A stretch of 64,000 nt of DNA from Kutzneria kofuensis (GTDB taxonomy: Bacteria > Actinomycetota > Actinomycetes > Mycobacteriales > Pseudonocardiaceae). Position numbers and translations under genes: made by a program. Each line of letters begins with the position of its first letter. The first letter of the stretch is position 1. The stretch lies in NCBI RefSeq assembly GCF_014203355.1, contig NZ_JACHIR010000001.1:5334038-5398037 (forward strand), read 5' to 3'. Below, piece by piece: positions 1 through 64,000 of this stretch. The notes below the pieces were generated by a model. The model made no database searches and was not told the origin of the DNA. It worked only from the letters and a program-made list of their open reading frames with translations.

Positions 1-28
1 GGACCGCGCCCCGTCGCCGCTCGCCCAT
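1..28 (-). CDS. N-terminal stub of a TetR-type repressor (RifQ-like), runs off the left edge
   Basis: Only nine codons are visible, reading MGERRRGAV on the minus strand from an ATG at 28, preceded by a GGGAG ribosome site. A short basic N-terminus divergent from an exporter gene is typical of TetR efflux repressors. In the rifamycin cluster the exporter RifP is paired with the TetR repressor RifQ. The assignment rests on context and the two palindromes in the intergenic region; the residues themselves are too few to identify a family. Confidence 0.45.
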
Positions 29-50
29 CGGTACTCCCTCACTCACGTGC

Positions 51-118
51 AAGACACACTTGCGTATCTTAACCGGCCGACCTACAGTAGCCGTCAATAA
101 GAAACAGCGACGTATCTT
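51..118. promoter_or_regulatory. Two copies of a 20-bp imperfect palindrome, probable TetR operators of the exporter
   Basis: Positions 51-70 and 99-118 each form a 20-bp imperfect palindrome beginning AAGA and ending GTATCTT; each matches its own reverse complement at 14 of 20 positions. The copies are 48 bp apart start to start and lie between the divergent TetR-like and exporter starts. Twin operators in a divergent efflux promoter are the usual TetR arrangement. None of the activator boxes found elsewhere in the cluster is present here, so export seems to be controlled separately. Confidence 0.55.
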
Positions 119-130
119 GGGATGTGCCCA

Positions 131-1588
131 ATGTCCTCGTCCAGCAAGCCCGCTTCCGAACGCATCGACCCCGAGGTGCTGAAGCTGGCGTTCACGATCA
201 TCGTCGGCGCGCTGGCGCCGATGTTCGACACGACGATCGTCAGCGTCGGCATCAACGACCTCGCCCGCGAACTGCGCGCTCCGCTCGGCACGATCCAGTG
301 GGTGAGCACCGGCTACCTGCTGGCCATGTTCGTCGCCATCCCGCTCGTCGGCTGGTTCCAGTCCCGGCTCGGCGGCAAGCGGGTCTGGCTCGGCTCGCTC
401 GGGCTGTTCCTGGTCGGCTCCGTGCTGTGCGCGCTGTCCTGGGACGTCACCAGCCTGATCGTGTTCCGGGTCCTGCAGGGCGTCAGCGCCGGCGTGATGA
501 TGCCGATGATGATGACGCTGATCATGCAGGCCGCCCGGGGGCGCAACACCGGCCGGCTGATGGCCACCGTCTCGCTGCCCATCGCGCTCGGCCCGATCCT
601 CGGCCCGGTGCTGGGCGGCCTGCTGCTGGCCTCGGGCATCTGGCAGCTGCTGTTCCTGATCAACATCCCGTTCTGTGTCGTCGGCCTCTGGCTCGCCGTC
701 CGGAACCTGCCGGAGGACAAGCCCGCCGGCGACCGGCCGCCGCTCGACGTCGTCGGCATCCTCCTGCTGCCGCCGGGCGCGGCCGCCCTCATCTACGGCC
801 TGTCCCAGATCGGCGGCGCCGGTGGCTTCGGCGCTCCCCAGGTGCTGATCCCGCTGCTGGCCGGCGCCGTCCTGATCGCCGTCTTCATCGTGCGGTCGCT
901 GCCACGCGGGGCCAAGGCACTGGTCAACATCTCCCTGTTCGGCCACCGCTCGGTCGCCTCGTCCTCGGTGCTGTACTTCCTCAGCGGCGCCACCCTGTAC
1001 GGGGCGATGCTGCTGCTGCCGCTGTTCTGGCAGCAGGCCCGGGGCGAGGACGCTCTCGGCGCCGGCCTGCTGCTCATCCCGCAGGGCATCGGCACGCTGC
1101 TGTCCCGGTTCGTCGCCGGGCGCTACACCGACAAGGTCGGCGCCCGCTGGGTCGCGCTGATCGGGTTCGCCGCCGTGGTCCTGACCACCGTGCCGTTCAC
1201 GTTCGTCACCGCCGACACGTCCAACCTGGTGCTGACGGGCCTGTTGCTGCTGCGCGGCCTCGGCATGGGCGTCGCCACCATCCCGCTGGCCAGCGCCGCC
1301 TACGTCGGCCTGGACCACGCGTCCATCCCCAGCGCCACCATGATCGTCCTGATCATCCAGCAGATCGGCGGCTCGCTGGGCATCGCCGTGCTGGCCGTGA
1401 TCCTGCAGCGGGCCTCCGCCGGCGCGACCGACCTGACCGCCCTCACCCACGCGTTCAGCACCACCTTCTGGTGGTCGATCGGCCTCACCGCGCTGGCCGT
1501 GCCGCTGTGCCTGCTGCTGCCCGGCCGGCCCAAGCCCGCGCCGGCCGCCGAGACCACCGCCGGAGCCGAAGTCCCTGCCGAGGCCTGA
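131..1588 (+). CDS. MFS multidrug exporter, DHA2 family (RifP-like)
   Basis: The 485-residue integral membrane protein is predicted to export the antibiotic by proton antiport. It has the DHA2 length and many hydrophobic segments. The first cytoplasmic loop carries a motif A-like stretch (GWFQSRLGGKRVW), and a motif C-like GPILGPVLGG follows in the fifth helix. I chose the ATG at 131 because GGGA lies 8 nt upstream; the ATG at 122 overlaps that site. It diverges from a TetR-like gene and precedes a P450, matching the RifP/RifQ pair of rifamycin producers. The C-terminus is Pro/Ala/Glu-rich. Substrate identity is inferred from context. Confidence 0.85.
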   Translation: MSSSSKPASERIDPEVLKLAFTIIVGALAPMFDTTIVSVGINDLARELRAPLGTIQWVSTGYLLAMFVAIPLVGWFQSRLGGKRVWLGSLGLFLVGSVLCALSWDVTSLIVFRVLQGVSAGVMMPMMMTLIMQAARGRNTGRLMATVSLPIALGPILGPVLGGLLLASGIWQLLFLINIPFCVVGLWLAVRNLPEDKPAGDRPPLDVVGILLLPPGAAALIYGLSQIGGAGGFGAPQVLIPLLAGAVLIAVFIVRSLPRGAKALVNISLFGHRSVASSSVLYFLSGATLYGAMLLLPLFWQQARGEDALGAGLLLIPQGIGTLLSRFVAGRYTDKVGARWVALIGFAAVVLTTVPFTFVTADTSNLVLTGLLLLRGLGMGVATIPLASAAYVGLDHASIPSATMIVLIIQQIGGSLGIAVLAVILQRASAGATDLTALTHAFSTTFWWSIGLTALAVPLCLLLPGRPKPAPAAETTAGAEVPAEA

Positions 1589-1612
1589 GCTGGCCTTTCG
1601 GGCCCGCCAGCG

Positions 1613-1656
1613 CTGTCAGGTTGGGGGATGTTGGGCGGATTCGTCCTTCCTATGGT
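1613..1656 (+). promoter_or_regulatory. RifZ-type activator box plus -10 upstream of the first P450
   Basis: CTGTC-N8-GGATG occupies 1613-1630, followed after 20 nt by a TATGGT -10-like hexamer at 1651-1656. The box and spacing match the other cluster promoters and resemble the RifZ box (CTACC-N8-GGATG) described in Amycolatopsis mediterranei. Confidence 0.7.
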
Positions 1657-1764
1657 TCCCCGACGGGGCAGTGTGCCCGCCCCACGCCAGCGACCCGGTC
1701 ACACGGCCGAGGCAGCCGGTGAGTCGTTCTCGGTGACCCGGAATCCTCTTCGATGGAGTACGTC

Positions 1765-2988
1765 ATGAGCGAGACAACCCTCGAGTGCCAGCGGCCACGG
1801 CCGTTCCCGCTGGAGCGCACGTCGGTGCCGGAGCCGGCGGGCGACTACCGCCGGCTGCGCGCGGAGCAGCCGATCATCAAGGTCTCGCTGCCGACCGAGC
1901 AGGAGGCGTGGCTGGTCACCCGGTACTCCGACGTCCGCGCGCTGCTGATCGACGAGCGCATCAGCGCCGACCGCAGCCACCCGAACTTCCCGCTGCGCCG
2001 GCCGGTGCAGTCGGTGCTGCGCAAGGGCTTCAGCGCCCAGGCCAAGTCGCTGCTGGCGCTGGACCTGCCGGAGCACACCGCGCCCCGGCGGATGCTGGCC
2101 AACGAGTTCACCCTGCGTCGGATCAACGAGCTGCGGCCGGTAATCCAGAAGATCGTGGACGACCGGATCGACGAGATGCTGGCCGCGGGGCCGCCGGCCG
2201 ACCTGATCTCCGACCTGGCCACGCAGGTGCCGTCCCGGATGATCTGCGAGCTGCTCGGCGTGCCGCTGGAGAGCCGGGAGTTCTTCCAGGACCGCACCCT
2301 GACTCTGCAGCTGCCGGGCAGCACCCCCGAGCAGCAGCTGCAGGCCGCGGACGACCTGGCCAGGTTCCTGGACGAGCTGGTCACCGAGAAGGAGCGCGAA
2401 CCCAGCGACGACGTGCTCGGCCGGCTGGTCCTGCGCAACCGGGACACCGAGGTCTACACCCACGACCTGCTGGTCGGCATGGCGCAGAACCTGCTGATCG
2501 GCGGGCACGAGACCACCATCAACGCGATCGCGCTGGGCACCATCGGCCTGCTGCAGCGCCCCGACGTCATCGCCGAGCTGCAGTCCGACCCGGACATGAT
2601 CGTCGCGACCGTCGAGGAGATCCTGCGCTACTACCCGATCTTCGACGTGATGGTCCGGGTGGCCAAGGAGGACATCGAGATCGGCGGCGTGACGATCAAG
2701 GCGGGCGACGGCGTGGTGCTGGCGCTCGGTTCGTGCAACCGGGACGAGGAGCGCTTCGCCGACGGCGACACCTTCGACGCCCGCCGGGGCGACCGCCAGC
2801 ACGTGACCTTCGGCTACGGCATCCACCAGTGCCTGGGCCAGAACCTGGCCCGGGTGGAGCTGGAGATCGTGTTCGCCACGCTGTTCCGCCGGATCCCCAC
2901 CCTGCGGCTGGCCGTCGACCTCGACGAGGTGCCGTTCAAGGTCACCTCGACGATCACCGGCGTGTTCCGGCTGCCGGTGACCTGGTAG
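1765..2988 (+). CDS. Cytochrome P450 (bacterial class I)
   Basis: This 407-residue soluble P450 is expected to oxidise the ansamycin scaffold using ferredoxin-delivered electrons. Visible landmarks are the I-helix oxygen-activating motif GGHETT, the K-helix EEILRY ExxR motif and the haem loop FGYGIHQCLG with the cysteine ligand near the C-terminus. The ATG at 1765 is preferred because GGAG lies 6 nt upstream; the ATG at 1753 overlaps that site. It is the first gene after an activator box and is followed by two hairpins, so it probably forms its own transcript. Which oxidation it performs cannot be decided from sequence alone. Confidence 0.9.
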   Translation: MSETTLECQRPRPFPLERTSVPEPAGDYRRLRAEQPIIKVSLPTEQEAWLVTRYSDVRALLIDERISADRSHPNFPLRRPVQSVLRKGFSAQAKSLLALDLPEHTAPRRMLANEFTLRRINELRPVIQKIVDDRIDEMLAAGPPADLISDLATQVPSRMICELLGVPLESREFFQDRTLTLQLPGSTPEQQLQAADDLARFLDELVTEKEREPSDDVLGRLVLRNRDTEVYTHDLLVGMAQNLLIGGHETTINAIALGTIGLLQRPDVIAELQSDPDMIVATVEEILRYYPIFDVMVRVAKEDIEIGGVTIKAGDGVVLALGSCNRDEERFADGDTFDARRGDRQHVTFGYGIHQCLGQNLARVELEIVFATLFRRIPTLRLAVDLDEVPFKVTSTITGVFRLPVTW

Positions 2989-3016
2989 CCCGCACAACCG
3001 AAAGTCGCTCCACCGA

Positions 3017-3090
3017 GCGGGTCGGTCCCGACCGACCCGCCCCCCGACGCCGGCCCGGTCGACCACACCCCTCCATGGTGGTCGACCGGG
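3017..3090 (+). terminator. Tandem hairpins after the first P450
   Basis: Inverted repeats 3017-3026/3031-3040 (10 bp) and 3054-3066/3078-3090 (13 bp) lie between the P450 stop at 2988 and the next activator box at 3117. No T-tract is evident, as is common in actinomycetes. Confidence 0.55.
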
Positions 3091-3116
3091 CTCGGCCCTG
3101 TTTCGCGCCGGAAAGT

Positions 3117-3162
3117 CCACCAAACCAAGGGATGGTCCCGGCCCGGGCGGGGGCCGCAAGCT
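3117..3162 (+). promoter_or_regulatory. Degenerate RifZ-type box upstream of the second P450
   Basis: CCACC-N8-GGATG at 3117-3134 differs from the local CTRTC consensus in the first half only. A CAAGCT hexamer at 3157-3162 lies 22 nt downstream; the same hexamer follows the other degenerate box near 12,225. Confidence 0.5.
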
Positions 3163-3224
3163 TCAGGCGCCGTCACCGGCGCGACTGATCTCACGAAGAA
3201 CCCGTTCCGTCAGAAGGGAACGTC

Positions 3225-4403
3225 ATGGCCGCAGTTGCCGACACCTGGGGTGCTCCCCGATCGCTGTTCTGGCTGCACGGGGAGCGGCCGGCCGCGCCGG
3301 TCTCCTTCGACGAGGCGTCCAAGGTGTGGAACGTCTACGGCCATGCCGACGCGCTGCGGATCCTCAACGATCCGGCCACCTACTCCTCCGAGGTGCAGCG
3401 CAAGATCCCCATCGACGACCGGCTCAACGAGGGCAACCTGCTGCGCATGGACGGCGTGCCGCACGCCAAGCTGCGCAAGATCGTCAGCCGGGTCTTCACG
3501 CCGAAGGTGGTGGCGGGGCTCGAACCGCGGATCGCCGCGGTCACGGCCGAGCTGCTGGACGGCCTGGCCGGCCGGGACAAGTTCGACCTGATCGAGGAGC
3601 TGGCCTACCCGCTGCCGGTCATCGTCATCGCCGAGCTCCTGGGGGTGCCCGCCGAGGACCGACCGCTGTTCAAGCAGTGGGTGGACATGATGTTCCACGG
3701 CCGCGAGGAGATCTTCATCGAGGCCGACGGCGACGAGAAGGTCGTCATGAACGGGGCCGAGGAGGTCCTGCGCTACATCGCCGAGCACGTGGCGAAGCGC
3801 CGGGAGAACCCGGGCGAGGACCTGCTGTCCAAGCTCGTCGAGGCCGAGGTGGACGGCGAGCGCCTGTCCGAGAGCGAGATCGTCAACTTCGGCTTCGTGC
3901 TGCTGCTCACCGGCCACATCACCACGACCATGTTGCTGGGCAACGCGGTGCTGTGCCTGGACACCTATCCGTACTGGCAGGAGCAGGTGCGCGAGAACCC
4001 CGAGCTCATCCCGGCGGTCATCGAGGAGTCCCTGCGGCTGCTGCCGCCGTTCTCCGCCGTCTCCCGGCTCACCAACGAGGAGGTGGAGCTGAGCGGGCAG
4101 CGCATTCCCGCCAACGAGCTGGTGATGGTGTGGCTGGCGGCGGCCAACCGGGACGAGGAGGCGTTTCCCGAACCCGACACCTTCAACCCGGCGCGCGACC
4201 CCAACAACCACCTCTCCTTCGGCCGCGGCGTCCACTTCTGCCTCGGCGCCCCGCTGGCCCGGCTGGAGGGCCGCATCGCGCTGGAGATCCTGCTGGACCG
4301 CTACCCGTTCCTGTGCACCGATCCGGAGGACCCGCCGGTGTTCCGGCCGCTGCCGATCATGAGCGGCATCGACAAGCTGCCGCTGCTGGTCGACACGGAG
4401 TGA
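3225..4403 (+). CDS. Cytochrome P450 with altered I-helix
   Basis: This 392-residue P450 has a good haem loop (FGRGVHFCLGAPLAR) and an ExxR motif (EESLRLLPP). The I-helix reads LLTGHITTTM, so the acidic residue normally next to the catalytic threonine (E or D before T) is replaced by isoleucine. This variation occurs in P450s that use substrate groups for proton delivery or that catalyse unusual reactions. The ATG at 3225 follows GAAGGGAACGTC. It is divergent in sequence from the two closely related P450s at 9,486 and 26,751. Function in ansamycin tailoring is inferred from its position. Confidence 0.88.
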   Translation: MAAVADTWGAPRSLFWLHGERPAAPVSFDEASKVWNVYGHADALRILNDPATYSSEVQRKIPIDDRLNEGNLLRMDGVPHAKLRKIVSRVFTPKVVAGLEPRIAAVTAELLDGLAGRDKFDLIEELAYPLPVIVIAELLGVPAEDRPLFKQWVDMMFHGREEIFIEADGDEKVVMNGAEEVLRYIAEHVAKRRENPGEDLLSKLVEAEVDGERLSESEIVNFGFVLLLTGHITTTMLLGNAVLCLDTYPYWQEQVRENPELIPAVIEESLRLLPPFSAVSRLTNEEVELSGQRIPANELVMVWLAAANRDEEAFPEPDTFNPARDPNNHLSFGRGVHFCLGAPLARLEGRIALEILLDRYPFLCTDPEDPPVFRPLPIMSGIDKLPLLVDTE

Positions 4404-4452
4404 GCCCGCCGCGATCGGTCCACCACGGACGGTGAATCGGCCGGTCAGACGG

Positions 4453-4497
4453 CTATCAAGGCGAGGGATGCCCGGCCGGCCGGACCCGACCTAGCCT
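4453..4497 (+). promoter_or_regulatory. RifZ-type box plus TAGCCT -10 upstream of the methyltransferase
   Basis: CTATC-N8-GGATG at 4453-4470, then 21 nt, then TAGCCT at 4492-4497. It precedes the methyltransferase-P450 pair at 4,542-6,809. Confidence 0.75.
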
Positions 4498-4541
4498 ACG
4501 AATCGTTACGCCCGGGAAAGAACGAGGCTTGAGGGGTACTG

Positions 4542-5360
4542 GTGACGAAGCCGACACCGTTCAAGGTTGGCGAGGCCTACGACAGCTTCGCGGACCTGCT
4601 CGACCAGCTCTGGGGCGCGAACCTGCACCACGGCTTCTGGAGCGGCGATCCCGACGAGTCGTTCGACGACGCCACCACCCGGCTGACCGACAAGCTGACC
4701 GCCCTGCTGGCCGCCAAGCCGGGGGACCGCCTGCTCGACATCGGTTGCGGCAACGGCGAACCGGCCATCCGGCTGGCCACCGCGCACGGCATCTCGGGCG
4801 TGGGCATCTCGATCGCCCCGGGCCAGATCGACCGGGCCAACGAGCGGGCGGCCGCGGCCGGCCTGGCCGACCGGCTGTCGTTCCAGGTCGCCGACGCGAT
4901 GGACATGCCGTTCCCGGACGAGTCGTTCGACCTCGTGTGGGCGTTGGAGTCCTTGCACCACATGCCCGATCGCTGGCACGTGGTCCGCGAGGCGGCCCGG
5001 GTGCTGCGGCCCGGCGGCCGGCTCGCGCTCGGCGACTTCTTTCTGCGCAGTGTCGACGGCCGCCCGGCCGACGCCTCCAGCTGCGAGCTGGTGTCGATGG
5101 GCGCGCTCAAGCTCGTCGAGCTCGACGAGTACCAGGACCAGCTGCGCGCGGCCGGCCTGGAGCCCGACGGCGTCGAGGACGTCAGCGACGGCACGCGGCC
5201 GTCGTGGGGCAAGGCGGCCGAGCGGTTCGAGGCGGCCCGCGAGGCGGCCGAGCACCACATCGGCCCGGAGCAGTTCCAGACCACGCTGCGCCGGTTCCGC
5301 CAGTTCAGCGACGAGCCGTCGGTGGGCTATGTCCTGCTGACCGCCCGCAAGCCGGCCTGA
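4542..5360 (+). CDS. SAM-dependent O-methyltransferase, Rif14-like (copy 1)
   Basis: This 272-residue class I methyltransferase has the SAM-binding motif I LLDIGCGNGEPAI near residue 65, an acidic residue later in the second strand region and the SLHHMPDRW post-III segment typical of UbiE/gamma-tocopherol-type enzymes. Family knowledge: Rif14 methylates the C27 hydroxyl in rifamycin biosynthesis, and this protein has the same size and layout. The GTG start follows GAGGGG by 5 nt. A strikingly similar second copy lies at 24,270, so one of them may act on the sugar or on another hydroxyl. It is followed 102 nt later by a P450 with no new promoter box, suggesting co-transcription. Confidence 0.85.
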   Translation: MTKPTPFKVGEAYDSFADLLDQLWGANLHHGFWSGDPDESFDDATTRLTDKLTALLAAKPGDRLLDIGCGNGEPAIRLATAHGISGVGISIAPGQIDRANERAAAAGLADRLSFQVADAMDMPFPDESFDLVWALESLHHMPDRWHVVREAARVLRPGGRLALGDFFLRSVDGRPADASSCELVSMGALKLVELDEYQDQLRAAGLEPDGVEDVSDGTRPSWGKAAERFEAAREAAEHHIGPEQFQTTLRRFRQFSDEPSVGYVLLTARKPA

Positions 5361-5462
5361 CCACATGGCCTCAGCGTCCACAGTGGACGTGACGGTGCGG
5401 CACGCGTCCACGATCCGGCCGTTCCTCCGCTAGGCCCGCACACATCACCCTTGGAGGGGAAC

Positions 5463-6809
5463 ATGGACACCACCAGCGAGACCCTGGACGCCGCCGCCGG
5501 CACCTGCCCCATGGCCGCCGCCACGACGACCGAGACCTGCCCGCTGGACATGACGGACGCGCAGCTGCTCAGCGACCCGTTCCGGGGCTATTCCAGACTG
5601 CGCGAGGAACAACGCGTCATCCGGGCGGTGTATCCCAGCTCGCCCACCCCGGTGTGGCTGATCACCCGCTACGACGACGTCAAGGAGATGTTGGGGGACA
5701 AGCGCTTCGCCAACAACCCCGGCAGCGTTCCCGGCGCCAACGTCGACAACGTGCACCACGAGCTGGTCGAGGCCCTTGGCCTGGAAGAGAAGTACATCAA
5801 GATCTTCACCAGCAGCCTGCTCGACGCCGACGGCGAGGACCACGTCCGGCTGCGCCGGCTGGTGTCGCGGGCCTTCACCGCGCGGCGGGTCGCCGACATG
5901 CGGCCGCGGGTGGAGGAGATCAACAACTGGCTGCTCGACGAGATGGAGCGCATCGAGGCCGAGGACAACGACGAGGATCCGGCCGGCGTGGTCGACCTCA
6001 TCGAGCACTTCGCCTACAAGTTCCCGATCAACGTCATCTGCGAGCTGATCGGCATTCCCGAGGCCGACCGGCCCCAGTGGCGGCAGTGGGGCAAGGACGC
6101 GTTCTCGCTGACGCCGGGGGCGCAGAACAAGCCGCTGCAGGGCATGATCGACCAGATCACCGAGCTGGTCGAGCTGCGCCGGGCCGAGCCGACCGGCGAC
6201 CTGCTGTCCGCGCTGATCGACGCGCACGACGAGTCCGGCGACCGGCTCACCGAGACCGAGCTGATCACCATGGTGCTGACGCTGGTGCTGGCCGGCACCG
6301 AGAACTCGTCGCAGACCATCGGCAACGGCACCGTCGCGCTGCTGACCCACCCCGAGGAGAAGGCCAAGCTGCGCGCCAACCCGGCGCTGCTGCCGGGCGC
6401 GATCCACGAGCTGATGCGCTGGTGCGGCCCGCTGCACAGCACCCAGTTCCGGCACGCCGTCGAGGACGTGGAGCTCGGTGGCCAGCTGATCAGGCAGGGC
6501 GAGCGGGTGATGGGCATGCTGGTCGCGGCCAACTACGACCCGCGCTACTTCCCGGAGCCCGACAAGCTGGACCTGAGCCGGCACGCCGACATCCAGCGCG
6601 AGCTGCACGTCGGTTTCGGCGCCGGCCTGCACTACTGCCTCGGCGCGCACCTGGCCAAGCAGGAGTTCGAGGTGGCGTTCAGCAGCCTGCTCAACCGCTA
6701 CCCGCACATGGAGCTCGCGGTGCCGGCCGAGGAGTTGGAGCGGCAGAACATGCCCGGCTCGTGGCGGCTGCGTCGGCTGCCCGTCCGGTTGAACGTCTCG
6801 GCCTCGTAG
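5463..6809 (+). CDS. Cytochrome P450 with N-terminal extension and atypical I-helix
   Basis: At 448 residues this is longer than the other P450s here because of an N-terminal stretch with two CP-containing segments (TCPMAA, TCPLDM) and an acidic insert near residue 160 (EAEDNDED). The haem loop is FGAGLHYCLGAHLAK and the ExxR motif is ELMR. The I-helix reads LAGTENSSQT, so the usual GxE/DT is altered to GTENS. The ATG at 5463 follows GGAGGGG. The unusual oxygen-binding helix makes an atypical oxidation plausible. Rif5 performs an atypical C-C double-bond cleavage in rifamycin biosynthesis, but I cannot show orthology. Confidence 0.88.
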   Translation: MDTTSETLDAAAGTCPMAAATTTETCPLDMTDAQLLSDPFRGYSRLREEQRVIRAVYPSSPTPVWLITRYDDVKEMLGDKRFANNPGSVPGANVDNVHHELVEALGLEEKYIKIFTSSLLDADGEDHVRLRRLVSRAFTARRVADMRPRVEEINNWLLDEMERIEAEDNDEDPAGVVDLIEHFAYKFPINVICELIGIPEADRPQWRQWGKDAFSLTPGAQNKPLQGMIDQITELVELRRAEPTGDLLSALIDAHDESGDRLTETELITMVLTLVLAGTENSSQTIGNGTVALLTHPEEKAKLRANPALLPGAIHELMRWCGPLHSTQFRHAVEDVELGGQLIRQGERVMGMLVAANYDPRYFPEPDKLDLSRHADIQRELHVGFGAGLHYCLGAHLAKQEFEVAFSSLLNRYPHMELAVPAEELERQNMPGSWRLRRLPVRLNVSAS

Positions 6810-6829
6810 CGGCCGGCGGCACGGCCATG

Positions 6830-6868
6830 GATCCCACCGCCGATCGTTGCGCGATCAGCGGTGGGATC
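6830..6868 (+). terminator. Hairpin terminator after the third P450
   Basis: An 11-bp arm at 6830-6840 pairs with 6858-6868, with additional pairing in the interior (CGATCG/CGCGATC), 20 nt after the P450 stop. Confidence 0.65.
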
Positions 6869-6963
6869 AGTGTTCTCAAACCGGTCTCCAGTTCGGAGAA
6901 GGCGAACTAACCTACCCACAACACAAGATCATCGATGACGGCGACAAGGGAGACGGCACGATC

Positions 6964-7497
6964 ATGAAGCATGCAGGCAGAGTCGGTCCGGCGGTCGGGC
7001 TGTCGGCGACCGTCCTGGCCGCCGCCCTCCTCGCGACGGGCTGCGGCGCCCCGGCGAGCAACGCCGCGGACACCCCCAAGGGCGACGACCGCGGCGACAT
7101 CACGCAGCTGATCTACAAGTTCTACGACAACATGGAGAAGAACCAGTACGACAAGGAAAAGGACGTGCTGGCCGACGGGGTGACCGTCAAGAACCCCGGC
7201 GGCGGCGTGACCACCGGCGCGGACAAGGTCATCGCCAACGCGTCGGCGGCGGCCAAGAACGAGGACCGGACCCAGCACGTCGTCACCAACGTCATCGTCG
7301 ACGTCAACGGCGACAAGGCCACCGCGCAGGCGGACGTGGACCAGCTCTTCGGCAGCAGCAAGACCCCGCAGGGCAAGCTCGCCCCGGAGCCCACCATGCG
7401 GCTCAGCTCGAAGATGCACTTCGAGGCGACCCGCACGGCCAACGGCTGGCGCGTGTCGCACATCGAGGGCGACCTGCTGTGGGCCGTCCAGAAGTAA
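6964..7497 (+). CDS. Secreted lipoprotein with a SnoaL/NTF2-like domain
   Basis: This 177-residue protein starts with a lipoprotein signal: a basic N-terminus, a hydrophobic stretch and the lipobox LATGC with Cys27 as the lipidation site. The remainder, with DITQLIYKFYDNMEKNQYD and a C-terminal WRVSHIEGDLLW, looks like an NTF2/SnoaL-like fold and is predicted to sit on the outer face of the membrane. I chose the ATG at 6964 because the signal peptide begins there; the in-frame upstream ATG at 6847 would bury it. No activator box precedes it, so it may not belong to the antibiotic regulon. Role unknown; a scavenging or binding function is possible. Confidence 0.75.
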   Translation: MKHAGRVGPAVGLSATVLAAALLATGCGAPASNAADTPKGDDRGDITQLIYKFYDNMEKNQYDKEKDVLADGVTVKNPGGGVTTGADKVIANASAAAKNEDRTQHVVTNVIVDVNGDKATAQADVDQLFGSSKTPQGKLAPEPTMRLSSKMHFEATRTANGWRVSHIEGDLLWAVQK

Positions 7498-7509
7498 CCG
7501 GACGAACGA

Positions 7510-7545
7510 AAGGCCACCCTGGTGGGGATTCCCCAGGGTGGCCTT
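7510..7545. terminator. Bidirectional terminator between lipoprotein and ferredoxin genes
   Basis: A perfect 13-bp inverted repeat (7510-7522 with 7533-7545) starts 12 nt after the lipoprotein stop and ends 20 nt before the ferredoxin stop, between convergent genes. Confidence 0.8.
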
Positions 7546-7565
7546 GATCTGTGCGCTGTGGGCGG

Positions 7566-7889
7566 TCAGTTCAGCCTGGTGCTCGGGTCCACGAACACGT
7601 CGTCGCCGTCGATCCGCACCGCGTAGACGGCGACCGGCTCCAGCGCCGGCGGCGCGGTCGGCTCGCCGGTGCGCAGGTCGAAGCACGCCCCGTGCATCCA
7701 GCACTCGATCTCGCCCTCGGTGACCTCGCCGTCCGACAGCTTCAGGAAGGCGTGCGAGCACTCGTTGCGCAGGGCGTGCACCTCGTCGCCGTCGCGCACC
7801 AGCACGACCGGCACGTCACCGACCTCGACGGCGAACGGCTTGTTGTCGTCCAGTTCGGACAGTGCACACACTCTGATCGCTTGCGACAT
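7566..7889 (-). CDS. Rieske-type [2Fe-2S] ferredoxin
   Basis: This 107-residue protein carries the Rieske signature CSH ... CWMHG, providing two Cys and two His ligands for a [2Fe-2S] cluster, and it has the compact length of dioxygenase-type ferredoxins. It lies downstream of the minus-strand P450 at 7,980 and is a likely electron donor to P450s of the cluster or to the Fe-S dehydratase at 10,785. The ATG at 7889 follows GAGATGGGG; an in-frame ATG at 7922 has no good ribosome site. No ferredoxin reductase is seen in the window. Confidence 0.85.
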   Translation of the reverse strand: MSQAIRVCALSELDDNKPFAVEVGDVPVVLVRDGDEVHALRNECSHAFLKLSDGEVTEGEIECWMHGACFDLRTGEPTAPPALEPVAVYAVRIDGDDVFVDPSTRLN

Positions 7890-7922
7890 GGCGCCCCATC
7901 TCACGGGAAATCGTGGTGACAC

Positions 7923-7959
7923 GGGTCCTGGCGGCCCGGGAACCGGACCGCCAGGACCC
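7923..7959 (-). terminator. 12-bp hairpin between P450 and ferredoxin genes
   Basis: GGGTCCTGGCGG at 7923-7934 pairs perfectly with 7948-7959 across a 13-nt loop. It lies between the P450 stop and the ferredoxin start on the minus strand, so it may partly terminate the transcript or stabilise the P450 message and set unequal expression. Confidence 0.5.
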
Positions 7960-7979
7960 GCGGGTGAAACGGTTCGGCC

Positions 7980-9248
7980 TCAGGAGGCCGGCTTGCCGAG
8001 GAACAGCGGCAGGTCCTTGGTCCGGGTGAACCCGGGCCGCAGGATCCACGGCACCTCCTCGCGCGGCACCGCCAGGTGCAGGTCCGGGAACCGGGTGAAC
8101 AGCCCGCGCAGCGCCACCTCCGCCTCCAGGTAGGCGACGTGCTGGCCGAGGCAGCGGTGGATGCCCTTGCCGAAGCCCAGGTGGCTCTCGGAGCCGACGG
8201 AGAGCCGGTCCACGATGAGCTTCTCCGGCTCGGGGAACTTCCGCGGGTCGGCGTTCGCGGCCATGATCATCGGCACGATGGGCATGCCCTTCGGCACGAT
8301 CACGCCGCCCAGCTCGACGTCCTCGGTGGCGAACCGCGGCTGGCCGTACTGGATCGGGCCCAGGCGCTGCAGCTCACGCACGGCCTGCGGCCACAGCGTC
8401 GGCTCGTCCTTCAGCCGCTGCAGCTGGTCGGGGTGCTCCAGCAGCGCGAGCACCGAGTTGCCGATCAGGTAGGTGGTGGTCTGGTGCCCGGCGGTGACCA
8501 GGCTGAACAGGATGCCCACCAGTTCGTCGTCTGTGGCGATGCCCGGGTTGGCGGCCTGCGCCTGGATGAGGGCGGTGATCAGGTCGTCCTGCGGGTTGTC
8601 GCGCCGGCGCTGGAGCATGTCCCGGGCCAGCGCGAGGGTCGCGCGGACCTCGCCCTCCAGGGTCTCGCCGTTCAGCGTGGCCATCGCGTCGCTCCAGGAG
8701 CGCCACTGCGCGCGGTCCTGCTCGTCCACGCCGACCAGCTCGCAGATCACGGTGACCGGCAGCGGGTAGCAGAACTCCTGCACCAGGTCGACCGACTCGC
8801 CGTCCTTGGTGATCTCGGCCAGGTGGTCGAGCAGCTTCGAGGTGAGCTCCTCGACCCGCGGGCGGAACTTGCTGACCCGGTGGTTGGTCAGCGCGTACGA
8901 CACCAGCTTGCGCAGCCGGGCGTGCTCCTCGCCGTCCGAGGCATTGATCAGGTTCTTCAGCCACGGGATCAGGTCCTCGGACACGTTCAGGTGCCGGAAC
9001 ACGCCGTTGCGGATGTCGGCGTCGGGGTCCTCGACCAGCGGGTTGCACAGGAACCGCGGGTCGGTGAGGATCTGGCGCACGTGTTCGTAGCGGGCCGCCA
9101 GGAACATCGGCGGGCCGCCCATGAAGCCGCCGATCTGCAGCGTCGGCTGCTCGCGGATCTTCGCGTGCGCCCCCCACGGGTCGGCGACGACTTCCGGGGC
9201 GAACAGGTCCATGACCGGTTCGGCCGAAGTGTCGGAGGTGGTGGTCAT
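7980..9248 (-). CDS. Cytochrome P450
   Basis: This 422-residue P450 has the I-helix VTAGHQTTTY, in which the usual acidic residue is replaced by Gln, the ExxR motif in ELQRL and the haem loop FGKGIHRCLGQH. The ATG at 9248 is chosen from the typical N-terminus (MTTTSDTSAEP) and an AAGGG upstream. The same open frame runs much further upstream, but that part is only the antisense of the divergent P450 at 9,486. It is transcribed from an activator box at 9354-9371 and is followed by the Rieske ferredoxin gene, suggesting a P450-ferredoxin pair. Confidence 0.88.
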   Translation of the reverse strand: MTTTSDTSAEPVMDLFAPEVVADPWGAHAKIREQPTLQIGGFMGGPPMFLAARYEHVRQILTDPRFLCNPLVEDPDADIRNGVFRHLNVSEDLIPWLKNLINASDGEEHARLRKLVSYALTNHRVSKFRPRVEELTSKLLDHLAEITKDGESVDLVQEFCYPLPVTVICELVGVDEQDRAQWRSWSDAMATLNGETLEGEVRATLALARDMLQRRRDNPQDDLITALIQAQAANPGIATDDELVGILFSLVTAGHQTTTYLIGNSVLALLEHPDQLQRLKDEPTLWPQAVRELQRLGPIQYGQPRFATEDVELGGVIVPKGMPIVPMIMAANADPRKFPEPEKLIVDRLSVGSESHLGFGKGIHRCLGQHVAYLEAEVALRGLFTRFPDLHLAVPREEVPWILRPGFTRTKDLPLFLGKPAS

Positions 9249-9326
9249 TGGCCCACATCCCTTTCGTGTCGACAGGCAGAGCGATCCGTTGGCGTGGGGC
9301 GGGCGCGCTTCGGCCCGGTCCGCCCA

Positions 9327-9371
9327 ACGGTAGGGACGGGGCGGCGGGCTGAGCATCCCCCAACCTGATAG
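9327..9371 (-). promoter_or_regulatory. RifZ-type box plus -10 for the minus-strand P450
   Basis: On the minus strand CTATC-N8-GGATG occupies 9371-9354, followed after 21 nt by TACCGT at 9332-9327. It is one half of a divergent box pair, 8 bp from the plus-strand box. Confidence 0.75.
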
Positions 9372-9379
9372 GTGTGGTG

Positions 9380-9424
9380 CTGTCAGGCCGGGGGATGCCC
9401 GGCGGCCGCCGTCCGCCCTAGCCT
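9380..9424 (+). promoter_or_regulatory. RifZ-type box plus TAGCCT -10 for the plus-strand P450
   Basis: CTGTC-N8-GGATG at 9380-9397, 21 nt, then TAGCCT at 9419-9424, with the P450 GTG at 9486. Confidence 0.75.
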
Positions 9425-9485
9425 GGTGGAGGATCGGCGGCCGTGTGCCACCGTCCACTCCGGACAGACGAGGGAGGCCACCGCG

Positions 9486-10730
9486 GTGACCGAGAAGCCG
9501 GCCGCCTACCAGTCCCTGCGGGCGCCGCTGCCGCCCGAGATCACGCGCCGCGAGGACCCGTTCACCCCGCCGCCGACCCTGCTGGCCCTGGCCGAGAAGG
9601 CCCCGGTCACGCGGTCGACGCTGCCCGGCGGTGACCCGTTCTGGCTGGTCTCCGGGTACGAGGAGGCCCGCGCGGTGCTGGCCGACTCCCGGTTCTCGGC
9701 CGACCGGTTCCGCTACCACCCGAGGTTCCGGCAGTTGCCGAAGGAAGTCGCCGACCGGCTGCGGGACGACAAGGCCCGGGCCGGCTCGTTCATCAACATG
9801 GACCCGCCCGAGCACAGCCGCTACCGCCGGCTGCTCACCGGGCAGTTCACCGTCCGCCGGATGCGGCAGCTGACCGCGCGGATCGAGCAGATCGTCACCG
9901 AGCGGCTGGATGCGCTTGAAGCCAAGGGAACCGGCGCCGACCTGGTGGCCGAGTTCGCCGTTCCGGTGCCGCTGCTGGTGATCTGCGAGCTGCTGGGCGT
10001 GCGCTACGAGGACCGGGCCGAGTTCCAGCAGCGGGCGGCGGTGCTGCTGCAGACGAACCTGCCGATCGAGCAGGCGGTGGCCAACGCCGAGGCGCAGCGG
10101 CTGTTCATGCTGCGGCTGGTCGCCGACAAGAGGGACAACCCCACCGACGACATCATCTCCGGCCTGGTCCACGACGCCGGCGCCGATCCGGCGCTGACCG
10201 ACGACGAGCTGGTCGGCATCGCCAACCTGCTGCTGTTCGCCGGCCACGAGACCACCGCCAGCATGCTGGGACTGGGCACTTTTGTGCTGCTGCAACGCCC
10301 TGAGCAGCTTGCTGCGCTGCGTTCCGACCCGTCCCGCATCGGTGACGCCGTCGAGGAGCTGTTGCGCTACCTGCCCATCGTCAACAGCGGGCTGTTCCGG
10401 TTCGCCAAGGAGGAGCTGGAACTCGGGGGCGAGCAGATCCCGGCCGGCGGCACCGTGGCGATCTCGCTGCTGGCCGCCAACCGGGACGAACGGCACTGGG
10501 CGGATCCGCAGCGGTTGGACGTGACCCGGGCCCGCAGCCCGCATCTGGCGTTCGGCCACGGCGTGCACCAGTGCCTCGGCCAGCAGCTGGCCCGCACGGA
10601 GCTGACCGTCGGCTTCACCGAGCTGTTGCGCCGCTTGCCGAATCTGCGGCTGGCCGTGCCGGCCGAGGAGGTTCCGCTGCGCACCGACACCATCAACTAC
10701 GGCGTGCTGGCGCTGTCGGTCGCCTGGTAG
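9486..10730 (+). CDS. Cytochrome P450, close paralogue of the Rif16-like P450 at 26,751
   Basis: This 414-residue P450 has the ERR-triad environment MDPPEHSRYRR, the I-helix FAGHETTASM, the ExxR motif in EELLRYLP and the haem loop FGHGVHQCLGQQLAR. Its N-terminal half (REDPFTPP, LPGGDPFWLV, GYEEARAVLAD) is nearly the same as that of the P450 at 26,751, so the two arose by duplication. The GTG at 9486 follows GGGAGG. Because Rif16 acts with the Rif15 transketolase at the end of rifamycin B formation, this copy may have a diverged or redundant role. Confidence 0.9.
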   Translation: MTEKPAAYQSLRAPLPPEITRREDPFTPPPTLLALAEKAPVTRSTLPGGDPFWLVSGYEEARAVLADSRFSADRFRYHPRFRQLPKEVADRLRDDKARAGSFINMDPPEHSRYRRLLTGQFTVRRMRQLTARIEQIVTERLDALEAKGTGADLVAEFAVPVPLLVICELLGVRYEDRAEFQQRAAVLLQTNLPIEQAVANAEAQRLFMLRLVADKRDNPTDDIISGLVHDAGADPALTDDELVGIANLLLFAGHETTASMLGLGTFVLLQRPEQLAALRSDPSRIGDAVEELLRYLPIVNSGLFRFAKEELELGGEQIPAGGTVAISLLAANRDERHWADPQRLDVTRARSPHLAFGHGVHQCLGQQLARTELTVGFTELLRRLPNLRLAVPAEEVPLRTDTINYGVLALSVAW

Positions 10731-10743
10731 CGGGATACGAGAA

Positions 10744-10770
10744 GGAGCCCCGTCCGGTGGACGGGGCTCC
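10744..10770. terminator. Bidirectional hairpin terminator
   Basis: GGAGCCCCGTCC at 10744-10755 pairs perfectly with 10759-10770 (3-nt loop) between convergent P450 and dehydratase genes. Confidence 0.8.
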
Positions 10771-10784
10771 CTCTCGGGTGTGGC

Positions 10785-12092
10785 TCAGTGGGTGGCGACG
10801 AACTCCTTGAGCGTGCCGATCACGTACTCGATCATCTCGGTGGTGATGCCCGGGTAGACGCCGACCCAGAACGTCCGCTCGGTCACGATGTCGCTGTTGG
10901 TCAACGGCCCCACGATGCGCTGCGGCTTGCCGATGTAGGCCGGGTGCCGGGTCAGGTTGCCGGCGAACAGCCGCCGGGTGCGGATGTTGCGCGCCTCCAG
11001 GTAGTTCACCACGTCCGGCACGTCGAAGCCGGCGTCCGGCTCGACCGTGATGATGAAGCCGAACCAGCTCGGGTCGCTGCCCGGCGTCGCCTCGGGCAGC
11101 AGCAGCCCCGGCAGCCCGTCCAGGCCCTCCCGCAGCTGGCGCCAGTTGCGCTTGCGGGCCTCGATGAAGTCCGGCAGCTTGGCCAGCTGGCTCAGCCCCA
11201 GCGCGGCGTGGATGTCCGTGCTCTTGAGGTTGTAGCCCACCTCGGAGAACACGTACTTGTGGTCGTAGGCCTCGGGCAGCGTGCCCAGCTGCAGTTCGAA
11301 CCGCTTCAGGCAGCGGTCGTCCTCACCGGGCTCGCACCAGCAGTCGCGGCCCCAGTCGCGGAACGACTTGGCCAGCTTGGCCAGCTTGATGTCCGAGGAC
11401 AGCAGCATGCCGCCCTCGCCCATGGTCAGGTGGTGGGCCGGGTAGAACGACACCGTGGAGAACCGGCCGAAGGTGCCGGTGAGCCTGCCGTTGTAGGTCG
11501 AGCCGACGGCGTCGCAGTTGTCCTCGATGAGGTGCAGGTTGTGCCGCTCGGCGATCTCGGCGACCTCGGCCACCGGGAACGGGTTGCCCAGCGTGTGCGC
11601 GATCATGATGGCCCGGGTGCGCGGGGAGATGGCCTCCTCGACCCGCTCGGCCGTCGTGTTGTACGTGCCGAGTTCGATGTCCACGAAGACCGGCACCATG
11701 CCGTTCTGCAGGATCGGGTTCACCGTGGTCGGGAACCCGGCCGCGACGGTGATCACCTCGTCGCCCGGCCTGAGCTGCTCGTCGCCCAGCGTCGGCGAGG
11801 TCAACGTGCTCAGCGCCAACAGGTTCGCCGACGACCCGGAGTTGGTCAGCACCGCCTTGCGCCGCTTGAGCGTCCGGGCGAAGCGGGACTCGAACGTGGT
11901 GGCGATCGTGCCGGAGGCGATCCGCATGTCCAACGCGGCCGCCACCAGAGCTTCGCGGTCGTCGGCGTCCAGGACCGCCCCGGACGACAGGATCGGTGTC
12001 TGGCCCGGAATGAACGGCGCCGTCCCGGGGGACTGGGCGTCGTGGTAGCCGCGAACCTGCTCCAGCAGGCGCGATCGGGCTGAGTCGACCAT
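10785..12092 (-). CDS. NDP-4-keto-6-deoxyhexose 3-dehydratase (E1/SpnQ type, PMP and [2Fe-2S])
   Basis: This 435-residue DegT/StrS-fold protein is of the C-3 deoxygenating type and is not an aminotransferase. The PLP lysine is replaced by histidine in SFYPAHHLTMGEGG (His220 or 221). The four [2Fe-2S] cysteines are present as Cys193 (EDNCDAVG), Cys251 and Cys253 (DCWC) and Cys261, giving C-X57-C-X1-C-X7-C, the spacing known from Yersinia E1 and SpnQ. It should remove the C-3 hydroxyl of an NDP-4-keto-6-deoxy sugar using electrons from a reductase or ferredoxin. No E3-type reductase is visible; the Rieske ferredoxin or host proteins may serve. The ATG at 12092 follows GGGAGG. An activator box lies upstream. 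Confidence 0.9.
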   Translation of the reverse strand: MVDSARSRLLEQVRGYHDAQSPGTAPFIPGQTPILSSGAVLDADDREALVAAALDMRIASGTIATTFESRFARTLKRRKAVLTNSGSSANLLALSTLTSPTLGDEQLRPGDEVITVAAGFPTTVNPILQNGMVPVFVDIELGTYNTTAERVEEAISPRTRAIMIAHTLGNPFPVAEVAEIAERHNLHLIEDNCDAVGSTYNGRLTGTFGRFSTVSFYPAHHLTMGEGGMLLSSDIKLAKLAKSFRDWGRDCWCEPGEDDRCLKRFELQLGTLPEAYDHKYVFSEVGYNLKSTDIHAALGLSQLAKLPDFIEARKRNWRQLREGLDGLPGLLLPEATPGSDPSWFGFIITVEPDAGFDVPDVVNYLEARNIRTRRLFAGNLTRHPAYIGKPQRIVGPLTNSDIVTERTFWVGVYPGITTEMIEYVIGTLKEFVATH

Positions 12093-12154
12093 GTCGTTTC
12101 CTCCCGGCTCAGGGGAGACCGCCGCACCTGTGCAGTCGTGAATCCCTCGGCTCC

Positions 12155-12199
12155 AGGCTAGGAAGCGGCGTCACGGCGCGGCATCCCTCAACGTGATAG
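12155..12199 (-). promoter_or_regulatory. RifZ-type box plus TAGCCT -10 for the 3-dehydratase
   Basis: On the minus strand CTATC-N8-GGATG at 12199-12182, then 21 nt, then TAGCCT at 12160-12155. Confidence 0.75.
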
Positions 12200-12224
12200 G
12201 GCGGCGCCGGGCGGGCGGCCGAGA

Positions 12225-12268
12225 CTATTCACGTTGGTGATGGCCCCGTCCGGCCGGGTGGGCAAGCT
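12225..12268 (+). promoter_or_regulatory. Degenerate RifZ-type box for the glycosyltransferase operon
   Basis: CTATT-N8-TGATG at 12225-12242 has two mismatches to the local consensus and is followed after 20 nt by CAAGCT at 12263-12268. Divergent placement opposite the box at 12,182 supports it. Confidence 0.45.
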
Positions 12269-12313
12269 GGAATCGGCACGAGCCGTCAGGCGACGCCTTA
12301 TGGGAGGAAGATC

Positions 12314-13453
12314 GTGAAGGTTCTTGTTCTGGCCGGGGTCGCCCCGTCGACGGTGTTCAGTCACGTCCCGCTCGCCAACGCCCTGCGCAACGCGGGCCAC
12401 CAGGTCATGACCACCGCCTCGGTCGACGAGCTGATGCCGACCATCTCGGGCGTCGGCCTCGCGGCCGTTCGGGTCACCGACCCCAACCTGACGCCGCAGC
12501 AGATCATCGCCCAGAGCGGCCTGACGCGCGTGCCCGACGAGCCGCTCGAGCGCGAGATCATGGCCGGCCGCTGGTACGCCCACATGGAGTACGTGACGCT
12601 CGACGCCTTGCTGGCGCTGTCGAAGGACTGGCGCCCGGACGTCATCATCAGCGGCGTCACCTCCTACGCCGGTCCCCTGCTGTCGGCCCACCTCGGCGTG
12701 CCGTACGTGCGGCACGCGTGGGACATCCACGACCCGAAGTTCATGGACCAGGGCGCACAGGAGCAGCTGCGCGAGCAGCTGACCGCGCTGGGCCTGGACG
12801 GCCTGCCCGAGCCGGCGATGACGATCGAGATCGCGCCGCCGAGCATGCGTCCGGCCGACGCCGCGCCCGCGCAGATGATGCGCTGGATCCCCGGCAACTC
12901 GCAGGCCGTGCTGGAGCCGTGGATGTACACCCGCGGCGAGGGCAGCCGGATCGGCGTGACCATCGGCACCGGCGTCGCGAGCTACAACCAGTACGACTTC
13001 CTGCAGGGCGTCGTCGAGAACATCGCCACCCTGGACTCGGAGGTCGTGGTCGCGGTGACCGAGGACGCCGCGCCGACCCTGCGTGAGCGGCTGCAGAACG
13101 TGCGGGCCGGCTGGATTCCGCTGGACGTCGTCGCCCCCACCTGCGACGTATTGGTGCACCAGACCGGCGGCAGCACCATGATGACCGGCCTCACCTTCGG
13201 CGTGCCGCAGGTGCTGATCCCCGACACCCGGATGTACCGCGCGGCCGACATGGCCCGCCGCCTGGCCGAGACCGGCGCCGCCGTCGTGCTCACGCCGGAG
13301 GAGGCCACCAGCGAGGTCATCGCCAAGACCTGCCAGGAGATCATCACCAACCCCTCGTACGCCGAGGCCGCGGCCGGCCTCGCCGCCGAGATCGCCGCCC
13401 TGCCGGGGCCGGACGAGGTGGCCCGGCGCGTCGAGGCACTCGTCAAGGCATGA
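12314..13453 (+). CDS. GT-B glycosyltransferase (GT1 family)
   Basis: This 379-residue enzyme has two Rossmann-like halves. The N-terminus MKVLVLAGVAPSTVFSHVPL binds the acceptor, and the C-terminal donor motif reads HQTGGSTMMTGLTFGVPQVLIP, the nucleotide-sugar signature of macrolide-type GT1 enzymes. It is predicted to attach the deoxysugar made by neighbouring enzymes to an aglycone hydroxyl. The GTG start follows GGGAGGAAGATC. It overlaps the 3,5-epimerase by 4 nt (ATGA), so the two are translationally coupled. No DesVIII-type P450-like activator is nearby. Confidence 0.9.
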   Translation: MKVLVLAGVAPSTVFSHVPLANALRNAGHQVMTTASVDELMPTISGVGLAAVRVTDPNLTPQQIIAQSGLTRVPDEPLEREIMAGRWYAHMEYVTLDALLALSKDWRPDVIISGVTSYAGPLLSAHLGVPYVRHAWDIHDPKFMDQGAQEQLREQLTALGLDGLPEPAMTIEIAPPSMRPADAAPAQMMRWIPGNSQAVLEPWMYTRGEGSRIGVTIGTGVASYNQYDFLQGVVENIATLDSEVVVAVTEDAAPTLRERLQNVRAGWIPLDVVAPTCDVLVHQTGGSTMMTGLTFGVPQVLIPDTRMYRAADMARRLAETGAAVVLTPEEATSEVIAKTCQEIITNPSYAEAAAGLAAEIAALPGPDEVARRVEALVKA

Positions 13454-14082
13454 CCACCGGCAGTGTCATCACCCGCAGCATGACCGTGCGGCCGCTGGAG
13501 ATCGACGGCTCGTTCCTGATCGAGTCGAAGTCCTTCGGCGACGCGCGCGGCGACTTCTACGAGGTGTACCGCGAGGACGTGCTGGCGGAGGCGCTCGGCT
13601 ACGCGCCGAAGGTGTTGCAGACCAACGTCTCCACGTCGTGCCGCAACGTCCTGCGGGGCGTGCACGGCGCGGCGACCCCGCCGGGCCTGGCCAAGTTCGT
13701 CACGTGCATCCGTGGCTCGATGCTGGACTTCGTCGTCGACGTGCGGATCGGCTCGCCGACCTTCGGCCGGTGGGACATGATCGTGCTCGACGGGGCCGGC
13801 GCCACCTCGGTCTACGTGGAGGAGGGGCTGGGGCACGCCTTCGTGGCACTGACCGACGACACCTGCGTCCAGTACCAGCTCTCCGACCTCTACCGGCCGG
13901 CCGAGGTGCTCACCGTGCACCCGCTGGACCCGGAGATCGGCCTGCCGCTCAAGCTTCCCGGCGAGCCGATCCTGTCCGAGCGCGACGCCGCCGCGCCGAC
14001 CCTGCGCGAGGCCGGCGAACTCGGCCTGCTGCCGACCTACGACACGTGCCTGAAGCTGCGGGCGGCCCGTCAGCAGCAGTGA
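13450..14082 (+). CDS. NDP-4-keto-6-deoxyhexose 3,5- (or 5-) epimerase, RmlC family
   Basis: This 210-residue cupin-like protein has RmlC-family hallmarks: the N-terminal DARGDFYEVYRED, the catalytic-base region NVLRGVHGA with His, and the late DPEIGLPL stretch. It inverts C-5 (and possibly C-3) of the 4-keto sugar, converting D to L configuration. Its start overlaps the glycosyltransferase stop. Together with the 3-dehydratase it implies an L-configured trideoxy sugar, provided the epimerase is active on that intermediate. Confidence 0.9.
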   Translation: MTTGSVITRSMTVRPLEIDGSFLIESKSFGDARGDFYEVYREDVLAEALGYAPKVLQTNVSTSCRNVLRGVHGAATPPGLAKFVTCIRGSMLDFVVDVRIGSPTFGRWDMIVLDGAGATSVYVEEGLGHAFVALTDDTCVQYQLSDLYRPAEVLTVHPLDPEIGLPLKLPGEPILSERDAAAPTLREAGELGLLPTYDTCLKLRAARQQQ

Positions 14083-14093
14083 ACCCGTTGCGG

Positions 14094-14128
14094 CGAAAGG
14101 CCCCGGACCTTCGGTCCGGGGCCTTTCG
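14094..14128. terminator. Strong bidirectional terminator
   Basis: A perfect 16-bp stem (14094-14109 with 14113-14128) around a 3-nt loop lies between the epimerase stop and the convergent aminotransferase stop. Confidence 0.85.
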
Positions 14129-14140
14129 CTTGTGTGCCGG

Positions 14141-15463
14141 TCAGTTCGTGCGTTCGCTCAGCTGAGCCAGCGACTTGCGCAGCGACTCGCCGAGGAAGTC
14201 CAGGTCGGCGTCCGTGGCGTTCAGCGGCGGCGCCACCAGCAGGCCCTCGCCGGTGTGGTCGGGGTGCCAGCCGGCGTGCGGGTAGAGCAGCAGGCCGTTG
14301 CTCCTGGTGATCCGCATGGCGTCGCCGATGGTGCCCGGGACCAGCTCGATGCCGTAGAAGTAGCCGATGCCGCGGACATCCTTGACCAGCGGGTGGTTCC
14401 GTGCGGCGTCGGCGACCAGCTGGCCCACCGCCGAGCCCTTGACCGCGTCACGGTCGAAGGTGCCGAGGTCCTCCAACACCGACAGCACCGCCAGCCCGGC
14501 GCGGCCCTGCAGTGGCGTCGCCGACATGGTTCCCATGAGAGGCAACCACTTTCCGCTGGACATGATGTCCTCGGCCAGCTGTGGCGCGAGCATCGTCGCC
14601 GCCAGCGGCACGTAGCCCGCGCCGAGGCCCTTCGACAGCGTGATGATGTCGGCGTCCGCGCCCGGCGTGTGGTGCGAGGCCAGCGGCAGGCCGGTGCGGC
14701 CCAGACCGGTCAGCACCTCGTCCTGGATGAACAGCACGCCGTACTCGTCGCAGATCTCGCGGACCGCCCGCAGGTAGCCGGCCGGCGGCACGTAGCCGCC
14801 GCCGGTCGTGCCGTTGACCGGCTCCATCAGCACCGCGGCGACCGTCTCCGGGCCGGCGTTGACGATGGCGTCGCGCACCGTCTGCGCGCACTCCACCCGG
14901 CAGGTCGGGAACGGGCAGCCGATGTGCTGGTTGGGATACGGCGGGTCGAAGGCGGGGGCGATGCCGAAGCTGTCGTCCGGGTGCGGCCGCCGGGAACGGT
15001 GCCCGGACAGCGCCAGCACGAAGGCGCTGTTGCCGTGGTAGCCGAGCGTGGACGTCAGGATCTTGTGCCGGCCCTCCTCGCCCCGCGCCCGCTGCACCAG
15101 TCGGGCCAAGGAGATCGCGGCCTCGGTGGCGTGCGTGCCGGTGGGGGTGAACATGACCCGGTCGTCCGGGCGGTGCACCGCCCGGGCCGTGGCCGCGGCC
15201 AGCTGCTCCATCTGCGTCGGCGCGAACGTGCCGGGGCTGGCGTAGGTGCAGATGCCCACCTGCTCCCGCAGCGCGTCCACCACCACCGGATGGGCGTGGC
15301 CGATGTTCACGTTGACGATGCCGCTGGCGCCGTCGAGGTAGCGCTTCCCGTCGGTGCCGAACACCCAGGACCCGAAGGCGTGGCTGTAGGAGATCGGGGG
15401 AATCTGCAGCCGCGCGGCCAACAGCTGGGACGTGCCCGCGGCGGGGTTCACGGTCATGGTCAC
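14141..15463 (-). CDS. Class III PLP-dependent aminotransferase
   Basis: This 440-residue class III enzyme (ornithine/4-aminobutyrate/GSA type) has FIQDEVLTGLGRTG, the acidic pyridine-N contact, and TLSKGLGAGYVPLAA containing the Schiff-base lysine. Sugar aminotransferases are normally DegT/StrS-fold, so this class is unusual beside deoxysugar genes. It could aminate the sugar at C-4, act on an ansa-chain aldehyde or ketone, or make a precursor. Its GTG start overlaps the stop of the upstream ketoreductase by 4 nt, tying it to sugar metabolism by coupling. A CPFPTCRVEC stretch near residue 175 could be a metal site; I know no precedent for it. Confidence 0.85.
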   Translation of the reverse strand: MTMTVNPAAGTSQLLAARLQIPPISYSHAFGSWVFGTDGKRYLDGASGIVNVNIGHAHPVVVDALREQVGICTYASPGTFAPTQMEQLAAATARAVHRPDDRVMFTPTGTHATEAAISLARLVQRARGEEGRHKILTSTLGYHGNSAFVLALSGHRSRRPHPDDSFGIAPAFDPPYPNQHIGCPFPTCRVECAQTVRDAIVNAGPETVAAVLMEPVNGTTGGGYVPPAGYLRAVREICDEYGVLFIQDEVLTGLGRTGLPLASHHTPGADADIITLSKGLGAGYVPLAATMLAPQLAEDIMSSGKWLPLMGTMSATPLQGRAGLAVLSVLEDLGTFDRDAVKGSAVGQLVADAARNHPLVKDVRGIGYFYGIELVPGTIGDAMRITRSNGLLLYPHAGWHPDHTGEGLLVAPPLNATDADLDFLGESLRKSLAQLSERTN

Positions 15464-16467
15464 GATAGGGATCCTCCTGGCATCCGCTCGGTGGCGTGAT
15501 CGACGTAGAGCCGCGCCCTGGTGCGTATGTCGTCGACGAGAACCGCCTGCCGCAGCACACCGTCGTGGTCGGGCAGCTGCCCGGATTCGATGGCCGTGGC
15601 GAACGCGTCAAGCGTGTTCGCCACCTGGTCGTCCGGCGCCAGCAGGATCTCGTCGAGTCCGGACGGCCGCTCCAGGCGCACCACCGGGACGTGGTCGGCT
15701 GGCGGCGTGAAGGCGTGTTCGAGGACGATCCGCCCCTCGCTGCCCCAGAGTTCGTAGCCGGACCGGTAGGCGTGGTCCAGGCCGAAGGTCACCGACGCGC
15801 CGACACCATTGCTGGCGCACAGCAGTGCCTGCCCGGCGGAGTCGACGGAATGGCCGTGCCGGCGGGTGAGCACCGCCGACGCGACCTGCAAGTCGTTGCC
15901 CAGGAAGGACATCGCCGCCCGGATCGGGTAGACCCCGGTGTCCAGCAGCGCACCGCCGCCCAGGTCCGCGCTGTAGCGGATGTCGTCGGCCGGCCGGCGC
16001 GGCACCGCGAACGCGGCGTGGAAGGCCCGCAGCTCGCCGATCGCGCCGTCCGCCACCAGGCTGCGGACCGCCGCGTGCTGGCTGTGGTGGAGGAACATCA
16101 CGTTCTCCATCAGCACCAGGCCACGGGATCGGGCCGTGGCCACCAGCTCGTGGGTACGGGAGACGCTGGTGGTCAACGGCTTCTCGGCGAGCACGTGCTT
16201 ACCGGCGTCCAGGGCGCGCTCGATCCACGTGGCGTGCATGGCGTTCGGTAGCGGGACGTAGACCGCCTCGACCTCGTCGAGATGCAGCAGCGCCTCGTAG
16301 CCCGTGACCGCGCGGCAGGCGTAGGCGCGGGCGGCGGCGGATGCCTTGTCGACGTGCCGGCTGGCGATCGCGACGATCTCCACGCCGGGTAGGGCGGCCA
16401 TCGCGGGAAGCATCCTGCGGTGGGCGATGCTCGCGCATCCGATGATCCCGATGCGCACGGGAGTCAC
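15460..16467 (-). CDS. NDP-hexose 3-ketoreductase, Gfo/Idh/MocA family
   Basis: This 335-residue oxidoreductase starts with the NAD(P)-binding VRIGIIGCASIAHR and has the conserved EKPLTTS segment with the catalytic-region lysine. Family members such as SpnN and TylC1 reduce the 3-keto group formed by the 2,3-dehydratase, completing C-2 deoxygenation. The divergently placed 2,3-dehydratase gene at 16,694 is its natural partner. The GTG at 16467 follows AAGGAG by about 5 nt; the longer reading frame upstream covers the promoter box and is rejected. Confidence 0.87.
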   Translation of the reverse strand: MTPVRIGIIGCASIAHRRMLPAMAALPGVEIVAIASRHVDKASAAARAYACRAVTGYEALLHLDEVEAVYVPLPNAMHATWIERALDAGKHVLAEKPLTTSVSRTHELVATARSRGLVLMENVMFLHHSQHAAVRSLVADGAIGELRAFHAAFAVPRRPADDIRYSADLGGGALLDTGVYPIRAAMSFLGNDLQVASAVLTRRHGHSVDSAGQALLCASNGVGASVTFGLDHAYRSGYELWGSEGRIVLEHAFTPPADHVPVVRLERPSGLDEILLAPDDQVANTLDAFATAIESGQLPDHDGVLRQAVLVDDIRTRARLYVDHATERMPGGSLS

Positions 16468-16539
16468 AAGATCTCCTTCCCTCCGGGACCGCCGAAGTGC
16501 AGTGGTGGGGCCGTCCCGCGGCCTGCATGGTCCGTCCGG

Positions 16540-16585
16540 AGCGTAGGGCGGGCGCTGCACCTTGGGGCATCCCCTGACCTGATAG
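16540..16585 (-). promoter_or_regulatory. RifZ-type box plus -10 for the ketoreductase-aminotransferase operon
   Basis: On the minus strand CTATC-N8-GGATG at 16585-16568, then 22 nt, then TACGCT at 16545-16540. Confidence 0.75.
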
Positions 16586-16601
16586 GTCCTGATGGCCGGG
16601 G

Positions 16602-16646
16602 CTATCAGACCTGAGGATGCCCAGGCGGACAAGGCGGTCCTAGCCT
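16602..16646 (+). promoter_or_regulatory. RifZ-type box plus TAGCCT -10 for the 2,3-dehydratase
   Basis: CTATC-N8-GGATG at 16602-16619, 21 nt, TAGCCT at 16641-16646. It is paired divergently with the box at 16,568. Confidence 0.78.
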
Positions 16647-16693
16647 ACGGGGGGATCCACCGACACTGTCCGATGTGTACCCGAGGGGGTCAC

Positions 16694-18109
16694 GTGGTCG
16701 ACATCGCGAGCGCTGCGGACACGGCGCCGGCAACCGGGTCGGCCTTAGCCGTGGCCGACGACGCCGTCATGTCCATGGCGGACTTCCACTCCTGGTTCAA
16801 CGCGCGGGCCCGGGCCAACAGCTTCCGGGTGGACCGGATTCCGTTCGCCGACCTGCGGGGCTGGGACTTCGAGCCGGACAGCGGCAACCTCGTGCACGCC
16901 AGCGGCCGGTTCTTCTCCGTCGAGGGCCTGCGGGTGCGGACCGACCGGCCGTGGGTGAGCGAGTGGATCCAGCCGATCATCGTGCAGCCCGAGATCGGCG
17001 TGCTCGGCATCCTGGTCAAGCGGTTCGGCGGGGTGCTGCACTGCCTGATGCAGGCCAAGATGGAGCCCGGCAACATCAACGGCTTGCAGATCTCGCCGAC
17101 CGTGCAGGCCACCCGTAGCAACTACATGCAGGTGCACGGCGGCGCCGGCACCAAGTACATCGAGTACTTCCGGCCCGGTTCCCGCGCCCGGGTGCTGTTC
17201 GACGGGCTGCAGTCCGAGCAGGGCTCGTGGTTCCTGCACAAGCGGAATCGGAACATCGTCGTCGAGACCGACGAGGACGTGCCGCTGGACGAGGACTTCT
17301 GCTGGCTCACGCTGAGCCAGATGCGCCGGCTGATGCGGCTGGACCACATGGTGAACATGGACTCCCGGACCGTGCTGTCGTGCATCCCGCCCGCCCTGAC
17401 CCGGCCCGACGACACCGGCGACTCCTTCAGCGACGCCATCCTGAACTCCCTGTCCGGTCACGGTCACGCCGTGCACGATCCGGCGCGGATCCTCAGCTGG
17501 CTCACCGAGATCCGGGCCCGGCAGGAGCTCGTGCAGCGGCGGGTGCCGCTCAAGGAGGTCGTCGAGGACGGCTGGCGGCTGGGGCCCGAGGTCATCGACC
17601 ACCGGGCCGGCAAGTACTTCGACGTCATGGCCGTTTCCGTGCAGGCCAGCAACCGCGAAGTCACCTCGTGGACGCAGCCCCTGGTCGCCCCCAAGCAGTC
17701 CGGTCTCTTGGCTCTGCTCGTCAAGCGGATCGGCGGCACCCTGCACGCTCTCGTGCAGGCTCGTAGCGACGCCGGCACCCTCAACATCGCCGAGCTCACC
17801 GCCACCGTGCACTGCCAGCCCGGCAACTACGTCGATGCGCCGGCCGAACACCGCCCGCCCTACCTCGACTACGCCCTCGCCGCTCCCTCCTGCCGCGTCC
17901 GTCTCGACGTCGTGCACTCCGAGGAAGGCGGCCGCTTCTACCACGCCCAGAACCGGTACCTGGTCGTCGAGGTCGAGGACGACTTCGCCGCCGAGCCCGA
18001 CGACAGGTATCTCTGGACGACGTTGAACCAGCTGATGTCCCTGCTGTCGCACAGCAACTACCTGACGGTCGAGCTGCGCAGCCTGATGGCCAGCATGCGC
18101 AGCCTCTGA
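16694..18109 (+). CDS. NDP-4-keto-6-deoxyglucose 2,3-dehydratase (TylX3/SpnO family)
   Basis: This 471-residue protein is built of two homologous halves. Each contains a WxQP stretch (SEWIQPII; TSWTQPLV), a LVKR(F/I)GG segment (GILVKRFGG; ALLVKRIGG) and a late SEQGSWFLHKRNR or SEEGGRFYHAQNR segment, the duplicated fold of the hexose 2,3-dehydratase family. It eliminates water across C2-C3, the first step to 2-deoxysugars, giving a 3,4-diketo intermediate for the ketoreductase at 15,460. The GTG at 16694 follows GAGGGGG; the -10 at 16641 excludes starts further upstream. Confidence 0.9.
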   Translation: MVDIASAADTAPATGSALAVADDAVMSMADFHSWFNARARANSFRVDRIPFADLRGWDFEPDSGNLVHASGRFFSVEGLRVRTDRPWVSEWIQPIIVQPEIGVLGILVKRFGGVLHCLMQAKMEPGNINGLQISPTVQATRSNYMQVHGGAGTKYIEYFRPGSRARVLFDGLQSEQGSWFLHKRNRNIVVETDEDVPLDEDFCWLTLSQMRRLMRLDHMVNMDSRTVLSCIPPALTRPDDTGDSFSDAILNSLSGHGHAVHDPARILSWLTEIRARQELVQRRVPLKEVVEDGWRLGPEVIDHRAGKYFDVMAVSVQASNREVTSWTQPLVAPKQSGLLALLVKRIGGTLHALVQARSDAGTLNIAELTATVHCQPGNYVDAPAEHRPPYLDYALAAPSCRVRLDVVHSEEGGRFYHAQNRYLVVEVEDDFAAEPDDRYLWTTLNQLMSLLSHSNYLTVELRSLMASMRSL

Positions 18110-18127
18110 CGTCCTTGCGGCACAAGG

Positions 18128-18155
18128 AAGGGCCGGGTCCTCGGACCCGGCCCTT
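18128..18155. terminator. Bidirectional hairpin terminator
   Basis: A perfect 13-bp stem (18128-18140 with 18143-18155, 2-nt gap) lies between the convergent 2,3-dehydratase and monooxygenase genes. Confidence 0.8.
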
Positions 18156-18177
18156 TCCCTGTGTGTCAGTCGGTGTG

Positions 18178-19686
18178 TCAGCTGGCCGGCACCGCGGCGC
18201 GCAGCCGGTTCGTCAGGCCCTCGACCAGCTTCGCCAGCCCGTCGGTTCCCCGAGCGGAGCCGAAGACGTGGTAGTCCGGCCGAACAAGCAGCGAAGTCGC
18301 CTGGTACTGCGCCAAGAACGGCCGATAGACGTCGTCGACGTCCACGCCGTCGGCCAAATGGACCACGTGGGCATCGAGCTCGGCCAAGGGGTTCCCGTCC
18401 AGCGCCTCGGTGGTGAGCAGCACAAACCCCCGCCCCACAACGTCATCGAACAAGCCGGTGGTGCCGTTCAGACTCACCCGACCCTGCGGCACGACCGCGC
18501 CGGCGCCGGGGCTGTCGTGGAGCAACCCGACGGTGAGCGGCTTCGCGGGCTCCGGTCGAGTCGCCGCCTTGCCACGGCGGTTGGCCAGCACGGTGGCGTC
18601 CCGCTCCGCGGCGGCCGCCGGATCGGTCACGCAGATCACCCGACCCAGCTGGACCGAGGCGAGAATCGCCTCCTTGGCCTGCTCACGGCGTTCCTCGGTG
18701 TAACTGTCCAGAATGGACGCGTCGGCCCGACCACGGAGCGTGAGGTCCAGCTTCCACGCCAGATTGGTCACGTCGCGAATGCCGGAGCACATGCCCTGCC
18801 CGGCGAACGGCGGCATCAGGTGCGCGGCGTCGCCGGCGAGCAGGACGCGGCCCACCCGCCACTGGTCGGCCCACCTGGCCTGGAAGATGTACGTGGTGCT
18901 GCGCAACAGGGTCGCCGTGTCCGGAGTCACGCCGAACGGCGCCATCAGCCGCCACGCCGTCTCGTCCTTGTTCAGCTCGGCGGTGCTCTCGTCAGGCAGC
19001 CGCATGAACTCCCAGCGCCGCCGCCCGGGACCGCTGCCCACCAGCGTCGTCGGCCGGGCCGGGTCGCAGATCTGCACGTTGGTCGGCACGAATTCGCGCG
19101 GCTCGTGGAGCTCGACGTCGCAGAGCAGCCACTCGTACGAGAACCCGAGATCGGTCACGGGCACGTCGAGGTGATCCCGCACGAAGCTGTTGGCCCCGTC
19201 GCAGCCCACCACCCACCGCGCCCTGAGGGTCCGCGTCGCGTCGTCCTCGTCGGTGGCGGTCACGGTCACGTGCTCGTCGCCGTCGACGATGCCCACGACC
19301 TCGTGCCCACGCAGCACCTTGATGCCGGGAAGTTCCTTGACCCGGGCGGCAATGAGCTCCTCCAGCGACGGCTGGTGCATGGTGTTCGCATCCGGCCAGC
19401 CGTACGGGCCGGTCGTGGTGAACGCGATGTCCAACAGCGTCTGACCGGCGGCAGTCTGCCACTGGTACCCGTTGGCCGGCGCGGTGATTCGTCCCAGGTC
19501 CGGGCCGATTCCGGTGGCGGCCAACAGCCGAGCGGTCTCGCCGTCGAAACTGGTCGCCCGCGGCAGCCTGTACGGCTTGGGGCGGCGTTCCAGCACCGTC
19601 ACCCGCCAGCCGCGCTGGGCCAGCAGCACCGACAGGGTGGCGCCGATCGGCCCGTTGCCGACGATGACGACATCCGCGTCCGTCAT
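18178..19686 (-). CDS. FAD-dependent aromatic monooxygenase (Rif19-like)
   Basis: This 502-residue class A flavoprotein monooxygenase has the N-terminal dinucleotide fold DVVIVGNGPIGATL, the DG motif CDGANSFVRDHL near residue 165 and the GD motif LLAGDAAHLMPPFAGQG near residue 280. It resembles the 3-(3-hydroxyphenyl)propionate hydroxylases and Rif-Orf19, which hydroxylate the aromatic (naphthoquinoid) part of ansamycins. Its ATG overlaps the acyltransferase stop by 4 nt, and the two genes follow the thioesterase in one minus-strand operon. Exact hydroxylation site unknown. Confidence 0.88.
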   Translation of the reverse strand: MTDADVVIVGNGPIGATLSVLLAQRGWRVTVLERRPKPYRLPRATSFDGETARLLAATGIGPDLGRITAPANGYQWQTAAGQTLLDIAFTTTGPYGWPDANTMHQPSLEELIAARVKELPGIKVLRGHEVVGIVDGDEHVTVTATDEDDATRTLRARWVVGCDGANSFVRDHLDVPVTDLGFSYEWLLCDVELHEPREFVPTNVQICDPARPTTLVGSGPGRRRWEFMRLPDESTAELNKDETAWRLMAPFGVTPDTATLLRSTTYIFQARWADQWRVGRVLLAGDAAHLMPPFAGQGMCSGIRDVTNLAWKLDLTLRGRADASILDSYTEERREQAKEAILASVQLGRVICVTDPAAAAERDATVLANRRGKAATRPEPAKPLTVGLLHDSPGAGAVVPQGRVSLNGTTGLFDDVVGRGFVLLTTEALDGNPLAELDAHVVHLADGVDVDDVYRPFLAQYQATSLLVRPDYHVFGSARGTDGLAKLVEGLTNRLRAAVPAS

Positions 19687-20888
19687 CGCCGAACCAAGCG
19701 GCCGAACTGCTCGCGCAGGCAGTCGATGCGCCCCGGCACCGACGGATCACCCTCGGGCCACGCCAGGTCGATGCCGATCCGGCCGTCGAAGGTGCTCAGC
19801 ACGTAGCCGCCGAGCGCGATGGCCTCCCGCATCCGGGAAGCCGAACGCAGGTTGGTCAGCCGCAGGCCGTCCGGCGTCCGCATCCTCGGCGCGACGCCCC
19901 AGTTCATGATGCTGACCACGGCGAGCATCTGGCTCGGGTCGAACGCCTTCGCGCCGGCTGGCCGGCTCAACATGTCCAGGATGCTGCGCTGCACGGAACC
20001 GTCGGCCAGCCCGGCCCGCAGCTGCGCGCCGATGGCCCGGCCGATCGCCAGGGCGCTGTGCTCGATGCCGTCGGTGACCTTGAACGCCACGCCGCCGAGC
20101 ACGTTCGTGCCCTCGGTCGCGCCGACCGGCGGCGTGAGGCGGCTGCGCAGGTTCACCGAGTACCGGTACAGCAGGTCGGTCAGTGGCATCTCGCGCATCT
20201 CGGCCTCGGCCAGCAGGATCGCGGCCGACACCAGGCCGTTCATCGTCACGTGCTCGCGGTGGCCCAGATCCACCAGCGCGGTCGTCTCGGCCGCGGTCAG
20301 GCGGTACTGGATCACGTGCCGGATCACCGGGTCCGGCAGCGCCACCGGCGGCATCGGAGCCGGGGTTTCCGTTGCGGCCGGGGCGTTCGCGTGAATGCCG
20401 CGCTCGGCCAGCAGGTCCTCCAGCGACCGGGGGTACGGCTGTTCCGCCAGGTCAAGGGGCACACCGTTGACGACGTCGGTGTAGCACGACCAGAGCTGTG
20501 TGAGCACCGCCATCGCGTGGTGCGCGTCGGCGACGCTGTGCTGAATCGCCAGGCAGACACTGGCCTCGTAGCCGTCACGCACGACGTTGAGCGCGCTCAG
20601 CGACCGGTTCTGGTCGACCTCCAGGCCGGCCAGCGGCCGGTCGAGGTCGCCGTCGGTGAACCGGACCTGCGGTCGGGCGTCGGACTCGGTGAGCACAACG
20701 CCGTCGTCAGCGAACTCGACCCGGGCCGAGAGCTGGGGATACGCCCGGCACACGGCCTCGTAGGCGGTGGTCAGCGCCTCCGGGTCCAGCCGGCCGGCGG
20801 CGCGCACCGTGTAGCCGATGTACGACTCCCGGATCGCGTGGATCCTCTCGCTGGGCGCCAGCGCACGCCGAACACCAGCTCGCGTCAC
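19683..20888 (-). CDS. PapA5/condensation-fold O-acyltransferase (Rif20-like)
   Basis: This 401-residue protein has the HxxxD active site of CoA-dependent condensation-fold acyltransferases in IQHSVADAHHAM (about residues 120-131) and a late structural stretch (VVSIMNWG). Family knowledge: Rif20 acetylates the C25 hydroxyl in rifamycin biosynthesis. The same role is likely here, although the acyl donor could differ and a larger acid could be transferred. The GTG at 20888 follows GGAGGGGAAC. Confidence 0.82.
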   Translation of the reverse strand: MTRAGVRRALAPSERIHAIRESYIGYTVRAAGRLDPEALTTAYEAVCRAYPQLSARVEFADDGVVLTESDARPQVRFTDGDLDRPLAGLEVDQNRSLSALNVVRDGYEASVCLAIQHSVADAHHAMAVLTQLWSCYTDVVNGVPLDLAEQPYPRSLEDLLAERGIHANAPAATETPAPMPPVALPDPVIRHVIQYRLTAAETTALVDLGHREHVTMNGLVSAAILLAEAEMREMPLTDLLYRYSVNLRSRLTPPVGATEGTNVLGGVAFKVTDGIEHSALAIGRAIGAQLRAGLADGSVQRSILDMLSRPAGAKAFDPSQMLAVVSIMNWGVAPRMRTPDGLRLTNLRSASRMREAIALGGYVLSTFDGRIGIDLAWPEGDPSVPGRIDCLREQFGRLVRR

Positions 20889-20965
20889 GAGTTCCCCTCC
20901 AGTGCATCCCCAGTGGGCTCAGGCTCGCCGACGGTCCCCGCCACGGCCATCACCAAGGTGAGTAG

Positions 20966-21736
20966 TCACGGTCCGATGAGCGCGCCGTCGGCCAGCTTCT
21001 CGGCGATCGTCCTGATCATGGGCACGGCCTGCTCGACCAGGAAGAAGTGGCCGCCCGGCAGCACCCGCAGGTCCGTCGGGCCGGTGGTGTGCCGGGTCCA
21101 GGCGCGGGCCTCGTCCAGCGACACCCGCGGATCGGCGTCGCCGGTGAAGACCGTGATCGGGCAGTCCAGCCGGCGGCCGGGATCGTGCCGGTACGTCTCG
21201 ACGGCCCGGTAGTCGCCGCGGATCGCCGGCAGGATCATCTCCAGCAGCTCCGGGTCCTCCAGCATCGCCGCGTCGGACCCGCCCAGGGTCCGCAGCTCGG
21301 CCACCAGCCGGTCGTCCGACACCTGGTGAACGCTCTCGTCCCGGTAGCGGGACGGCGCCCGACGCCCCGAGGCGAACAGGTGCACCGGCGCGGGCAGCCC
21401 GGCGTCGGCCATCCGCAGCGCCACCTCGTAGCCGGTGATCGCGCCCATGCTGTGTCCGAACAGCGCAAGGGGCCGGTCATCCAGGTGGCGCAGCGCGTCG
21501 AGGATGTCGTCGGCCAGGGCCGGGATGCTGCCGACCGGCGGCTCGTGCCGTCGGTCCTGGCGCCCCGGGTACTGCACCGCCAGCACCTCGATGGCCGGGG
21601 CGAGCGCCTTGGCCAGCGGGAAGAAGAAGCTCGCCGACCCGCCGGCGTGCGGCAGGCACACCAGGCGGGCCCGCGCCGCGGGCGCCGGGTGGAACCGGCG
21701 CATCCACTTCTCGACGTGCTCGGCAGGCTGAGGCAC
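20966..21736 (-). CDS. Type II (editing) thioesterase, RifR-like
   Basis: This 256-residue alpha/beta hydrolase has the oxyanion region LVCLPHAGGSASFF, the nucleophile elbow FGHSMGA with Ser, a DADPRV acid-loop region and LPGGHFFL with the catalytic His. Type II thioesterases remove aberrant acyl groups from polyketide carrier proteins, as RifR does for the rifamycin synthase. The GTG at 21736 follows AAGGGAA; the longer frame upstream crosses the activator box. It is first in a minus-strand operon with the acyltransferase and monooxygenase. Its presence implies a modular PKS outside the window. Confidence 0.9.
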   Translation of the reverse strand: MPQPAEHVEKWMRRFHPAPAARARLVCLPHAGGSASFFFPLAKALAPAIEVLAVQYPGRQDRRHEPPVGSIPALADDILDALRHLDDRPLALFGHSMGAITGYEVALRMADAGLPAPVHLFASGRRAPSRYRDESVHQVSDDRLVAELRTLGGSDAAMLEDPELLEMILPAIRGDYRAVETYRHDPGRRLDCPITVFTGDADPRVSLDEARAWTRHTTGPTDLRVLPGGHFFLVEQAVPMIRTIAEKLADGALIGP

Positions 21737-21771
21737 AGCAGGGTTCCCTTCCGAAGGCGTCGTTCCGCCAA

Positions 21772-21815
21772 CGTTAAGGAAGTGGCCACCGGCTGAGCAT
21801 CCTTCGACCTGATAG
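21772..21815 (-). promoter_or_regulatory. RifZ-type box plus -10 for the thioesterase operon
   Basis: On the minus strand CTATC-N8-GGATG at 21815-21798, then 20 nt, then TTAACG at 21777-21772. The 200 bases between this box and the next one (to 22,017) hold no gene; I see only a repeated AGCATTGCCC there. Confidence 0.72.
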
Positions 21816-22017
21816 CCGTCCCCGCTCGGCCGCACTCGTCGCCCCCGTCTGCTCCGCTCCAGCCCTCGTGCGGAATCCACTGTGGACTGCGTCACGGCAA
21901 AGGGGTGCATCCCTCGTTTCCTACCGGTCCCCGCGCGGCGCTGCCCGTCTGTCCGCGAGCATTGCCCGTCGGTCCGTCGGCCCCGCACATCGGTGCTGGC
22001 AGCATTGCCCTTTGGTG

Positions 22018-22062
22018 CTATCAGAATGGGGGATGTCCGGTGGTCGGCGGCTGTCCTAGCCT
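22018..22062 (+). promoter_or_regulatory. RifZ-type box plus TAGCCT -10 for the dehydroquinase
   Basis: CTATC-N8-GGATG at 22018-22035, 21 nt, TAGCCT at 22057-22062. It may also drive the LuxR gene further downstream. Confidence 0.77.
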
Positions 22063-22133
22063 GCGGTGGGGTGGGGAAATCACCCCTGCGCTGAACAGAG
22101 CACAAGCCGCTGCACCGGACAGAGAGGTCTCCC

Positions 22134-22574
22134 GTGAGTGTTGTGCTTCTCCTCAACGGTCCCAACCTGGGCGCCCTGGGCTATCGCGAGCCGGAGATCT
22201 ACGGCACCGACACTCTCGCGGACATCGAGAAGGCGGTCGCCGAGGAGGTCGCCGTGCGCGGCTGGGAGGTGGTGTCGATCCAGCGTGACGGGGAGGGTGA
22301 CCTGGTCGGCGCGATCCACCAGCACCGTGACAGCACGGTCGGGGCGATCGTCAATCCGGGGGCGCTGATGATCGCCGGCTGGAGCCTTCGGGACGCGTTG
22401 GCGAGCTATTCGCCGCCGTGGATCGAGGTCCACCTGAGCAACGTCTGGGCCCGGGAAAGCTTTCGGCACGAGTCGGTGATCGCTCCGCTCGCCAGTGGTG
22501 TGGTGATCGGATTGGGCGCTTTCGGGTACCGTCTGGCGGCCCAGGCGTTGTTGCACCTGTGCCCGGAAACGTGA
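22134..22574 (+). CDS. Type II 3-dehydroquinate dehydratase, RifJ-like (aminodehydroquinate in AHBA supply)
   Basis: This 146-residue enzyme has the type II landmarks NGPNLGALG, REPEIYG with the catalytic loop Arg and Tyr, and EVHLSNVWARESFRH with the catalytic His and substrate-binding Arg residues. The usual NPGAYTH segment reads NPGALMIAG, so the His that normally contacts substrate (H81 in the M. tuberculosis enzyme) is lost. In rifamycin producers RifJ dehydrates 5-amino-5-deoxy-dehydroquinate on the way to 3-amino-5-hydroxybenzoate. The altered pocket fits such a specialised substrate. The GTG follows AGAGAGG. Confidence 0.87.
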   Translation: MSVVLLLNGPNLGALGYREPEIYGTDTLADIEKAVAEEVAVRGWEVVSIQRDGEGDLVGAIHQHRDSTVGAIVNPGALMIAGWSLRDALASYSPPWIEVHLSNVWARESFRHESVIAPLASGVVIGLGAFGYRLAAQALLHLCPET

Positions 22575-22646
22575 CGGTCGACGTGCCGAAACCTGTTGGA
22601 CATCACACGGACTTCACTACGCGCGTACAACCTGCTTCCTTGAATC

Positions 22647-22675
22647 GTCAACCGTTTCCCGGAATGTCAACCGTT
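22647..22675 (+). repeat. 10-bp direct repeat upstream of the LuxR regulator
   Basis: GTCAACCGTT occurs exactly at 22647-22656 and 22666-22675 (period 19), followed by a partial third GGTCAATC. It lies in the 255-nt gap before the regulator gene and may be a protein-binding site; no RifZ-type box is present in this gap. Confidence 0.45.
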
Positions 22676-22829
22676 CGGTCAATCTAACCAAGGGTCGAAT
22701 ACCTAGCGTGACGCTGTGAGCAGCGGAAACTTGGTCACGGGGATCCCTCTGGACGCAGCGCCGAGCCGAAGGTATGGTCGGTAATCGGCAACAAGGGCAA
22801 AACTTCGCTGGGGGAGCCGAGGGGGATCT

Positions 22830-24161
22830 TTGTCTTACTTGCTGGAGTCGCCGCCTGTCGGCGTAGAGATTTCTCGTGATCAAAACAGCTACATACCGGA
22901 GAGGCGTTTTCCGCAGCATCCTTTTGCTGGATCCGTCGATGATTTTCTTCCGGGATCGTGCGAGGCCGCCGGATTTTTTCGGCGTTCCGCCTGGTCCTGG
23001 TACGACGGGCGGCTCGACGTGGGGTTGCAGGAAGCCGCCGCGGCGGTGGACGTCAAATGCGACGACAACCACGAGCCGTGCGAACTCGCCCCTTTCTGGC
23101 ACATCGCATTGCTGATCAAGGCGAGGGAGCTCGACGCCGCCTGGCGGGCACTGAACTCCCTTGAGATGCGCCGGGGGGCGTCAGAGGCGGAACGGGTGAC
23201 GGCGACGTCGCACGTCATCCGGGGTGACCTGCTGTTCGCCATGGGACGGGTCGAGGAGGGCCTGGCCGAGGTGAACGCGGGGCTGCGGGTCGCGGAACGC
23301 TGCGGCGCCCGCTCACTGCTGCCCACCGGTTATGTGGTGATGGCGCTCGGCGCGCTGCGCCGGGCGGACATGCGGGCCTGCCTGCATTTCGTGGACAAAC
23401 TGACCGGGGAAGCCCTGCTGGGCTATTTCGGACAGGCCGCCGGGGCGTGGGTCACCGCGCAGGCGGCGGAGGCGCGGGGCGGGGTGGACAACGCGGCGGG
23501 ACTCATCGCCGGAATCGTCACCCATCCTTTTGTTCTTCGTCAGCTTCTGGTGTCGGAACCGGCGGCGGCGTCCTGGCTCGTGCGGGCATCGGGCAAGCTG
23601 GGTGCCCGTGACCTCGCGCAGGCCGTGGTGATCGCGGCCTGCGCCGCGTCCGGCAAGCAGTCGCGATTCGGCGTGGTCAGGGCGGCCGCGCTGCACGCGG
23701 CCGGCCTGCTGGAGAAGGACTCGTGCAAGCTGCTCGAGGCGGCGAATCTGTATCCCGACCGCTGGTGCGGCGCGTCCGCGCGGGAGGATCTGGCCGGCCT
23801 GCTGGCCGCGAGGCGGTCCGAGCGGAACAACACGATTCATATTCTGGAGTCGGCGCTGGGGGCCTATACGGCGGTCGGCGCCACCCGTGACGCGTCCCGA
23901 ATCGTTAACAAGCTTCGCGATTTCGGTGTGCGTCGCGGTGCGATCCGTGCCGTGGAGCGCGATGGCGATCTTCCGCACGGACTCACCAACACGGAGTTCG
24001 CGGTCGCGGAGCTGGTGAGCCAGGGGCACACCAACAACGAGGTCGGCCGCCAGCTGTTCATCTCTCGGCACACCGTGGCATTCCATCTCAAGAAGGTGTA
24101 CCAGAAGATGAGTGTCGCCTCGCGTGTCGAGTTGGCGGCCAGCTGGAAAGCAATGCAATAG
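22830..24161 (+). CDS. LuxR-family pathway activator (RifZ-like)
   Basis: This 443-residue regulator has a C-terminal LuxR/GerE helix-turn-helix (LTNTEFAVAELVSQGHTNNEVGRQLFISRHTVAFHLKKVY split by its turn, about residues 380-430) and a long alpha-helical, TPR-like middle region as in the C-terminal half of LAL regulators. There is no Walker A motif, so it is not a full LAL ATPase. RifZ is the LuxR-type activator at the edge of the rifamycin cluster that binds CTACC-N8-GGATG boxes; this gene sits in a cluster with eleven such boxes. The TTG start at 22830 follows GAGGGGGA at short spacing, so the start is less certain than the family. Confidence 0.88.
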   Translation: MSYLLESPPVGVEISRDQNSYIPERRFPQHPFAGSVDDFLPGSCEAAGFFRRSAWSWYDGRLDVGLQEAAAAVDVKCDDNHEPCELAPFWHIALLIKARELDAAWRALNSLEMRRGASEAERVTATSHVIRGDLLFAMGRVEEGLAEVNAGLRVAERCGARSLLPTGYVVMALGALRRADMRACLHFVDKLTGEALLGYFGQAAGAWVTAQAAEARGGVDNAAGLIAGIVTHPFVLRQLLVSEPAAASWLVRASGKLGARDLAQAVVIAACAASGKQSRFGVVRAAALHAAGLLEKDSCKLLEAANLYPDRWCGASAREDLAGLLAARRSERNNTIHILESALGAYTAVGATRDASRIVNKLRDFGVRRGAIRAVERDGDLPHGLTNTEFAVAELVSQGHTNNEVGRQLFISRHTVAFHLKKVYQKMSVASRVELAASWKAMQ

Positions 24162-24183
24162 CGGCCCGTTCATGTTCGGCGGC

Positions 24184-24209
24184 CCGCCCGGTCAATGACG
24201 CCCGGGCGG
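24184..24209 (+). terminator. Hairpin after the LuxR gene
   Basis: An 8-bp perfect stem (24184-24191 with 24202-24209) lies 23 nt after the regulator stop. Confidence 0.45.
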
Positions 24210-24269
24210 CCGACGTCTGCTGGCCGAACCCCGACGTACGGGAAAACACATGATGGTTGAGGGGGACCG

Positions 24270-25094
24270 GTGACAAAGCCGACGCCGACGCCGACCGAGA
24301 TCGGACATGGCTACGACCAATTCGCGGATCTGCTCGACGATGTCTGGGGCCTGAACCTGCACCACGGCTACTGGGACGATCTGTCCTCGTCGCTGGAGGA
24401 GGCCACCACCAAGCTGACCGACCGGCTGAGCGCCATGCTGACCATTCGGCCCGGCGCCCGCCTGCTCGACATCGGCTGCGGCATCGGCGAGCCGGCGATC
24501 CGGCTGGCGAGCACCCACGACATCGAGGTCGTCGGCGTCTCGATCAGCGAGCGCCAGATCCAGCGCGCCAACGAACGCGCCGCCGCGGCCGGACTGTCCG
24601 ACCGACTGTCCTTTCAGTACGGCGACGCGATGGACCTGCCGTTCCCCGACGAGTCGTTCGACCTGGTCTGGGCGATGGAGTCGCTGCACCACATGCCGGA
24701 CCGCTGGCACGTGATCAGCAAGGCGGCCAAGGCACTCAAGCCCGGCGGGCAGCTGGCGATCAGCGACTTCCTGCTGGTGCCGGGCGCCGCCGGTGCGGCG
24801 GCCGACGCCGCCCGCGTGCACGAGAACGGCGGCGGCGTGCTCACGGTCGTCGACCTGGAGGAGTACCTGGCGCACCTGCGCGAGGCCGGGCTCGAGCCCG
24901 AGGCCAGCGAGGACGTCAGCAAGTTCACCCGGCCGTCGTGGGGCAAGGCCGCCGAGCGCTTCCGGGCGCTGCGCGAGCAGGCCCTGCCGCACATCGGCGA
25001 GGCGCAGTTCGAGGTCGTGCTCTCGCGCTTCCAGACCTTCAGCGACGAGTCGGCGCTGGGCTACGTCCTCCTCACCGCCCGCAAGCCGGCCTGA
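24270..25094 (+). CDS. SAM-dependent O-methyltransferase, Rif14-like (copy 2)
   Basis: This 274-residue enzyme has motif I LLDIGCGIGEPAIRLA and the ESLHHMPDRWHV segment, and aligns almost throughout with copy 1 at 4,542 (shared NLHHG, DRLSFQ, FPDESFDLVWA and RPSWGKAAERF). Its position directly before the transketolase pair and a P450 reproduces the rif14-rif15A-rif15B-rif16 order of A. mediterranei, so this copy is the better candidate for the 27-O-methyltransferase. The GTG follows GAGGGGGACCG. No activator box is visible directly upstream; it may depend on read-through from the regulator region. Confidence 0.87.
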   Translation: MTKPTPTPTEIGHGYDQFADLLDDVWGLNLHHGYWDDLSSSLEEATTKLTDRLSAMLTIRPGARLLDIGCGIGEPAIRLASTHDIEVVGVSISERQIQRANERAAAAGLSDRLSFQYGDAMDLPFPDESFDLVWAMESLHHMPDRWHVISKAAKALKPGGQLAISDFLLVPGAAGAAADAARVHENGGGVLTVVDLEEYLAHLREAGLEPEASEDVSKFTRPSWGKAAERFRALREQALPHIGEAQFEVVLSRFQTFSDESALGYVLLTARKPA

Positions 25095-25116
25095 TCACCA
25101 CGGGAAGCGCGCAACC

Positions 25117-25809
25117 ATGCAGACAACGGAAGAGACGCTGCAAGACCTCATCGCCAGGATGACCGGTGACAACAAGCACCTGGCCGCCGCGACGTCCACT
25201 TTGGACGCCATCTGGGTGCTCTACGACCGCGTGCTGAACGTGTCGCCGGAGACCATCGACGACCCCGACCGGGACCGGTTCTACCTGTCCAAGGGGCACG
25301 GGCCGATGGCCTACTACGCGGTGCTCGCCGCGAAGGGCTTCATCGACCCGGACGCGCTGGACGTCTGGCGCACCTTCGACTCGCCGCTGGGCATGCACCC
25401 GGACCACGTGATCGCGCCCGGGGTGGAGATCAGCAGCGGCTCGCTCGGCCACGGGCTCCCGCTCGGCGTGGGGACCGCGCTCGCGCTGCGCGCGCAGGGC
25501 CGCGACGCCCGCGTGTTCGTGCTGATCGGCGACGGCGAGTTCGACGAGGGCAGCAACCACGAGACGATGGCCATCGCCGGCCGCCTCGGCCTGGACCGCC
25601 TCACCGTCATCGTGATCGACAACAAGACCGCCAGCCTCGGTTGGCCGGACGGCATCGCCAAGCGCTTCGAGATGGAGGGCTGGCTCGCGAGCACCGTGGA
25701 CGGTCGCGACCAGGACCAGCTGTACCAGGCGCTGACCAGGGAAACCGACGGACGGCCGCGGGCCGTGGTGGCGGAGGTCCTCCCCATCTCGGAAGGGAGC
25801 GCGGCATGA
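25117..25809 (+). CDS. Transketolase, N-terminal (TPP-binding) subunit, Rif15A-like
   Basis: This 230-residue protein has the thiamine diphosphate motif GDGEFDEGSNHE ending in the Asn of VIVIDNKT, and transketolase pocket segments SKGHGPMAYYAVLA and SSGSLGHGLPLGVG. Split transketolases of this kind in rifamycin producers (Rif15) transfer a two-carbon ketol unit onto the C-4 oxygen of rifamycin S, leading to rifamycin L and then B. The gene is followed with a 4-nt overlap by the partner subunit. The ATG at 25117 begins 22 nt after the methyltransferase stop. Confidence 0.9.
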   Translation: MQTTEETLQDLIARMTGDNKHLAAATSTLDAIWVLYDRVLNVSPETIDDPDRDRFYLSKGHGPMAYYAVLAAKGFIDPDALDVWRTFDSPLGMHPDHVIAPGVEISSGSLGHGLPLGVGTALALRAQGRDARVFVLIGDGEFDEGSNHETMAIAGRLGLDRLTVIVIDNKTASLGWPDGIAKRFEMEGWLASTVDGRDQDQLYQALTRETDGRPRAVVAEVLPISEGSAA

Positions 25810-26717
25810 CCGCTCAGGTGACCAGGAAGCAGATGCGCACCGTCTTCGCCGAGACGGTGATCGAGTCGCTGGCTTCGGACCCCCGGGTGGTCATGCTGAC
25901 CGCCGACATCTCGTCGTGGTTCTTCTGGGACGTCAAGAAGGAGTACCCGGACCGGGTGCTCAACTTCGGCATCCGGGAACAGGCGATGATCGACATCGCC
26001 GGCGGCTTCGCGCTCGCCGGCATGCGGCCGGTGGTGCACACCTACGCGCCGTTCCTGATCGAGCGGCCGTTCGAGCAGATCAAGATCGGCCTGAACCACC
26101 AGGACGTCGGCGCCGTGCTGGTCAGCGTCGGCGCCTCCTACGACGACCCGTCGTGGGGCCGTACCCACCAGGGGCCCGGCGATGTCGCGCTGCTGGACAC
26201 GCTTCCCGGCTGGACCGTGCACGTTCCCGGACACGAGGACGAGGTCGGTCCCTTGCTGCGCAAGGCGATCGCCGGCGACGGTCGTGTCTACATGCGACTG
26301 TCCGAACGGGCCAACGGCGAACCGGTCCCCGTCACCGACGGCTTCACCGTGCTGCGCAAGGGAACCGCCGGTGTGGTGATCGCCGTCGGCCCGATGCTGG
26401 ACCAGGTGCTCGCCGCCACCGCGAACATCGATGCGACGGTGCTGTACACCTCCACGATCCGGCCCTTCGACCACGCCGGCCTGCGCGCCGCGGTGGCCGA
26501 CGCGCGCGCGAACGTCGTGCTCGTCGAGCCCTACCTGAAGGGCACGTCCTCGCACGAGGTGAACGAGGCGCTCACCGACGTGCCGCACCGGGTGCTGTCG
26601 TTCGGCGTGTGGCGGGACCGCGAGGCGCGGGCCTACGGCACCGCCGAGGACCACGACAAGCTGTTCGGTGTGGACCCGGAGAGCCTGGCCGCGTCGATCA
26701 CCAGATTCTTCAACTAG
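25806..26717 (+). CDS. Transketolase, C-terminal subunit, Rif15B-like
   Basis: This 303-residue partner contains the pyrimidine-binding domain with the conserved Glu region FGIREQAMIDIAGGFALAG and the C-terminal transketolase domain (LYTSTIRPFD, VEPYLKGT). It should dimerise with the upstream subunit to form the active TPP enzyme. ATGA overlap indicates translational coupling. In the rifamycin model it acts on the aglycone and not in central metabolism, which fits its small split form and location. Confidence 0.9.
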   Translation: MTAQVTRKQMRTVFAETVIESLASDPRVVMLTADISSWFFWDVKKEYPDRVLNFGIREQAMIDIAGGFALAGMRPVVHTYAPFLIERPFEQIKIGLNHQDVGAVLVSVGASYDDPSWGRTHQGPGDVALLDTLPGWTVHVPGHEDEVGPLLRKAIAGDGRVYMRLSERANGEPVPVTDGFTVLRKGTAGVVIAVGPMLDQVLAATANIDATVLYTSTIRPFDHAGLRAAVADARANVVLVEPYLKGTSSHEVNEALTDVPHRVLSFGVWRDREARAYGTAEDHDKLFGVDPESLAASITRFFN

Positions 26718-26750
26718 CCCGCCACGGGGCCGCTCCGAGGAGTTTCCGAA

Positions 26751-28007
26751 GTGACCAACACTGAGACCAAGCCCGCCAACAACGACGCGCTGCGCGCTCC
26801 CGTGCCGGTGGAGCTCCTCGACCGCGACGACCCGTTCACGCCGCCGGCGCCCCTGACGGCCTTGGCCGAGAAGGGCCCCGTCAACAAGGCGACCCTGCCC
26901 GGCGGCGACCCGTTCTGGCTGGTGACCGGGTACGAGGAGGCCCGTGCCGTGCTGGCCGATCCTCGGATGTCGGCCGACCGGTTCCAGTACCACCCCCGGT
27001 TCAAGGAGCTCCCCGAGGCGCTGCGGGAGAAGCTGCGTGACGACAAGTCCCGGGCCGGGTCCTTCATCAACATGGACCCGCCCGAGCACACCCGGTATCG
27101 GCGGATGCTCACCGGGCAGTTCACCCTGCGGCGGATGCGCCAGCTGACCGACCGGATCCAGGAGATCGTCACCGAGCGGCTGGATGCCTTGCTGGCCAGC
27201 GGAAACAGCGCCGACCTCGTGCCCGCTTTCGCCCAGCCCGTGCCGACCTTGGTGATGTGCGAGCTGCTCGGCGTCGGCTACGAGGAGCGTGAGGAGTTCC
27301 AGCGCACCACCGCCAACCTGCTGCGGATGGACCTGCCCGCCGCCGAGGCCGTCGCCAACATGGAGGCCCAGCGGGCCTTCATGCAGAGCCTCATCACGCA
27401 CAAGCGGGCGCACCCCTCCGACGACATGATCTCCGGCCTCATCCACGACGCCGATGCCGCCCTGTCCGACGACGAGCTCATCAACATCGCCAACCTGCTG
27501 CTCATCGCCGGCCACGAGACCACGTCGAACATGCTGGGGCTAGGCACTTTCGTCCTCCTACAGCACCCTTCCCAGCTCGCCACCCTCCGCGCCGACCCTT
27601 CCCTGATGTCCGACGCCGTCGAGGAACTCCTGCGGTTCCTGTCCATCGTCCACACCGGGATCTTCCGCTTTGCCAAGGAGGAGGTCGAGCTCGCCGGCGA
27701 GCTCCTCCCCGCCGGCGCCACCGTCGTGATCTCCGTCGTCGCTGCCAACCGCGACAAGCAGCAGTGGTCCGACCCCGACCTCCTCGACGTCACCCGGGCC
27801 CGTGGTCCCCACCTCGCCTTCGGCCACGGCGTTCACCAGTGCCTCGGCCAGCAGCTCGCCCGCATCGAGATGACCATCGCCTACAACGAGCTCCTGCGCC
27901 GCCTCCCCAACCTCCGCCTCTCCGTCCCCGCCGAGGAGATCCCCCTCCGCAACGACATGCTCACCTACGGCGTGCACGCCCTCCCCGTCACTTGGGACAC
28001 CCCCTGA
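26751..28007 (+). CDS. Cytochrome P450, Rif16-like
   Basis: This 418-residue P450 has MDPPEHTRYRR, the I-helix IAGHETTSNM, the ExxR motif EELLRFLS and the haem loop FGHGVHQCLGQQLAR. Family knowledge: Rif16, encoded after Rif15 in A. mediterranei, oxidises the product of the transketolase reaction to rifamycin B. Position and high similarity to the duplicate at 9,486 support the name. The GTG at 26751 follows GGAG. It is the last recognisable gene of the antibiotic cluster; a convergent accessory gene ends 34 bp beyond. Confidence 0.9.
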   Translation: MTNTETKPANNDALRAPVPVELLDRDDPFTPPAPLTALAEKGPVNKATLPGGDPFWLVTGYEEARAVLADPRMSADRFQYHPRFKELPEALREKLRDDKSRAGSFINMDPPEHTRYRRMLTGQFTLRRMRQLTDRIQEIVTERLDALLASGNSADLVPAFAQPVPTLVMCELLGVGYEEREEFQRTTANLLRMDLPAAEAVANMEAQRAFMQSLITHKRAHPSDDMISGLIHDADAALSDDELINIANLLLIAGHETTSNMLGLGTFVLLQHPSQLATLRADPSLMSDAVEELLRFLSIVHTGIFRFAKEEVELAGELLPAGATVVISVVAANRDKQQWSDPDLLDVTRARGPHLAFGHGVHQCLGQQLARIEMTIAYNELLRRLPNLRLSVPAEEIPLRNDMLTYGVHALPVTWDTP

Positions 28008-28041
28008 CGCTGGCGTTCCCAAACTTCACGGCTCTATACGG

Positions 28042-29928
28042 CTAGGACGTCATCTCTTCCAGAAATGCCTGCGTCTCGGGATCCGTCGAGAACACCGCGG
28101 TGCCGCGCATCCCACGGGTGAGAAGCACCTTGTATGTGTTCTTGACCAGGGCCGTGAAGTGGACGTCGTCAGCCCTGCGTAGATCGGGGTCCTTCGACAC
28201 CGACCGGTTCGACACCCATCGGCCGTCGCGACGGACGAGGTCCGGGCCGAAGATCACGCCTGACCAGTCGTATTCGAAGCCCTGAGCCGTGTAGATGCAG
28301 CCGACCTGGCCGAAACCGCGCTCGTCGGTCGCCCAGTACGACGACTCCGGGACGTCGGGCACCTTCAGCTTGGCGTCGGCCTTCGCGTTCCACGGGCGCC
28401 GCCAGTCGCCGATGGTGACGTCCTCCACGAGCCGGGGGCCGTCCGCGGTCTGCGTCGGCTTGCTCCACGGCCAACAAAAGCCGGCGGTCAGACGGCCGAT
28501 CCCGCGATACTCGGCCTGCTGCGCCAGCACCCACTTCTCCAGGTGGGCGGGCGACGGCGCCGACGTCACCGTGATCGCCTCGTCCAGCGGACCCGCGATC
28601 GCGCTCCACGGGATCGGCGGTCCCACCTCCGGTCCGATGCCGAGCAGCCGGGAGACCCAGGTGTCGTAGGACACCGAGCCGCCGCAGCGCAGCTGGTCGC
28701 GCAGGCGAATGACCTCGACCTCGCATCCCGCCGCCCGCGCGGCGGCGGTGATCTCAGCCTCCGAGCCCATCTCGCCCGGCCGCACGACCTGGTTCTCGTC
28801 GAGCAGGAACACCGGAACGGTGGCCACGTCGATGAGTTCGTCGATCTGCCGTCGTGCTCGCTCCCGCTGCGCCTTGGTGGTGTATCGGTTGACGCCGGTC
28901 TCCCGGATCCGGTGGGCCTCGTCGCAGATCAGCACGCGGAGGTCGGCGGGCTCGGCGCCGACGAAGGAGTTGAAGTACTTGAACATTCCGCGCAGGCGCG
29001 GACTGTCCTTGCCGCCGTACTTGCGCATCGTCTCGGTGAACGACCTGGAGCCGGTCGCGTGCGCGACCTCGACTCCGCGCCGGGCGAGCTCGGCGACCAG
29101 GCTCAGCGCGATCACGCTCTTGCCCGAGCCCGGACCACCCATCACGATCACCACGGTTCGGGTCTTCGCCGCCCTCGACCGGACCACGGCGTCGAGCACG
29201 ATCTCGTAGGCGACCTTCTGGTCGTCCAACAGCACGAACTGCTCGCGGTCCTGGAGTTCGGCCGCCACGTGCGCCAGGAACGGCTTCGTCGGCCTGTGCT
29301 CGAACCTCAGGAACTCGTCGCCGGCGTCCCGGTTCGCGTCCCGTGAGCCGTCGACCGCGAGGACCGAGCGCAAGTGCTCGACCAGCTTCGCCCGATCGTC
29401 CAATGTGAACAGTCGACCGTACTCGTCGACGCGGTTGGCGACGACGTCGGCCCGCCGGGCGTTGTGCAGGTAGGCGACGCCTCGCACCGCCCGCGGCCGT
29501 TGCGCCAGCGCGGGTGTGTGGTCGATGAAGTACTGACAGTAGCCGCGGACCTGCTCCGTAGGGTGTATCCGCATGCCGAGCGCAGGCACGATGACGACTG
29601 ATTCCAGCTTCGCCTCCGCTCGTGACCACTGCTTCAGTTCCACGAAGACGAAGCTGGTCTCACGAGTCCGTGGATGGATTCCGCAGAGGACGACGTCGAT
29701 CCGCATCTTGCTGTGCGGAAGCTGGTGCTCCAGCAGCACTTCCACGTCGCCCAGGCCGGCGTCGACCAGATCCCGGAACAGCACCGGCAGGCTGTTCTGC
29801 CAGGAGCGCACCTCGGCGGCGCCCGCCCTGGCGCCCGCGTACCTGGCCTGCTCCTGCAGGTGTTCGATGAGCTGACCGTGGTCGAATCTCGCGAGTAGGT
29901 CCGACACGCTGCCACGATCGAGAGCCAC
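28042..29928 (-). CDS. DUF2075 helicase-like ATPase with N-terminal PD-(D/E)xK-like domain (paralogue 1)
   Basis: This 628-residue protein has a Walker A MGGPGSGKS near residue 264, a DEAH Walker B (LICDEAHRIRE) near 336, the sensor-like VFLLDENQVVRPGE and a C-terminal IYTAQGFEYDWSGVIF motif, all typical of DUF2075 (COG3410, schlafen-associated helicases). Near residues 78-99 the pattern RIDVVLC ... VELKQW gives the D ... ExK of a PD-(D/E)xK nuclease. The GTG at 29928 is chosen from GGGGGA just upstream and alignment with the paralogue at 31,350; a TTG at 29958 is possible. A nucleic-acid defence role is inferred. It faces away from decayed defence genes. Confidence 0.8.
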   Translation of the reverse strand: MALDRGSVSDLLARFDHGQLIEHLQEQARYAGARAGAAEVRSWQNSLPVLFRDLVDAGLGDVEVLLEHQLPHSKMRIDVVLCGIHPRTRETSFVFVELKQWSRAEAKLESVVIVPALGMRIHPTEQVRGYCQYFIDHTPALAQRPRAVRGVAYLHNARRADVVANRVDEYGRLFTLDDRAKLVEHLRSVLAVDGSRDANRDAGDEFLRFEHRPTKPFLAHVAAELQDREQFVLLDDQKVAYEIVLDAVVRSRAAKTRTVVIVMGGPGSGKSVIALSLVAELARRGVEVAHATGSRSFTETMRKYGGKDSPRLRGMFKYFNSFVGAEPADLRVLICDEAHRIRETGVNRYTTKAQRERARRQIDELIDVATVPVFLLDENQVVRPGEMGSEAEITAAARAAGCEVEVIRLRDQLRCGGSVSYDTWVSRLLGIGPEVGPPIPWSAIAGPLDEAITVTSAPSPAHLEKWVLAQQAEYRGIGRLTAGFCWPWSKPTQTADGPRLVEDVTIGDWRRPWNAKADAKLKVPDVPESSYWATDERGFGQVGCIYTAQGFEYDWSGVIFGPDLVRRDGRWVSNRSVSKDPDLRRADDVHFTALVKNTYKVLLTRGMRGTAVFSTDPETQAFLEEMTS

Positions 29929-30019
29929 TTGATCCCCCAAGTCGGTGTGAGCCGACAAGGTTAGAGCCTGGGTTCACGTGATCTCGCGGGGACACGCCAT
30001 CGCTGATCGGTCGGCGCTG

Positions 30020-30701
30020 GGACCTGCCGAAGGGACCTGTCGGCCATCTGGTCCGCTTGGTGGACAACCACGGTTGTCTCGTCGTGTTCAGCCCGAGGGA
30101 CAACGCCACCGTGGACGCGTACTCGTTCGACACCCCGCAGCGCCCGATGGTGCTGCTCAACGTTATGAAGGACGACTACTACCGCCAGCGGTTCGACGTC
30201 GCTCCCGAGTTGGGGCGCCTGGTGATGCACGTCGATGCCGAGCCCGGAAGGCGCGCCGTCGAGGACCAGGCCAACGTTTTGCCGCCGAGTTCCTGAAGCC
30301 GGCGGAGAACATCATCGAGCAGCTGCCGAGTCGGGCCGACTGGCGTCGACTCGGCGAGCTCAAGCAGCACTGGAACGTGAGCCTGCAGGCGGTTGCTGTA
30401 CCGGGCGAGGACGCTGCACGTGATGAGCGATGTCACCTATCGCAACGCCATGACCACCGTGACCAACTGCGGCTGGCGCCGCTGCGAGCCCGGGCCGCGG
30501 CGGCTGCTCGACCAGCCGTCGCCGCTGCCGAAGGCCGTCGCGTTGCTCACCGAGCAGACCGGTGTCGACGAGCGGGGGCTGGCCGCCGAATGCCAGGCGC
30601 CGCTGGGGCTGTTTCGCACGGTCGTGTCGCGCTTGCCGGAGGCGACGATGCCGGCCGGTGGCGGCAATCCCGTCGTGTCCCTGCTGAGGACCACGGACTG
30701 A
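30020..30701 (+). pseudogene. Decayed ImmA/IrrE-type metallopeptidase
   Basis: Reading across at least two frameshifts gives an ImmA/IrrE-like product: PKGPVGHLVRLVDNHG, then RFDVAPELGRLVMH where the zinc motif HELGH has become PELGR, then RFAAEFLKPAENI and, in a third frame, LYRARTLHVMSDVTYRNAMT. Both zinc ligands of the HExxH are lost. Such peptidases cleave repressors in mobile elements or act in toxin-antitoxin modules. The N-terminal helix-turn-helix part expected upstream is missing or degraded. Boundaries are approximate. Confidence 0.6.
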
Positions 30702-30713
30702 CCTATCCTCCCG

Positions 30714-31133
30714 TCATGAGCCCCCGAACTTCTTCATGAGTTCCTCGTTCACGCGTGCCATCCATGCCTGGCCGATCTCGGTAATCGTTCGGTCGGCATT
30801 GGGATCCTGGCGGAACGCGGCAGCAGCCTCAGTTCCACGCTCGCGGATGAACGCGGCCTCGAAGTCCACGTCGGCATCGACGACCTCAGTACCGTCCAAA
30901 TAGGCGGTCAACACGTGCGTTGTAGTGAATCCGTTCATGCCGTCGAACTTCAGCAGCACCCGCCAGTGCCTGCGGTCGGCATTGATCTCCACCGTCGTCG
31001 GAATCTCGTCGAATGCGCCGGTGTAGATGAGTTGCACGCCGCCCATCCCGCCGCGGCTCTCACTCACCAGTTGGAACCTCGAGGACTCGAGGTGCCCGAT
31101 GAGGGCCGTGACCGAATCAGGCTGTGATGCCAT
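30714..31133 (-). CDS. Unrecognised 139-residue protein
   Basis: I do not recognise the family. The ATG at 31133 has a very good GGGAGG six nt upstream, which argues for a real gene; longer frames upstream run antisense to the next helicase gene. The protein is soluble, with an N-terminal helical stretch and a central strand-rich segment (GGVQLIYTGAFDE, RHWRVLLKFDG), ending KKFGGS. It lies between the two DUF2075 genes and may be cargo or a regulator of one of them. Confidence 0.6.
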   Translation of the reverse strand: MASQPDSVTALIGHLESSRFQLVSESRGGMGGVQLIYTGAFDEIPTTVEINADRRHWRVLLKFDGMNGFTTTHVLTAYLDGTEVVDADVDFEAAFIRERGTEAAAAFRQDPNADRTITEIGQAWMARVNEELMKKFGGS

Positions 31134-31349
31134 CAGTGTCCTCCCGGTGGAATCATCCGCGAGCCGTCCGGACTCACGGTGTACCCAGTCAGCCACGGAC
31201 GCCGCGGATCGATCTAGCGGTAGCGACTGAGCGGTGCCGGTGAATATGTCAACGGCGAGCAACCTGGCAATTGGTCGTCGATACGTCCGTGTGTCACCCG
31301 ATCGTGTGGTACTGCTAACCGGTTGACTGTCCGTCACTGGGGAGCGCGG

Positions 31350-33224
31350 TTGAGTCAGGTGGTCAGCGGCAGCGTCGCGGAGCTGCGGCAAAGGATGGCC
31401 GAAGGCACGTTGGTTCGTGATCTCGTGCGAGCGACGGGCTCGTGGCAACCGGTGAACGCGGAAACGGGAGAGGTCGGCGCTTGGCGGAAGAGTCTCCCGG
31501 CTCTCCTGGACGTGATGGAGCGGGCCGGCTTGCCGGACGTGCAGGTTGTCCTCGAGCACCGGCTGCCGTACAGCCCGAAACGGATCGACGCGGTTCTCTG
31601 CGGCCTGACTCCCGACACCAGTGAACCTTCGTACATGTTGGTCGAGCTCAAGCAATGGTCGGCGCCGATCACCGCGGAGGCCGGTGGCTTTCGGGTCAAG
31701 GGCCTGGACAGCCTTCAGCTGCATCCGTCCGAACAGGTGTTTCGGTACGGTCAGCAGCTGCTCGACTTCTACCCGGATCTCGGCCGTAACCCGCACCGGG
31801 TCCGCGGCATCGCGTACCTACACAACGCGGAGGACGAGGAGTGCGCGGCGCTGGATCGCCCCAGGTTCACCGCGCAGGACTACCTGGTCACGCGCAGCAG
31901 AACGTCGGTTCTCGAGAAGGTGTTGCAGCGGGTGCTGGACGCCACGGCGGACATCAGCGCGAACCGACAGTTGGCGAAGGAACTGCTGGACGCGAAGGCA
32001 GCACCGGCACGGACGCTGTTGGCCACCGCGGCCGCCATGTTCGAGAACCGGGGCGACTTCGTGCTGCTCGACGAGCAGAAGCTGGCCTACAACATGGTGA
32101 TGGACGCGGTCACGTCGGTGCGGACGGGCGACGGTCCCAAGCGAGTCGTCATCGTGCTCGGCGGACCGGGCTCCGGCAAGAGCGCCATCGCGATGTCCCT
32201 GCTGGCGAAACTCGCCAGGACCGGGCGGAAGGTGTTGCACGCCACCGGATCTCGGGCCTTCACCCAGACGTTGCGAAAGCGCGTGGCCCTCGGTGACCAC
32301 CGTGTGGCGCAACTGTTCATGTACTTCTTCGACTTTCGCCGGAAGGAGGCGAACGAACTGGACGTCGTGATCTGCGACGAGGCGCATCGTATCCGCGACA
32401 AGCGGTCGAACGGCGACGGCAACCGGTTGCAGATCGAGGAACTGATCGATGTTGCGAAGGTGCCGGTGTTCCTGCTCGACGAGCACCAGGTCGTGCGACC
32501 CAACGAGGTCGGGACCAGGGCGTACATCGAGCAGGCCGCGGTGGCGCGGGGCTGCCAGGTCGAGGTGGTCCGGCTGGAGGGCCAGTTCAGGTGCGGTGGT
32601 TCCGTCCTGTACGACGAGTGGGTGCGGCGGTTGCTCGGTCTCTCCGAGCAGCCGCCGATCGTCTGGTCGGACCTTGTAGCGGGGACGGACGACGAATACG
32701 TCGTGCGTACCGAGAGTTCCCCCGTGAGTCTTGAGGAATGGCTCTCGGGCCGCATGCGAATGGCCGGTGGCACGGCGCGGATCGCGGCTGGCTTCTGCTG
32801 GCCCTGGAGCGACCCGAAGCCGAACGGCCGGGGCGGCCACCGCCTGGTGGATGACGTGACCATCGGGAACTGGAAGCGGCCGTGGAACACGCCCGACGGC
32901 AAGAGGGTTGACGACGCGCCGCCGGCGGCGCTGTGGGCGTCCGATCCCAGGGGCTTCAACCAGGTCGGATGCATCTATACCGCGCAGGGGTTCGAGTACG
33001 ACTGGGCGGGCGTGATCTTCGGGAAGGATCTCGTCATCCGAGACGGCCAGTGGGTCGCTCAGATCGATGAATCCAGGGACAAGGCGGTCAAGCGGGATCG
33101 CGCCCGGTTCGACGAACTCGTCCGCAACACCTACAAAGTGCTGCTCACCCGCGGCATGCACGGCGTCTGCCTGCACTCGGTGGACGAGACGACGAACCGA
33201 TTCTTGCAGACGTACTCTCGCTGA
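31350..33224 (+). CDS. DUF2075 helicase-like ATPase with N-terminal PD-(D/E)xK-like domain (paralogue 2)
   Basis: This 624-residue protein is co-linear with the gene at 28,042: KRIDAVLC ... VELKQWS near residues 78-103, Walker A LGGPGSGKSAIA near 270, CDEAHRIRD near 345, VFLLDEHQVVRPNE and IYTAQGFEYDWAGVIFG. The divergence is too large for recent duplication, yet the whole length aligns. The TTG at 31350 follows GGGGAG by 5 nt; an earlier in-frame TTG at 31323 has no ribosome site. It is followed within 30 nt by a broken gene that may have been its operon partner. Confidence 0.8.
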   Translation: MSQVVSGSVAELRQRMAEGTLVRDLVRATGSWQPVNAETGEVGAWRKSLPALLDVMERAGLPDVQVVLEHRLPYSPKRIDAVLCGLTPDTSEPSYMLVELKQWSAPITAEAGGFRVKGLDSLQLHPSEQVFRYGQQLLDFYPDLGRNPHRVRGIAYLHNAEDEECAALDRPRFTAQDYLVTRSRTSVLEKVLQRVLDATADISANRQLAKELLDAKAAPARTLLATAAAMFENRGDFVLLDEQKLAYNMVMDAVTSVRTGDGPKRVVIVLGGPGSGKSAIAMSLLAKLARTGRKVLHATGSRAFTQTLRKRVALGDHRVAQLFMYFFDFRRKEANELDVVICDEAHRIRDKRSNGDGNRLQIEELIDVAKVPVFLLDEHQVVRPNEVGTRAYIEQAAVARGCQVEVVRLEGQFRCGGSVLYDEWVRRLLGLSEQPPIVWSDLVAGTDDEYVVRTESSPVSLEEWLSGRMRMAGGTARIAAGFCWPWSDPKPNGRGGHRLVDDVTIGNWKRPWNTPDGKRVDDAPPAALWASDPRGFNQVGCIYTAQGFEYDWAGVIFGKDLVIRDGQWVAQIDESRDKAVKRDRARFDELVRNTYKVLLTRGMHGVCLHSVDETTNRFLQTYSR

Positions 33225-33252
33225 GCGCTGGCATGGTGGAAGCGGAGGCGCG

Positions 33253-33855
33253 GTGACTCGGACCGCCTGCACCTACGTTCCCAAGAACCAGAACTCGGCT
33301 GGAAACCTGGAGATCGGCCTGGCTCGACGGGTGTGGGGTTGGGAGGACGACGCGTTGTCCAAATCGGACGGCCTGCACATGGCTGGTTCTCTGCGGTTCG
33401 GCGATTCTGTGGTGTTCGGGCACCTTGGACCGAGCAGCCGCGTTCAGCCAGGCGGTTGGAAGGACGTCCGGCTCGCAGAGCCGTGTTCGCCAAGGTCGCC
33501 CGATCTCTCTATCAACCGACGAGTGGGTGTGGCCGGACCGGCCGTACCCCTGGCGCATCGATCTCGAGTACGTGGGCGAGGAGGAGAATTTCCCGGCATG
33601 GCGCTCGGCGAGATTGGCATGGAATCCCTGCGGCTGTCGGCCAACAAGCAGGGCCAGCCGATCGTCGCGTCAGCGCCCGATGCGTACGAGGACGTGGTGG
33701 CGGCCGCGGCGCCCGAGCCCGAGGAGGAAGATGCCTTTGGTTCTACGGTCCGGTCGACGGTAAGCGGTTGATGGCGTATCGCTGCGAGCAGGCGCGACTG
33801 AAGAAGCTGAAGTTCGGCGACGCTATGGAGGTCACTTGCGACCTCGGCACTATCT
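33253..33855 (+). pseudogene. Broken gene of unknown family downstream of the DUF2075 gene
   Basis: A GTG at 33253 with GGAGG upstream opens TRTACTYVPKNQNSAGNLEIG ..., but the coherent product continues in other frames: AVFAKVARSLYQP, then VWPDRPYPWRIDLEYVGEEENF, then LRLSANKQGQPIV. At least two frameshifts break it. The aromatic, strand-rich WPDRPYPWRI segment recalls EVE/PUA-like modified-base readers, but the match is weak and I do not name it with confidence. Confidence 0.4.
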
Positions 33856-33994
33856 GCGGTCGGCTAGGTAAGCGATGACCGGACGGATCCGGATAAAGCG
33901 CGTGCATACATGGCTAAGCCCAGCCTCGCGCCGCTGTGGCGTTCCATTCGGCAGCGACTGGAACGCAACGGTCTGAACCTCGTTGGCTACCTAG

Positions 33995-35420
33995 TACTAC
34001 AGCCGCAGGCTGTGATGTTTGCGGTGTTGCCGCTGGTAGTGGCATCGCCGGGCGTGGGTCTGATGAAGTCGCCGCCAGTCCGACCATCGATCAGTGTGCG
34101 CTCGGGGGTGCGTCGGTCGCGTCAGGATGGCCCACAAACGTCTGATCTCGTTGCACGACAACGGGATCAAACACTCGTGGCCGGCTGTGACGCCCCCTTT
34201 GCGTCGCGGTCGCGTTCAGCGGACGCGGTCACGGCCAGGAACGCGGCGGCCAGCATCGACAGCGTGACATGTCGGTACCACGCCTGATACTTGCGGACCT
34301 GGTAGTGGTCCAAGCCGGTCTCGTTCTTGGCGAACTGGAAGGTTTCCTCGACACCCCAACGACTGCCGGCGACCCGGACAAGTTCTGCCAACGGCACGGG
34401 ACGGCGGGTGTGGCAGATGTAGTACGCCAACTCGTCCGGCTTGCTGATCGACCGGCGCACCACGAGAAGGTGCTCGTCCGCGCCCGGGTCCAGCAGCAGC
34501 CAGTCATACAGCCGGCGCCCCTTGCTGCCCTCACCGGCCGACAGGCGTTGCCAGCCCTTGCGCGGTGCGCTGCGAGCCAACGCATCCGCCCGCACAGCGC
34601 CTTTCGGGGTGGTGAAGCGCTGATCGCAGGAAACGGCCATGACGTAGTCGATGTCGTTGTCTTCTAGCCAGGTTCGCAGGCCGGGATTGTCGCCGTATGC
34701 CTCGTCCGCGGTGAACCAGTCGATGTCCCTTCCCGCCTCCAGCAGGCGAGCCAGCATGTGTTGGGCCAGCACGGGCTTGGTCGCGAACTCCACATCCTCG
34801 TCGATCCCGGCCTCCGCGCAGCGCTCGCGGTCGTCGGTCCAGGACGCGGGCAGGTAGAGCTCGCGGTCGATCAACGCCCGCCCCCGGGCCGACACGTAGG
34901 TCAAGAACACGCCGAGTTGGCAGTTCTCGATCCGACCGGCGGTGCCGGAGTACTGCCGTTGGACACCGGCGGATTTGGTGCCTTTCTTGAGGAATCCGGT
35001 CTCGTCGGCGACCACGACCCCGGTGGGATCAGTGATCTGGTCCAGCACGTAGTCCCGCAGGTCGTCTCGGACCGCGTCGGCGTCCCAGCGGTAGAAGTTC
35101 AGCAGGCGCTGCATGCCGTCAGGGGCCAGGTCACCGGCCTGCTCGGCGATCGTCCAGGAGTTCTTGCGCTCGGCGCCCGACAGCAAGCCCAGCAGGTACA
35201 TCCTGGCCCGGTGGCGTGAGTCTGCCTGTGCGAACCGGCCTGCGACCAGCGCGAACATGTCCTCGAACCCTGCCCGCCACCGCGCCAGGCGATCGTCCGC
35301 GTTCGTCTCCGGTAGGGCCGTGAGGTCCTGCTCCATGTCCGGCACACCCAAGTCGATCACGCATCGGCGGTCTCCGTGAACACGACACGCCGACAAGTAT
35401 CACACCGTGCGGCTGTAGTA
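33995..35420 (-). mobile_element. IS701-family insertion sequence A, 1426 bp
   Basis: The ends are imperfect inverted repeats starting TACTACAGCCGCA, flanked by a CTAG duplication at 33991-33994 and 35421-35424, matching the 4-bp YTAR target of IS701 elements. It carries one transposase gene. It interrupts a JetD-like gene whose reading frame is restored when the element is removed. Confidence 0.88.
34167..35360 (-). CDS. IS701-family DDE transposase (element A)
   Basis: This 397-residue transposase has the family segments SWTIAEQAGD, MQRLLNFYRWDAD, VVADETGFLKKGTKSAG with the first catalytic Asp, FTADEAYGDN with the second, and FQFAKNETGLDHYQVR with the catalytic Glu region. The GTG at 35360 is chosen because VIDLGVPDMEQ resembles the start of the other IS701 transposase here (VVVIDVAVAEL). 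It appears full length and possibly active. Confidence 0.88.
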   Translation of the reverse strand: MIDLGVPDMEQDLTALPETNADDRLARWRAGFEDMFALVAGRFAQADSRHRARMYLLGLLSGAERKNSWTIAEQAGDLAPDGMQRLLNFYRWDADAVRDDLRDYVLDQITDPTGVVVADETGFLKKGTKSAGVQRQYSGTAGRIENCQLGVFLTYVSARGRALIDRELYLPASWTDDRERCAEAGIDEDVEFATKPVLAQHMLARLLEAGRDIDWFTADEAYGDNPGLRTWLEDNDIDYVMAVSCDQRFTTPKGAVRADALARSAPRKGWQRLSAGEGSKGRRLYDWLLLDPGADEHLLVVRRSISKPDELAYYICHTRRPVPLAELVRVAGSRWGVEETFQFAKNETGLDHYQVRKYQAWYRHVTLSMLAAAFLAVTASAERDRDAKGASQPATSV

Positions 35421-36609
35421 CTAGTGGCCAAGTTGTACGATCAGACCGCCGAACACCTGTCCGGTCTGCTCGGACGCACAGTGGCGGACGGTCGTGCGAG
35501 GGTCCAGCTCGCCGAACTGGACGCCGTTCTTTCTGCGCTCGTCTGCGGTCGCGCACGGCATGGCCACAGTTGTCGCCGAACTGGCCGGCGGCCCGTTGAC
35601 CAATCGCAGAGCGCAGCTCAGGGCCCGAGAGGAGTCGAAACTTGACCTGTGAGCCGGTGGGAAGACGCACTCTCCGAGTTCAGGCTCGACTCCGTTCCGT
35701 GGGTCGTTGAATGGCAGAGCGGGCCCGGCGCGCCGGACTGCTTAGCAGGGCCGGCGATGACGCGGAGACGGTGATCCGGCGGCCATGTCCGTTCTGGGTA
35801 TGGCCTCGGTTATGCCGCTGACCGCGCGACGTTCTGACGCGCTGAGGGATGCGCTGCCCATCCCACCGTCGTTCGAGCTGGCGGAGTTGGCTAGCCGCGT
35901 ATGCCCTGGACGATGACCAGCTGACGACCGCGCTCGTGGTCAGAGCCGTCTCCGCGGCGACCGGCGAACCCATTCCCTCGACGGCGACAGGCCAGCGGGA
36001 GAATTGTGGGCACTTGTTGGCGTAACACCCGATTCCGTGTCCGGCGCGGTGCTGACCCAGGCCTTGCGCCCCGGACCGCGAGACGTCCCGTGGGCGGTGA
36101 TGATGCGGGCGCGCGCCGAACTTGGCTTGGTCACCCATGTGACACTTCAGGAGTGGCACGTCGCCGCGCACCGCCCGTGGGCGGTGGCTGGACAGGACGT
36201 GTTCGCGTGCGCGAACCCGCAAGTCCTGTAAGCAGCCGCGCGTGCCGGCACCGCGAGACCGCTGCTGAGCACGTCGGGATATCCAGCGACCGTGTCACTG
36301 TTGGCGATGGACCGTCTTGTCGCTGATGGGGTGGCGGTTCGGTGCCACGGTGGTTCGACGCCCGCGGGTGTTCGCATCGCTTCGCGATTGTTCGAAAGAG
36401 GTGTGGTGTCGTGGCGGTTCTTTGCGGACGACTACCTCGCTGCGGTTTGACGGCACGCGTCTGCCGCTCACCGGCATCGCGCCAGGCACTCCGTGGAGTC
36501 CCGACCTCTCTCAAGAGGTGTGTTCCCATCGGCTCGCCCTACATCTCGCCGTACATGAGGAGGCTCTGCTCGACGTGCTACTCGGCGACATGACCACAGT
36601 CAGTTGAGT

Positions 36610-37215
36610 TCACGGTACGGACTCGTCGTCCTCGGCGGTGCTGGCCAGGGCAAAGGACGACGCTACCGTAGCTGATCTGTCAGACGTACCAGGTGGCACA
36701 GTTGAAGGACCTGCCCGAACATCGGTTGCTGTCGAAGGTACGGCAGTGTCAACGGGTTCGCGGGCGACTTGATCGGCAGGCTGGGCATCGTGCTGCCCGT
36801 GACGCGAGGGCGGCCGTTCCACGTCCATTCGACCGCTCGCCGACTCCGTCGCCGGCGATCAGGACAGGCCCTGCTGTGGTGTATAGCGGACCGGATTACC
36901 ACACCGCCGTCAGCCCGGTGACGGACGCCCAGCTGCTGCTCTGGCTGTCGAAGTCGCACTTTGTGGTGCTCGACGGACTGGACGAGGTCTCGGACCGCAA
37001 ACGCGCGAGCTCCTACTTGCACACGTCGCCCTTTCGCATCGAGGCGATCTGCTGTCGGCGGCGACGACCCGCGTGTAGGGCTGTGCGGCGGAGTTCCCTC
37101 CCGATGAGTTCGAGGAGCTCAAGCTGCCTTGCCATCCGCAGCCTCGATCCCAGCGTAACAGGTCACCCCCGGCGCACGATGCGCAGGGAAACTCCATACT
37201 CAACGCCTTCGGTGA
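36610..37215 (+). pseudogene. Decayed NACHT-type NTPase
   Basis: Fragments in several frames follow the NACHT order: YGLVVLGGAGQGK (Walker A, lacking the following Thr), AQLKDLPEH, LIGRLGIVLPV, LLLWLSKSHFVVLDGLDEVSDR (Walker B) and AATTRV-stop-GCAAEF with DEFEELKLP. Intact relatives are STAND ATPases used in anti-phage defence and signalling. Frameshifts and stops make it non-functional. Boundaries are approximate. Confidence 0.55.
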
Positions 37216-37339
37216 CCGCCGGCCCGCCGGCGAGGCCTACTGATCAACAACGTCGAACACCGTTCATGGGACAGACCCGCCACGAGAAACGATCGCAGTA
37301 CACTACCGAGGCACCGCCGCCGTATCACCCTGGAGACCG

Positions 37340-40300
37340 ATGTCGCTCGCTGAAATCGATGCCATGGTTACCGCGTTGTTCTGTGGCGACGTGACTCCCC
37401 ACGGCTCGTACCGAGCCCCCGGCGGTGGTGCTCAGGTCAAAGGGATCGAGTTGCTCGCCGATGCTCTGTATCGCTATGACCTGGTCGAGAGAGCCACAGC
37501 CACATCGGTGACACTGCAACTTTATGTGGGTGTTGACGGCCTTGGCGAAGGTTTATGGCGGCAAGAAGTGCGGGTGCTGCAGAGAGTCGCGTCACTCGGT
37601 CATCCCGCGCTGCCGCAGATGGTAGACGGCGGAACTGTCGAGAAATCAGTGACCAGCCCTTACTCCGTGAGCGGATGCGCGTTCGTCGTGACGCGCCGAA
37701 GCGACGGGATGTACGACGCGGCGGCCGCCGGGGACAACACGCGGGCAGGCCTCACGGAGATCATCGACGCGCTGAAAGCAAGTCCGTCGAAGGCGGTCGC
37801 GCACCTGATGAGCCTCGCCGACGCGCTGGCGATCCTCCACGACATGGGCATCGTGCACCGCAACATCTGGCCGGGAACCATCGAGTACACCGCGTCGCAG
37901 AACGAGGAGCAGTTGATCCTCGCCAGGTTCGAGATGAGCAGCCTGGTGTCGAACCTGCTCAGGTCGTCCCTGCGCGACGCGGGGGAGCGGGCCGAGCAGG
38001 CCAGGAAGCTCATCGTCGGGCAAGGAGCCGACGCGCTTGCCTACTTCTCCCGCGAGCGGCTCGAGTTTCTGCTCAATGAGGGAGCGAGGCTCGAAGATCA
38101 CCGCTCTGACATCTACAGCCTGGGTATGGTCGCCGCGGAGTGGTTCACCGGGGCCATTCCGGCGGAACTTCTGCGGGCGGTCACGTCCGCGATCTCGGGT
38201 GACACGCCGGAGCTCGACGGTTTGCTGGCCGCGAATCGCGCCATCAACACCTATATGCGCGACGCCGTCAAGAGTTTGCCCGGCCCACTCGCAGTTCTGC
38301 TGCGGGATATGCTTTCCTGGGACAAACCCACGGGAAGGCCGAGTGCGGCCGACGTCGTCAGCCGGATATCCGACCACTACGAGCACCTCGTATCGGACTC
38401 AGCCTCCGCTCCGAGCGGTCCCCACCTACTGATATTCATGCCCGAGGAATGTCGCGACACTCTGCTGAAATGGGAGCTCGTGGATCTTGATCCGATGACT
38501 CCCGAGGGCAAGGAGGAGACGAGCGAGTTCATCAGGGCGGACTTGAAGAATGCTCGGTTCCTGCACCTGCCGAATGGTGCTGAACCGTTCGTGCCCGGCA
38601 ACGACCCCGAGAAGAGGCGCGCCGCGGACCATGTCTTTCTCGGTCGCAACATGGCGTGGTTCTGCCGGCCGTACGAGCCGGTCATCGGTTTCAACCGTCG
38701 AGGTGCGCCCGATGACCGGGGCCTGGTGATCGCGTTTGTGCTGGGACTCGACACCGGACGTGGGCATCGCCTGAAGATCGCGGTCGAGCGCGCCAGCAAG
38801 CGGCGGTGGGTACCTTCGGTCCACATCGTGCCGTCGGACATCGACAAACAGGAGATGCAGGAGAAGCTCGAGGCCAGTCCGTCGTGGCGGCCCCTGTTCG
38901 AAGCCGTTTACGACGCGGCGCCGCAGACGAAGGCCGAACGCGAGTTCTCCCATGCCTTCGACTGGTTGTTGCAGTTCCAGCGAACCGAGCTGGAGGCGCG
39001 CCAGTACCCGTACATCGCGGACGGCGCGGGCGAACGCGATCGCGTTGTGCTGCGCTTCGACGAGGAGCGCGACCGGCGCTGGCGGTTCAGCTCGGCGATG
39101 GCCACCGTGTTCGCGGGTACAGCGTCCTTGCGGCCAAACATGGGCGACTTCTTCCATGCGGCGCGCAGCAATAGCGGAATCACCACCGTGTTGCTACGCG
39201 CCGACGACGACGGCGTGCCCGCCCGCCGGGTGGCGATCAGCCTGGAGTGTGTGGGAGGGCACAACGACACGGTCGAGGTCGCCGCAGGGCATCAGACCAG
39301 ATCCGTGCCGAGCCGCGGTTGGATCACGCTGGCTGAGGACTCCGGCTCATGGGTCGCCTTGCGCAGGCAGGAGGACGCGCGAGCCGAGTTGCTTGCGAAC
39401 CGGGTACTGGTGCAGCAACTGGCCACTCCGAGGGCAGTCGAAATGCCGCGCTTGACCAAGCGGAGCACCACCACGCAGGTCGCCGAGGCGATGAGCAAGA
39501 TCGAACCGCTGTTCGCCTTGCAGGGACCACCAGGAACGGGGAAGACCGAGGTCACCGCCGAGGCGATCTTGGCGTACCTCAAGGCGGAGCCGGGTAGCAG
39601 GGTCCTGGTGTCCACCCAGTCGAACTTCGCGCTTGACAACATCGCCGAGCGGCTCCTTCGCAAGCTGGGCATGGTAGGTGAAGATGACCAGCCTGCGACC
39701 TCCGCGACCGACGTGGTCGCGGTCCGTGCGACTACCGAGTGGAGTTCGGACAAGGTCGACGAGCTCGTCCGGCCGTTCCTCATCAATGACCTCGCGGAGC
39801 GCAGACAACAGGAGATCGTCGAACGCACCGAGCAGCTACTGGTGAACGCCGATGACCACACCCGGTCACTGTTGGCGCAGTGGCCGGCGATAGTGCGCGA
39901 CGGTCTTCCCGAGCTGATAGACCGCCTGCACCGATCCGCCAACCTGGTGTTCGCTACCTGTTCCTCCGCGACTCCGGCACTGTTGACCCAGTCCGCGTCC
40001 ACTGACCTCTTCGACTGGGTGGTGATCGAGGAGGCCGCCAAGGCCTGGCCGACTGAACTCGCCATCCCCCTGGCGCGCGGCACCCGCTGGGCGGTGGTCG
40101 GTGACCACCGGCAGCTCCCCGCGCACCGGAGGCGGGAGATCGTCGACTTTCTCGACGAATGCGCGTCGTCGTCGATCGTCGACCTTCAGCTGCACGGCCA
40201 ACGGAAAGACGCTTACCTGGCTGTATTCGATCTCTTCGGGCAGATGTTCGAGGGAGCCGCTGACCCGGCCGTGCCCCGGCCGCGGCACACCATGCGCACC

Positions 40301-40969
40301 CAGTACCGCATGCGTGACGCCATCAGCCAAATCGTCAGCCGGATGTTCTACCCGGTGACGCCGACGAAACCCGGCGAGCACACGGACATCAACCGCCCGG
40401 GCCTCCTGGAGACCGGACGCGATGACAACGGAATTCTGCATGCGCCGGCGGGCCTCGCCCGGCACGCCGTCGTCTGGATCGACACCACTGATTCCCCGTT
40501 GTGCGAGGAAGAATCCGCCTGGCGCAACGCGGGTGAGGTGCAGATCATCGAGCAGTTGCTCGCGTCACTTCGCCCACGGCCGGTGCCGAAACAGGATGGC
40601 TACGGCGACCATCCGGTTGCCGTCCTCTCGCCCTATCGGCTTCAGCTGGAGCTCCTGCGCACGCGACCCGACCTGAAGCCGTACGCGTCGACGATCCACG
40701 CGTTTCAAGGCAGGGAAGCGAACGTCGTGGTCGTCTCGCTCGTCCGCAACCAGAAGCGGGGCCCTGTTGAGCAGCCGTGGCGCAACATCGGGCACCTCCA
40801 CGAGCCGGAGCTCGTCAACGTGTTGTTCTCGCGCGCTCGTGAGCACCTGGTGCTGGTCGGCTCGTTCCGGCATTTCCAATACAACGGCGGGCCGATGTGG
40901 GCAGACATCTGCACCTTGGTCGAGAAGCACGGGATCGTGCGCAAGGCCGCTGACTTCGTGGAGGCCTGA
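37340..40969 (+). CDS. Pseudokinase-helicase fusion (COG1112, SF1), MkoA-like component of a type I Mokosh-like system
   Basis: This 1209-residue protein has an N-terminal protein-kinase-like domain (about 50-330) with IVHRNIWPG where HRD is HRN, no DFG, and DIYSLGMVAAEWFTG of the F-helix, so probably catalytically dead. The C-terminal Upf1/COG1112 helicase has Walker A LQGPPGTGKTE near 727, DE-box VVIEEAAKAW near 894, GDHRQLPAHRR, QYRMRDAISQ, STIHAFQGREANVVV and NVLFSRAREHLVLVGS. A kinase-COG1112 fusion followed by a PLD protein is the layout of type I Mokosh anti-phage defence. The ATG follows GGAGACCG. TGATG overlap couples it to the next gene. Confidence 0.82.
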   Translation: MSLAEIDAMVTALFCGDVTPHGSYRAPGGGAQVKGIELLADALYRYDLVERATATSVTLQLYVGVDGLGEGLWRQEVRVLQRVASLGHPALPQMVDGGTVEKSVTSPYSVSGCAFVVTRRSDGMYDAAAAGDNTRAGLTEIIDALKASPSKAVAHLMSLADALAILHDMGIVHRNIWPGTIEYTASQNEEQLILARFEMSSLVSNLLRSSLRDAGERAEQARKLIVGQGADALAYFSRERLEFLLNEGARLEDHRSDIYSLGMVAAEWFTGAIPAELLRAVTSAISGDTPELDGLLAANRAINTYMRDAVKSLPGPLAVLLRDMLSWDKPTGRPSAADVVSRISDHYEHLVSDSASAPSGPHLLIFMPEECRDTLLKWELVDLDPMTPEGKEETSEFIRADLKNARFLHLPNGAEPFVPGNDPEKRRAADHVFLGRNMAWFCRPYEPVIGFNRRGAPDDRGLVIAFVLGLDTGRGHRLKIAVERASKRRWVPSVHIVPSDIDKQEMQEKLEASPSWRPLFEAVYDAAPQTKAEREFSHAFDWLLQFQRTELEARQYPYIADGAGERDRVVLRFDEERDRRWRFSSAMATVFAGTASLRPNMGDFFHAARSNSGITTVLLRADDDGVPARRVAISLECVGGHNDTVEVAAGHQTRSVPSRGWITLAEDSGSWVALRRQEDARAELLANRVLVQQLATPRAVEMPRLTKRSTTTQVAEAMSKIEPLFALQGPPGTGKTEVTAEAILAYLKAEPGSRVLVSTQSNFALDNIAERLLRKLGMVGEDDQPATSATDVVAVRATTEWSSDKVDELVRPFLINDLAERRQQEIVERTEQLLVNADDHTRSLLAQWPAIVRDGLPELIDRLHRSANLVFATCSSATPALLTQSASTDLFDWVVIEEAAKAWPTELAIPLARGTRWAVVGDHRQLPAHRRREIVDFLDECASSSIVDLQLHGQRKDAYLAVFDLFGQMFEGAADPAVPRPRHTMRTQYRMRDAISQIVSRMFYPVTPTKPGEHTDINRPGLLETGRDDNGILHAPAGLARHAVVWIDTTDSPLCEEESAWRNAGEVQIIEQLLASLRPRPVPKQDGYGDHPVAVLSPYRLQLELLRTRPDLKPYASTIHAFQGREANVVVVSLVRNQKRGPVEQPWRNIGHLHEPELVNVLFSRAREHLVLVGSFRHFQYNGGPMWADICTLVEKHGIVRKAADFVEA

Positions 40970-43900
40970 TGCCCACTCTTCGCGTCTTCGCGCCCTACGA
41001 GTCGGTGTTGGTTCGTGCTCGCCTCGGATACGGCGGTGAGCTGTCGCGTATCGAGAGCGCGGTCCTCCGCGCGATCGTCGAGCTGTGGCAGAAGCGGACT
41101 GCCGAGATGGAAAGCTCTGCGATCGAGCGCAAGACGGGTGTCGGGCTGAACAAGCTTGTCAACCTGTTCAGCCTCGGAGGGAGGGTGACGCTGGAGCTGA
41201 TCTTCGACCTTTGGCGTCGAGGGCACATCACGCTGGACCTCCAGCACGCGATGGTCGCCCCGACCCAGGCCGCGGTCGACGCCTTCAGCGCCAACGGCAG
41301 CCAAGTGCTGGGCAGCGGCGAGTTCAAGATGGAGGACTTCGAAGTCTGGCTGGATCGTGTGAGCGGCCACCTGACCGGCCGGACCGGCGTCCCCGTGCCG
41401 CCGGACGACCAGCTCAAGGTCCCGGTGGACGCGATGTTCGACGCTAGCACGCTCGGGGTTAGCGGCGGCGCGGTCCTCAAGGCGGTCCGGGAGTGCCTCG
41501 TCGAGCAACAGCAGGCCGCCCAGGACCGGAACGCGGCGCGACATCGTGGTCGTGACGTCAGGGTCATGGAAACCCGGCTGGTCCCCGACCACGATCGGCC
41601 AGCCGTGCCCGGCAGGGCGTGGTACCCGATCGACGTGACCGTCCACCGTCATCCGAACAACGATGAGATCAGGGTCGTCGTGCCGCCGAGCGCGGGCCGC
41701 ACGCCCGCGCAGTGCGAGCGAGCGGGCCGGCTGCTGACGGCATTCGTGGAGCAACGCCCGAATCACACCTTCTCCCGCAGATTGCTCGCGGCGGTGAGCA
41801 CGTCCCTTTCCGATCCCCCGACGCTCGACCACAACATCGGTCTCCTGGAGCGGCTGCTCGTGGACGCGGTCACCGCGCTGGCGGGAACGCGGACATCGCT
41901 GCACAGCCAGCTCGTGGAGAGCGTAGAGACGATTAGGAGGCAGATCGAGGAGCGGATCGAGGGCGAGGCCAAGGCCGAGGCCGTGCAGTCGGTGACGGAT
42001 TACCGGAAGGCTGTACACGAGGTCATCGGGACCGCGCACCGCCAGGTCGTTCTCATCGCCTCCGTCCTGCACTACGACGGTCTGGTCGAACTGCTGACAC
42101 CGTTGCGCGAAGCGATCGGACGAGGCGCCCAGATCGTCCTACTCTGGGGCCGCGATCACTTCGCCGTGATCGACCCCCAAGTGCAGCGCGTGTTCGAGGA
42201 GCTCAAGCTGCACGCGGTGGCGCAGCACCTGGGCGCCTCGGCGGTCGTGATGTCCAGCCGCCCAGCCAAGATCAACGTCAACGCGGTCGTCGCGGACAAC
42301 CGCGCGGCGCTGCTGGGCTCCTTTCCCTACCTCGGCCGGGCGAACAGCGAGTCGAACCCGCTCGGCGTGGTGATCACCAACCCCGGCCACCAGGACTGCG
42401 AGCCAATCGAGGCGATGCTGAGGTGGGTGCGGCGAACGATGCCGGACAGCCGCACGGCGTCCGCAGTCCTTTGCCGCGGCAGGGACTTCGAGACGGCGGA
42501 CGAGTCTCGCCCTGAACAGGCCGACCACGTCTCCTGGTCTGATCTCCCCACGGAACTGGAACAGGACGTGGCGGCCTCCGATGCGGTGGTCCGCGCCTGG
42601 GCTCAGGCCTGGGGACGTTGCCTCGACGAGGCGCGCAACGTGCTCGCCCTCCGCCGTCTGCCTTCGGTAACGCTGGTGGAGGACAGCGCGCACCGGGACG
42701 CGCTGTGGGACGGGATCCGAGCGGCGAAGCGTCAGGTGGTCATCGCCAGCCAGCGACTGACCACGACCGCGAGCAGCCGTAGGCTCGCGAGCCTACTTCA
42801 GGAGCAGCTCGACGTCGGTGTGCGCGGTGACGTCTTTTACCAGTACCCCCATCGCGAGGCGAGACAGATGGTGGACCTGCTCAGTGGTCTGGTCAGGACG
42901 TCGAACTCGCGGTTCGCGCTGCACCAGGTTCAGTCGAACTTCCGCGCTCTCATCAGTGACGACGACGTCGTGATCAGCAATTTCGACTTCCTGTCCCACG
43001 AGGGCTTTTACCGCGGGCCCGCGAGCCGGAAGCCTCCGGTGGAGCTGGGGTTGCGCATCTCGGGTAGCGCGTTCGCCGGACAGGTCGCACAGCTGCTCGG
43101 CGCTCAGGCCGTGCCGCGGTCGCGCTCGAAGATCGAGTCCGCGCCGCCGGTGAGCAATCGCTCGGACCTCGTGGTGGCGCTGGACGGCTGTCCGGCGACC
43201 GACGTGAGTGGTCGTGCCCGGCTGGTCGCTGAGGCGGTTCGCACCGTTGGTGCGGACCGGGTGCTCGAGGAGCTCGTCGACGCGGGGGTCTCAGGCGACG
43301 TGCTCCAAATCGCCGCCGCCCTGGTCGTCCGAGGAGGGCTGGCCGCGCCGGACGACAGGGTGCGCAAGTGGTCGCTGTGGCTGGTCGACGAGCTGTGGTC
43401 GAGCAAGCGGTTCCCCGAAGCCTGGCTGCTCCGCCGAGCGGTCCCCTGGTCGGCGCTCCCGCTGTCGATGGCGACCGCGGCGGCGCTCAGCGGCACAGCA
43501 GGGGTGGCCCAGGCGGTGGAGAGTGCGGCGCTCGAACTGTCGGAGTCGGCGTCCGCGTCCGCGGCGCTTATCGCGTTCAGCTCCGCGCAGTTGCTCGCCT
43601 GGCCTGTTGAGCAGGACCAGGGAGTTCCGTCGGCCGTCGCTTATCAATTGCGTGAGGTGCTCGCATATCTGGCTGACACCGGCGTGGCACCTTGCTGGAA
43701 GCAGCTGGCCGCTGTGCTCGCCGAGGAGTCGGCTGAGGCGGACAGTCCCGGTGTGCTCAAGGTGGTGCGCCGATGGGCCGCGCTCCGGAAGAGGGAAACC
43801 GAGCGGGTCAAAGCGTGGGAGCACTTGTCCGCCGCGTTCAGCCAGGCCGAGGCGATGACGTTCAACTTCGAGTCCGGGTTGAAGACCCACGGTCACCTGT

Positions 43901-44322
43901 TTCACCACAACGGCTTCTTCGGTGGCCTGCGCACGGCCATCGAGTCCCGCGACGCGAAGGAAGTCGCTAGATGGGCGGGGCGGCCCGAGCTCGGTGATCT
44001 CCCCGACCTCGTCGACACGACTACGAAAGAGGTCGCGGGCATGCTCAGGAACAGCAACATCGTCGCGGACAAGCGCAGGGTATACATCAACCGGTTGGAA
44101 ACGCTCAGGGAAGCAGCCCAGCAGTTAGTGATCTTGACGGCGCAGCAGGCGGACCCAGGTTCGGAGCGCCAGCACGACGTCGTGCGGCCATTGGTGGCGG
44201 AGGTGACGAAGCTGTGGCCCGAGCTTCATGTCGAGCTGGCTGATCAACGAGCCCCGGAGCGGCACCTCACCGAGTACGCACTGTCCGCCATCAGGGAGAT
44301 CGCGGAGTGGGGAAGGGCATGA
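40969..44322 (+). CDS. Large PLD-like phosphodiesterase-fold protein (MkoB-like)
   Basis: This 1117-residue protein contains two PLD-like modules: residues about 345-470 (RQVVLIASVLHYDGLVELL ... AKINVNAVVADNRAALLGSFPYL) and 565-700 (RQVVIASQRLT ... FRALISDDDVVISNFDFLSHEG). The HxKxxxxD catalytic motifs are degenerate in both: the first lacks the His and the second reads HQVQSNFRALISD. The N-terminus resembles a small winged-helix segment, and the C-terminus is helical. In Mokosh systems the partner PLD protein is the presumed nuclease. Here it may be a binding or scaffold variant. It overlaps both neighbouring genes by 1-4 nt. Confidence 0.75.
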   Translation: MPTLRVFAPYESVLVRARLGYGGELSRIESAVLRAIVELWQKRTAEMESSAIERKTGVGLNKLVNLFSLGGRVTLELIFDLWRRGHITLDLQHAMVAPTQAAVDAFSANGSQVLGSGEFKMEDFEVWLDRVSGHLTGRTGVPVPPDDQLKVPVDAMFDASTLGVSGGAVLKAVRECLVEQQQAAQDRNAARHRGRDVRVMETRLVPDHDRPAVPGRAWYPIDVTVHRHPNNDEIRVVVPPSAGRTPAQCERAGRLLTAFVEQRPNHTFSRRLLAAVSTSLSDPPTLDHNIGLLERLLVDAVTALAGTRTSLHSQLVESVETIRRQIEERIEGEAKAEAVQSVTDYRKAVHEVIGTAHRQVVLIASVLHYDGLVELLTPLREAIGRGAQIVLLWGRDHFAVIDPQVQRVFEELKLHAVAQHLGASAVVMSSRPAKINVNAVVADNRAALLGSFPYLGRANSESNPLGVVITNPGHQDCEPIEAMLRWVRRTMPDSRTASAVLCRGRDFETADESRPEQADHVSWSDLPTELEQDVAASDAVVRAWAQAWGRCLDEARNVLALRRLPSVTLVEDSAHRDALWDGIRAAKRQVVIASQRLTTTASSRRLASLLQEQLDVGVRGDVFYQYPHREARQMVDLLSGLVRTSNSRFALHQVQSNFRALISDDDVVISNFDFLSHEGFYRGPASRKPPVELGLRISGSAFAGQVAQLLGAQAVPRSRSKIESAPPVSNRSDLVVALDGCPATDVSGRARLVAEAVRTVGADRVLEELVDAGVSGDVLQIAAALVVRGGLAAPDDRVRKWSLWLVDELWSSKRFPEAWLLRRAVPWSALPLSMATAAALSGTAGVAQAVESAALELSESASASAALIAFSSAQLLAWPVEQDQGVPSAVAYQLREVLAYLADTGVAPCWKQLAAVLAEESAEADSPGVLKVVRRWAALRKRETERVKAWEHLSAAFSQAEAMTFNFESGLKTHGHLFHHNGFFGGLRTAIESRDAKEVARWAGRPELGDLPDLVDTTTKEVAGMLRNSNIVADKRRVYINRLETLREAAQQLVILTAQQADPGSERQHDVVRPLVAEVTKLWPELHVELADQRAPERHLTEYALSAIREIAEWGRA

Positions 44323-46793
44323 CGAGCGAGCCGAACTACCTGCAGGCCGTCGTGGGTGGACTGCGGCAGTCCTGGTCTCGGCCCAGGTTGTTCGCCCTCG
44401 TCACAACGGCGGACGCGGTCGACCCGATCTCGGCTGCCGAAGCGCTGTTGGGGGATCTGGCTGCACCGACGACCGATGTCGCGCAGGGCTTCCACCAGCT
44501 GCTCGACGAGGGTGAATTCCACGCCTGCCGCCTACTCCTGTCCAGCGAGGACAAGGAACTCTCCGAGGCGCAACGGACGGCTCTCGGCCATCGGCTCGAC
44601 AACGCGATCGCCTCGGCCCGCAACACGTTGCTGTTGAAGGAGCATCAGCTGAACACCAGTGCCGCAGCACTGGGAATCCCAGGACCGTCCGTGGACTGGG
44701 CGAGCCTACTCAACGTTCGCAAGACGGACGCGGTCCAGGCCCTCGACGAGTTCGGAAACGCCCTGCGGAAGGCGAGCGGCGAGCGCCGTGCCGTGATCGA
44801 GCGACTGCTGCCGGACCTGGAACCAGTGCGGCGTAAGACGGTGCTTGCCTGCCTACAGGCAGGGATGTACACGGCAGCTGAGCAGATCGCCACGCAGGTC
44901 AGCGAACCGGAGCCCTGGCTCGGTCCGACAGCGGTCGCCGGGGTCGGGCTGTGGGACTACGCGCAGTCCGCGAACGACGAGGTGCTGCGCTGGTTCGTCG
45001 ACGTCGCGGCGGCTCCGGCCGACTTCGATCAGCACCGCCCCGCCGCGGAAGACGAGGCCGGGCTGAGACTCGTGCGGGCCATGCACGAGGCGTTCGAGAA
45101 TCTCGACAGCAGGACGGCGGAGCAGCTGGGCGACGCCATCGACGGCCTGATTACGGACATGCAGTTCCGGCACCCAGCTCGCCGCGTGGGAGCAGGCTTC
45201 GAGGTCGATTTGCGCGGGGCGACGGATCCGCGCCTGCCCTGGTTGGCCCTGCCAAGGAAGCTGCCCGTCCATATCGGACCCCAACCCCCAGCTGGCGGCT
45301 CAGCTGTGCAGCTCTGGCTGCCGACGGTCGGCCATGGGTACCAGGCGCCTGACGGGTCGCAGCTGCTGGATCCGCATTTTCTCTTCCTGCTCGTGGAACC
45401 GGATGCCACGAACAAGCCTCGTACGGCCGAGTGGCGCCGGATCAATCTGCTGCGCCGCATCTGCGACCGGCTCCCGTTCGAGCTGGTCGTCGACGCGGAC
45501 GAGGACCTGGGTGACAGTGCCGAGGCACGGGCGTCCCTGTGCTGGATGTTCGACCTGCTCGGATTGCGGGCCGCCGCCGAGGTGCCGGAAATGGTCCTGT
45601 TCGAGACGGGTGCGCTTCCCGTTGTGCTGCACGCGATCGTGCGGATCATCGCCGACACGGTGCCGCGGCCGGGCCCGTTGACCCTGGACGACCTGGAGAA
45701 GCTGCGGGAGAGCAGTTCGGTCAAGCAGTCCTTGTTCGACGCCGTCTTCGCACTGCTCAACGACGATCTCGCGGCTCAGGTGGTTTACGGCGCGTTGCTC
45801 AACAGAGCGGCCAGACTCGGCAGCGAACGCGTGCGACGCGATCTGCTTGACGAGGAGCTCGACGATATGACCATGGCCGTGATGCAGGAACACGAGGACC
45901 AGACCGGTCGGCTCCACGACTTCCCGGTCGCGCGCCTGAATGTCGGAGCGGCGCTCCAGCGCGTCGACACAATCGGGCTCGCGACCCTCGAGGAGGACGA
46001 GGTGGTCCTGTCAGGCCAGGGCCTGGTCATGCTCCTCGGCGGAGATCTGCTGGTGCTGCGCACGGTCGAGGCGCTGAAGCGGTTCCACGCCAATCGGGAC
46101 GAGGTCGAGGAACGTGCCGAGCTGGCCCTACGGAATCGCACCCAGCGACAGAACAAGCACGTCCGCGCCGGCTATGAGTACGCTCTCATGCAGCTCACCG
46201 CGGAGCTCAAGCGGGACGACCTGACGCCATCGGAACGCAACCGGCTGGTGCATCAGATCGACGCACACAACAAACTTATGGCCCAGCACACAGCCATTGA
46301 GAACGGTGACCTCGACGCGCTACTGAGGCTGACCACGTTCGACATCGCCGTGTTGCTCGACGAAGTGGCTGACGGGCAGCGTAAGGCGAACCACCTGACG
46401 ATCGACATCGTCAACGAGGCCGGGGTGCTGACCAACGTGGTCGCCATGCGACTGCTCGTCCAGCTCGCACTCGTCGATCTGAGCCACAACGCGGTGCAGG
46501 CGATGCAGTCCGTTGGTGCGAAAGACCGGAAGATGCGCATCGTCATCCGGTACGAGGACAACCTCACCGGGCGGTTCGTCGTGCTCGACGTGGAGGACAG
46601 CGGGCCGGGGTTCGGCAAGGCCGACGTGAGCCTGCTGGACAATCAACGGCGAGAGATGGGAATGCGTGGCGGCGAGGGGCTTCGGCACGCGGCGCTCAAC
46701 CTCGAGGCGTGCAACGGAAAGCTGGAGCGCGTCGCGGCTCCGTCCAGTCTAGGAGGCGCGCACCTGCGCGTCTGGTTGCCCTTGGCCGAGTGA
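44319..46793 (+). CDS. Histidine-kinase-type (GHKL) ATPase protein
   Basis: This 824-residue protein has a C-terminal HATPase_c domain: N box LVDLSHNAVQAM near 715, G1 VEDSGPGFG near 755 and G2 GGEGLRHAALNLEACNG near 785, with an upstream helical region. A clear phospho-His H-box is not obvious, although HQIDAHNKLMAQH precedes the domain. The long N-terminal two-thirds is of unknown fold and has no membrane segment, so it senses something cytoplasmic, perhaps the helicase/PLD complex. The ATG at 44319 overlaps the previous stop (ATGA) and follows GGGGAAGGG. It ends 4 bp from the convergent response regulator. Confidence 0.78.
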   Translation: MTSEPNYLQAVVGGLRQSWSRPRLFALVTTADAVDPISAAEALLGDLAAPTTDVAQGFHQLLDEGEFHACRLLLSSEDKELSEAQRTALGHRLDNAIASARNTLLLKEHQLNTSAAALGIPGPSVDWASLLNVRKTDAVQALDEFGNALRKASGERRAVIERLLPDLEPVRRKTVLACLQAGMYTAAEQIATQVSEPEPWLGPTAVAGVGLWDYAQSANDEVLRWFVDVAAAPADFDQHRPAAEDEAGLRLVRAMHEAFENLDSRTAEQLGDAIDGLITDMQFRHPARRVGAGFEVDLRGATDPRLPWLALPRKLPVHIGPQPPAGGSAVQLWLPTVGHGYQAPDGSQLLDPHFLFLLVEPDATNKPRTAEWRRINLLRRICDRLPFELVVDADEDLGDSAEARASLCWMFDLLGLRAAAEVPEMVLFETGALPVVLHAIVRIIADTVPRPGPLTLDDLEKLRESSSVKQSLFDAVFALLNDDLAAQVVYGALLNRAARLGSERVRRDLLDEELDDMTMAVMQEHEDQTGRLHDFPVARLNVGAALQRVDTIGLATLEEDEVVLSGQGLVMLLGGDLLVLRTVEALKRFHANRDEVEERAELALRNRTQRQNKHVRAGYEYALMQLTAELKRDDLTPSERNRLVHQIDAHNKLMAQHTAIENGDLDALLRLTTFDIAVLLDEVADGQRKANHLTIDIVNEAGVLTNVVAMRLLVQLALVDLSHNAVQAMQSVGAKDRKMRIVIRYEDNLTGRFVVLDVEDSGPGFGKADVSLLDNQRREMGMRGGEGLRHAALNLEACNGKLERVAAPSSLGGAHLRVWLPLAE

Positions 46794-46797
46794 GTGG

Positions 46798-47778
46798 TCA
46801 GCCGTCCGCGATGAGCTTGCGGACGAGATCGCGTAGCGGAATCATCGGTCCTTTCTGGTCGTTGTGCTTCGGGATCACGTTGCGGACTCCTAGCGACCGC
46901 TTCAGGCTCTCCAGGTCTTCGAAGGGCAGTTCGGCGGACATCAGCGCGGTGGGCATCTCCGGACGCAACCGCCGCAGGTCTTCGAGGACGAGTCGTCCGT
47001 GCCCGTCGACCATGCCCTCATCCAGGTGAAGGTCGACCAGGGCGCAGTCGTGATCCAGCGGGTGCCCCGCTGCCAGCCTGCGGGTCCACTCCCCGATCGA
47101 GGTGATCAGGTCGCACTCGAACTCTCCCCTCAGCACATCCTCAAGGGACTTCGCGATGAGGTCGTCCACGATCAGTACCCGCTTGCGCTTCACGACTGGC
47201 CGCTGCGGTTCACCGCGCCATCGGGCGGCTTCGGTGTGGAAGATATCGCAGAACCCGTTCCAGGAAGACAGGCTTGCCCGTTCGGGGTCCGTCAACCCGC
47301 GCACCCTTGTGACCAGCCGATCGCGTGCTTCTTTGATATCCCGCCAGCAGCTGGCCGGCAGACGGGAGTACTCCTCCCAGGGGTTGCTGTCCCACATCTG
47401 GAGCAGCTCGTCGAACCGCTCGGTCGGCTCTGTTGCGGACAGGGACAGGACCGAGTCGCGGAACACCAGGGCGTCGATCGAGGAAGTAGGAAGGTCCAGC
47501 ACGTAGGGGGCGCCGGCGGCGGGCTTCGGGACGGGGGCGTGTTTACGGAGCCGGAGGGCCGCCTGCGACAAGGCGTTGGGGTCGGTGCCCGTCGTCCAGA
47601 GGTGATTCATCAACCATAGTTTCGAACGTCCGCGCGGTCCGGCGAGTGCGAGCGCGGCGAGCAGACTGCCGTGAAGCGGCGTCAGTTCCAGTGAAGAGCC
47701 GTCCGCCCGAAAGATCGTCGGGCGGCCGAGGATTCTCACCCGGATGCCGCTGGTCTCGTCCGTCGTTAAACCATCCAC
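46798..47778 (-). CDS. Response-regulator-like protein with N-terminal winged helix and C-terminal receiver
   Basis: This 326-residue protein begins with an OmpR/SARP-like winged helix (VRILGRPTIFRADGSSLELTPLHGSLLAALALAG, two motifs) and ends with a CheY-like receiver: RVLIVDD, CALVDLHLDEG with the phospho-Asp, TALMSAE and VIPKHND with the conserved Lys. This domain order is the reverse of normal response regulators. The adjacent GHKL ATPase is the likely partner. With the GTG at 47778 the fourth codon is TTA, a rare codon decoded by the developmental bldA tRNA in actinomycetes; an internal GTG near 47,742 would avoid it. Confidence 0.78.
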   Translation of the reverse strand: MDGLTTDETSGIRVRILGRPTIFRADGSSLELTPLHGSLLAALALAGPRGRSKLWLMNHLWTTGTDPNALSQAALRLRKHAPVPKPAAGAPYVLDLPTSSIDALVFRDSVLSLSATEPTERFDELLQMWDSNPWEEYSRLPASCWRDIKEARDRLVTRVRGLTDPERASLSSWNGFCDIFHTEAARWRGEPQRPVVKRKRVLIVDDLIAKSLEDVLRGEFECDLITSIGEWTRRLAAGHPLDHDCALVDLHLDEGMVDGHGRLVLEDLRRLRPEMPTALMSAELPFEDLESLKRSLGVRNVIPKHNDQKGPMIPLRDLVRKLIADG

Positions 47779-47927
47779 CTCGCAACGCTACCCAGGTCGG
47801 CAACCAGGCACGATGACACCGTGATGACAATCCACATGGCAACGCGGTAACAACGGCCCTGGTGGTCACTGGAAGGTCATCAGGCGACCTATTAGTGGTG
47901 TCATCGGACCCCGGGTCTCCTTGTGGC

Positions 47928-48149
47928 ATGAGAAAACTCCCGACGAACCGCATCGCAGCCGGGGTTCCCGCCGGCGCACTCGTCACCGCTGCAGTCACGA
48001 CCGGTACGCCGTGGCTCTACGGCCTCGCTGTGGCCGCCACGGCCCTGCCGTGGGTGGCGGAGATCGTGTGGCGTTGCGTCTTCGCGGCCATGCCCGAAGC
48101 CGTGCGCCGCGACTTGCTCGAACTGGAGAAGATCGGGCAGGAGCGGTGA
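47928..48149 (+). CDS. Small membrane protein, 73 residues
   Basis: The protein starts MRKLPTNRIAAG and has one or two hydrophobic helices (AGVPAGALVTAAVTTG; WLYGLAVAATALPWVAEIVW) and a charged tail RRDLLELEKIGQER. No family is recognised. It is divergent from the regulator at 47,778. Start choice is weakly supported, as no strong ribosome site is visible. Confidence 0.5.
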   Translation: MRKLPTNRIAAGVPAGALVTAAVTTGTPWLYGLAVAATALPWVAEIVWRCVFAAMPEAVRRDLLELEKIGQER

Positions 48150-48553
48150 AGCCGGGGAAGGCCGGCTTTCGGCCATGTACCGGGCACCCCGACCAGCCGC
48201 CCGACTCGCCTCACCCGGCTTACTCGTCGAAAACGTTGGAGGCCGAGCTCGGGCAATCACCCTGACGGACTGTCAGGGAACAGGCCAGCTCCCGGCGGCT
48301 TGTGCCGGCGCGGCAACGCCGCCGTCAGGACCGACACGGCGTCAGCGGTCTGCAGCGAATCCTGCGCAGCGCAGCCAAGGTGCACGCCACGCCTCGATTC
48401 CCTGATGGACTGCGGCTGACCTGCTGAAAGACTTAGCCAAGTGAGTGCCCCCGGCACGACCCGGGCTCGATCCACACGAACCCATACCCGCCGTGAACTG
48501 CTGGTTTCTTCCACCCTCGGCGTCGTCTGACGCCTCCGCCCGACAGGCGGCCG
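48150..48553. other. Non-coding gap of about 400 bases
   Basis: No convincing gene, repeat or RNA is seen. It contains GC-rich partial inverted repeats but nothing I would name. Confidence 0.4.
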
Positions 48554-48754
48554 ATGAACACCGAGAAGATCATCACCGGCCTGACGCCGTTGCAGGCCGA
48601 CCGCCTGGCCTGCGTCGACTGCGGAGTTAACTACCTCCGCATCCATGCCCCGTGTGTGCCGCTCGGCCGATCAGCTACCGGCTCGCAGGTGTTCGTCTGC
48701 GCCGCCCGCCACCAGACCAACGAGCTGCGTGCGGTCGGAGGTGCCCTGCGATGA
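48554..48754 (+). CDS. Small cysteine-containing protein, 66 residues
   Basis: The product has CVDCG near residue 20, a Cys-Pro region (HAPCVP) and CAARH near residue 50, so a small zinc-binding protein is possible. Its stop overlaps the next start by 4 nt (ATGA), which supports both as real genes. Such tiny paired genes are common in actinobacterial mobile elements. No function is assigned. Confidence 0.5.
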   Translation: MNTEKIITGLTPLQADRLACVDCGVNYLRIHAPCVPLGRSATGSQVFVCAARHQTNELRAVGGALR

Positions 48755-48909
48755 GCACCACGCCGTCCCCGGCTCGGCGTGACCCGTCGCTGTGGGTGCA
48801 GTGCGCCAACATCGCCTTGGCACCCGAACTGAGCGTGCTCGCCATCGCGGTCGCCGACTGTCCACCGCTGGCGCTTCTGCTGGTCGTCGAACTCCTCAAC
48901 CGCGCTTAA
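48751..48909 (+). CDS. Small hydrophobic protein, 52 residues
   Basis: It starts in an ATGA overlap with the previous gene. The C-terminal half is a single hydrophobic segment (LSVLAIAVADCPPLALLLVVELLN). The downstream IS5-family element begins 22 bp after its stop. No family is recognised. Confidence 0.45.
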   Translation: MSTTPSPARRDPSLWVQCANIALAPELSVLAIAVADCPPLALLLVVELLNRA

Positions 48910-48930
48910 GCGCCACCGCTCCGAGACTAA

Positions 48931-49806
48931 GAGGGTGTCTTACGTGGCGGCCTTGGCGAGCCTCTTGAAGCAAGTCAAGGCCGCCGCCAACGTCAGGAAC
49001 GCGCAGAAGTGGTTCGCCTTGCGCTCGTACCGCATCGCGAGTCGGCGGTACCCGAACAACCAGGCGATCGTGCGTTCGATGACCCACCGGTGCCGACCCA
49101 GCCGCGCGCTGGACTCAGTGTCTTTGCGGGCGATCCGCACCGCGATCCCCTGCTCGCGTACCCACGCCCGTAACTCCTTGATGTCGTAGGCCTTGTCCGC
49201 GTGCAACTTCGCCGGCTTGCGCCGACGGGGACCACGCCGCGACTTCACTGCGGGGATCGCCCGCACCAACGGTTTGAGCCCGTAGGCGTCGTTGGTGTTG
49301 GCCGCCGACACCGCCACCGACAACGGCAGACCGGCCCGGTCGGACAGCGCGTGGATCTTCGAGCCCGGCTTGCCTCGATCGACCGGGCTCGGACCGGTCA
49401 ACGATCCCCCTTTTTCGCCCGCACCGCCGCCGCGTCCACCACCACCCGCGACCAATCGATCAAGCCCTGGCCGCCCAACTCGTCCAAGACCGCCCGATGC
49501 ACCCGTGGCCACAGGCCCGCTTTGGTCCACTCGGTGAACCTGCGGTGCGCGGTCGGCACTGTGACCCCGAACGACGGCGGTAGATGCCGCCAGGCGCAGC
49601 CGCTGGTCAACACGAACACGATCGCGGTGAACACCGCCCGGTCGTCCACCGGCGTCGTCCCACCGCCCTGCCGACGCGGCGTGAACTGTGGGACCAACGG
49701 CGCGACCAGTGCCCACAACTCGTCGGGCACCAGCCGCTGCGACAACGCATCCGTCACAACGTCTGATCATGGCAGCGGCCGAGCAAGATCCACGTGAGAC
49801 GAGCTC
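48931..49806 (-). mobile_element. IS5-family insertion sequence, about 876 bp
   Basis: Terminal inverted repeats match at about 13 of 17 positions (left GAGGGTGTCTTACGTGG, right complement GAGCTCGTCTCACGTGG). TAA flanks both ends (48928-48930 and 49807-49809), fitting a 3-bp TNA target. It carries a two-frame transposase. Its right flank is also the CTAA used by the next element. Confidence 0.82.
48940..49757 (-). CDS. IS5-family transposase made by predicted -1 frameshift
   Basis: The first frame (ATG at 49757, 119 residues) has LWALVAPLVPQFTPRRQGGG and SGCAWRHLPPSFG and ends shortly after the slip site. The second frame continues with PGSKIHALSDRAGLPL, LHADKAYDIKELRAW and HRWVIERTIAWLFGYRRLAMRYE, containing the DDE residues. 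The frames meet at AAAAAGGGGG (plus strand 49406-49415), a canonical A-AAG-GGG slippery heptamer, and the shift needed is -1. So it is probably programmed frameshifting and not a pseudogene. Confidence 0.82.
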
Positions 49807-49809
49807 TAA

Positions 49810-51162
49810 TACTGCAACGGCACTTGTGTGAGTTGTAGTGGATCATGTTCGTCGTGGTGATTGACGTTGCGGTCGCAGAGCTGGACCGGGTGCACGCGCG
49901 GATCAGTGCTCGGTTCACCCGGTCTGAACCGCGTGCTCGGTCTCGGGAGTACCTGCTCGGACTGACCGCGGGACTGGAGCGGAAGAACGGCTGGACGTTG
50001 GCCGAACGCGCAGGCCAGACCAGCCCGGACGGTATGCAACGACTGCTGCGGCGGGCGGACTGGGATGTCGACGGCGTCCGTGACGACCTGCGGGACTACG
50101 TCGCGGAGCAGTTGGGCGAGCGCGACGGCGTGTTGATCGTGGACGACACCGGGTTCCTGAAGAAGGGGACCCGGTCGGCCGGGGTGCAGCGGCAGTACTC
50201 GGGCACTGCCGGGCGGACGGAGAACTGCCAGGTCGGCGTGTTCCTGGCCTATGCCTCGACCCGTGGTCACGCGTTGATCGACCGCGAGCTGTACCTGCCG
50301 GAGTCCTGGACGAGTGACCGGGATCGATGTCGTGCCGCCGACGTGCCCGACGAGGTCGAGTTCGTGACCAAGCCTCGGCAGGCCATGGCGATGATCGACC
50401 GCGCGGTCGCCGCCGGCGTGCCGTTCGGCTGGGTGACCGCCGACGAGGCGTACGGGCAGGTCAAGTACCTGCGGGTCTGGCTCGAGCAGCACGATCTTCC
50501 GCACGTGTTGGCCACCAAGGTCAACGACACCCTGGTTACCACGACGATGCGCCAAGCCCGTGCCGACGAACTGGTCGCCGCGGTGCCGGCGCGGGCCTGG
50601 CGCCGGTTGTCGGTGGGAGCTGGGGCGCATGGGCCGCGCGAGTACGAATGGGCTCGGGTGCCGTTGCGGGTGCTGTGGGCGCCGGGTCGTGGGCATTGGC
50701 TGCTGGCGCGACGGTCGATCACTGACCCGACCGACATCGCATACTACGTCTGCTACGGGCCCCGTCGGTGCACGGTTGTGGACCTGGCATGGATCGCGGG
50801 GGCGCGGTGGCGGATCGAGGAGTGCTTCCAGCAGGCCAAGAACGAAGCCGGGTTGGATCACTATCAGGTTCGTTCTTGGCGTGCCTGGTACGCGCACGTC
50901 ACGCTGTCGATGCTTGCTCATGCCTGGCTCGCCGTCACGCGATCCCTTGTCGCAAAAGGGGAACGAGTGACCGCGACACGGGCATGATCGGCTTCACGTT
51001 ACCGGAGGTGAGGCGACTGTTGATCAACCTGGTCTTCCGGACCGCAGCCAGCGTCGACCACGTCTGGTCCTGGTCGTGTTGGCGCCGGCGACGTCAACAT
51101 CAAGCCCGTCTCAGCCACTACAAACGGCGCGGTTACCCACTGACCTAAGTGCCGTTGCAGTA
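49810..51162 (+). mobile_element. IS701-family insertion sequence B, 1353 bp
   Basis: The ends TACTGCAACGGCACTT and its complement form inverted repeats; CTAA flanks both sides (49806-49809 and 51163-51166). It is almost identical to element D at 52,539 (I find two base differences). The right CTAA is shared with element C. Confidence 0.9.
49845..50987 (+). CDS. IS701-family DDE transposase (element B)
   Basis: This 380-residue transposase has WTLAERAGQ, MQRLLRRADWDVD, LIVDDTGFLKKGTRSAG, VTADEAYGQVKYL and FQQAKNEAGLDHYQVR, giving the DDE catalytic set. It is intact and full length. It is distinct from the transposases of elements A and C but nearly identical to that of D. Confidence 0.9.
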   Translation: MFVVVIDVAVAELDRVHARISARFTRSEPRARSREYLLGLTAGLERKNGWTLAERAGQTSPDGMQRLLRRADWDVDGVRDDLRDYVAEQLGERDGVLIVDDTGFLKKGTRSAGVQRQYSGTAGRTENCQVGVFLAYASTRGHALIDRELYLPESWTSDRDRCRAADVPDEVEFVTKPRQAMAMIDRAVAAGVPFGWVTADEAYGQVKYLRVWLEQHDLPHVLATKVNDTLVTTTMRQARADELVAAVPARAWRRLSVGAGAHGPREYEWARVPLRVLWAPGRGHWLLARRSITDPTDIAYYVCYGPRRCTVVDLAWIAGARWRIEECFQQAKNEAGLDHYQVRSWRAWYAHVTLSMLAHAWLAVTRSLVAKGERVTATRA

Positions 51163-51166
51163 CTAA

Positions 51167-52534
51167 TACGACAACGACAGGTCGTGATGTTGTCTCCGGT
51201 GGTGGCTAGCTCGGGCACGGGCCTGGCTAACCAACCGCCACCGTGACCAGTGCAGGATGTGATCGACGGTGTGGGCGGAACGGACCACGACCCGGTTCCA
51301 TAACCGGCGAACCTCGTTGACCGACAACGGGATCACGGTCTGACCATCGCCAGCAACGGAGCCCCCTTTTCAACGGTTGGCCGTGTGATCACCAGGAACG
51401 CCAACGCCGTCATCGACAGCGTGACGTGCCGGTACCACGCCTGGTAACCCCGCGCCTGGTAGTGATCCAGACCGGTCTCGTTCTTCGCCGTCTGGAAACA
51501 CTCCTCGATCGCCCAGCGGCTGCCCGCGACACGAACCAGCTCCGCCAAGCTGGTATCGGCAGGCCCGAAACACACGTAGTAGGCGATGTCGGTCGGATCG
51601 CTGACCGAACGCCGAGCCAGCAGCCAGTGCCCCCAACCCCGCCGGCGCAACGGCCGGATCTCCACCGCCGTCCAGTCCGACACCCGAGGGCCACGAACTC
51701 CGTCCCCGCAGCTGAGCCGCTGCCAATCTGCGTCCGCGACGTCCGCAATCATCCGCGCAACCCGGACCTTGGCCAAGTGCATCGACACCACCATCGCCGA
51801 CTTGGGCACCGCCACCACATGCGGGACGTCCACGGTCTCCAACCACAGCCGGAACTTCGTGTCCTGCCCGTACAACTCGTCGGCGGTCACCCATCCGAAC
51901 GGCACCTCCGTCGCGAGCGCACGCTCGATCATCCGGCGGGCCAGCACCTGTTTGGTCGCGAACTCCACCTCGTCATCAATGCCAGCCGCCCGGCACCGGT
52001 CACGATCATCGGTCCAGTCCTTGGGCAGATACAACTCCCGATCAATCAGCGCACGACCGCGTGGTGAGGCATACGCCAGAAATACCCCGATCTGCGAGTT
52101 CTCGATCCGGCCGGCAGTGCCCGAGTACTGCCGTGCGACTCCTGCGGAGTGGGCACCCTTCTTCAGAAAGCCGGTCTCGTCGACGATGAGCACCCCCTGC
52201 TCACCGTCACCGATGCGTTCCACAACCGCGGCACGCACGTCGTCACGCAAGCCATCGGCGTCCCACGCGTAGAAGTTCAGCAACCGCTGCATGCCTTCCG
52301 GCCCCGCATCCCCGGCGGCCTCGGCCAGCGTCCACCCGTTCTTCCGCTCGATCTCGGCGAGCAATCCCTTGACATACCAGCGCATCCGGCGCCGCGACTC
52401 CACTCGGGGGAACCTGCCGGCGAACCGGCCCAGAAACGCCTCGAAGCTCGCCGACCAGTCCGCCACCATCTCCGCCAACACAACAAGATCAACTACCAGA
52501 GTCCGGACCTAGATTACAACCTGTCGTTGTCGTA
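51167..52534 (-). mobile_element. IS701-family insertion sequence C, 1368 bp
   Basis: Inverted repeats TACGACAACGACAGGT at both ends; CTAA at 51163-51166 and 52535-52538, both shared with neighbouring elements B and D. It is oriented opposite to B and D. Confidence 0.9.
51333..52481 (-). CDS. IS701-family DDE transposase (element C)
   Basis: This 382-residue transposase has WTLAEAAGDAGPEGMQRLLNFYAWD, LIVDETGFLKKGAHSAG, VTADELYGQDTKF and FQTAKNETGLDHYQARG across the catalytic regions. It starts GTG at 52481; an in-frame ATG four codons later is an alternative. It is intact. Confidence 0.88.
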   Translation of the reverse strand: MLAEMVADWSASFEAFLGRFAGRFPRVESRRRMRWYVKGLLAEIERKNGWTLAEAAGDAGPEGMQRLLNFYAWDADGLRDDVRAAVVERIGDGEQGVLIVDETGFLKKGAHSAGVARQYSGTAGRIENSQIGVFLAYASPRGRALIDRELYLPKDWTDDRDRCRAAGIDDEVEFATKQVLARRMIERALATEVPFGWVTADELYGQDTKFRLWLETVDVPHVVAVPKSAMVVSMHLAKVRVARMIADVADADWQRLSCGDGVRGPRVSDWTAVEIRPLRRRGWGHWLLARRSVSDPTDIAYYVCFGPADTSLAELVRVAGSRWAIEECFQTAKNETGLDHYQARGYQAWYRHVTLSMTALAFLVITRPTVEKGAPLLAMVRP

Positions 52535-52538
52535 CTAA

Positions 52539-53891
52539 TACTGCAACGGCACTTGTGTGAGTTGTAGTGGATCATGTTCGTCGTGGTGATTGACGTTGCG
52601 GTCGCAGAGCTGGACCGGGTGCACGCGCGGATCAGTGCTCGGTTCACCCGGTCTGAACCGCGTGCTCGGTCTCGGGAGTACCTGCTCGGACTGACCGCGG
52701 GACTGGAGCGGAAGAACGGCTGGACGTTGGCCGAACGCGCAGGCCAGACCAGCCCGGACGGTATGCAACGACTGCTGCGGCGGGCGGACTGGGACGTCGA
52801 CGGCGTCCGTGACGACCTGCGGGACTACGTCGCGGAGCAGTTGGGCGAGCGCGACGGCGTGTTGATCGTGGACGACACCGGGTTCCTGAAGAAGGGGACC
52901 CGGTCGGCCGGGGTGCAGCGGCAGTACTCGGGCACTGCCGGGCGGACGGAGAACTGCCAGGTCGGCGTGTTCCTGGCCTATGCCTCGACCCGTGGTCACG
53001 CGTTGATCGACCGCGAGCTGTACCTGCCGGAGTCCTGGACGAGTGACCGGGATCGATGTCGTGCCGCCGACGTGCCCGACGAGGTCGAGTTCGTGACCAA
53101 GCCTCGGCAGGCCATGGCGATGATCGACCGCGCGGTCGCCGCCGGCGTGCCGTTCGGCTGGGTGACCGCCGACGAGGCGTACGGGCAGGTCAAGTACCTG
53201 CGGGTCTGGCTCGAGCAGCACGATCTTCCGCACGTGTTGGCCACCAAGGTCAACGACACCCTGGTTACCACGACGATGCGCCAAGCCCGTGCCGACGAAC
53301 TGGTCGCCGCGGTGCCGGCGCGGGCCTGGCGCCGGTTGTCGGTGGGAGCTGGGGCGCATGGGCCGCGCGAGTACGAATGGGCTCGGGTGCCGTTGCGGGT
53401 GCTGTGGGCGCCGGGTCGTGGGCATTGGCTGCTGGCGCGACGGTCGATCACTGACCCGACCGACATCGCATACTACGTCTGCTACGGGCCCCGTCGGTGC
53501 ACGGTTGTGGACCTGGCATGGATCGCGGGGGCGCGGTGGCGGATCGAGGAGTGCTTCCAGCAGGCCAAGAACGAAGCCGGGTTGGATCACTATCAGGTTC
53601 GTTCTTGGCGTGCCTGGTACGCGCACGTCACGCTGTCGATGCTTGCTCATGCCTGGCTCGCCGTCACGCGATCCCTTGTCGCCAAAGGGGAACGAGTGAC
53701 CGCGACACGGGCATGATCGGCTTCACGTTACCGGAGGTGAGGCGACTGTTGATCAACCTGGTCTTCCGGACCGCAGCCAGCGTCGACCACGTCTGGTCCT
53801 GGTCGTGTTGGCGCCGGCGACGTCAACATCAAGCCCGTCTCAGCCACTACAAACGGCGCGGTTACCCACTGACCTAAGTGCCGTTGCAGTA
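52539..53891 (+). mobile_element. IS701-family insertion sequence D, 1353 bp, near-identical copy of B
   Basis: Same ends and length as B. CTAA lies at 52535-52538 (shared with C) and 53892-53895. Differences from B that I found are one silent change (GAT/GAC near 52,795) and A to C near 53,683. Confidence 0.9.
52574..53716 (+). CDS. IS701-family DDE transposase (element D)
   Basis: This 380-residue protein is identical to the element B transposase except at silent positions I could spot. It is intact. Together B and D could mobilise C as a unit. Confidence 0.9.
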   Translation: MFVVVIDVAVAELDRVHARISARFTRSEPRARSREYLLGLTAGLERKNGWTLAERAGQTSPDGMQRLLRRADWDVDGVRDDLRDYVAEQLGERDGVLIVDDTGFLKKGTRSAGVQRQYSGTAGRTENCQVGVFLAYASTRGHALIDRELYLPESWTSDRDRCRAADVPDEVEFVTKPRQAMAMIDRAVAAGVPFGWVTADEAYGQVKYLRVWLEQHDLPHVLATKVNDTLVTTTMRQARADELVAAVPARAWRRLSVGAGAHGPREYEWARVPLRVLWAPGRGHWLLARRSITDPTDIAYYVCYGPRRCTVVDLAWIAGARWRIEECFQQAKNEAGLDHYQVRSWRAWYAHVTLSMLAHAWLAVTRSLVAKGERVTATRA

Positions 53892-54166
53892 CTAAGCGAA
53901 TAGTCAGGGCCGGCGACGCAGCCACGCAGTAGCAATGACCGCTCAGTAGCGCAGAGAACCTCGGGGAGAGACGAACGTGGCGTCCGAGGAGCGACCGGCA
54001 ACGCCGAAGCCCGGTCCCCCACCCCGCCTGAAGCGCTGGTTCCAGGAACGGCCTTCAGAGTACCCGTGGGAGTAGGACGGCCTCGACCACGTGCGGCGCC
54101 TCACGCCGCACGCTGAGCCGTACCGCGCATGGGCCACCTTCTCCTTCACCGCGGCCTCCGGCCGGA

Positions 54167-54883
54167 GTGTTCCGTCCCGGGCGGTGCGGGGTAGACGAGC
54201 AGGACTCCGTCTGCGGCGACGAACACCGCTCCGTGCTCGTCGATTTCCAGCCGTTGGTCCAGTGTGGACGCCCAGGTAAGGCCGAAGCACTATCCGACCC
54301 GGTGGGACGACAGATGCGTGCGCGTCAACACCAGAGGCAGGATCCCGGGCAGCTCAAGGTCGGTTTGTGTCAGCAGAACTTCGCCGGTCGCGAGGTCGAC
54401 CGGGTCCTTGGTCTCGGTCCGCTTGCTGTCCTGGACTGCATGGGCGCGAGGGTTGTCGCCCACGTGCGTCCGCGCAGTGCGTCCGCCGCGCCCGCCTCGA
54501 CCGGAGCCGACGCGTGTCGACCGTCGTGATCCACCACCGTGCGGTTCGGTGTTGCCCTTGGTGTCGGGATGCAGCTTCTTCAGTAGTCCGGCGCCGCTGC
54601 TGTCCGCCTCGTCATAGAGGTCGGCGCTGGTATGGAGGCGTTTTCCGGCGCCTTCGACTACGCGGCCGCCTTCACTGAAGACCTTCCCGGTGATCTGTAC
54701 GCCCTTGCCCATGGCCTTGGCCACCACGGCGCCGATGCCGGATCGGTCACTGCTGGCGTGTGAGACCAGGTTCTGCCCCGCGGTCTCCAGCTTCTGTCCA
54801 CCCTCCGCGAGCTTCCCCCCGAACTCGCTGAGCTTCCCACCCGACCGCCGCATGTGCTCCGGATGAACATTGATCTTGCTCAC
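54167..54883 (-). pseudogene. Truncated Rhs/polymorphic-toxin gene
   Basis: From an ATG at 54883 the product begins like an N-terminal secretion/WXG100-like helical region (MSKINVHPEHMRRSGGKLSEFG ... LHTSADLYDEADSSGAGLLKK), then a linker, then the Rhs core start DPVDLATGEVLLTQTDLELPG, SSHRVG. An in-frame TAG at about 54290 interrupts the conserved stretch; after it the frame continues CFGLTWASTLDQRLEIDEHGAVFVAADG before ending at about 54167. The Rhs repeats and toxin tip are missing. The 270 bases further left, to the last IS, hold nothing I recognise. Confidence 0.65.
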
Positions 54884-55100
54884 GAGACCCCCGCCTCTCG
54901 CTCTGCTTCCCGCCGAGAGTAGCGACGGACGCCCCCTTCATGCAGGAACAGCGATGGGCACACCGCGACGCCCCCAAGTCCCAGCAGCAGGGCGAGCGAA
55001 GCGAAGCCCCCAACCGGGCGATGCGTAACGAGCCCGAAGGGGTCCAGGGGCGAAGCCCTCCTGGCTTGGGGTCTGGGGCGAGAGCCCCAGAAAACACAAA

Positions 55101-55141
55101 CGCCTGATCCGGCGAGCGCGTAGCGCGAGCAGGATCAGGCG
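55101..55141 (-). terminator. Hairpin downstream of tRNA-Arg
   Basis: CGCCTGATCC at 55101-55110 pairs with 55132-55141, ending 9 nt from the tRNA 3' end on the minus strand. A second short stem (55073-55079 with 55084-55090) lies beyond it. Confidence 0.5.
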
Positions 55142-55150
55142 AATCAGGCG

Positions 55151-55222
55151 TGCCCCCGGCAGGATTCGAACCTGCGCACCCGCCTCCGGAGGGCGGTGCT
55201 CTATCCCCTGAGCTACGGGGGC
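55151..55222 (-). tRNA. tRNA-Arg(CCG)
   Basis: A complete cloverleaf reads on the minus strand: acceptor stem GCCCCCG/CGGGGGC with discriminator A, D arm GCTC/GAGC, anticodon stem CCGCC/GGCGG with loop CTCCGGA (anticodon CCG, codon CGG), T arm GCAGG-TTCGAAT-CCTGC. Length 72 nt; CCA is not encoded. Its 3' end points toward the accessory region. Confidence 0.96.
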
Positions 55223-55289
55223 CCGTTGCTCAACGAGGAGAAGCTTACAGCACGGGGCGGAGGGGTTTGCACGGCCTACCGTTTGGCGG

Positions 55290-56021
55290 GTGGACGAGGT
55301 GATCACGGGGGATGGGCTGCGGCTGGCGGTCTACGTGGACGGGGACGCGGGCAACCCGACGGTGCTGCTGGTGCACGGGTTTCCGGACACGGCGAAGGTG
55401 TGGGATCCGCTGGTCAGGGAGCTGAGGAGCCGGTTCAGGGTGGTGAGGTACGACGTGAGAGGGGTGGGAGGGTCGGAGGCGCCGAAGAACCTGAGCGGCT
55501 TCGGGATCGAGAGGTTGGCGGACGATCTGAGGCGTGTGGCGGAGGCCACAAAAGGGCCAGTGCATCTGGTGGGGCACGACTGGGGAGCGGTGCAGGGGTG
55601 GCGGGCGGTGGCCGAGGGGAGCTTCGAGTCGTTCACGGCGATCTCGGGGCCGGATCTGGGGCACGCGAGCGACTGGTACCGGCGCAACTTCCCGTCGAGG
55701 GAGACGCTGAGCCAGCTGGCGAGGTCCTGGTACATGGGGGCGTTCAAGATCCCGAAGGTGCCGGATCTGTTCTTCCCGAGCAACGGCCTGGCGTTGTACC
55801 GGGCGAACATCGGGCGGAAGCACGAGCCGAGGCGCATAACCACCAGGACGCTGCAGATCGTGCCGACGAGGGACAGGTACGTGACGCCGGCGCTGACGGC
55901 ATCGGCGGAGCCCTGGTGTGACGACCTGACGGTCAAGAAGGCGCCGGCGGGGCACTGGGTGATCAGGAGTCACCCGGAGCTGGTGGCGAGCTGGATCACG
56001 GAGTTCACGCTGGAAAGATAG
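55290..56021 (+). CDS. Alpha/beta hydrolase, epoxide hydrolase-like
   Basis: This 243-residue hydrolase has the oxyanion HGFP motif (LLVHGFPDTAKVWD), the nucleophile elbow VGHDWGA with an Asp nucleophile as in epoxide hydrolases and haloalkane dehalogenases, and a late AGHWVIRSHPE with the catalytic His. It is shorter than typical epoxide hydrolases, with a reduced cap. GTG start at 55290. It lies just beyond the tRNA and looks like a chromosomal gene. Confidence 0.82.
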   Translation: MDEVITGDGLRLAVYVDGDAGNPTVLLVHGFPDTAKVWDPLVRELRSRFRVVRYDVRGVGGSEAPKNLSGFGIERLADDLRRVAEATKGPVHLVGHDWGAVQGWRAVAEGSFESFTAISGPDLGHASDWYRRNFPSRETLSQLARSWYMGAFKIPKVPDLFFPSNGLALYRANIGRKHEPRRITTRTLQIVPTRDRYVTPALTASAEPWCDDLTVKKAPAGHWVIRSHPELVASWITEFTLER

Positions 56022-56030
56022 ATCCCCGTA

Positions 56031-56063
56031 TTGAACTTATGCGCATGTCGCTATATGTTTCAA
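56031..56063 (+). promoter_or_regulatory. Possible metal-sensor operator upstream of the CDF exporter
   Basis: The stretch starts TTGAA and ends TTCAA with AT-rich cores (ATGCGCATG; CTATATG) in otherwise GC-rich DNA, an imperfect palindrome resembling ArsR/SmtB operators. The regulator gene is not adjacent. Confidence 0.35.
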
Positions 56064-56090
56064 GAACCGGACGGGAAGGGACAGAGCGCG

Positions 56091-56993
56091 ATGGGGCACG
56101 GACACGGGCACGGAAGCGCCTCGGGCCAGCACGTGGGACGCCTGTGGGCAGCCCTGGGCCTCGGCGCGACGTTCCTGGCGGTGGAAACGACCATCGGCGT
56201 CACGACGGGCTCCCTGGCCCTGATCTCGGACGCGGCGCACATGCTGACGGACGTCGTGGGCATCGGGCTGGCCCTGGCGGCGGTGCTCCTCGCGGCCCGG
56301 AACAACCAGAACCAGAACCGAACCTTCGGCATGTACCGAGCGGAGGTGCTGGCGGCGCTGGCCAACGCGGTGCTGCTGTTCGCGGTCGCGGGCTACGTCC
56401 TGTACGAGGCGATCGAGCGCTTCGCGGCCCCACCGGAGGTGCCGGGCCTGCCGGTCGTCATCACCGCGGTCATCGGCATCGCGATCAACGCGACCGCCTT
56501 CCTCCTGCTCAGGGACGGCGCGAAGGAGAGCCTGAACCTCCGGGGCGCCTACCTGGAAGTGCTGTCGGACCTGGTGGGCTCGATGGGCGTCCTGATCAGC
56601 GGTCTGGTCACGCTGACCACGGGCTGGCGCTACGCGGACCCGATCATCGCGGTCGCCATCGGCCTGTTCGTCCTGCCCAGGACCTGGGGCCTGGCCAAAA
56701 GGGCGCTGCGCATCCTCTTCCAGCACGCGCCCGAACGGGTGGACGTCGAGCAGCTACGTGTTGATCTCACTGCCCTGGACGGCGTGACGGAGGCTCATGA
56801 CGTCCATGTGTGGACACTCACATCGGGCATGGAGGTGGCCTCGGCGCACCTGGCGGTCGCACCCGGGGCTGAACCGGCGGACGTGCTGGTCAGGGCCCAG
56901 AAACTGCTCGCCGACGACTACCGGCTGGAGCACGCCACGGTCCAGGTCGAGCCCCGCGACGCCACCGCGAAGTGCCGTGACCTGAGTTGGTGA
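56091..56993 (+). CDS. CDF family cation (Zn/Co/Cd) efflux protein
   Basis: This 300-residue CDF exporter has a His-rich N-terminus (MGHGHGHG), about six membrane segments, metal-site signatures SLALISDAAHMLTD in the second helix and YLEVLSDLVGSMGV in the fifth, and a C-terminal cytoplasmic domain with VHVWTLTSG. It is predicted to export divalent metal by proton antiport. The ATG at 56091 is chosen from GGGAAGGGACAG upstream; the in-frame start at 56031 lies in the putative operator. Confidence 0.92.
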   Translation: MGHGHGHGSASGQHVGRLWAALGLGATFLAVETTIGVTTGSLALISDAAHMLTDVVGIGLALAAVLLAARNNQNQNRTFGMYRAEVLAALANAVLLFAVAGYVLYEAIERFAAPPEVPGLPVVITAVIGIAINATAFLLLRDGAKESLNLRGAYLEVLSDLVGSMGVLISGLVTLTTGWRYADPIIAVAIGLFVLPRTWGLAKRALRILFQHAPERVDVEQLRVDLTALDGVTEAHDVHVWTLTSGMEVASAHLAVAPGAEPADVLVRAQKLLADDYRLEHATVQVEPRDATAKCRDLSW

Positions 56994-57101
56994 CGGCACC
57001 CGTTCGGGTGTCTTCTGGGAAAACCGCGTGGGTATCCCACCGGTGCTGCGTCCCACCTCTGTCACGGGTGAAGACGTGAGAGAGCGAAGGGGATGGACCA
57101 C

Positions 57102-57521
57102 ATGGGCAACGACCGCAAGGTGATCACGGCGAGGGTCGACTTCGGCTTCCTGGCCGCACACGACTTCCTGGTGCCGCTTGAGGTCGAGCTGCGCTACGAC
57201 ACGCTGGACCCGTTCGCGGTGGTGGCGGCGTTCCGGCCGGGCCGCGACGACTGCGTCGAATGGGCCTTCGCCCGCGACCTGCTGGCCGACGGCCTGATCG
57301 GCGACGCCGGTGAGGGCGACATCCGGATCAGGCCGTCGGACAGCGACGTGGAGATGGTCGTGGTGGAGCTGCACTCGCCGTCGGGCCAGGCGGTGTTCGA
57401 GGCCCCGGCGGAGGACCTCGCGGAGTTCCTGGACGAGACCTACGAGGTCGTCATGCCCGGCAACGAGCACCTGTGGGTGGACATCGACGCGGAGCTCACG
57501 CGCCTGACGTCGATGTCGTGA
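57102..57521 (+). CDS. SsgA-like sporulation and cell-division regulator (SALP)
   Basis: This 139-residue protein has the SALP pattern: VPLEVELRYDTLDPFAVVAAF, WAFARDLLADGL, then GDIRIRP and a C-terminal helix EDLAEFLDETYEVV. SALPs are restricted to morphologically complex actinomycetes and help place division septa and remodel peptidoglycan. The ATG at 57102 has GAAGGGG 9 nt upstream; the ATG at 57093 is too close to it. Its 3' end overlaps the convergent permease gene by 26 bp. Confidence 0.87.
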   Translation: MGNDRKVITARVDFGFLAAHDFLVPLEVELRYDTLDPFAVVAAFRPGRDDCVEWAFARDLLADGLIGDAGEGDIRIRPSDSDVEMVVVELHSPSGQAVFEAPAEDLAEFLDETYEVVMPGNEHLWVDIDAELTRLTSMS

Positions 57522-58911
57522 GGAACTCCTCCTTGATCTCCTTGGACCCGAACGGCCACACCTGCTCGGCCCGGGCCCAGATCAGGAACGCGATCACGCC
57601 GACGACCACCCATCCGATGGACAGCAGGATGGACAGCGTTCCGGCCGAGTAGTAGAGGAACGCCCAGCCGACCAGGGCGATGATCGCGGGCACCGGGTAC
57701 AGCCACATCTTGTAGGGCCGCACCAGGCCCGGCTGCCGCCGCCGCAGCACGACCAGCGCGGCGATCTGGGCCACGGACTGCACGAGCACGATGACCGCGG
57801 TGAGCATGTTGATCACGTCGGTCAGCGGCAGCAGCGAGGCGATGGCGGTGATCACACCCATCACCAGCAGGCCGACGGTCGGGAAGTGCCCCTTCGGGTG
57901 CAGCTTGGCGAACACCGGCAGGAACAGCTTGTCCCGCGCGGCCTCGAAGGGCACCCGGGAGCCGCCGAGCAGGCCCGCGAACACCGACGCGAAGGCGGTC
58001 ACCACGATGAGCACCGTGATCACGTTCGCGACTCCGGAGCCCCACGCGGTCGACACCGCCAGCGTGGCCACCGACGAGGACTTGGCCACGTCCTGCCACG
58101 GCACGACGCCCAGGATGCCGATCTGCAGCAGCAAATACAGGCCCATGATGCCGACGATCGACAGGATGATCGACCGCGGCAGCGTCTTGCCGGGCTCGCG
58201 CACCTCGGCGCCGAGGTAGGCGCTCGTGCTGTAGCCGAGGTAGTCGTACACCGCGAGCACGAGGCCCGCGCCCAGGCCGGTGAAGAACGGGCCGCCGAGC
58301 GCGAAGGTGCCCGGCGCGTAGTCGAACGCCATCGAGGCGTGGAAGTGGCTGTACGCGGCGATGATCACGGCCAGGATGCTGACCAGCATCACGCCGAAGA
58401 ACACCGTGGTGAGCCGGGTGACGTCGCCGATCTTGCGGTACAGCAACACGATCACCAGGCCGGTGACGACCACTCCGACGATGTGTCCGAGCGTGTTGAC
58501 GTTGCCGGTCTCGTCGACCACCGCCGGCCACAGCACGCCGAGGTACTGCACGAGGCCGATGACGCCGGTGGACATGATCAGCGGGATGAACAGCACCGCG
58601 GTCCACACGAACAGGAACGGCATCAGCCGCCCGGTCCGGTACTGGAACGCCTCCCGCAGGTAGATGTACGTGCCGCCGGCGCCGGGCATCGCCGCGCCGA
58701 GCTCGGCCCAGACCAGGCCGTCGGCCAGCACGATGATCGCGCCGATGATCCAGCCGAACACGGCCTGCGGGCCGTTCACGTCCGCGACCATGAACGGGAT
58801 CGTCAGGAACGGGCCGATGCCGCACATCTGCGTCATGTTGATGGCGGTGGCCTGCCACGGCCCGATCCGCCGTTCGAGGCCCGCCTGCCCCTTCTGCGTG
58901 TCCGTAGCCAC
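57496..58911 (-). CDS. APC-family amino acid permease
   Basis: This 471-residue transporter has about twelve hydrophobic segments. The first carries the APC unwound-helix region MTQMCGIGPFLTIPF, and the sixth region has YDYLGYSTSAYLGAEVREPGKTLPRSI, typical of APC superfamily permeases. Substrate is not predictable. The GTG at 58911 follows GGGAGG by 5 nt; the GTG at 58917 overlaps that site. Confidence 0.88.
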   Translation of the reverse strand: MATDTQKGQAGLERRIGPWQATAINMTQMCGIGPFLTIPFMVADVNGPQAVFGWIIGAIIVLADGLVWAELGAAMPGAGGTYIYLREAFQYRTGRLMPFLFVWTAVLFIPLIMSTGVIGLVQYLGVLWPAVVDETGNVNTLGHIVGVVVTGLVIVLLYRKIGDVTRLTTVFFGVMLVSILAVIIAAYSHFHASMAFDYAPGTFALGGPFFTGLGAGLVLAVYDYLGYSTSAYLGAEVREPGKTLPRSIILSIVGIMGLYLLLQIGILGVVPWQDVAKSSSVATLAVSTAWGSGVANVITVLIVVTAFASVFAGLLGGSRVPFEAARDKLFLPVFAKLHPKGHFPTVGLLVMGVITAIASLLPLTDVINMLTAVIVLVQSVAQIAALVVLRRRQPGLVRPYKMWLYPVPAIIALVGWAFLYYSAGTLSILLSIGWVVVGVIAFLIWARAEQVWPFGSKEIKEEFLTTSTSGA

Positions 58912-59028
58912 GCCCACCTCCCTGGCTCGAATTAGGAAAGGTTCTTAACATAAAGACCGTGTGGTGGGGAACACGCCGACGGTGACTGCCGTCGAAGTCG
59001 TGACCTGATCTTGCGTCAGACTTGGCCC

Positions 59029-59325
59029 GTGACGCCGTCCGGACTCTTCCCGGAGTCGTGGCTGCTCGCGTCCGCCGATCAGCGCACGGCGCTGGAGAAA
59101 CAGCTGGCGGAGGCGGTCGGCGACGACCATCCGCTCGCGGTCACGCCGGTGGCCGCGGTGGCCCGTTGCGCGGGCTGCGGGCTGGTCGTCTACACGGCCG
59201 GCCAGGGGCGCGAGTTGGTCTGGACCATGGTGTCCTTCGGCCGGACGGCCCAGGTCGATCCGGGGGTGGCGGTGTATCCCACGTTCGCCGGTCTGCGCCG
59301 CGCCATGGCTGCTCACGCCCACTGA
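59029..59325 (+). CDS. Unrecognised 98-residue protein
   Basis: It starts GTG (TPSGLFPESWLL) and has a helical N-terminus followed by a strand-rich half with RCAGCGLVVYTAG, possibly a reduced zinc ribbon. No family is recognised. It sits between the permease and the ROK regulator. Confidence 0.55.
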   Translation: MTPSGLFPESWLLASADQRTALEKQLAEAVGDDHPLAVTPVAAVARCAGCGLVVYTAGQGRELVWTMVSFGRTAQVDPGVAVYPTFAGLRRAMAAHAH

Positions 59326-59389
59326 TCCCGTGACCTCCTACTATGGGGGATCGGCGGGGCTTTGGCCCCTGGACACGGAGGCAGGCGGT

Positions 59390-60607
59390 GTGAGGGCGCC
59401 ACAGGTCGGCACGCCCGCGAGCATGCGGGAGCTCAACCAGCGGATCGTGCTGGACCGGCTGCGACGAGGCGGCGCCGCGACCCGGCCGAGCCTGGCCAGG
59501 GACACCGGTCTGTCCAAGCCCACGGTCGGGCAGGCGCTGCTCGACCTGGAGCAGGACGGGCTGGTTCGGCCGGCGGGCCGCACCTCGGCCGGCCCCGGTC
59601 GGTCGGCGGTGCTGTACGAGGCCGATCCTGCGGCCGGGCACGTGCTGGGCATCGACATCGGCCGCGGCCGGCTCCGGCTGGCGGTCGCCGACCTGGCCGG
59701 CACGGTTGTGGCCAAAGTGGACGAACCCAACCGCTGTCGTTCGGCCAGCGCGTTGGTTCGCACGGTGCAGGACATGGCCACCGGAGTGGTGGGGCAGGCC
59801 GGCATGGCACTGTCCGATGTGGTCCTGACGGTCGTCGGCAGCCCGGGCGTGCCGGACCGCAGCGGCCGCATGCTGCACCTCGCGCCGAACCTGCCCGGCT
59901 GGGGCCGTCGCGGCCTGCTGGACGAGCTGGAGGCGGTGCTCGGCCCGAACCTGCTGGTGGAGAACGACGCCAACCTGGCCGCGGTGGGTGAGCGGGACCA
60001 GGGCGCGGCGCGCGGCGTCGACGTCTTCGTCTGCGTGAACGTGGGCACCGGCATCGGCATGGGCATCGTGGTGGACGGCCAGCTGTTCCGCGGCGCGCAC
60101 GGGGCCGCCGGCGAGGTGGGCTACCTGCCGTACGGCTGGGTGGACACCGACTCCGAGGGCTGGACCCCGGCCACGCCGGGCATGCTGGAGCAGGCGGCCG
60201 CGGCGAACTCGGTGGTGAAGCTGGCCAAGGAGCAGGGCGTGCGCAACGCCGGCACGGCCCGTGAGGTGTTCCAGCTGGCCCGGCAGGGCGACCCCGGCGC
60301 GCTGGCGGTGGTCGAGCAGGAGGCGACCAGGCTGGCCTTCCTGGTGGCCTCGGTGTCGGCGGTGATCGACCCGGAGCTGGTGCTGCTGGTCGGTGGCATC
60401 GGCTCGAACACGGACCTGCTGATCGAGCCGCTGGAGAAGGCGATGCACGAGATCAGCCCGCTGTCGCCCCGAATCGCCCCCGGCGAGCTGGGTGAGGACG
60501 CGGTGCTGACCGGCGCGATCGCCACCGGCCTGCGGGCGGCCCAGGACATCGTCTTCGAGCGGCGCGGCGAGAATTTGGTGACGCAGCGCAGCGGTGTGAA
60601 TGTTTAA
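59390..60607 (+). CDS. ROK-family protein with N-terminal winged helix
   Basis: This 405-residue protein has an N-terminal winged helix (MRELNQRIVLDRLRRGG ... LSKPTVGQALLDLEQDGLV) and an ASKHA-fold ROK domain: VLGIDIGRGRLRLAVADL (phosphate 1), VENDANLAAVGE and VCVNVGTGIGMGIVVDG (phosphate 2), HGAAGEVGYLP. The CxCGxxGCxE zinc motif expected after it is absent, so it is more likely a sugar-responsive repressor than a sugar kinase. The GTG at 59390 follows GGAGG by 8 nt. Confidence 0.87.
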   Translation: MRAPQVGTPASMRELNQRIVLDRLRRGGAATRPSLARDTGLSKPTVGQALLDLEQDGLVRPAGRTSAGPGRSAVLYEADPAAGHVLGIDIGRGRLRLAVADLAGTVVAKVDEPNRCRSASALVRTVQDMATGVVGQAGMALSDVVLTVVGSPGVPDRSGRMLHLAPNLPGWGRRGLLDELEAVLGPNLLVENDANLAAVGERDQGAARGVDVFVCVNVGTGIGMGIVVDGQLFRGAHGAAGEVGYLPYGWVDTDSEGWTPATPGMLEQAAAANSVVKLAKEQGVRNAGTAREVFQLARQGDPGALAVVEQEATRLAFLVASVSAVIDPELVLLVGGIGSNTDLLIEPLEKAMHEISPLSPRIAPGELGEDAVLTGAIATGLRAAQDIVFERRGENLVTQRSGVNV

Positions 60608-60743
60608 TTGAACCGTTTCACTCGTTTGGCGGAACCCAAGCCCGAGTTTGGTGGCATAGCGTAAGCGCCACCTCCTCGGGAGGGAAAAGGGTCGCACAGG
60701 GGATGAAACGAGGCAGGCCGAGACGGGGGTCAGGTCACCTCAC

Positions 60744-60786
60744 GTTCGGGAAGCGGTCGCCGCGCCGCTTTCGCCGCTTCCCGAAC
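60744..60786. repeat. 13-bp inverted repeat
   Basis: GTTCGGGAAGCGG at 60744-60756 is complemented exactly at 60774-60786 with a 17-nt loop. It lies just before a terminator and may be part of a double hairpin. Confidence 0.6.
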
Positions 60787-60790
60787 GACA

Positions 60791-60823
60791 CGAAGGGGCT
60801 GTCCCAACGGGACAGCCCCTTCG
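60791..60823 (-). terminator. Strong hairpin terminator
   Basis: A perfect 15-bp stem (60791-60805 with 60809-60823) and 3-nt loop, placed to terminate the DUF3105-DUF305 operon and probably the convergent ROK transcript. Confidence 0.85.
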
Positions 60824-60839
60824 TCTTGCCTGGCAACGG

Positions 60840-61577
60840 TCAGTTCATCGGCAGCGGCTGCGCGTTCTTGGCCGCCAGCATCTGCTTGATCAGGTCGACC
60901 TCGGCGCTCTGTGACTTCAGGATGTTCTCCGCCAGCACCCGCACCGCGGGGACGGACGAGTGGTCGGCGGCGAACTGCGCCATCGGCGCGCCGCCGAGGT
61001 GGTGGCGGAGCATCAGCTGCAGGAAGTACGTGTCCATGTCCGGCCCGCTCATGGACTGCAGCTTGGAGATCTCCGCGTTGGTGGCGTAGCCGGGCATGTG
61101 GTCGACGCCGTCGGCCGGCATCTGGTTGCCGTTCATGCCCGGCATCCCGGCCATGCCGTCGCTGGGCCCGGCCATCCACGCCATGTAGCGCCCGGTCGGG
61201 GACTGCTCGGGCTGCCCCCACAACATGAGCCAGCCGCGCATCCGGCCCTCCTGGTCCAGCTGCGTGGACTCGATGTCGAAGGCCAGCTGCCGGATCTGCG
61301 GGTCCTGCGTGTGGTCGCGGGCCCAGTTGGCCATGGTCACGGCCTGCAGGTGGTGCACGCCCATGTCCTGGGCGAAGCCGACCTCGATCGAGCCGGGGCC
61401 GGGGTTGTTCGCCGCGGCGCCGCTGCCGGGCAGCTTGATCAGCAGCCCGACGGCGGCGCCGAGCAGCAGGATGGCGACGGCGGCGGCGGTCAGCACCAGC
61501 ACCCGCGTGGTCGCGGAGACCGGCCCGGTGGGCAGCTCCTCCTCCGCGACCTCGTCGAGTTCCTCGGTCTCGGCCAT
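60840..61577 (-). CDS. DUF305 family membrane-anchored protein
   Basis: This 245-residue protein has an acidic cytoplasmic N-terminus, one membrane segment (about 25-47) and an extracytoplasmic DUF305 domain, with the duplicated histidine patterns FAQDMGVHHLQAV and LQLMLRHHLGGA typical of ferritin-like helical bundles in this family. A Met/Gly-rich segment (GMAGMPGMNGNQM) suggests copper or other metal handling. Its ATG overlaps the DUF3105 stop by 1 nt, so the two are co-transcribed. Confidence 0.87.
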   Translation of the reverse strand: MAETEELDEVAEEELPTGPVSATTRVLVLTAAAVAILLLGAAVGLLIKLPGSGAAANNPGPGSIEVGFAQDMGVHHLQAVTMANWARDHTQDPQIRQLAFDIESTQLDQEGRMRGWLMLWGQPEQSPTGRYMAWMAGPSDGMAGMPGMNGNQMPADGVDHMPGYATNAEISKLQSMSGPDMDTYFLQLMLRHHLGGAPMAQFAADHSSVPAVRVLAENILKSQSAEVDLIKQMLAAKNAQPLPMN

Positions 61578-62431
61578 CAGCTGGACGGCGAGGTGGTGGT
61601 CGGGGCCGTGGAACCCGACGGAGCGCCGGAGGCGGGCGGCATGCCGGGCTGCTGCTCGTTGGTGGCGTCCTGCGCGCCGGTGCCGGACATCGGCACGGCG
61701 TCCGGACCCGGCTTGGACGGGTCGAACGGCGGCGGGTTGTTCGGGTCGAACTGGCCCGGGCCGAGGGCGTCACAGCTGGCGCCGACCTCGGGGTACTCGT
61801 ACTGGTTGGTGCGCAGCGCGGAGATGAACTCGTCGATGCGGGAGTCGCCGACGCTGTCCACCTTCAGCTGGTGGCCCCAGGACTGCAGGGAGACCGCCTT
61901 GTCCAGGCCCGGGTACGGCGACAGCATCATGAACTGCTTGCCGTTGACCTTGGCCTTGAGCGTGTCCAGGTCGGCGCCCTTGACCTTGTCCGGGTTGTAG
62001 GCGATCCACACGGTGCCGTGCTCCAGCGCGTGCACCATGTTCTCGTTGCGCACCGCGGTCTTGTAGACGATGCCCTGGCAGTCGGCCCAGAAGCCGTCGT
62101 GCGGCCCGCCGAACGGCGGCGACTGGTCGTAGGCCACCCGCTGGGTGGGCTGCACGTGCTGGCCGGACTTGTAGTCCTTGATCACGATGCCCGGGATCTT
62201 GGTGGACGGGTCCTTGTTGCTGTCGCTGGGCTGCCACTGCGCGAGCGCCGCCTGCGCGGCGTTCTGGGCGCTGATCTTCGCGTAGGCGTAGCCGAACACG
62301 CCGACGGCCAGCACCAGCACGACGACGACGGCGATGATGGTGCCCCAGGGCTTGCCCTTGCCGGCCACCACCTGTCCGCGCGCCGCGTTGACGACGTTCT
62401 TGGCGCCGCCCTTCTTCTTCCCGCCGGCCAT
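61577..62431 (-). CDS. DUF3105 family membrane-anchored protein
   Basis: This 284-residue protein has a Lys/Gly-rich cytoplasmic tip (MAGGKKKGG), a single membrane helix (about 30-52) and an outer DUF3105 domain with SPPFGGPHDGFWADCQGIV, VHALEHGTVWIAYNP and MLSPYPGL, then a Pro/Gly/Ser/Thr-rich tail. DUF3105 and DUF305 genes are often adjacent in actinomycetes; function is unknown. The ATG at 62431 has GGGCGGGGAG upstream. Confidence 0.88.
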   Translation of the reverse strand: MAGGKKKGGAKNVVNAARGQVVAGKGKPWGTIIAVVVVLVLAVGVFGYAYAKISAQNAAQAALAQWQPSDSNKDPSTKIPGIVIKDYKSGQHVQPTQRVAYDQSPPFGGPHDGFWADCQGIVYKTAVRNENMVHALEHGTVWIAYNPDKVKGADLDTLKAKVNGKQFMMLSPYPGLDKAVSLQSWGHQLKVDSVGDSRIDEFISALRTNQYEYPEVGASCDALGPGQFDPNNPPPFDPSKPGPDAVPMSGTGAQDATNEQQPGMPPASGAPSGSTAPTTTSPSS

Positions 62432-62616
62432 CTCCCCGCCCTTGGCATCGTGAGCTGGACCACATCGGTCCAGACCTTCGGCGGCCAGTGTAGGGACCGG
62501 GCATGAGAATTCCGTCAGACCCGGACGGGCCCATGCGGCAGACCAGGGCCGTTCCACACCCCGGGACGGGAGTAACCCCGTCGCGACGTGCGGATACGCT
62601 CTCCTAGACTGCTCCG

Positions 62617-64000
62617 GTGACTCCAGCCGCTCTTGCCGACCTCGTCCGCTCCACCGCCGTCGATGTCCTCACGTCCCGAGGACTGGACACCGGCGTGCTC
62701 CCGGCCGAGGTGACAGTCGAGCGACCCCGCAACCCGGAGCACGGGGACTACGCCACCAACCTGGCCCTTCAGGTCGCGAAGAAGGCCGGCGTGGCGCCGC
62801 GGGACTTCGCCGGCTGGCTGGCCGAGGCGCTGACCAGCCAGGCCGGCATCGCCGCGGTCGACGTCGCCGGCCCCGGCTTCCTCAACCTGCGGCTGGACGC
62901 CGACGCCCAGGGCGCGATCGTGCGCGAGGTGCTGACCGCGGGCGCCGGCTACGGCCACAACACGCTGCTGGCCGGCCGGAAGATCAACCTGGAGTTCGTC
63001 TCCGCGAACCCGACCGGCCCGGTGCACCTGGGCGGCACCCGGTGGGCCGCGGTCGGCGACGCGCTCGGTCGTGTCCTCGAGGCCGAGGGCGCCGACGTGA
63101 CCCGGGAGTACTACTTCAACGACGCGGGTGCGCAGATCGACCGGTTCGTCCGGTCGCTGGTCGCCGCCGCGAAGGGCGAGCCGGCCCCGGAGGACGGCTA
63201 CGCCGGCGGCTACATCAACGACATCGCCGCCGAGGTGGTCAAGCGGGAGCCGAGCGTGCTGTCGCTGCCCGAGGCCGAGCGGAACGAGACGTTCCGGCAG
63301 GTCGGCGTCAACCTCATGTTCGACGAGATCAAGCAGACCCTGCACGACTTCGGCACCGACTTCGACGTGTACTTCCACGAGAACTCGCTGCACGAGTCGG
63401 GCGCCGTGGAGCGGGCCGTCGAGCGGCTGAAGGCCTCCGGCGACCTGTACGAGCAGGACGGCGCCTGGTGGATCCGCTCCAAGGAGTTCGGCGACGACAA
63501 GGACCGCGTCGTCATCAAGAGCGACGGCGCGCCGGCCTACATCGCCGGTGACATCGCCTACTTCCAGGACAAGCGCCAGCGCGGCTTCGACCTGTGCATC
63601 TACATGCTGGGTGCGGACCACCACGGCTACATCGGCCGGCTCAAGGCGGCCGCGGCGGCGCTGGGCGACGACCCGGACACCGTCGAGGTGCTGATCGGCC
63701 AGATGGTGAACCTGGTCTCGGACGGCAAGCCGGTGCGGATGAGCAAGCGGGCCGGCACGGTGATCACGCTGGAGGACCTGGTCGACGCCGTCGGCGTGGA
63801 CGCGGCCCGGTACTCGCTGATCCGGTCCTCCGTGGACTCCGCCGTGGACATCGACCTGGACCTGCTGCGCAAGACCAACAACGAGAACCCGGTGCACTAC
63901 GTGCAGTACGCGCACGCCCGGATCACGCGGCTGTTGGACAACGCGGCCGACCTGAAGATCGAGGTCGGCGACGTGGCCGACGCCGACCTGAGCCTGCTGA
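62617..64000 (+). CDS. argS: Arginyl-tRNA synthetase, truncated by the window end
   Basis: The 461 visible codons begin at GTG 62617 ([15 protein letters not shown]). The class I signature appears as [20 protein letters not shown] (HIGH-like, HLGG), and [16 protein letters not shown] holds the KMSKS-like loop. The N-terminal additional domain expected of ArgRS precedes it. It charges tRNA-Arg in translation; the tRNA-Arg(CCG) gene is 7.4 kb upstream. The C-terminal anticodon-binding part lies beyond the window. Confidence 0.97.

Follow-up and report, generated by a model that had tools for sequence, protein, structure and literature searches.

A four-gene Mokosh-related cassette with a putative two-component signalling pair in Kutzneria kofuensis

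Introduction

Type I Mokosh consists of a kinase-like/SF1-helicase fusion protein (MkoA) followed by a PLD-fold protein (MkoB), both encoded by overlapping genes. A pair of this kind is found in Kutzneria kofuensis, in a genome of 10.4 Mb (5 contigs), and is followed there by a gene for a GHKL ATPase and by a convergent gene for a response-regulator-like protein. The locus raises the question of whether the two additional genes belong to the Mokosh pair and, if so, what they could contribute to it. The first-pass annotation of the window (the whole stretch of 64,000 nucleotides analysed here) had proposed that they add a cytoplasmic two-component sensor. In an excerpt from one source, Mokosh is stated to degrade viral transcripts (PMC11291487). 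A full-text search of the open literature found neither a settled account of phage sensing and action by Mokosh nor any description of the four-gene form.

Gene layout and surroundings

All four open reading frames are present and uninterrupted in the window (Table 1). Rechecked coordinates agree with the layout first described, with overlaps of 1 nt between the MkoA and MkoB genes and 4 nt between the MkoB and GHKL genes, and a gap of 4 bp between the convergent GHKL and regulator genes.

Table 1. Coordinates of the cassette genes within the window and basis of their assignment.
Feature	Position	Strand	Length	Basis
MkoA-like protein	37340..40969	+	1209 aa	PADLOC MkoA, AAA_11/AAA_12, SMUBP-2 structure, motifs
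Long MkoB-like protein	40969..44322	+	1117 aa	PADLOC MkoB, motifs
Histidine-kinase-like GHKL protein	44319..46793	+	824 aa from ATG; 828 aa from upstream GTG	HATPase_c, family profile
Response-regulator-like protein	46798..47778	-	326 aa, convergent	Weak Response_reg and Trans_reg_C, family profile

The surrounding DNA had been described as full of defence relics, which holds only in part. Near the cassette are several transposases and two helicase genes of Schlafen group 3, each encoding 621 aa, but the search for relics just upstream of the MkoA gene returned no more than two matches, both weak (E 0.002 and E 0.004), and none of the three NACHT-type proteins of the relatives described below finds a match there. 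The promoter scan found no sigma-70-like site, and terminator-like sites occur at background rate (6 found against a shuffle mean of 5.0). In the search for an operator common to the upstream regions of mkoA and the regulator gene, the longest shared word was a 10-mer, as expected by chance (shuffles: mean 9.1, maximum 11). No effector gene is evident within the cassette.

The Mokosh-like core

The HRD and DFG motifs mark the catalytic site of protein kinases, HKD that of PLD nucleases and Walker A the nucleotide-binding site of helicases, while the conserved Asp and Lys residues of receivers serve phosphotransfer. The MkoA-like protein matches the PADLOC model PDLC03920 at 772.6 bits over residues 32-1200, which is near full length. 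It joins a degenerate Ser/Thr-kinase-like domain (about residues 40-350) to an SF1 helicase of the UPF1/SMUBP2 type (about residues 710-1200); AAA_11 and AAA_12 domains are matched, the SMUBP-2 structure is recovered at 4.9e-24, and the Walker A sequence GPPGTGKT and the sequence EEAAKAWP are present. The kinase-like domain reads HRN for HRD and ARF for DFG. Throughout the 12 long-MkoB loci defined below, the helicase Walker A is present and the kinase-like domain is without the catalytic Asp, having HRN, HRS, HRL or HRM for HRD and a replaced DFG. The kinase-like/COG1112 helicase fusion of the first-pass annotation thus stands as a fusion with an MkoA profile match, but its kinase-like part lacks both the catalytic Asp and DFG. 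HRD and DF[GA] are kept in eight two-gene loci (L079-L086). Loss of the kinase motif is not unique to the four-gene form, because the MkoA proteins of five rhizobial two-gene loci also read HRN or HRS.

The MkoB-like protein matches the PADLOC model PDLC03922 at 295.3 bits over residues 1-710, so that both core proteins fit the Mokosh profiles against which a comparison had been proposed. The same model matches 6/6 members of the long-MkoB alignment (A6). A C-terminal extension of about 400 aa lies beyond the PADLOC model and is uncharacterised; MkoB measures about 1,100 aa in the long form against about 440-590 aa in the two-gene loci measured. The protein has no Pfam match at E 1, and the long-MkoB family profile has no PDB match at E 0.1. 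Both HKD motifs are missing, with NVN and NFR where HxK is expected, so the protein earlier called PLD-like is confirmed as a relative of MkoB but is probably not a nuclease. Because of this loss, transcript degradation cannot be assumed for the variant in the window.

Both HKD motifs are intact in four of the 12 long-MkoB loci (L020, L021, L068 and L069), all of which carry the GHKL and regulator genes, and are absent in the other eight, the window included. Four rhizobial MkoB proteins (L026, L027, L029 and L031) were tested and have both motifs intact. With a strict pattern, the two-gene loci L079-L086 show one HKD motif in 6/8 and none in 2/8, so partial loss also occurs outside the four-gene form. 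In three of the 12 long-MkoB loci (L020, L068 and L069), MkoB and the GHKL protein are fused into one polypeptide, which points to physical contact between the two proteins.

Relatives and linkage

Relatives were compared as 12 full-length long-MkoB loci (the window, L012, L020-L023 and L066-L071) and 17 two-gene loci, the latter comprising L026, L027, L028, L029 and L031 from rhizobial plasmids, L079-L086, and L024, L103, L104 and L105. L024 (G757), with a shorter MkoA of 936 aa, was initially treated as another kind of pair and is counted as two-gene because the two-gene profiles match it at 975 and 312 bits. L030 on a Deinococcus plasmid, with an MkoA-like protein and a weak second gene (23 bits), was not counted, and the plasmid matches H6 and H7 are likewise outside the counts.

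To determine linkage, every frame of 60 codons or more was searched with the GHKL and regulator profiles, at E 0.01 for the 12 long-MkoB loci and 13 two-gene loci and at E 1e-4 for L024 and L103-L105. The GHKL gene is found in 12/12 long-MkoB loci and 0/17 two-gene loci, and the regulator gene in 9/12 and 0/17, respectively; since these 12 long-MkoB loci also supplied the sequences for the profiles, the informative result is the zeros in the two-gene loci. An IQ-TREE phylogeny of MkoA (25 rows, 24 of them different, as L079 and L080 are identical in MkoA) places the long-MkoB rows (12) and the two-gene rows (13) on opposite sides of a split with 100/100 support; the MkoA frame of L067 is broken, and only its first open piece was included. 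The first two genes therefore do occur without the last two, at 17 loci, and the 13 of these placed on the tree form a branch of their own. The proposal that a Mokosh pair has been extended with a GHKL sensor plus a response regulator is supported by this co-occurrence together with the PADLOC matches.

The cassette is rare and actinobacterial, and it recurs in other genera and families. An MkoB profile of the window and L012 matched 7/397 genomes of the order and, across the phylum, 1/396, which is the window's own. With a six-member MkoB profile, 24/300 genomes of the family of G047 (7 full length) and 10/296 genomes of the class (4 full length) were matched, and the PADLOC MkoB model matched 7 of 200 order genomes (4 long and 3 two-gene). 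All 23 genomes with partial matches only were opened, giving 10 two-gene Mokosh loci and 13 genomes without an MkoA-MkoB pair. The family search accounts for 17 of them (two-gene loci in G766, G854, G876, G878, G880 and G941; 11 without a pair) and the class search for six (two-gene loci in G088, G123, G387 and G1047; 2 without a pair). Frames of about 1,110-1,230 aa in eight of the opened loci are other proteins, since they show a weak match to two-gene MkoA and none to long MkoB. Neither long MkoB queried found a match in the plasmid search, and 27 pattern matches in viral contigs yielded no relative. The genome-contig search gave a single GHKL relative, L001 from Pirellulales; its listed neighbouring frames include no Mokosh gene, and it was rejected as an ordinary sensor kinase. 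L025 from a Rhizobium gallicum plasmid was likewise rejected, being an ordinary PAS histidine kinase.

The histidine-kinase-like protein

The GHKL protein can be divided into an N-terminal region of about 590 aa, a helical hairpin (593-661) and a GHKL/HATPase domain (about 714-823). Its C-terminal HATPase_c match of 24.5 bits falls just below the Pfam cut-off of 26.4, and the domain is matched by 6/6 members of the GHKL alignment (A5). When the family profile is compared with the PDB, the best matches are sensor histidine kinases (to 1.4e-19), and several alignments extend before the ATPase. The GHKL assignment is accordingly weak from the single sequence and can be taken as firm from the profiles of relatives. 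The ATP-site residues N724, D760, G762 and G764 are invariant in 12/12 GHKL proteins. The hairpin is a hint from a low-confidence predicted model only (single-sequence AlphaFold; mean pLDDT 38.2 for this protein and 37.9 for the regulator).

In histidine kinases the phospho-accepting His of the DHp domain lies at a characteristic distance before the N-box Asn, and by this distance H614 is suitably placed. The stretch examined in the window contains five His; H614 among them is a candidate phospho-acceptor and has no HxxxN motif. In the window, L012, L021, L066 and L067, a candidate His precedes the N-box Asn by 108-114 residues. HxxxN occurs in 5/9 regulator-linked and 0/3 regulator-less GHKL proteins, against about 0.8 in 12 in shuffles. 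The presumed phospho-acceptor has no single alignable position across the GHKL proteins, and the window lacks the Asn of HxxxN, so histidine-kinase activity is inferred here and not more than that.

The N-terminal region, searched as a profile of 585 positions and 12 members with the best six candidates per genome scored, was matched in 6/205 genomes of one family, all at long-MkoB loci that are themselves in the profile. A search with the single GHKL protein returned 2/200 genomes and is too insensitive for a census, because the 200-genome order search lists G113 and G142, both with a GHKL gene. Neither the GHKL protein nor the regulator of the window matches PADLOC-DB 2023. No clear membrane span was seen in 19-residue hydropathy windows, where the highest peak is 1.89 and a membrane-protein control reaches 2.95. 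The two-component system is therefore probably cytoplasmic, as first proposed, but the highest of these peaks belongs to the GHKL protein of the window and is borderline.

The regulator and other outputs

The regulator combines an N-terminal AfsR/SARP-like winged helix with a C-terminal receiver. Its single-sequence matches are weak and below cut-off (Response_reg 17.3 bits, Trans_reg_C 14 bits). The family profile recovers receiver structures in the PDB and, in the N-terminal part, AfsR (8hvr) at 7.6e-4; the receiver assignment is firm from the profiles of relatives, and the match to the winged helix is weak. The receiver residues D206, D249 (the presumed phospho-acceptor) and K304 are invariant in 9/9 regulators. 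The regulator gene was initially characterised as reversed, which describes the window and the convergent arrangement in 7/9 loci but not the remaining 2/9, where it is co-directional in the same operon with a 4-nt overlap.

The output domain of the regulator varies as well. A Pfam scan for output domains took in five regulators and found a bacterial death-like domain 3 (bDLD3) in one of them, that of L012, where it replaces the winged helix (best Pfam E 1.4e-14). The neighbouring gene in L012 encodes a TCAD9 protein with a bDLD3 of its own (2.2e-23). The three regulator-less loci (L023, L070 and L071) form a single branch on the MkoA tree and carry, directly upstream of MkoA, a homologous NTPase/WD40 gene of 1,272-1,324 aa, called NACHT-type from weak matches. 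Because this branch retains the GHKL gene, the GHKL protein can persist without the regulator.

Proposed mechanism and alternative explanations

Judged by the linkage, the MkoB-GHKL fusions and the separate branch of the MkoA tree, the four genes are one system and a conserved unit. A fairly likely explanation is that a Mokosh-derived sensing core reports via the histidine-kinase-like protein to the response regulator, which would make the cassette a four-gene Mokosh variant with its own two-component system. The evidence suggests that the system signals through a switch and not only via the presumed nuclease; phosphotransfer and anti-phage activity are predicted from sequence. The MkoA helicase would engage phage nucleic acid or an abnormal RNA/DNA structure, and long MkoB would relay the change in MkoA to the histidine-kinase-like protein in contact with it. 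The latter would phosphorylate the regulator at D249, and the phosphorylated regulator would act by its winged helix, probably altering transcription of the island or of some effector. The output may be exchanged in relatives: four keep both HKD motifs intact, one has an adaptor with a death-like domain, and three have a NACHT/WD40 gene but no regulator. The variant offers clean single-residue tests at H614 and D249. Counted against this explanation are the non-alignable His, the three regulator-less relatives, the weak winged helix, the lack of a shared promoter element or an evident effector, the loss of HKD beyond the four-gene form, and the origin of the profiles in the same 12 loci.

A wider interpretation, possible although doubtful as a whole, is a helicase-pseudoPLD immune hub in which a fixed core (pseudokinase-helicase, long MkoB and GHKL protein) serves lineage-swapped outputs and a His-Asp phosphorelay fires exchangeable effectors. 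These outputs would be the PLD nuclease site, a SARP-type regulator, a death-domain regulator recruiting a second death-domain protein, and the NACHT/WD40 protein. If true, this would be a defence system in which a helicase sensor works with two-component signalling and, in one relative, with death-fold adaptors, and it would show bacterial effector swapping on a fixed immune sensor.

The main rivals to signalling by phosphotransfer are an add-on for expression control and a GHKL clamp. It is rather unlikely that the kinase and regulator only control the expression of an ordinary Mokosh pair, with MkoA and MkoB doing the defence. The AfsR match of the regulator profile would suit such a role, as would the intact HKD motifs in 4/12 loci, all with both signalling genes; however, the 8/12 loci that have lost HKD, including the window, have no evident nuclease left, the MkoB::GHKL fusion better suits direct signalling, and in one relative the regulator carries a death-like domain where the others have the winged helix. 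GHKL ATPases of the MORC and Hsp90 type work as conformational clamps, and the GHKL protein could likewise be an ATP-driven clamp acting directly on the MkoA-MkoB complex and not a histidine kinase, the receiver then being a docking or nucleotide-responsive switch that needs no phosphotransfer. This alternative, which is unlikely, would explain why GHKL is kept in 3/3 regulator-less loci, why no His before the ATPase is strictly conserved and why MkoB::GHKL fusions exist, and an excerpt from a study of conflict systems proposes kinase-less receivers as nucleotide-responsive switches (PMC8195603). It accounts poorly for the GHKL profile finding its best PDB matches in sensor histidine kinases, with several alignments reaching before the ATPase, for the receiver Asp/Asp/Lys being invariant in 9/9, and for the enrichment of HxxxN in regulator-linked GHKL proteins.

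A dead system in a decaying island would be in keeping with the lost HRD and HKD motifs, the transposases around the cassette and the broken MkoA frame of L067, but it is very improbable: none of the four frames in the window is interrupted, the helicase Walker A and the GHKL and receiver residues are intact, and the same motif losses recur in relatives with open genes. Almost no credence can be given to a standard two-gene Mokosh standing beside unrelated signalling genes by chance. Twelve two-gene Mokosh loci do exist within the same class, but linkage in 12/12 and 9/12 loci, fusion in three, operon overlap in two and the separate branch all speak against it; the linkage and fusions refute this explanation, and the recurrence in other genera and families goes beyond chance.

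Comparison with known systems

The cassette resembles type I Mokosh in its kinase-like/SF1-helicase fusion, the PLD-fold protein that follows, the overlapping genes and the near full-length MkoA match. It differs in the long MkoB, the HKD loss in the window, the conserved GHKL and regulator genes and the separate MkoA branch. It is filed as a Mokosh-related four-gene variant and not as type I proper, for which two genes and, as in the four rhizobial MkoB proteins, a catalytic PLD with two HxK(x)4D motifs would be expected. A variant that has lost both presumed catalytic sites and gained a signalling pair separates sensing from killing. AfsR/SARP-type regulators (8hvr) resemble the N-terminal region of the regulator profile. 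In AfsR this part is followed by an NB-ARC/TPR region, whereas the regulator of the cassette continues with a receiver.

Detocs combines a kinase with a receiver. An excerpt from one source describes it as a defensive two-component system, a family of three-gene systems whose best-described effector cleaves ATP (PMC11249213). Two-component signalling inside a defence system is common to both; going by this description, the cassette differs in having its signalling pair joined to a core with a helicase. In the excerpt dealing with conflict systems that use effector-associated and death-like domains (PMC8195603), no helicase-PLD-histidine-kinase core is seen, whereas the bDLD3 of the L012 regulator and that of its TCAD9 neighbour resemble the adaptor pairing of those systems. 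A minor observation on gene neighbours concerns L020 and L021, both of which are adjoined by an S1-domain gene of 423-425 aa.

MkoA kinase motifs and weakly matching frames

The HRD and DF[GA] kinase motifs of MkoA, the kinase-like/helicase protein of the Mokosh core, are kept in the two-gene loci from the window's class (L079-L086) and are lost both in the two-gene loci of rhizobial plasmids (L026-L029, L031) and in loci of the four-gene type. Loss of the MkoA kinase is spread more widely than acquisition of the two added genes (GHKL, regulator). Each of the frames of approximately 1,110-1,230 aa in L093-L100, loci opened for partial MkoB matches, combines a short PLD-like match to MkoB with weak similarity to the MkoA profile that includes the kinase; these frames possibly represent a further family of kinase-PLD proteins that is common within a single actinobacterial family.

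Genes beside the long-MkoB cassettes

The features discussed here are collected in the table. In the three long-MkoB loci that have no regulator (L023, L070, L071), the NTPase/WD40 protein has a caspase-like N-terminus by eye, and its gene, preceded in L023 by that of an LCAT-like hydrolase, is possibly an alternative output of this Mokosh-type system. In L012, the genes of the TCAD9-bDLD3 protein and the small membrane protein adjoin a regulator likewise bearing bDLD3 (bacterial death-like domain 3), and the three are a candidate adaptor-effector set. The S1-domain proteins adjoining the L020 and L021 cassettes (423-425 aa) look alike, and their N-terminus, judged by eye, resembles a nucleoside-deoxyribosyltransferase/TIR fold.

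Features of the window and of related loci
Feature	Locus	Position	Strand	Remarks
Schlafen group 3 helicase-domain protein, 621 aa	window	28042-29907	-	PF09848, open frame
Schlafen group 3 helicase-domain protein, 621 aa	window	31359-33224	+	PF09848, open frame
Transposase frames	window	34167-35360, 48940-49757, 49845-50987, 51333-52481, 52574-53716		clustered
tRNA-Arg gene	window	55150-55222
TCAD9-bDLD3 protein	L012	6389-7888	-
Small membrane protein	L012	8004-8612	+	hydropathy peak 2.95
S1 RNA-binding-domain protein	L020	3538-4815	-
S1 RNA-binding-domain protein	L021	17011-18282	+
NTPase/WD40 protein	L023	599-5901		directly upstream of Mokosh core
NTPase/WD40 protein	L070	15511-19329		directly upstream of Mokosh core
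NTPase/WD40 protein	L071	712-4686		directly upstream of Mokosh core

Surroundings of the window cassette

The island is bordered on the left by the pair of Schlafen-type helicase genes, both uninterrupted (PF09848 scores of 247.8 and 251.9 bits, in table order). Farther left, at 131-28007, inspection by eye suggests a secondary-metabolite cluster, with frames resembling P450s, methyltransferases and glycosyltransferases. Four scanned frames of the transposase cluster match DDE families, the 380-aa translations from 49845 and 52574 are apparently identical when compared by eye, and the tRNA-Arg gene is a possible integration site. Two copies of a 19-nt direct repeat (47770-47788 and 47827-47845; 84% identical, spaced by 57 bp) sit at the start of the regulator and shortly upstream of it.
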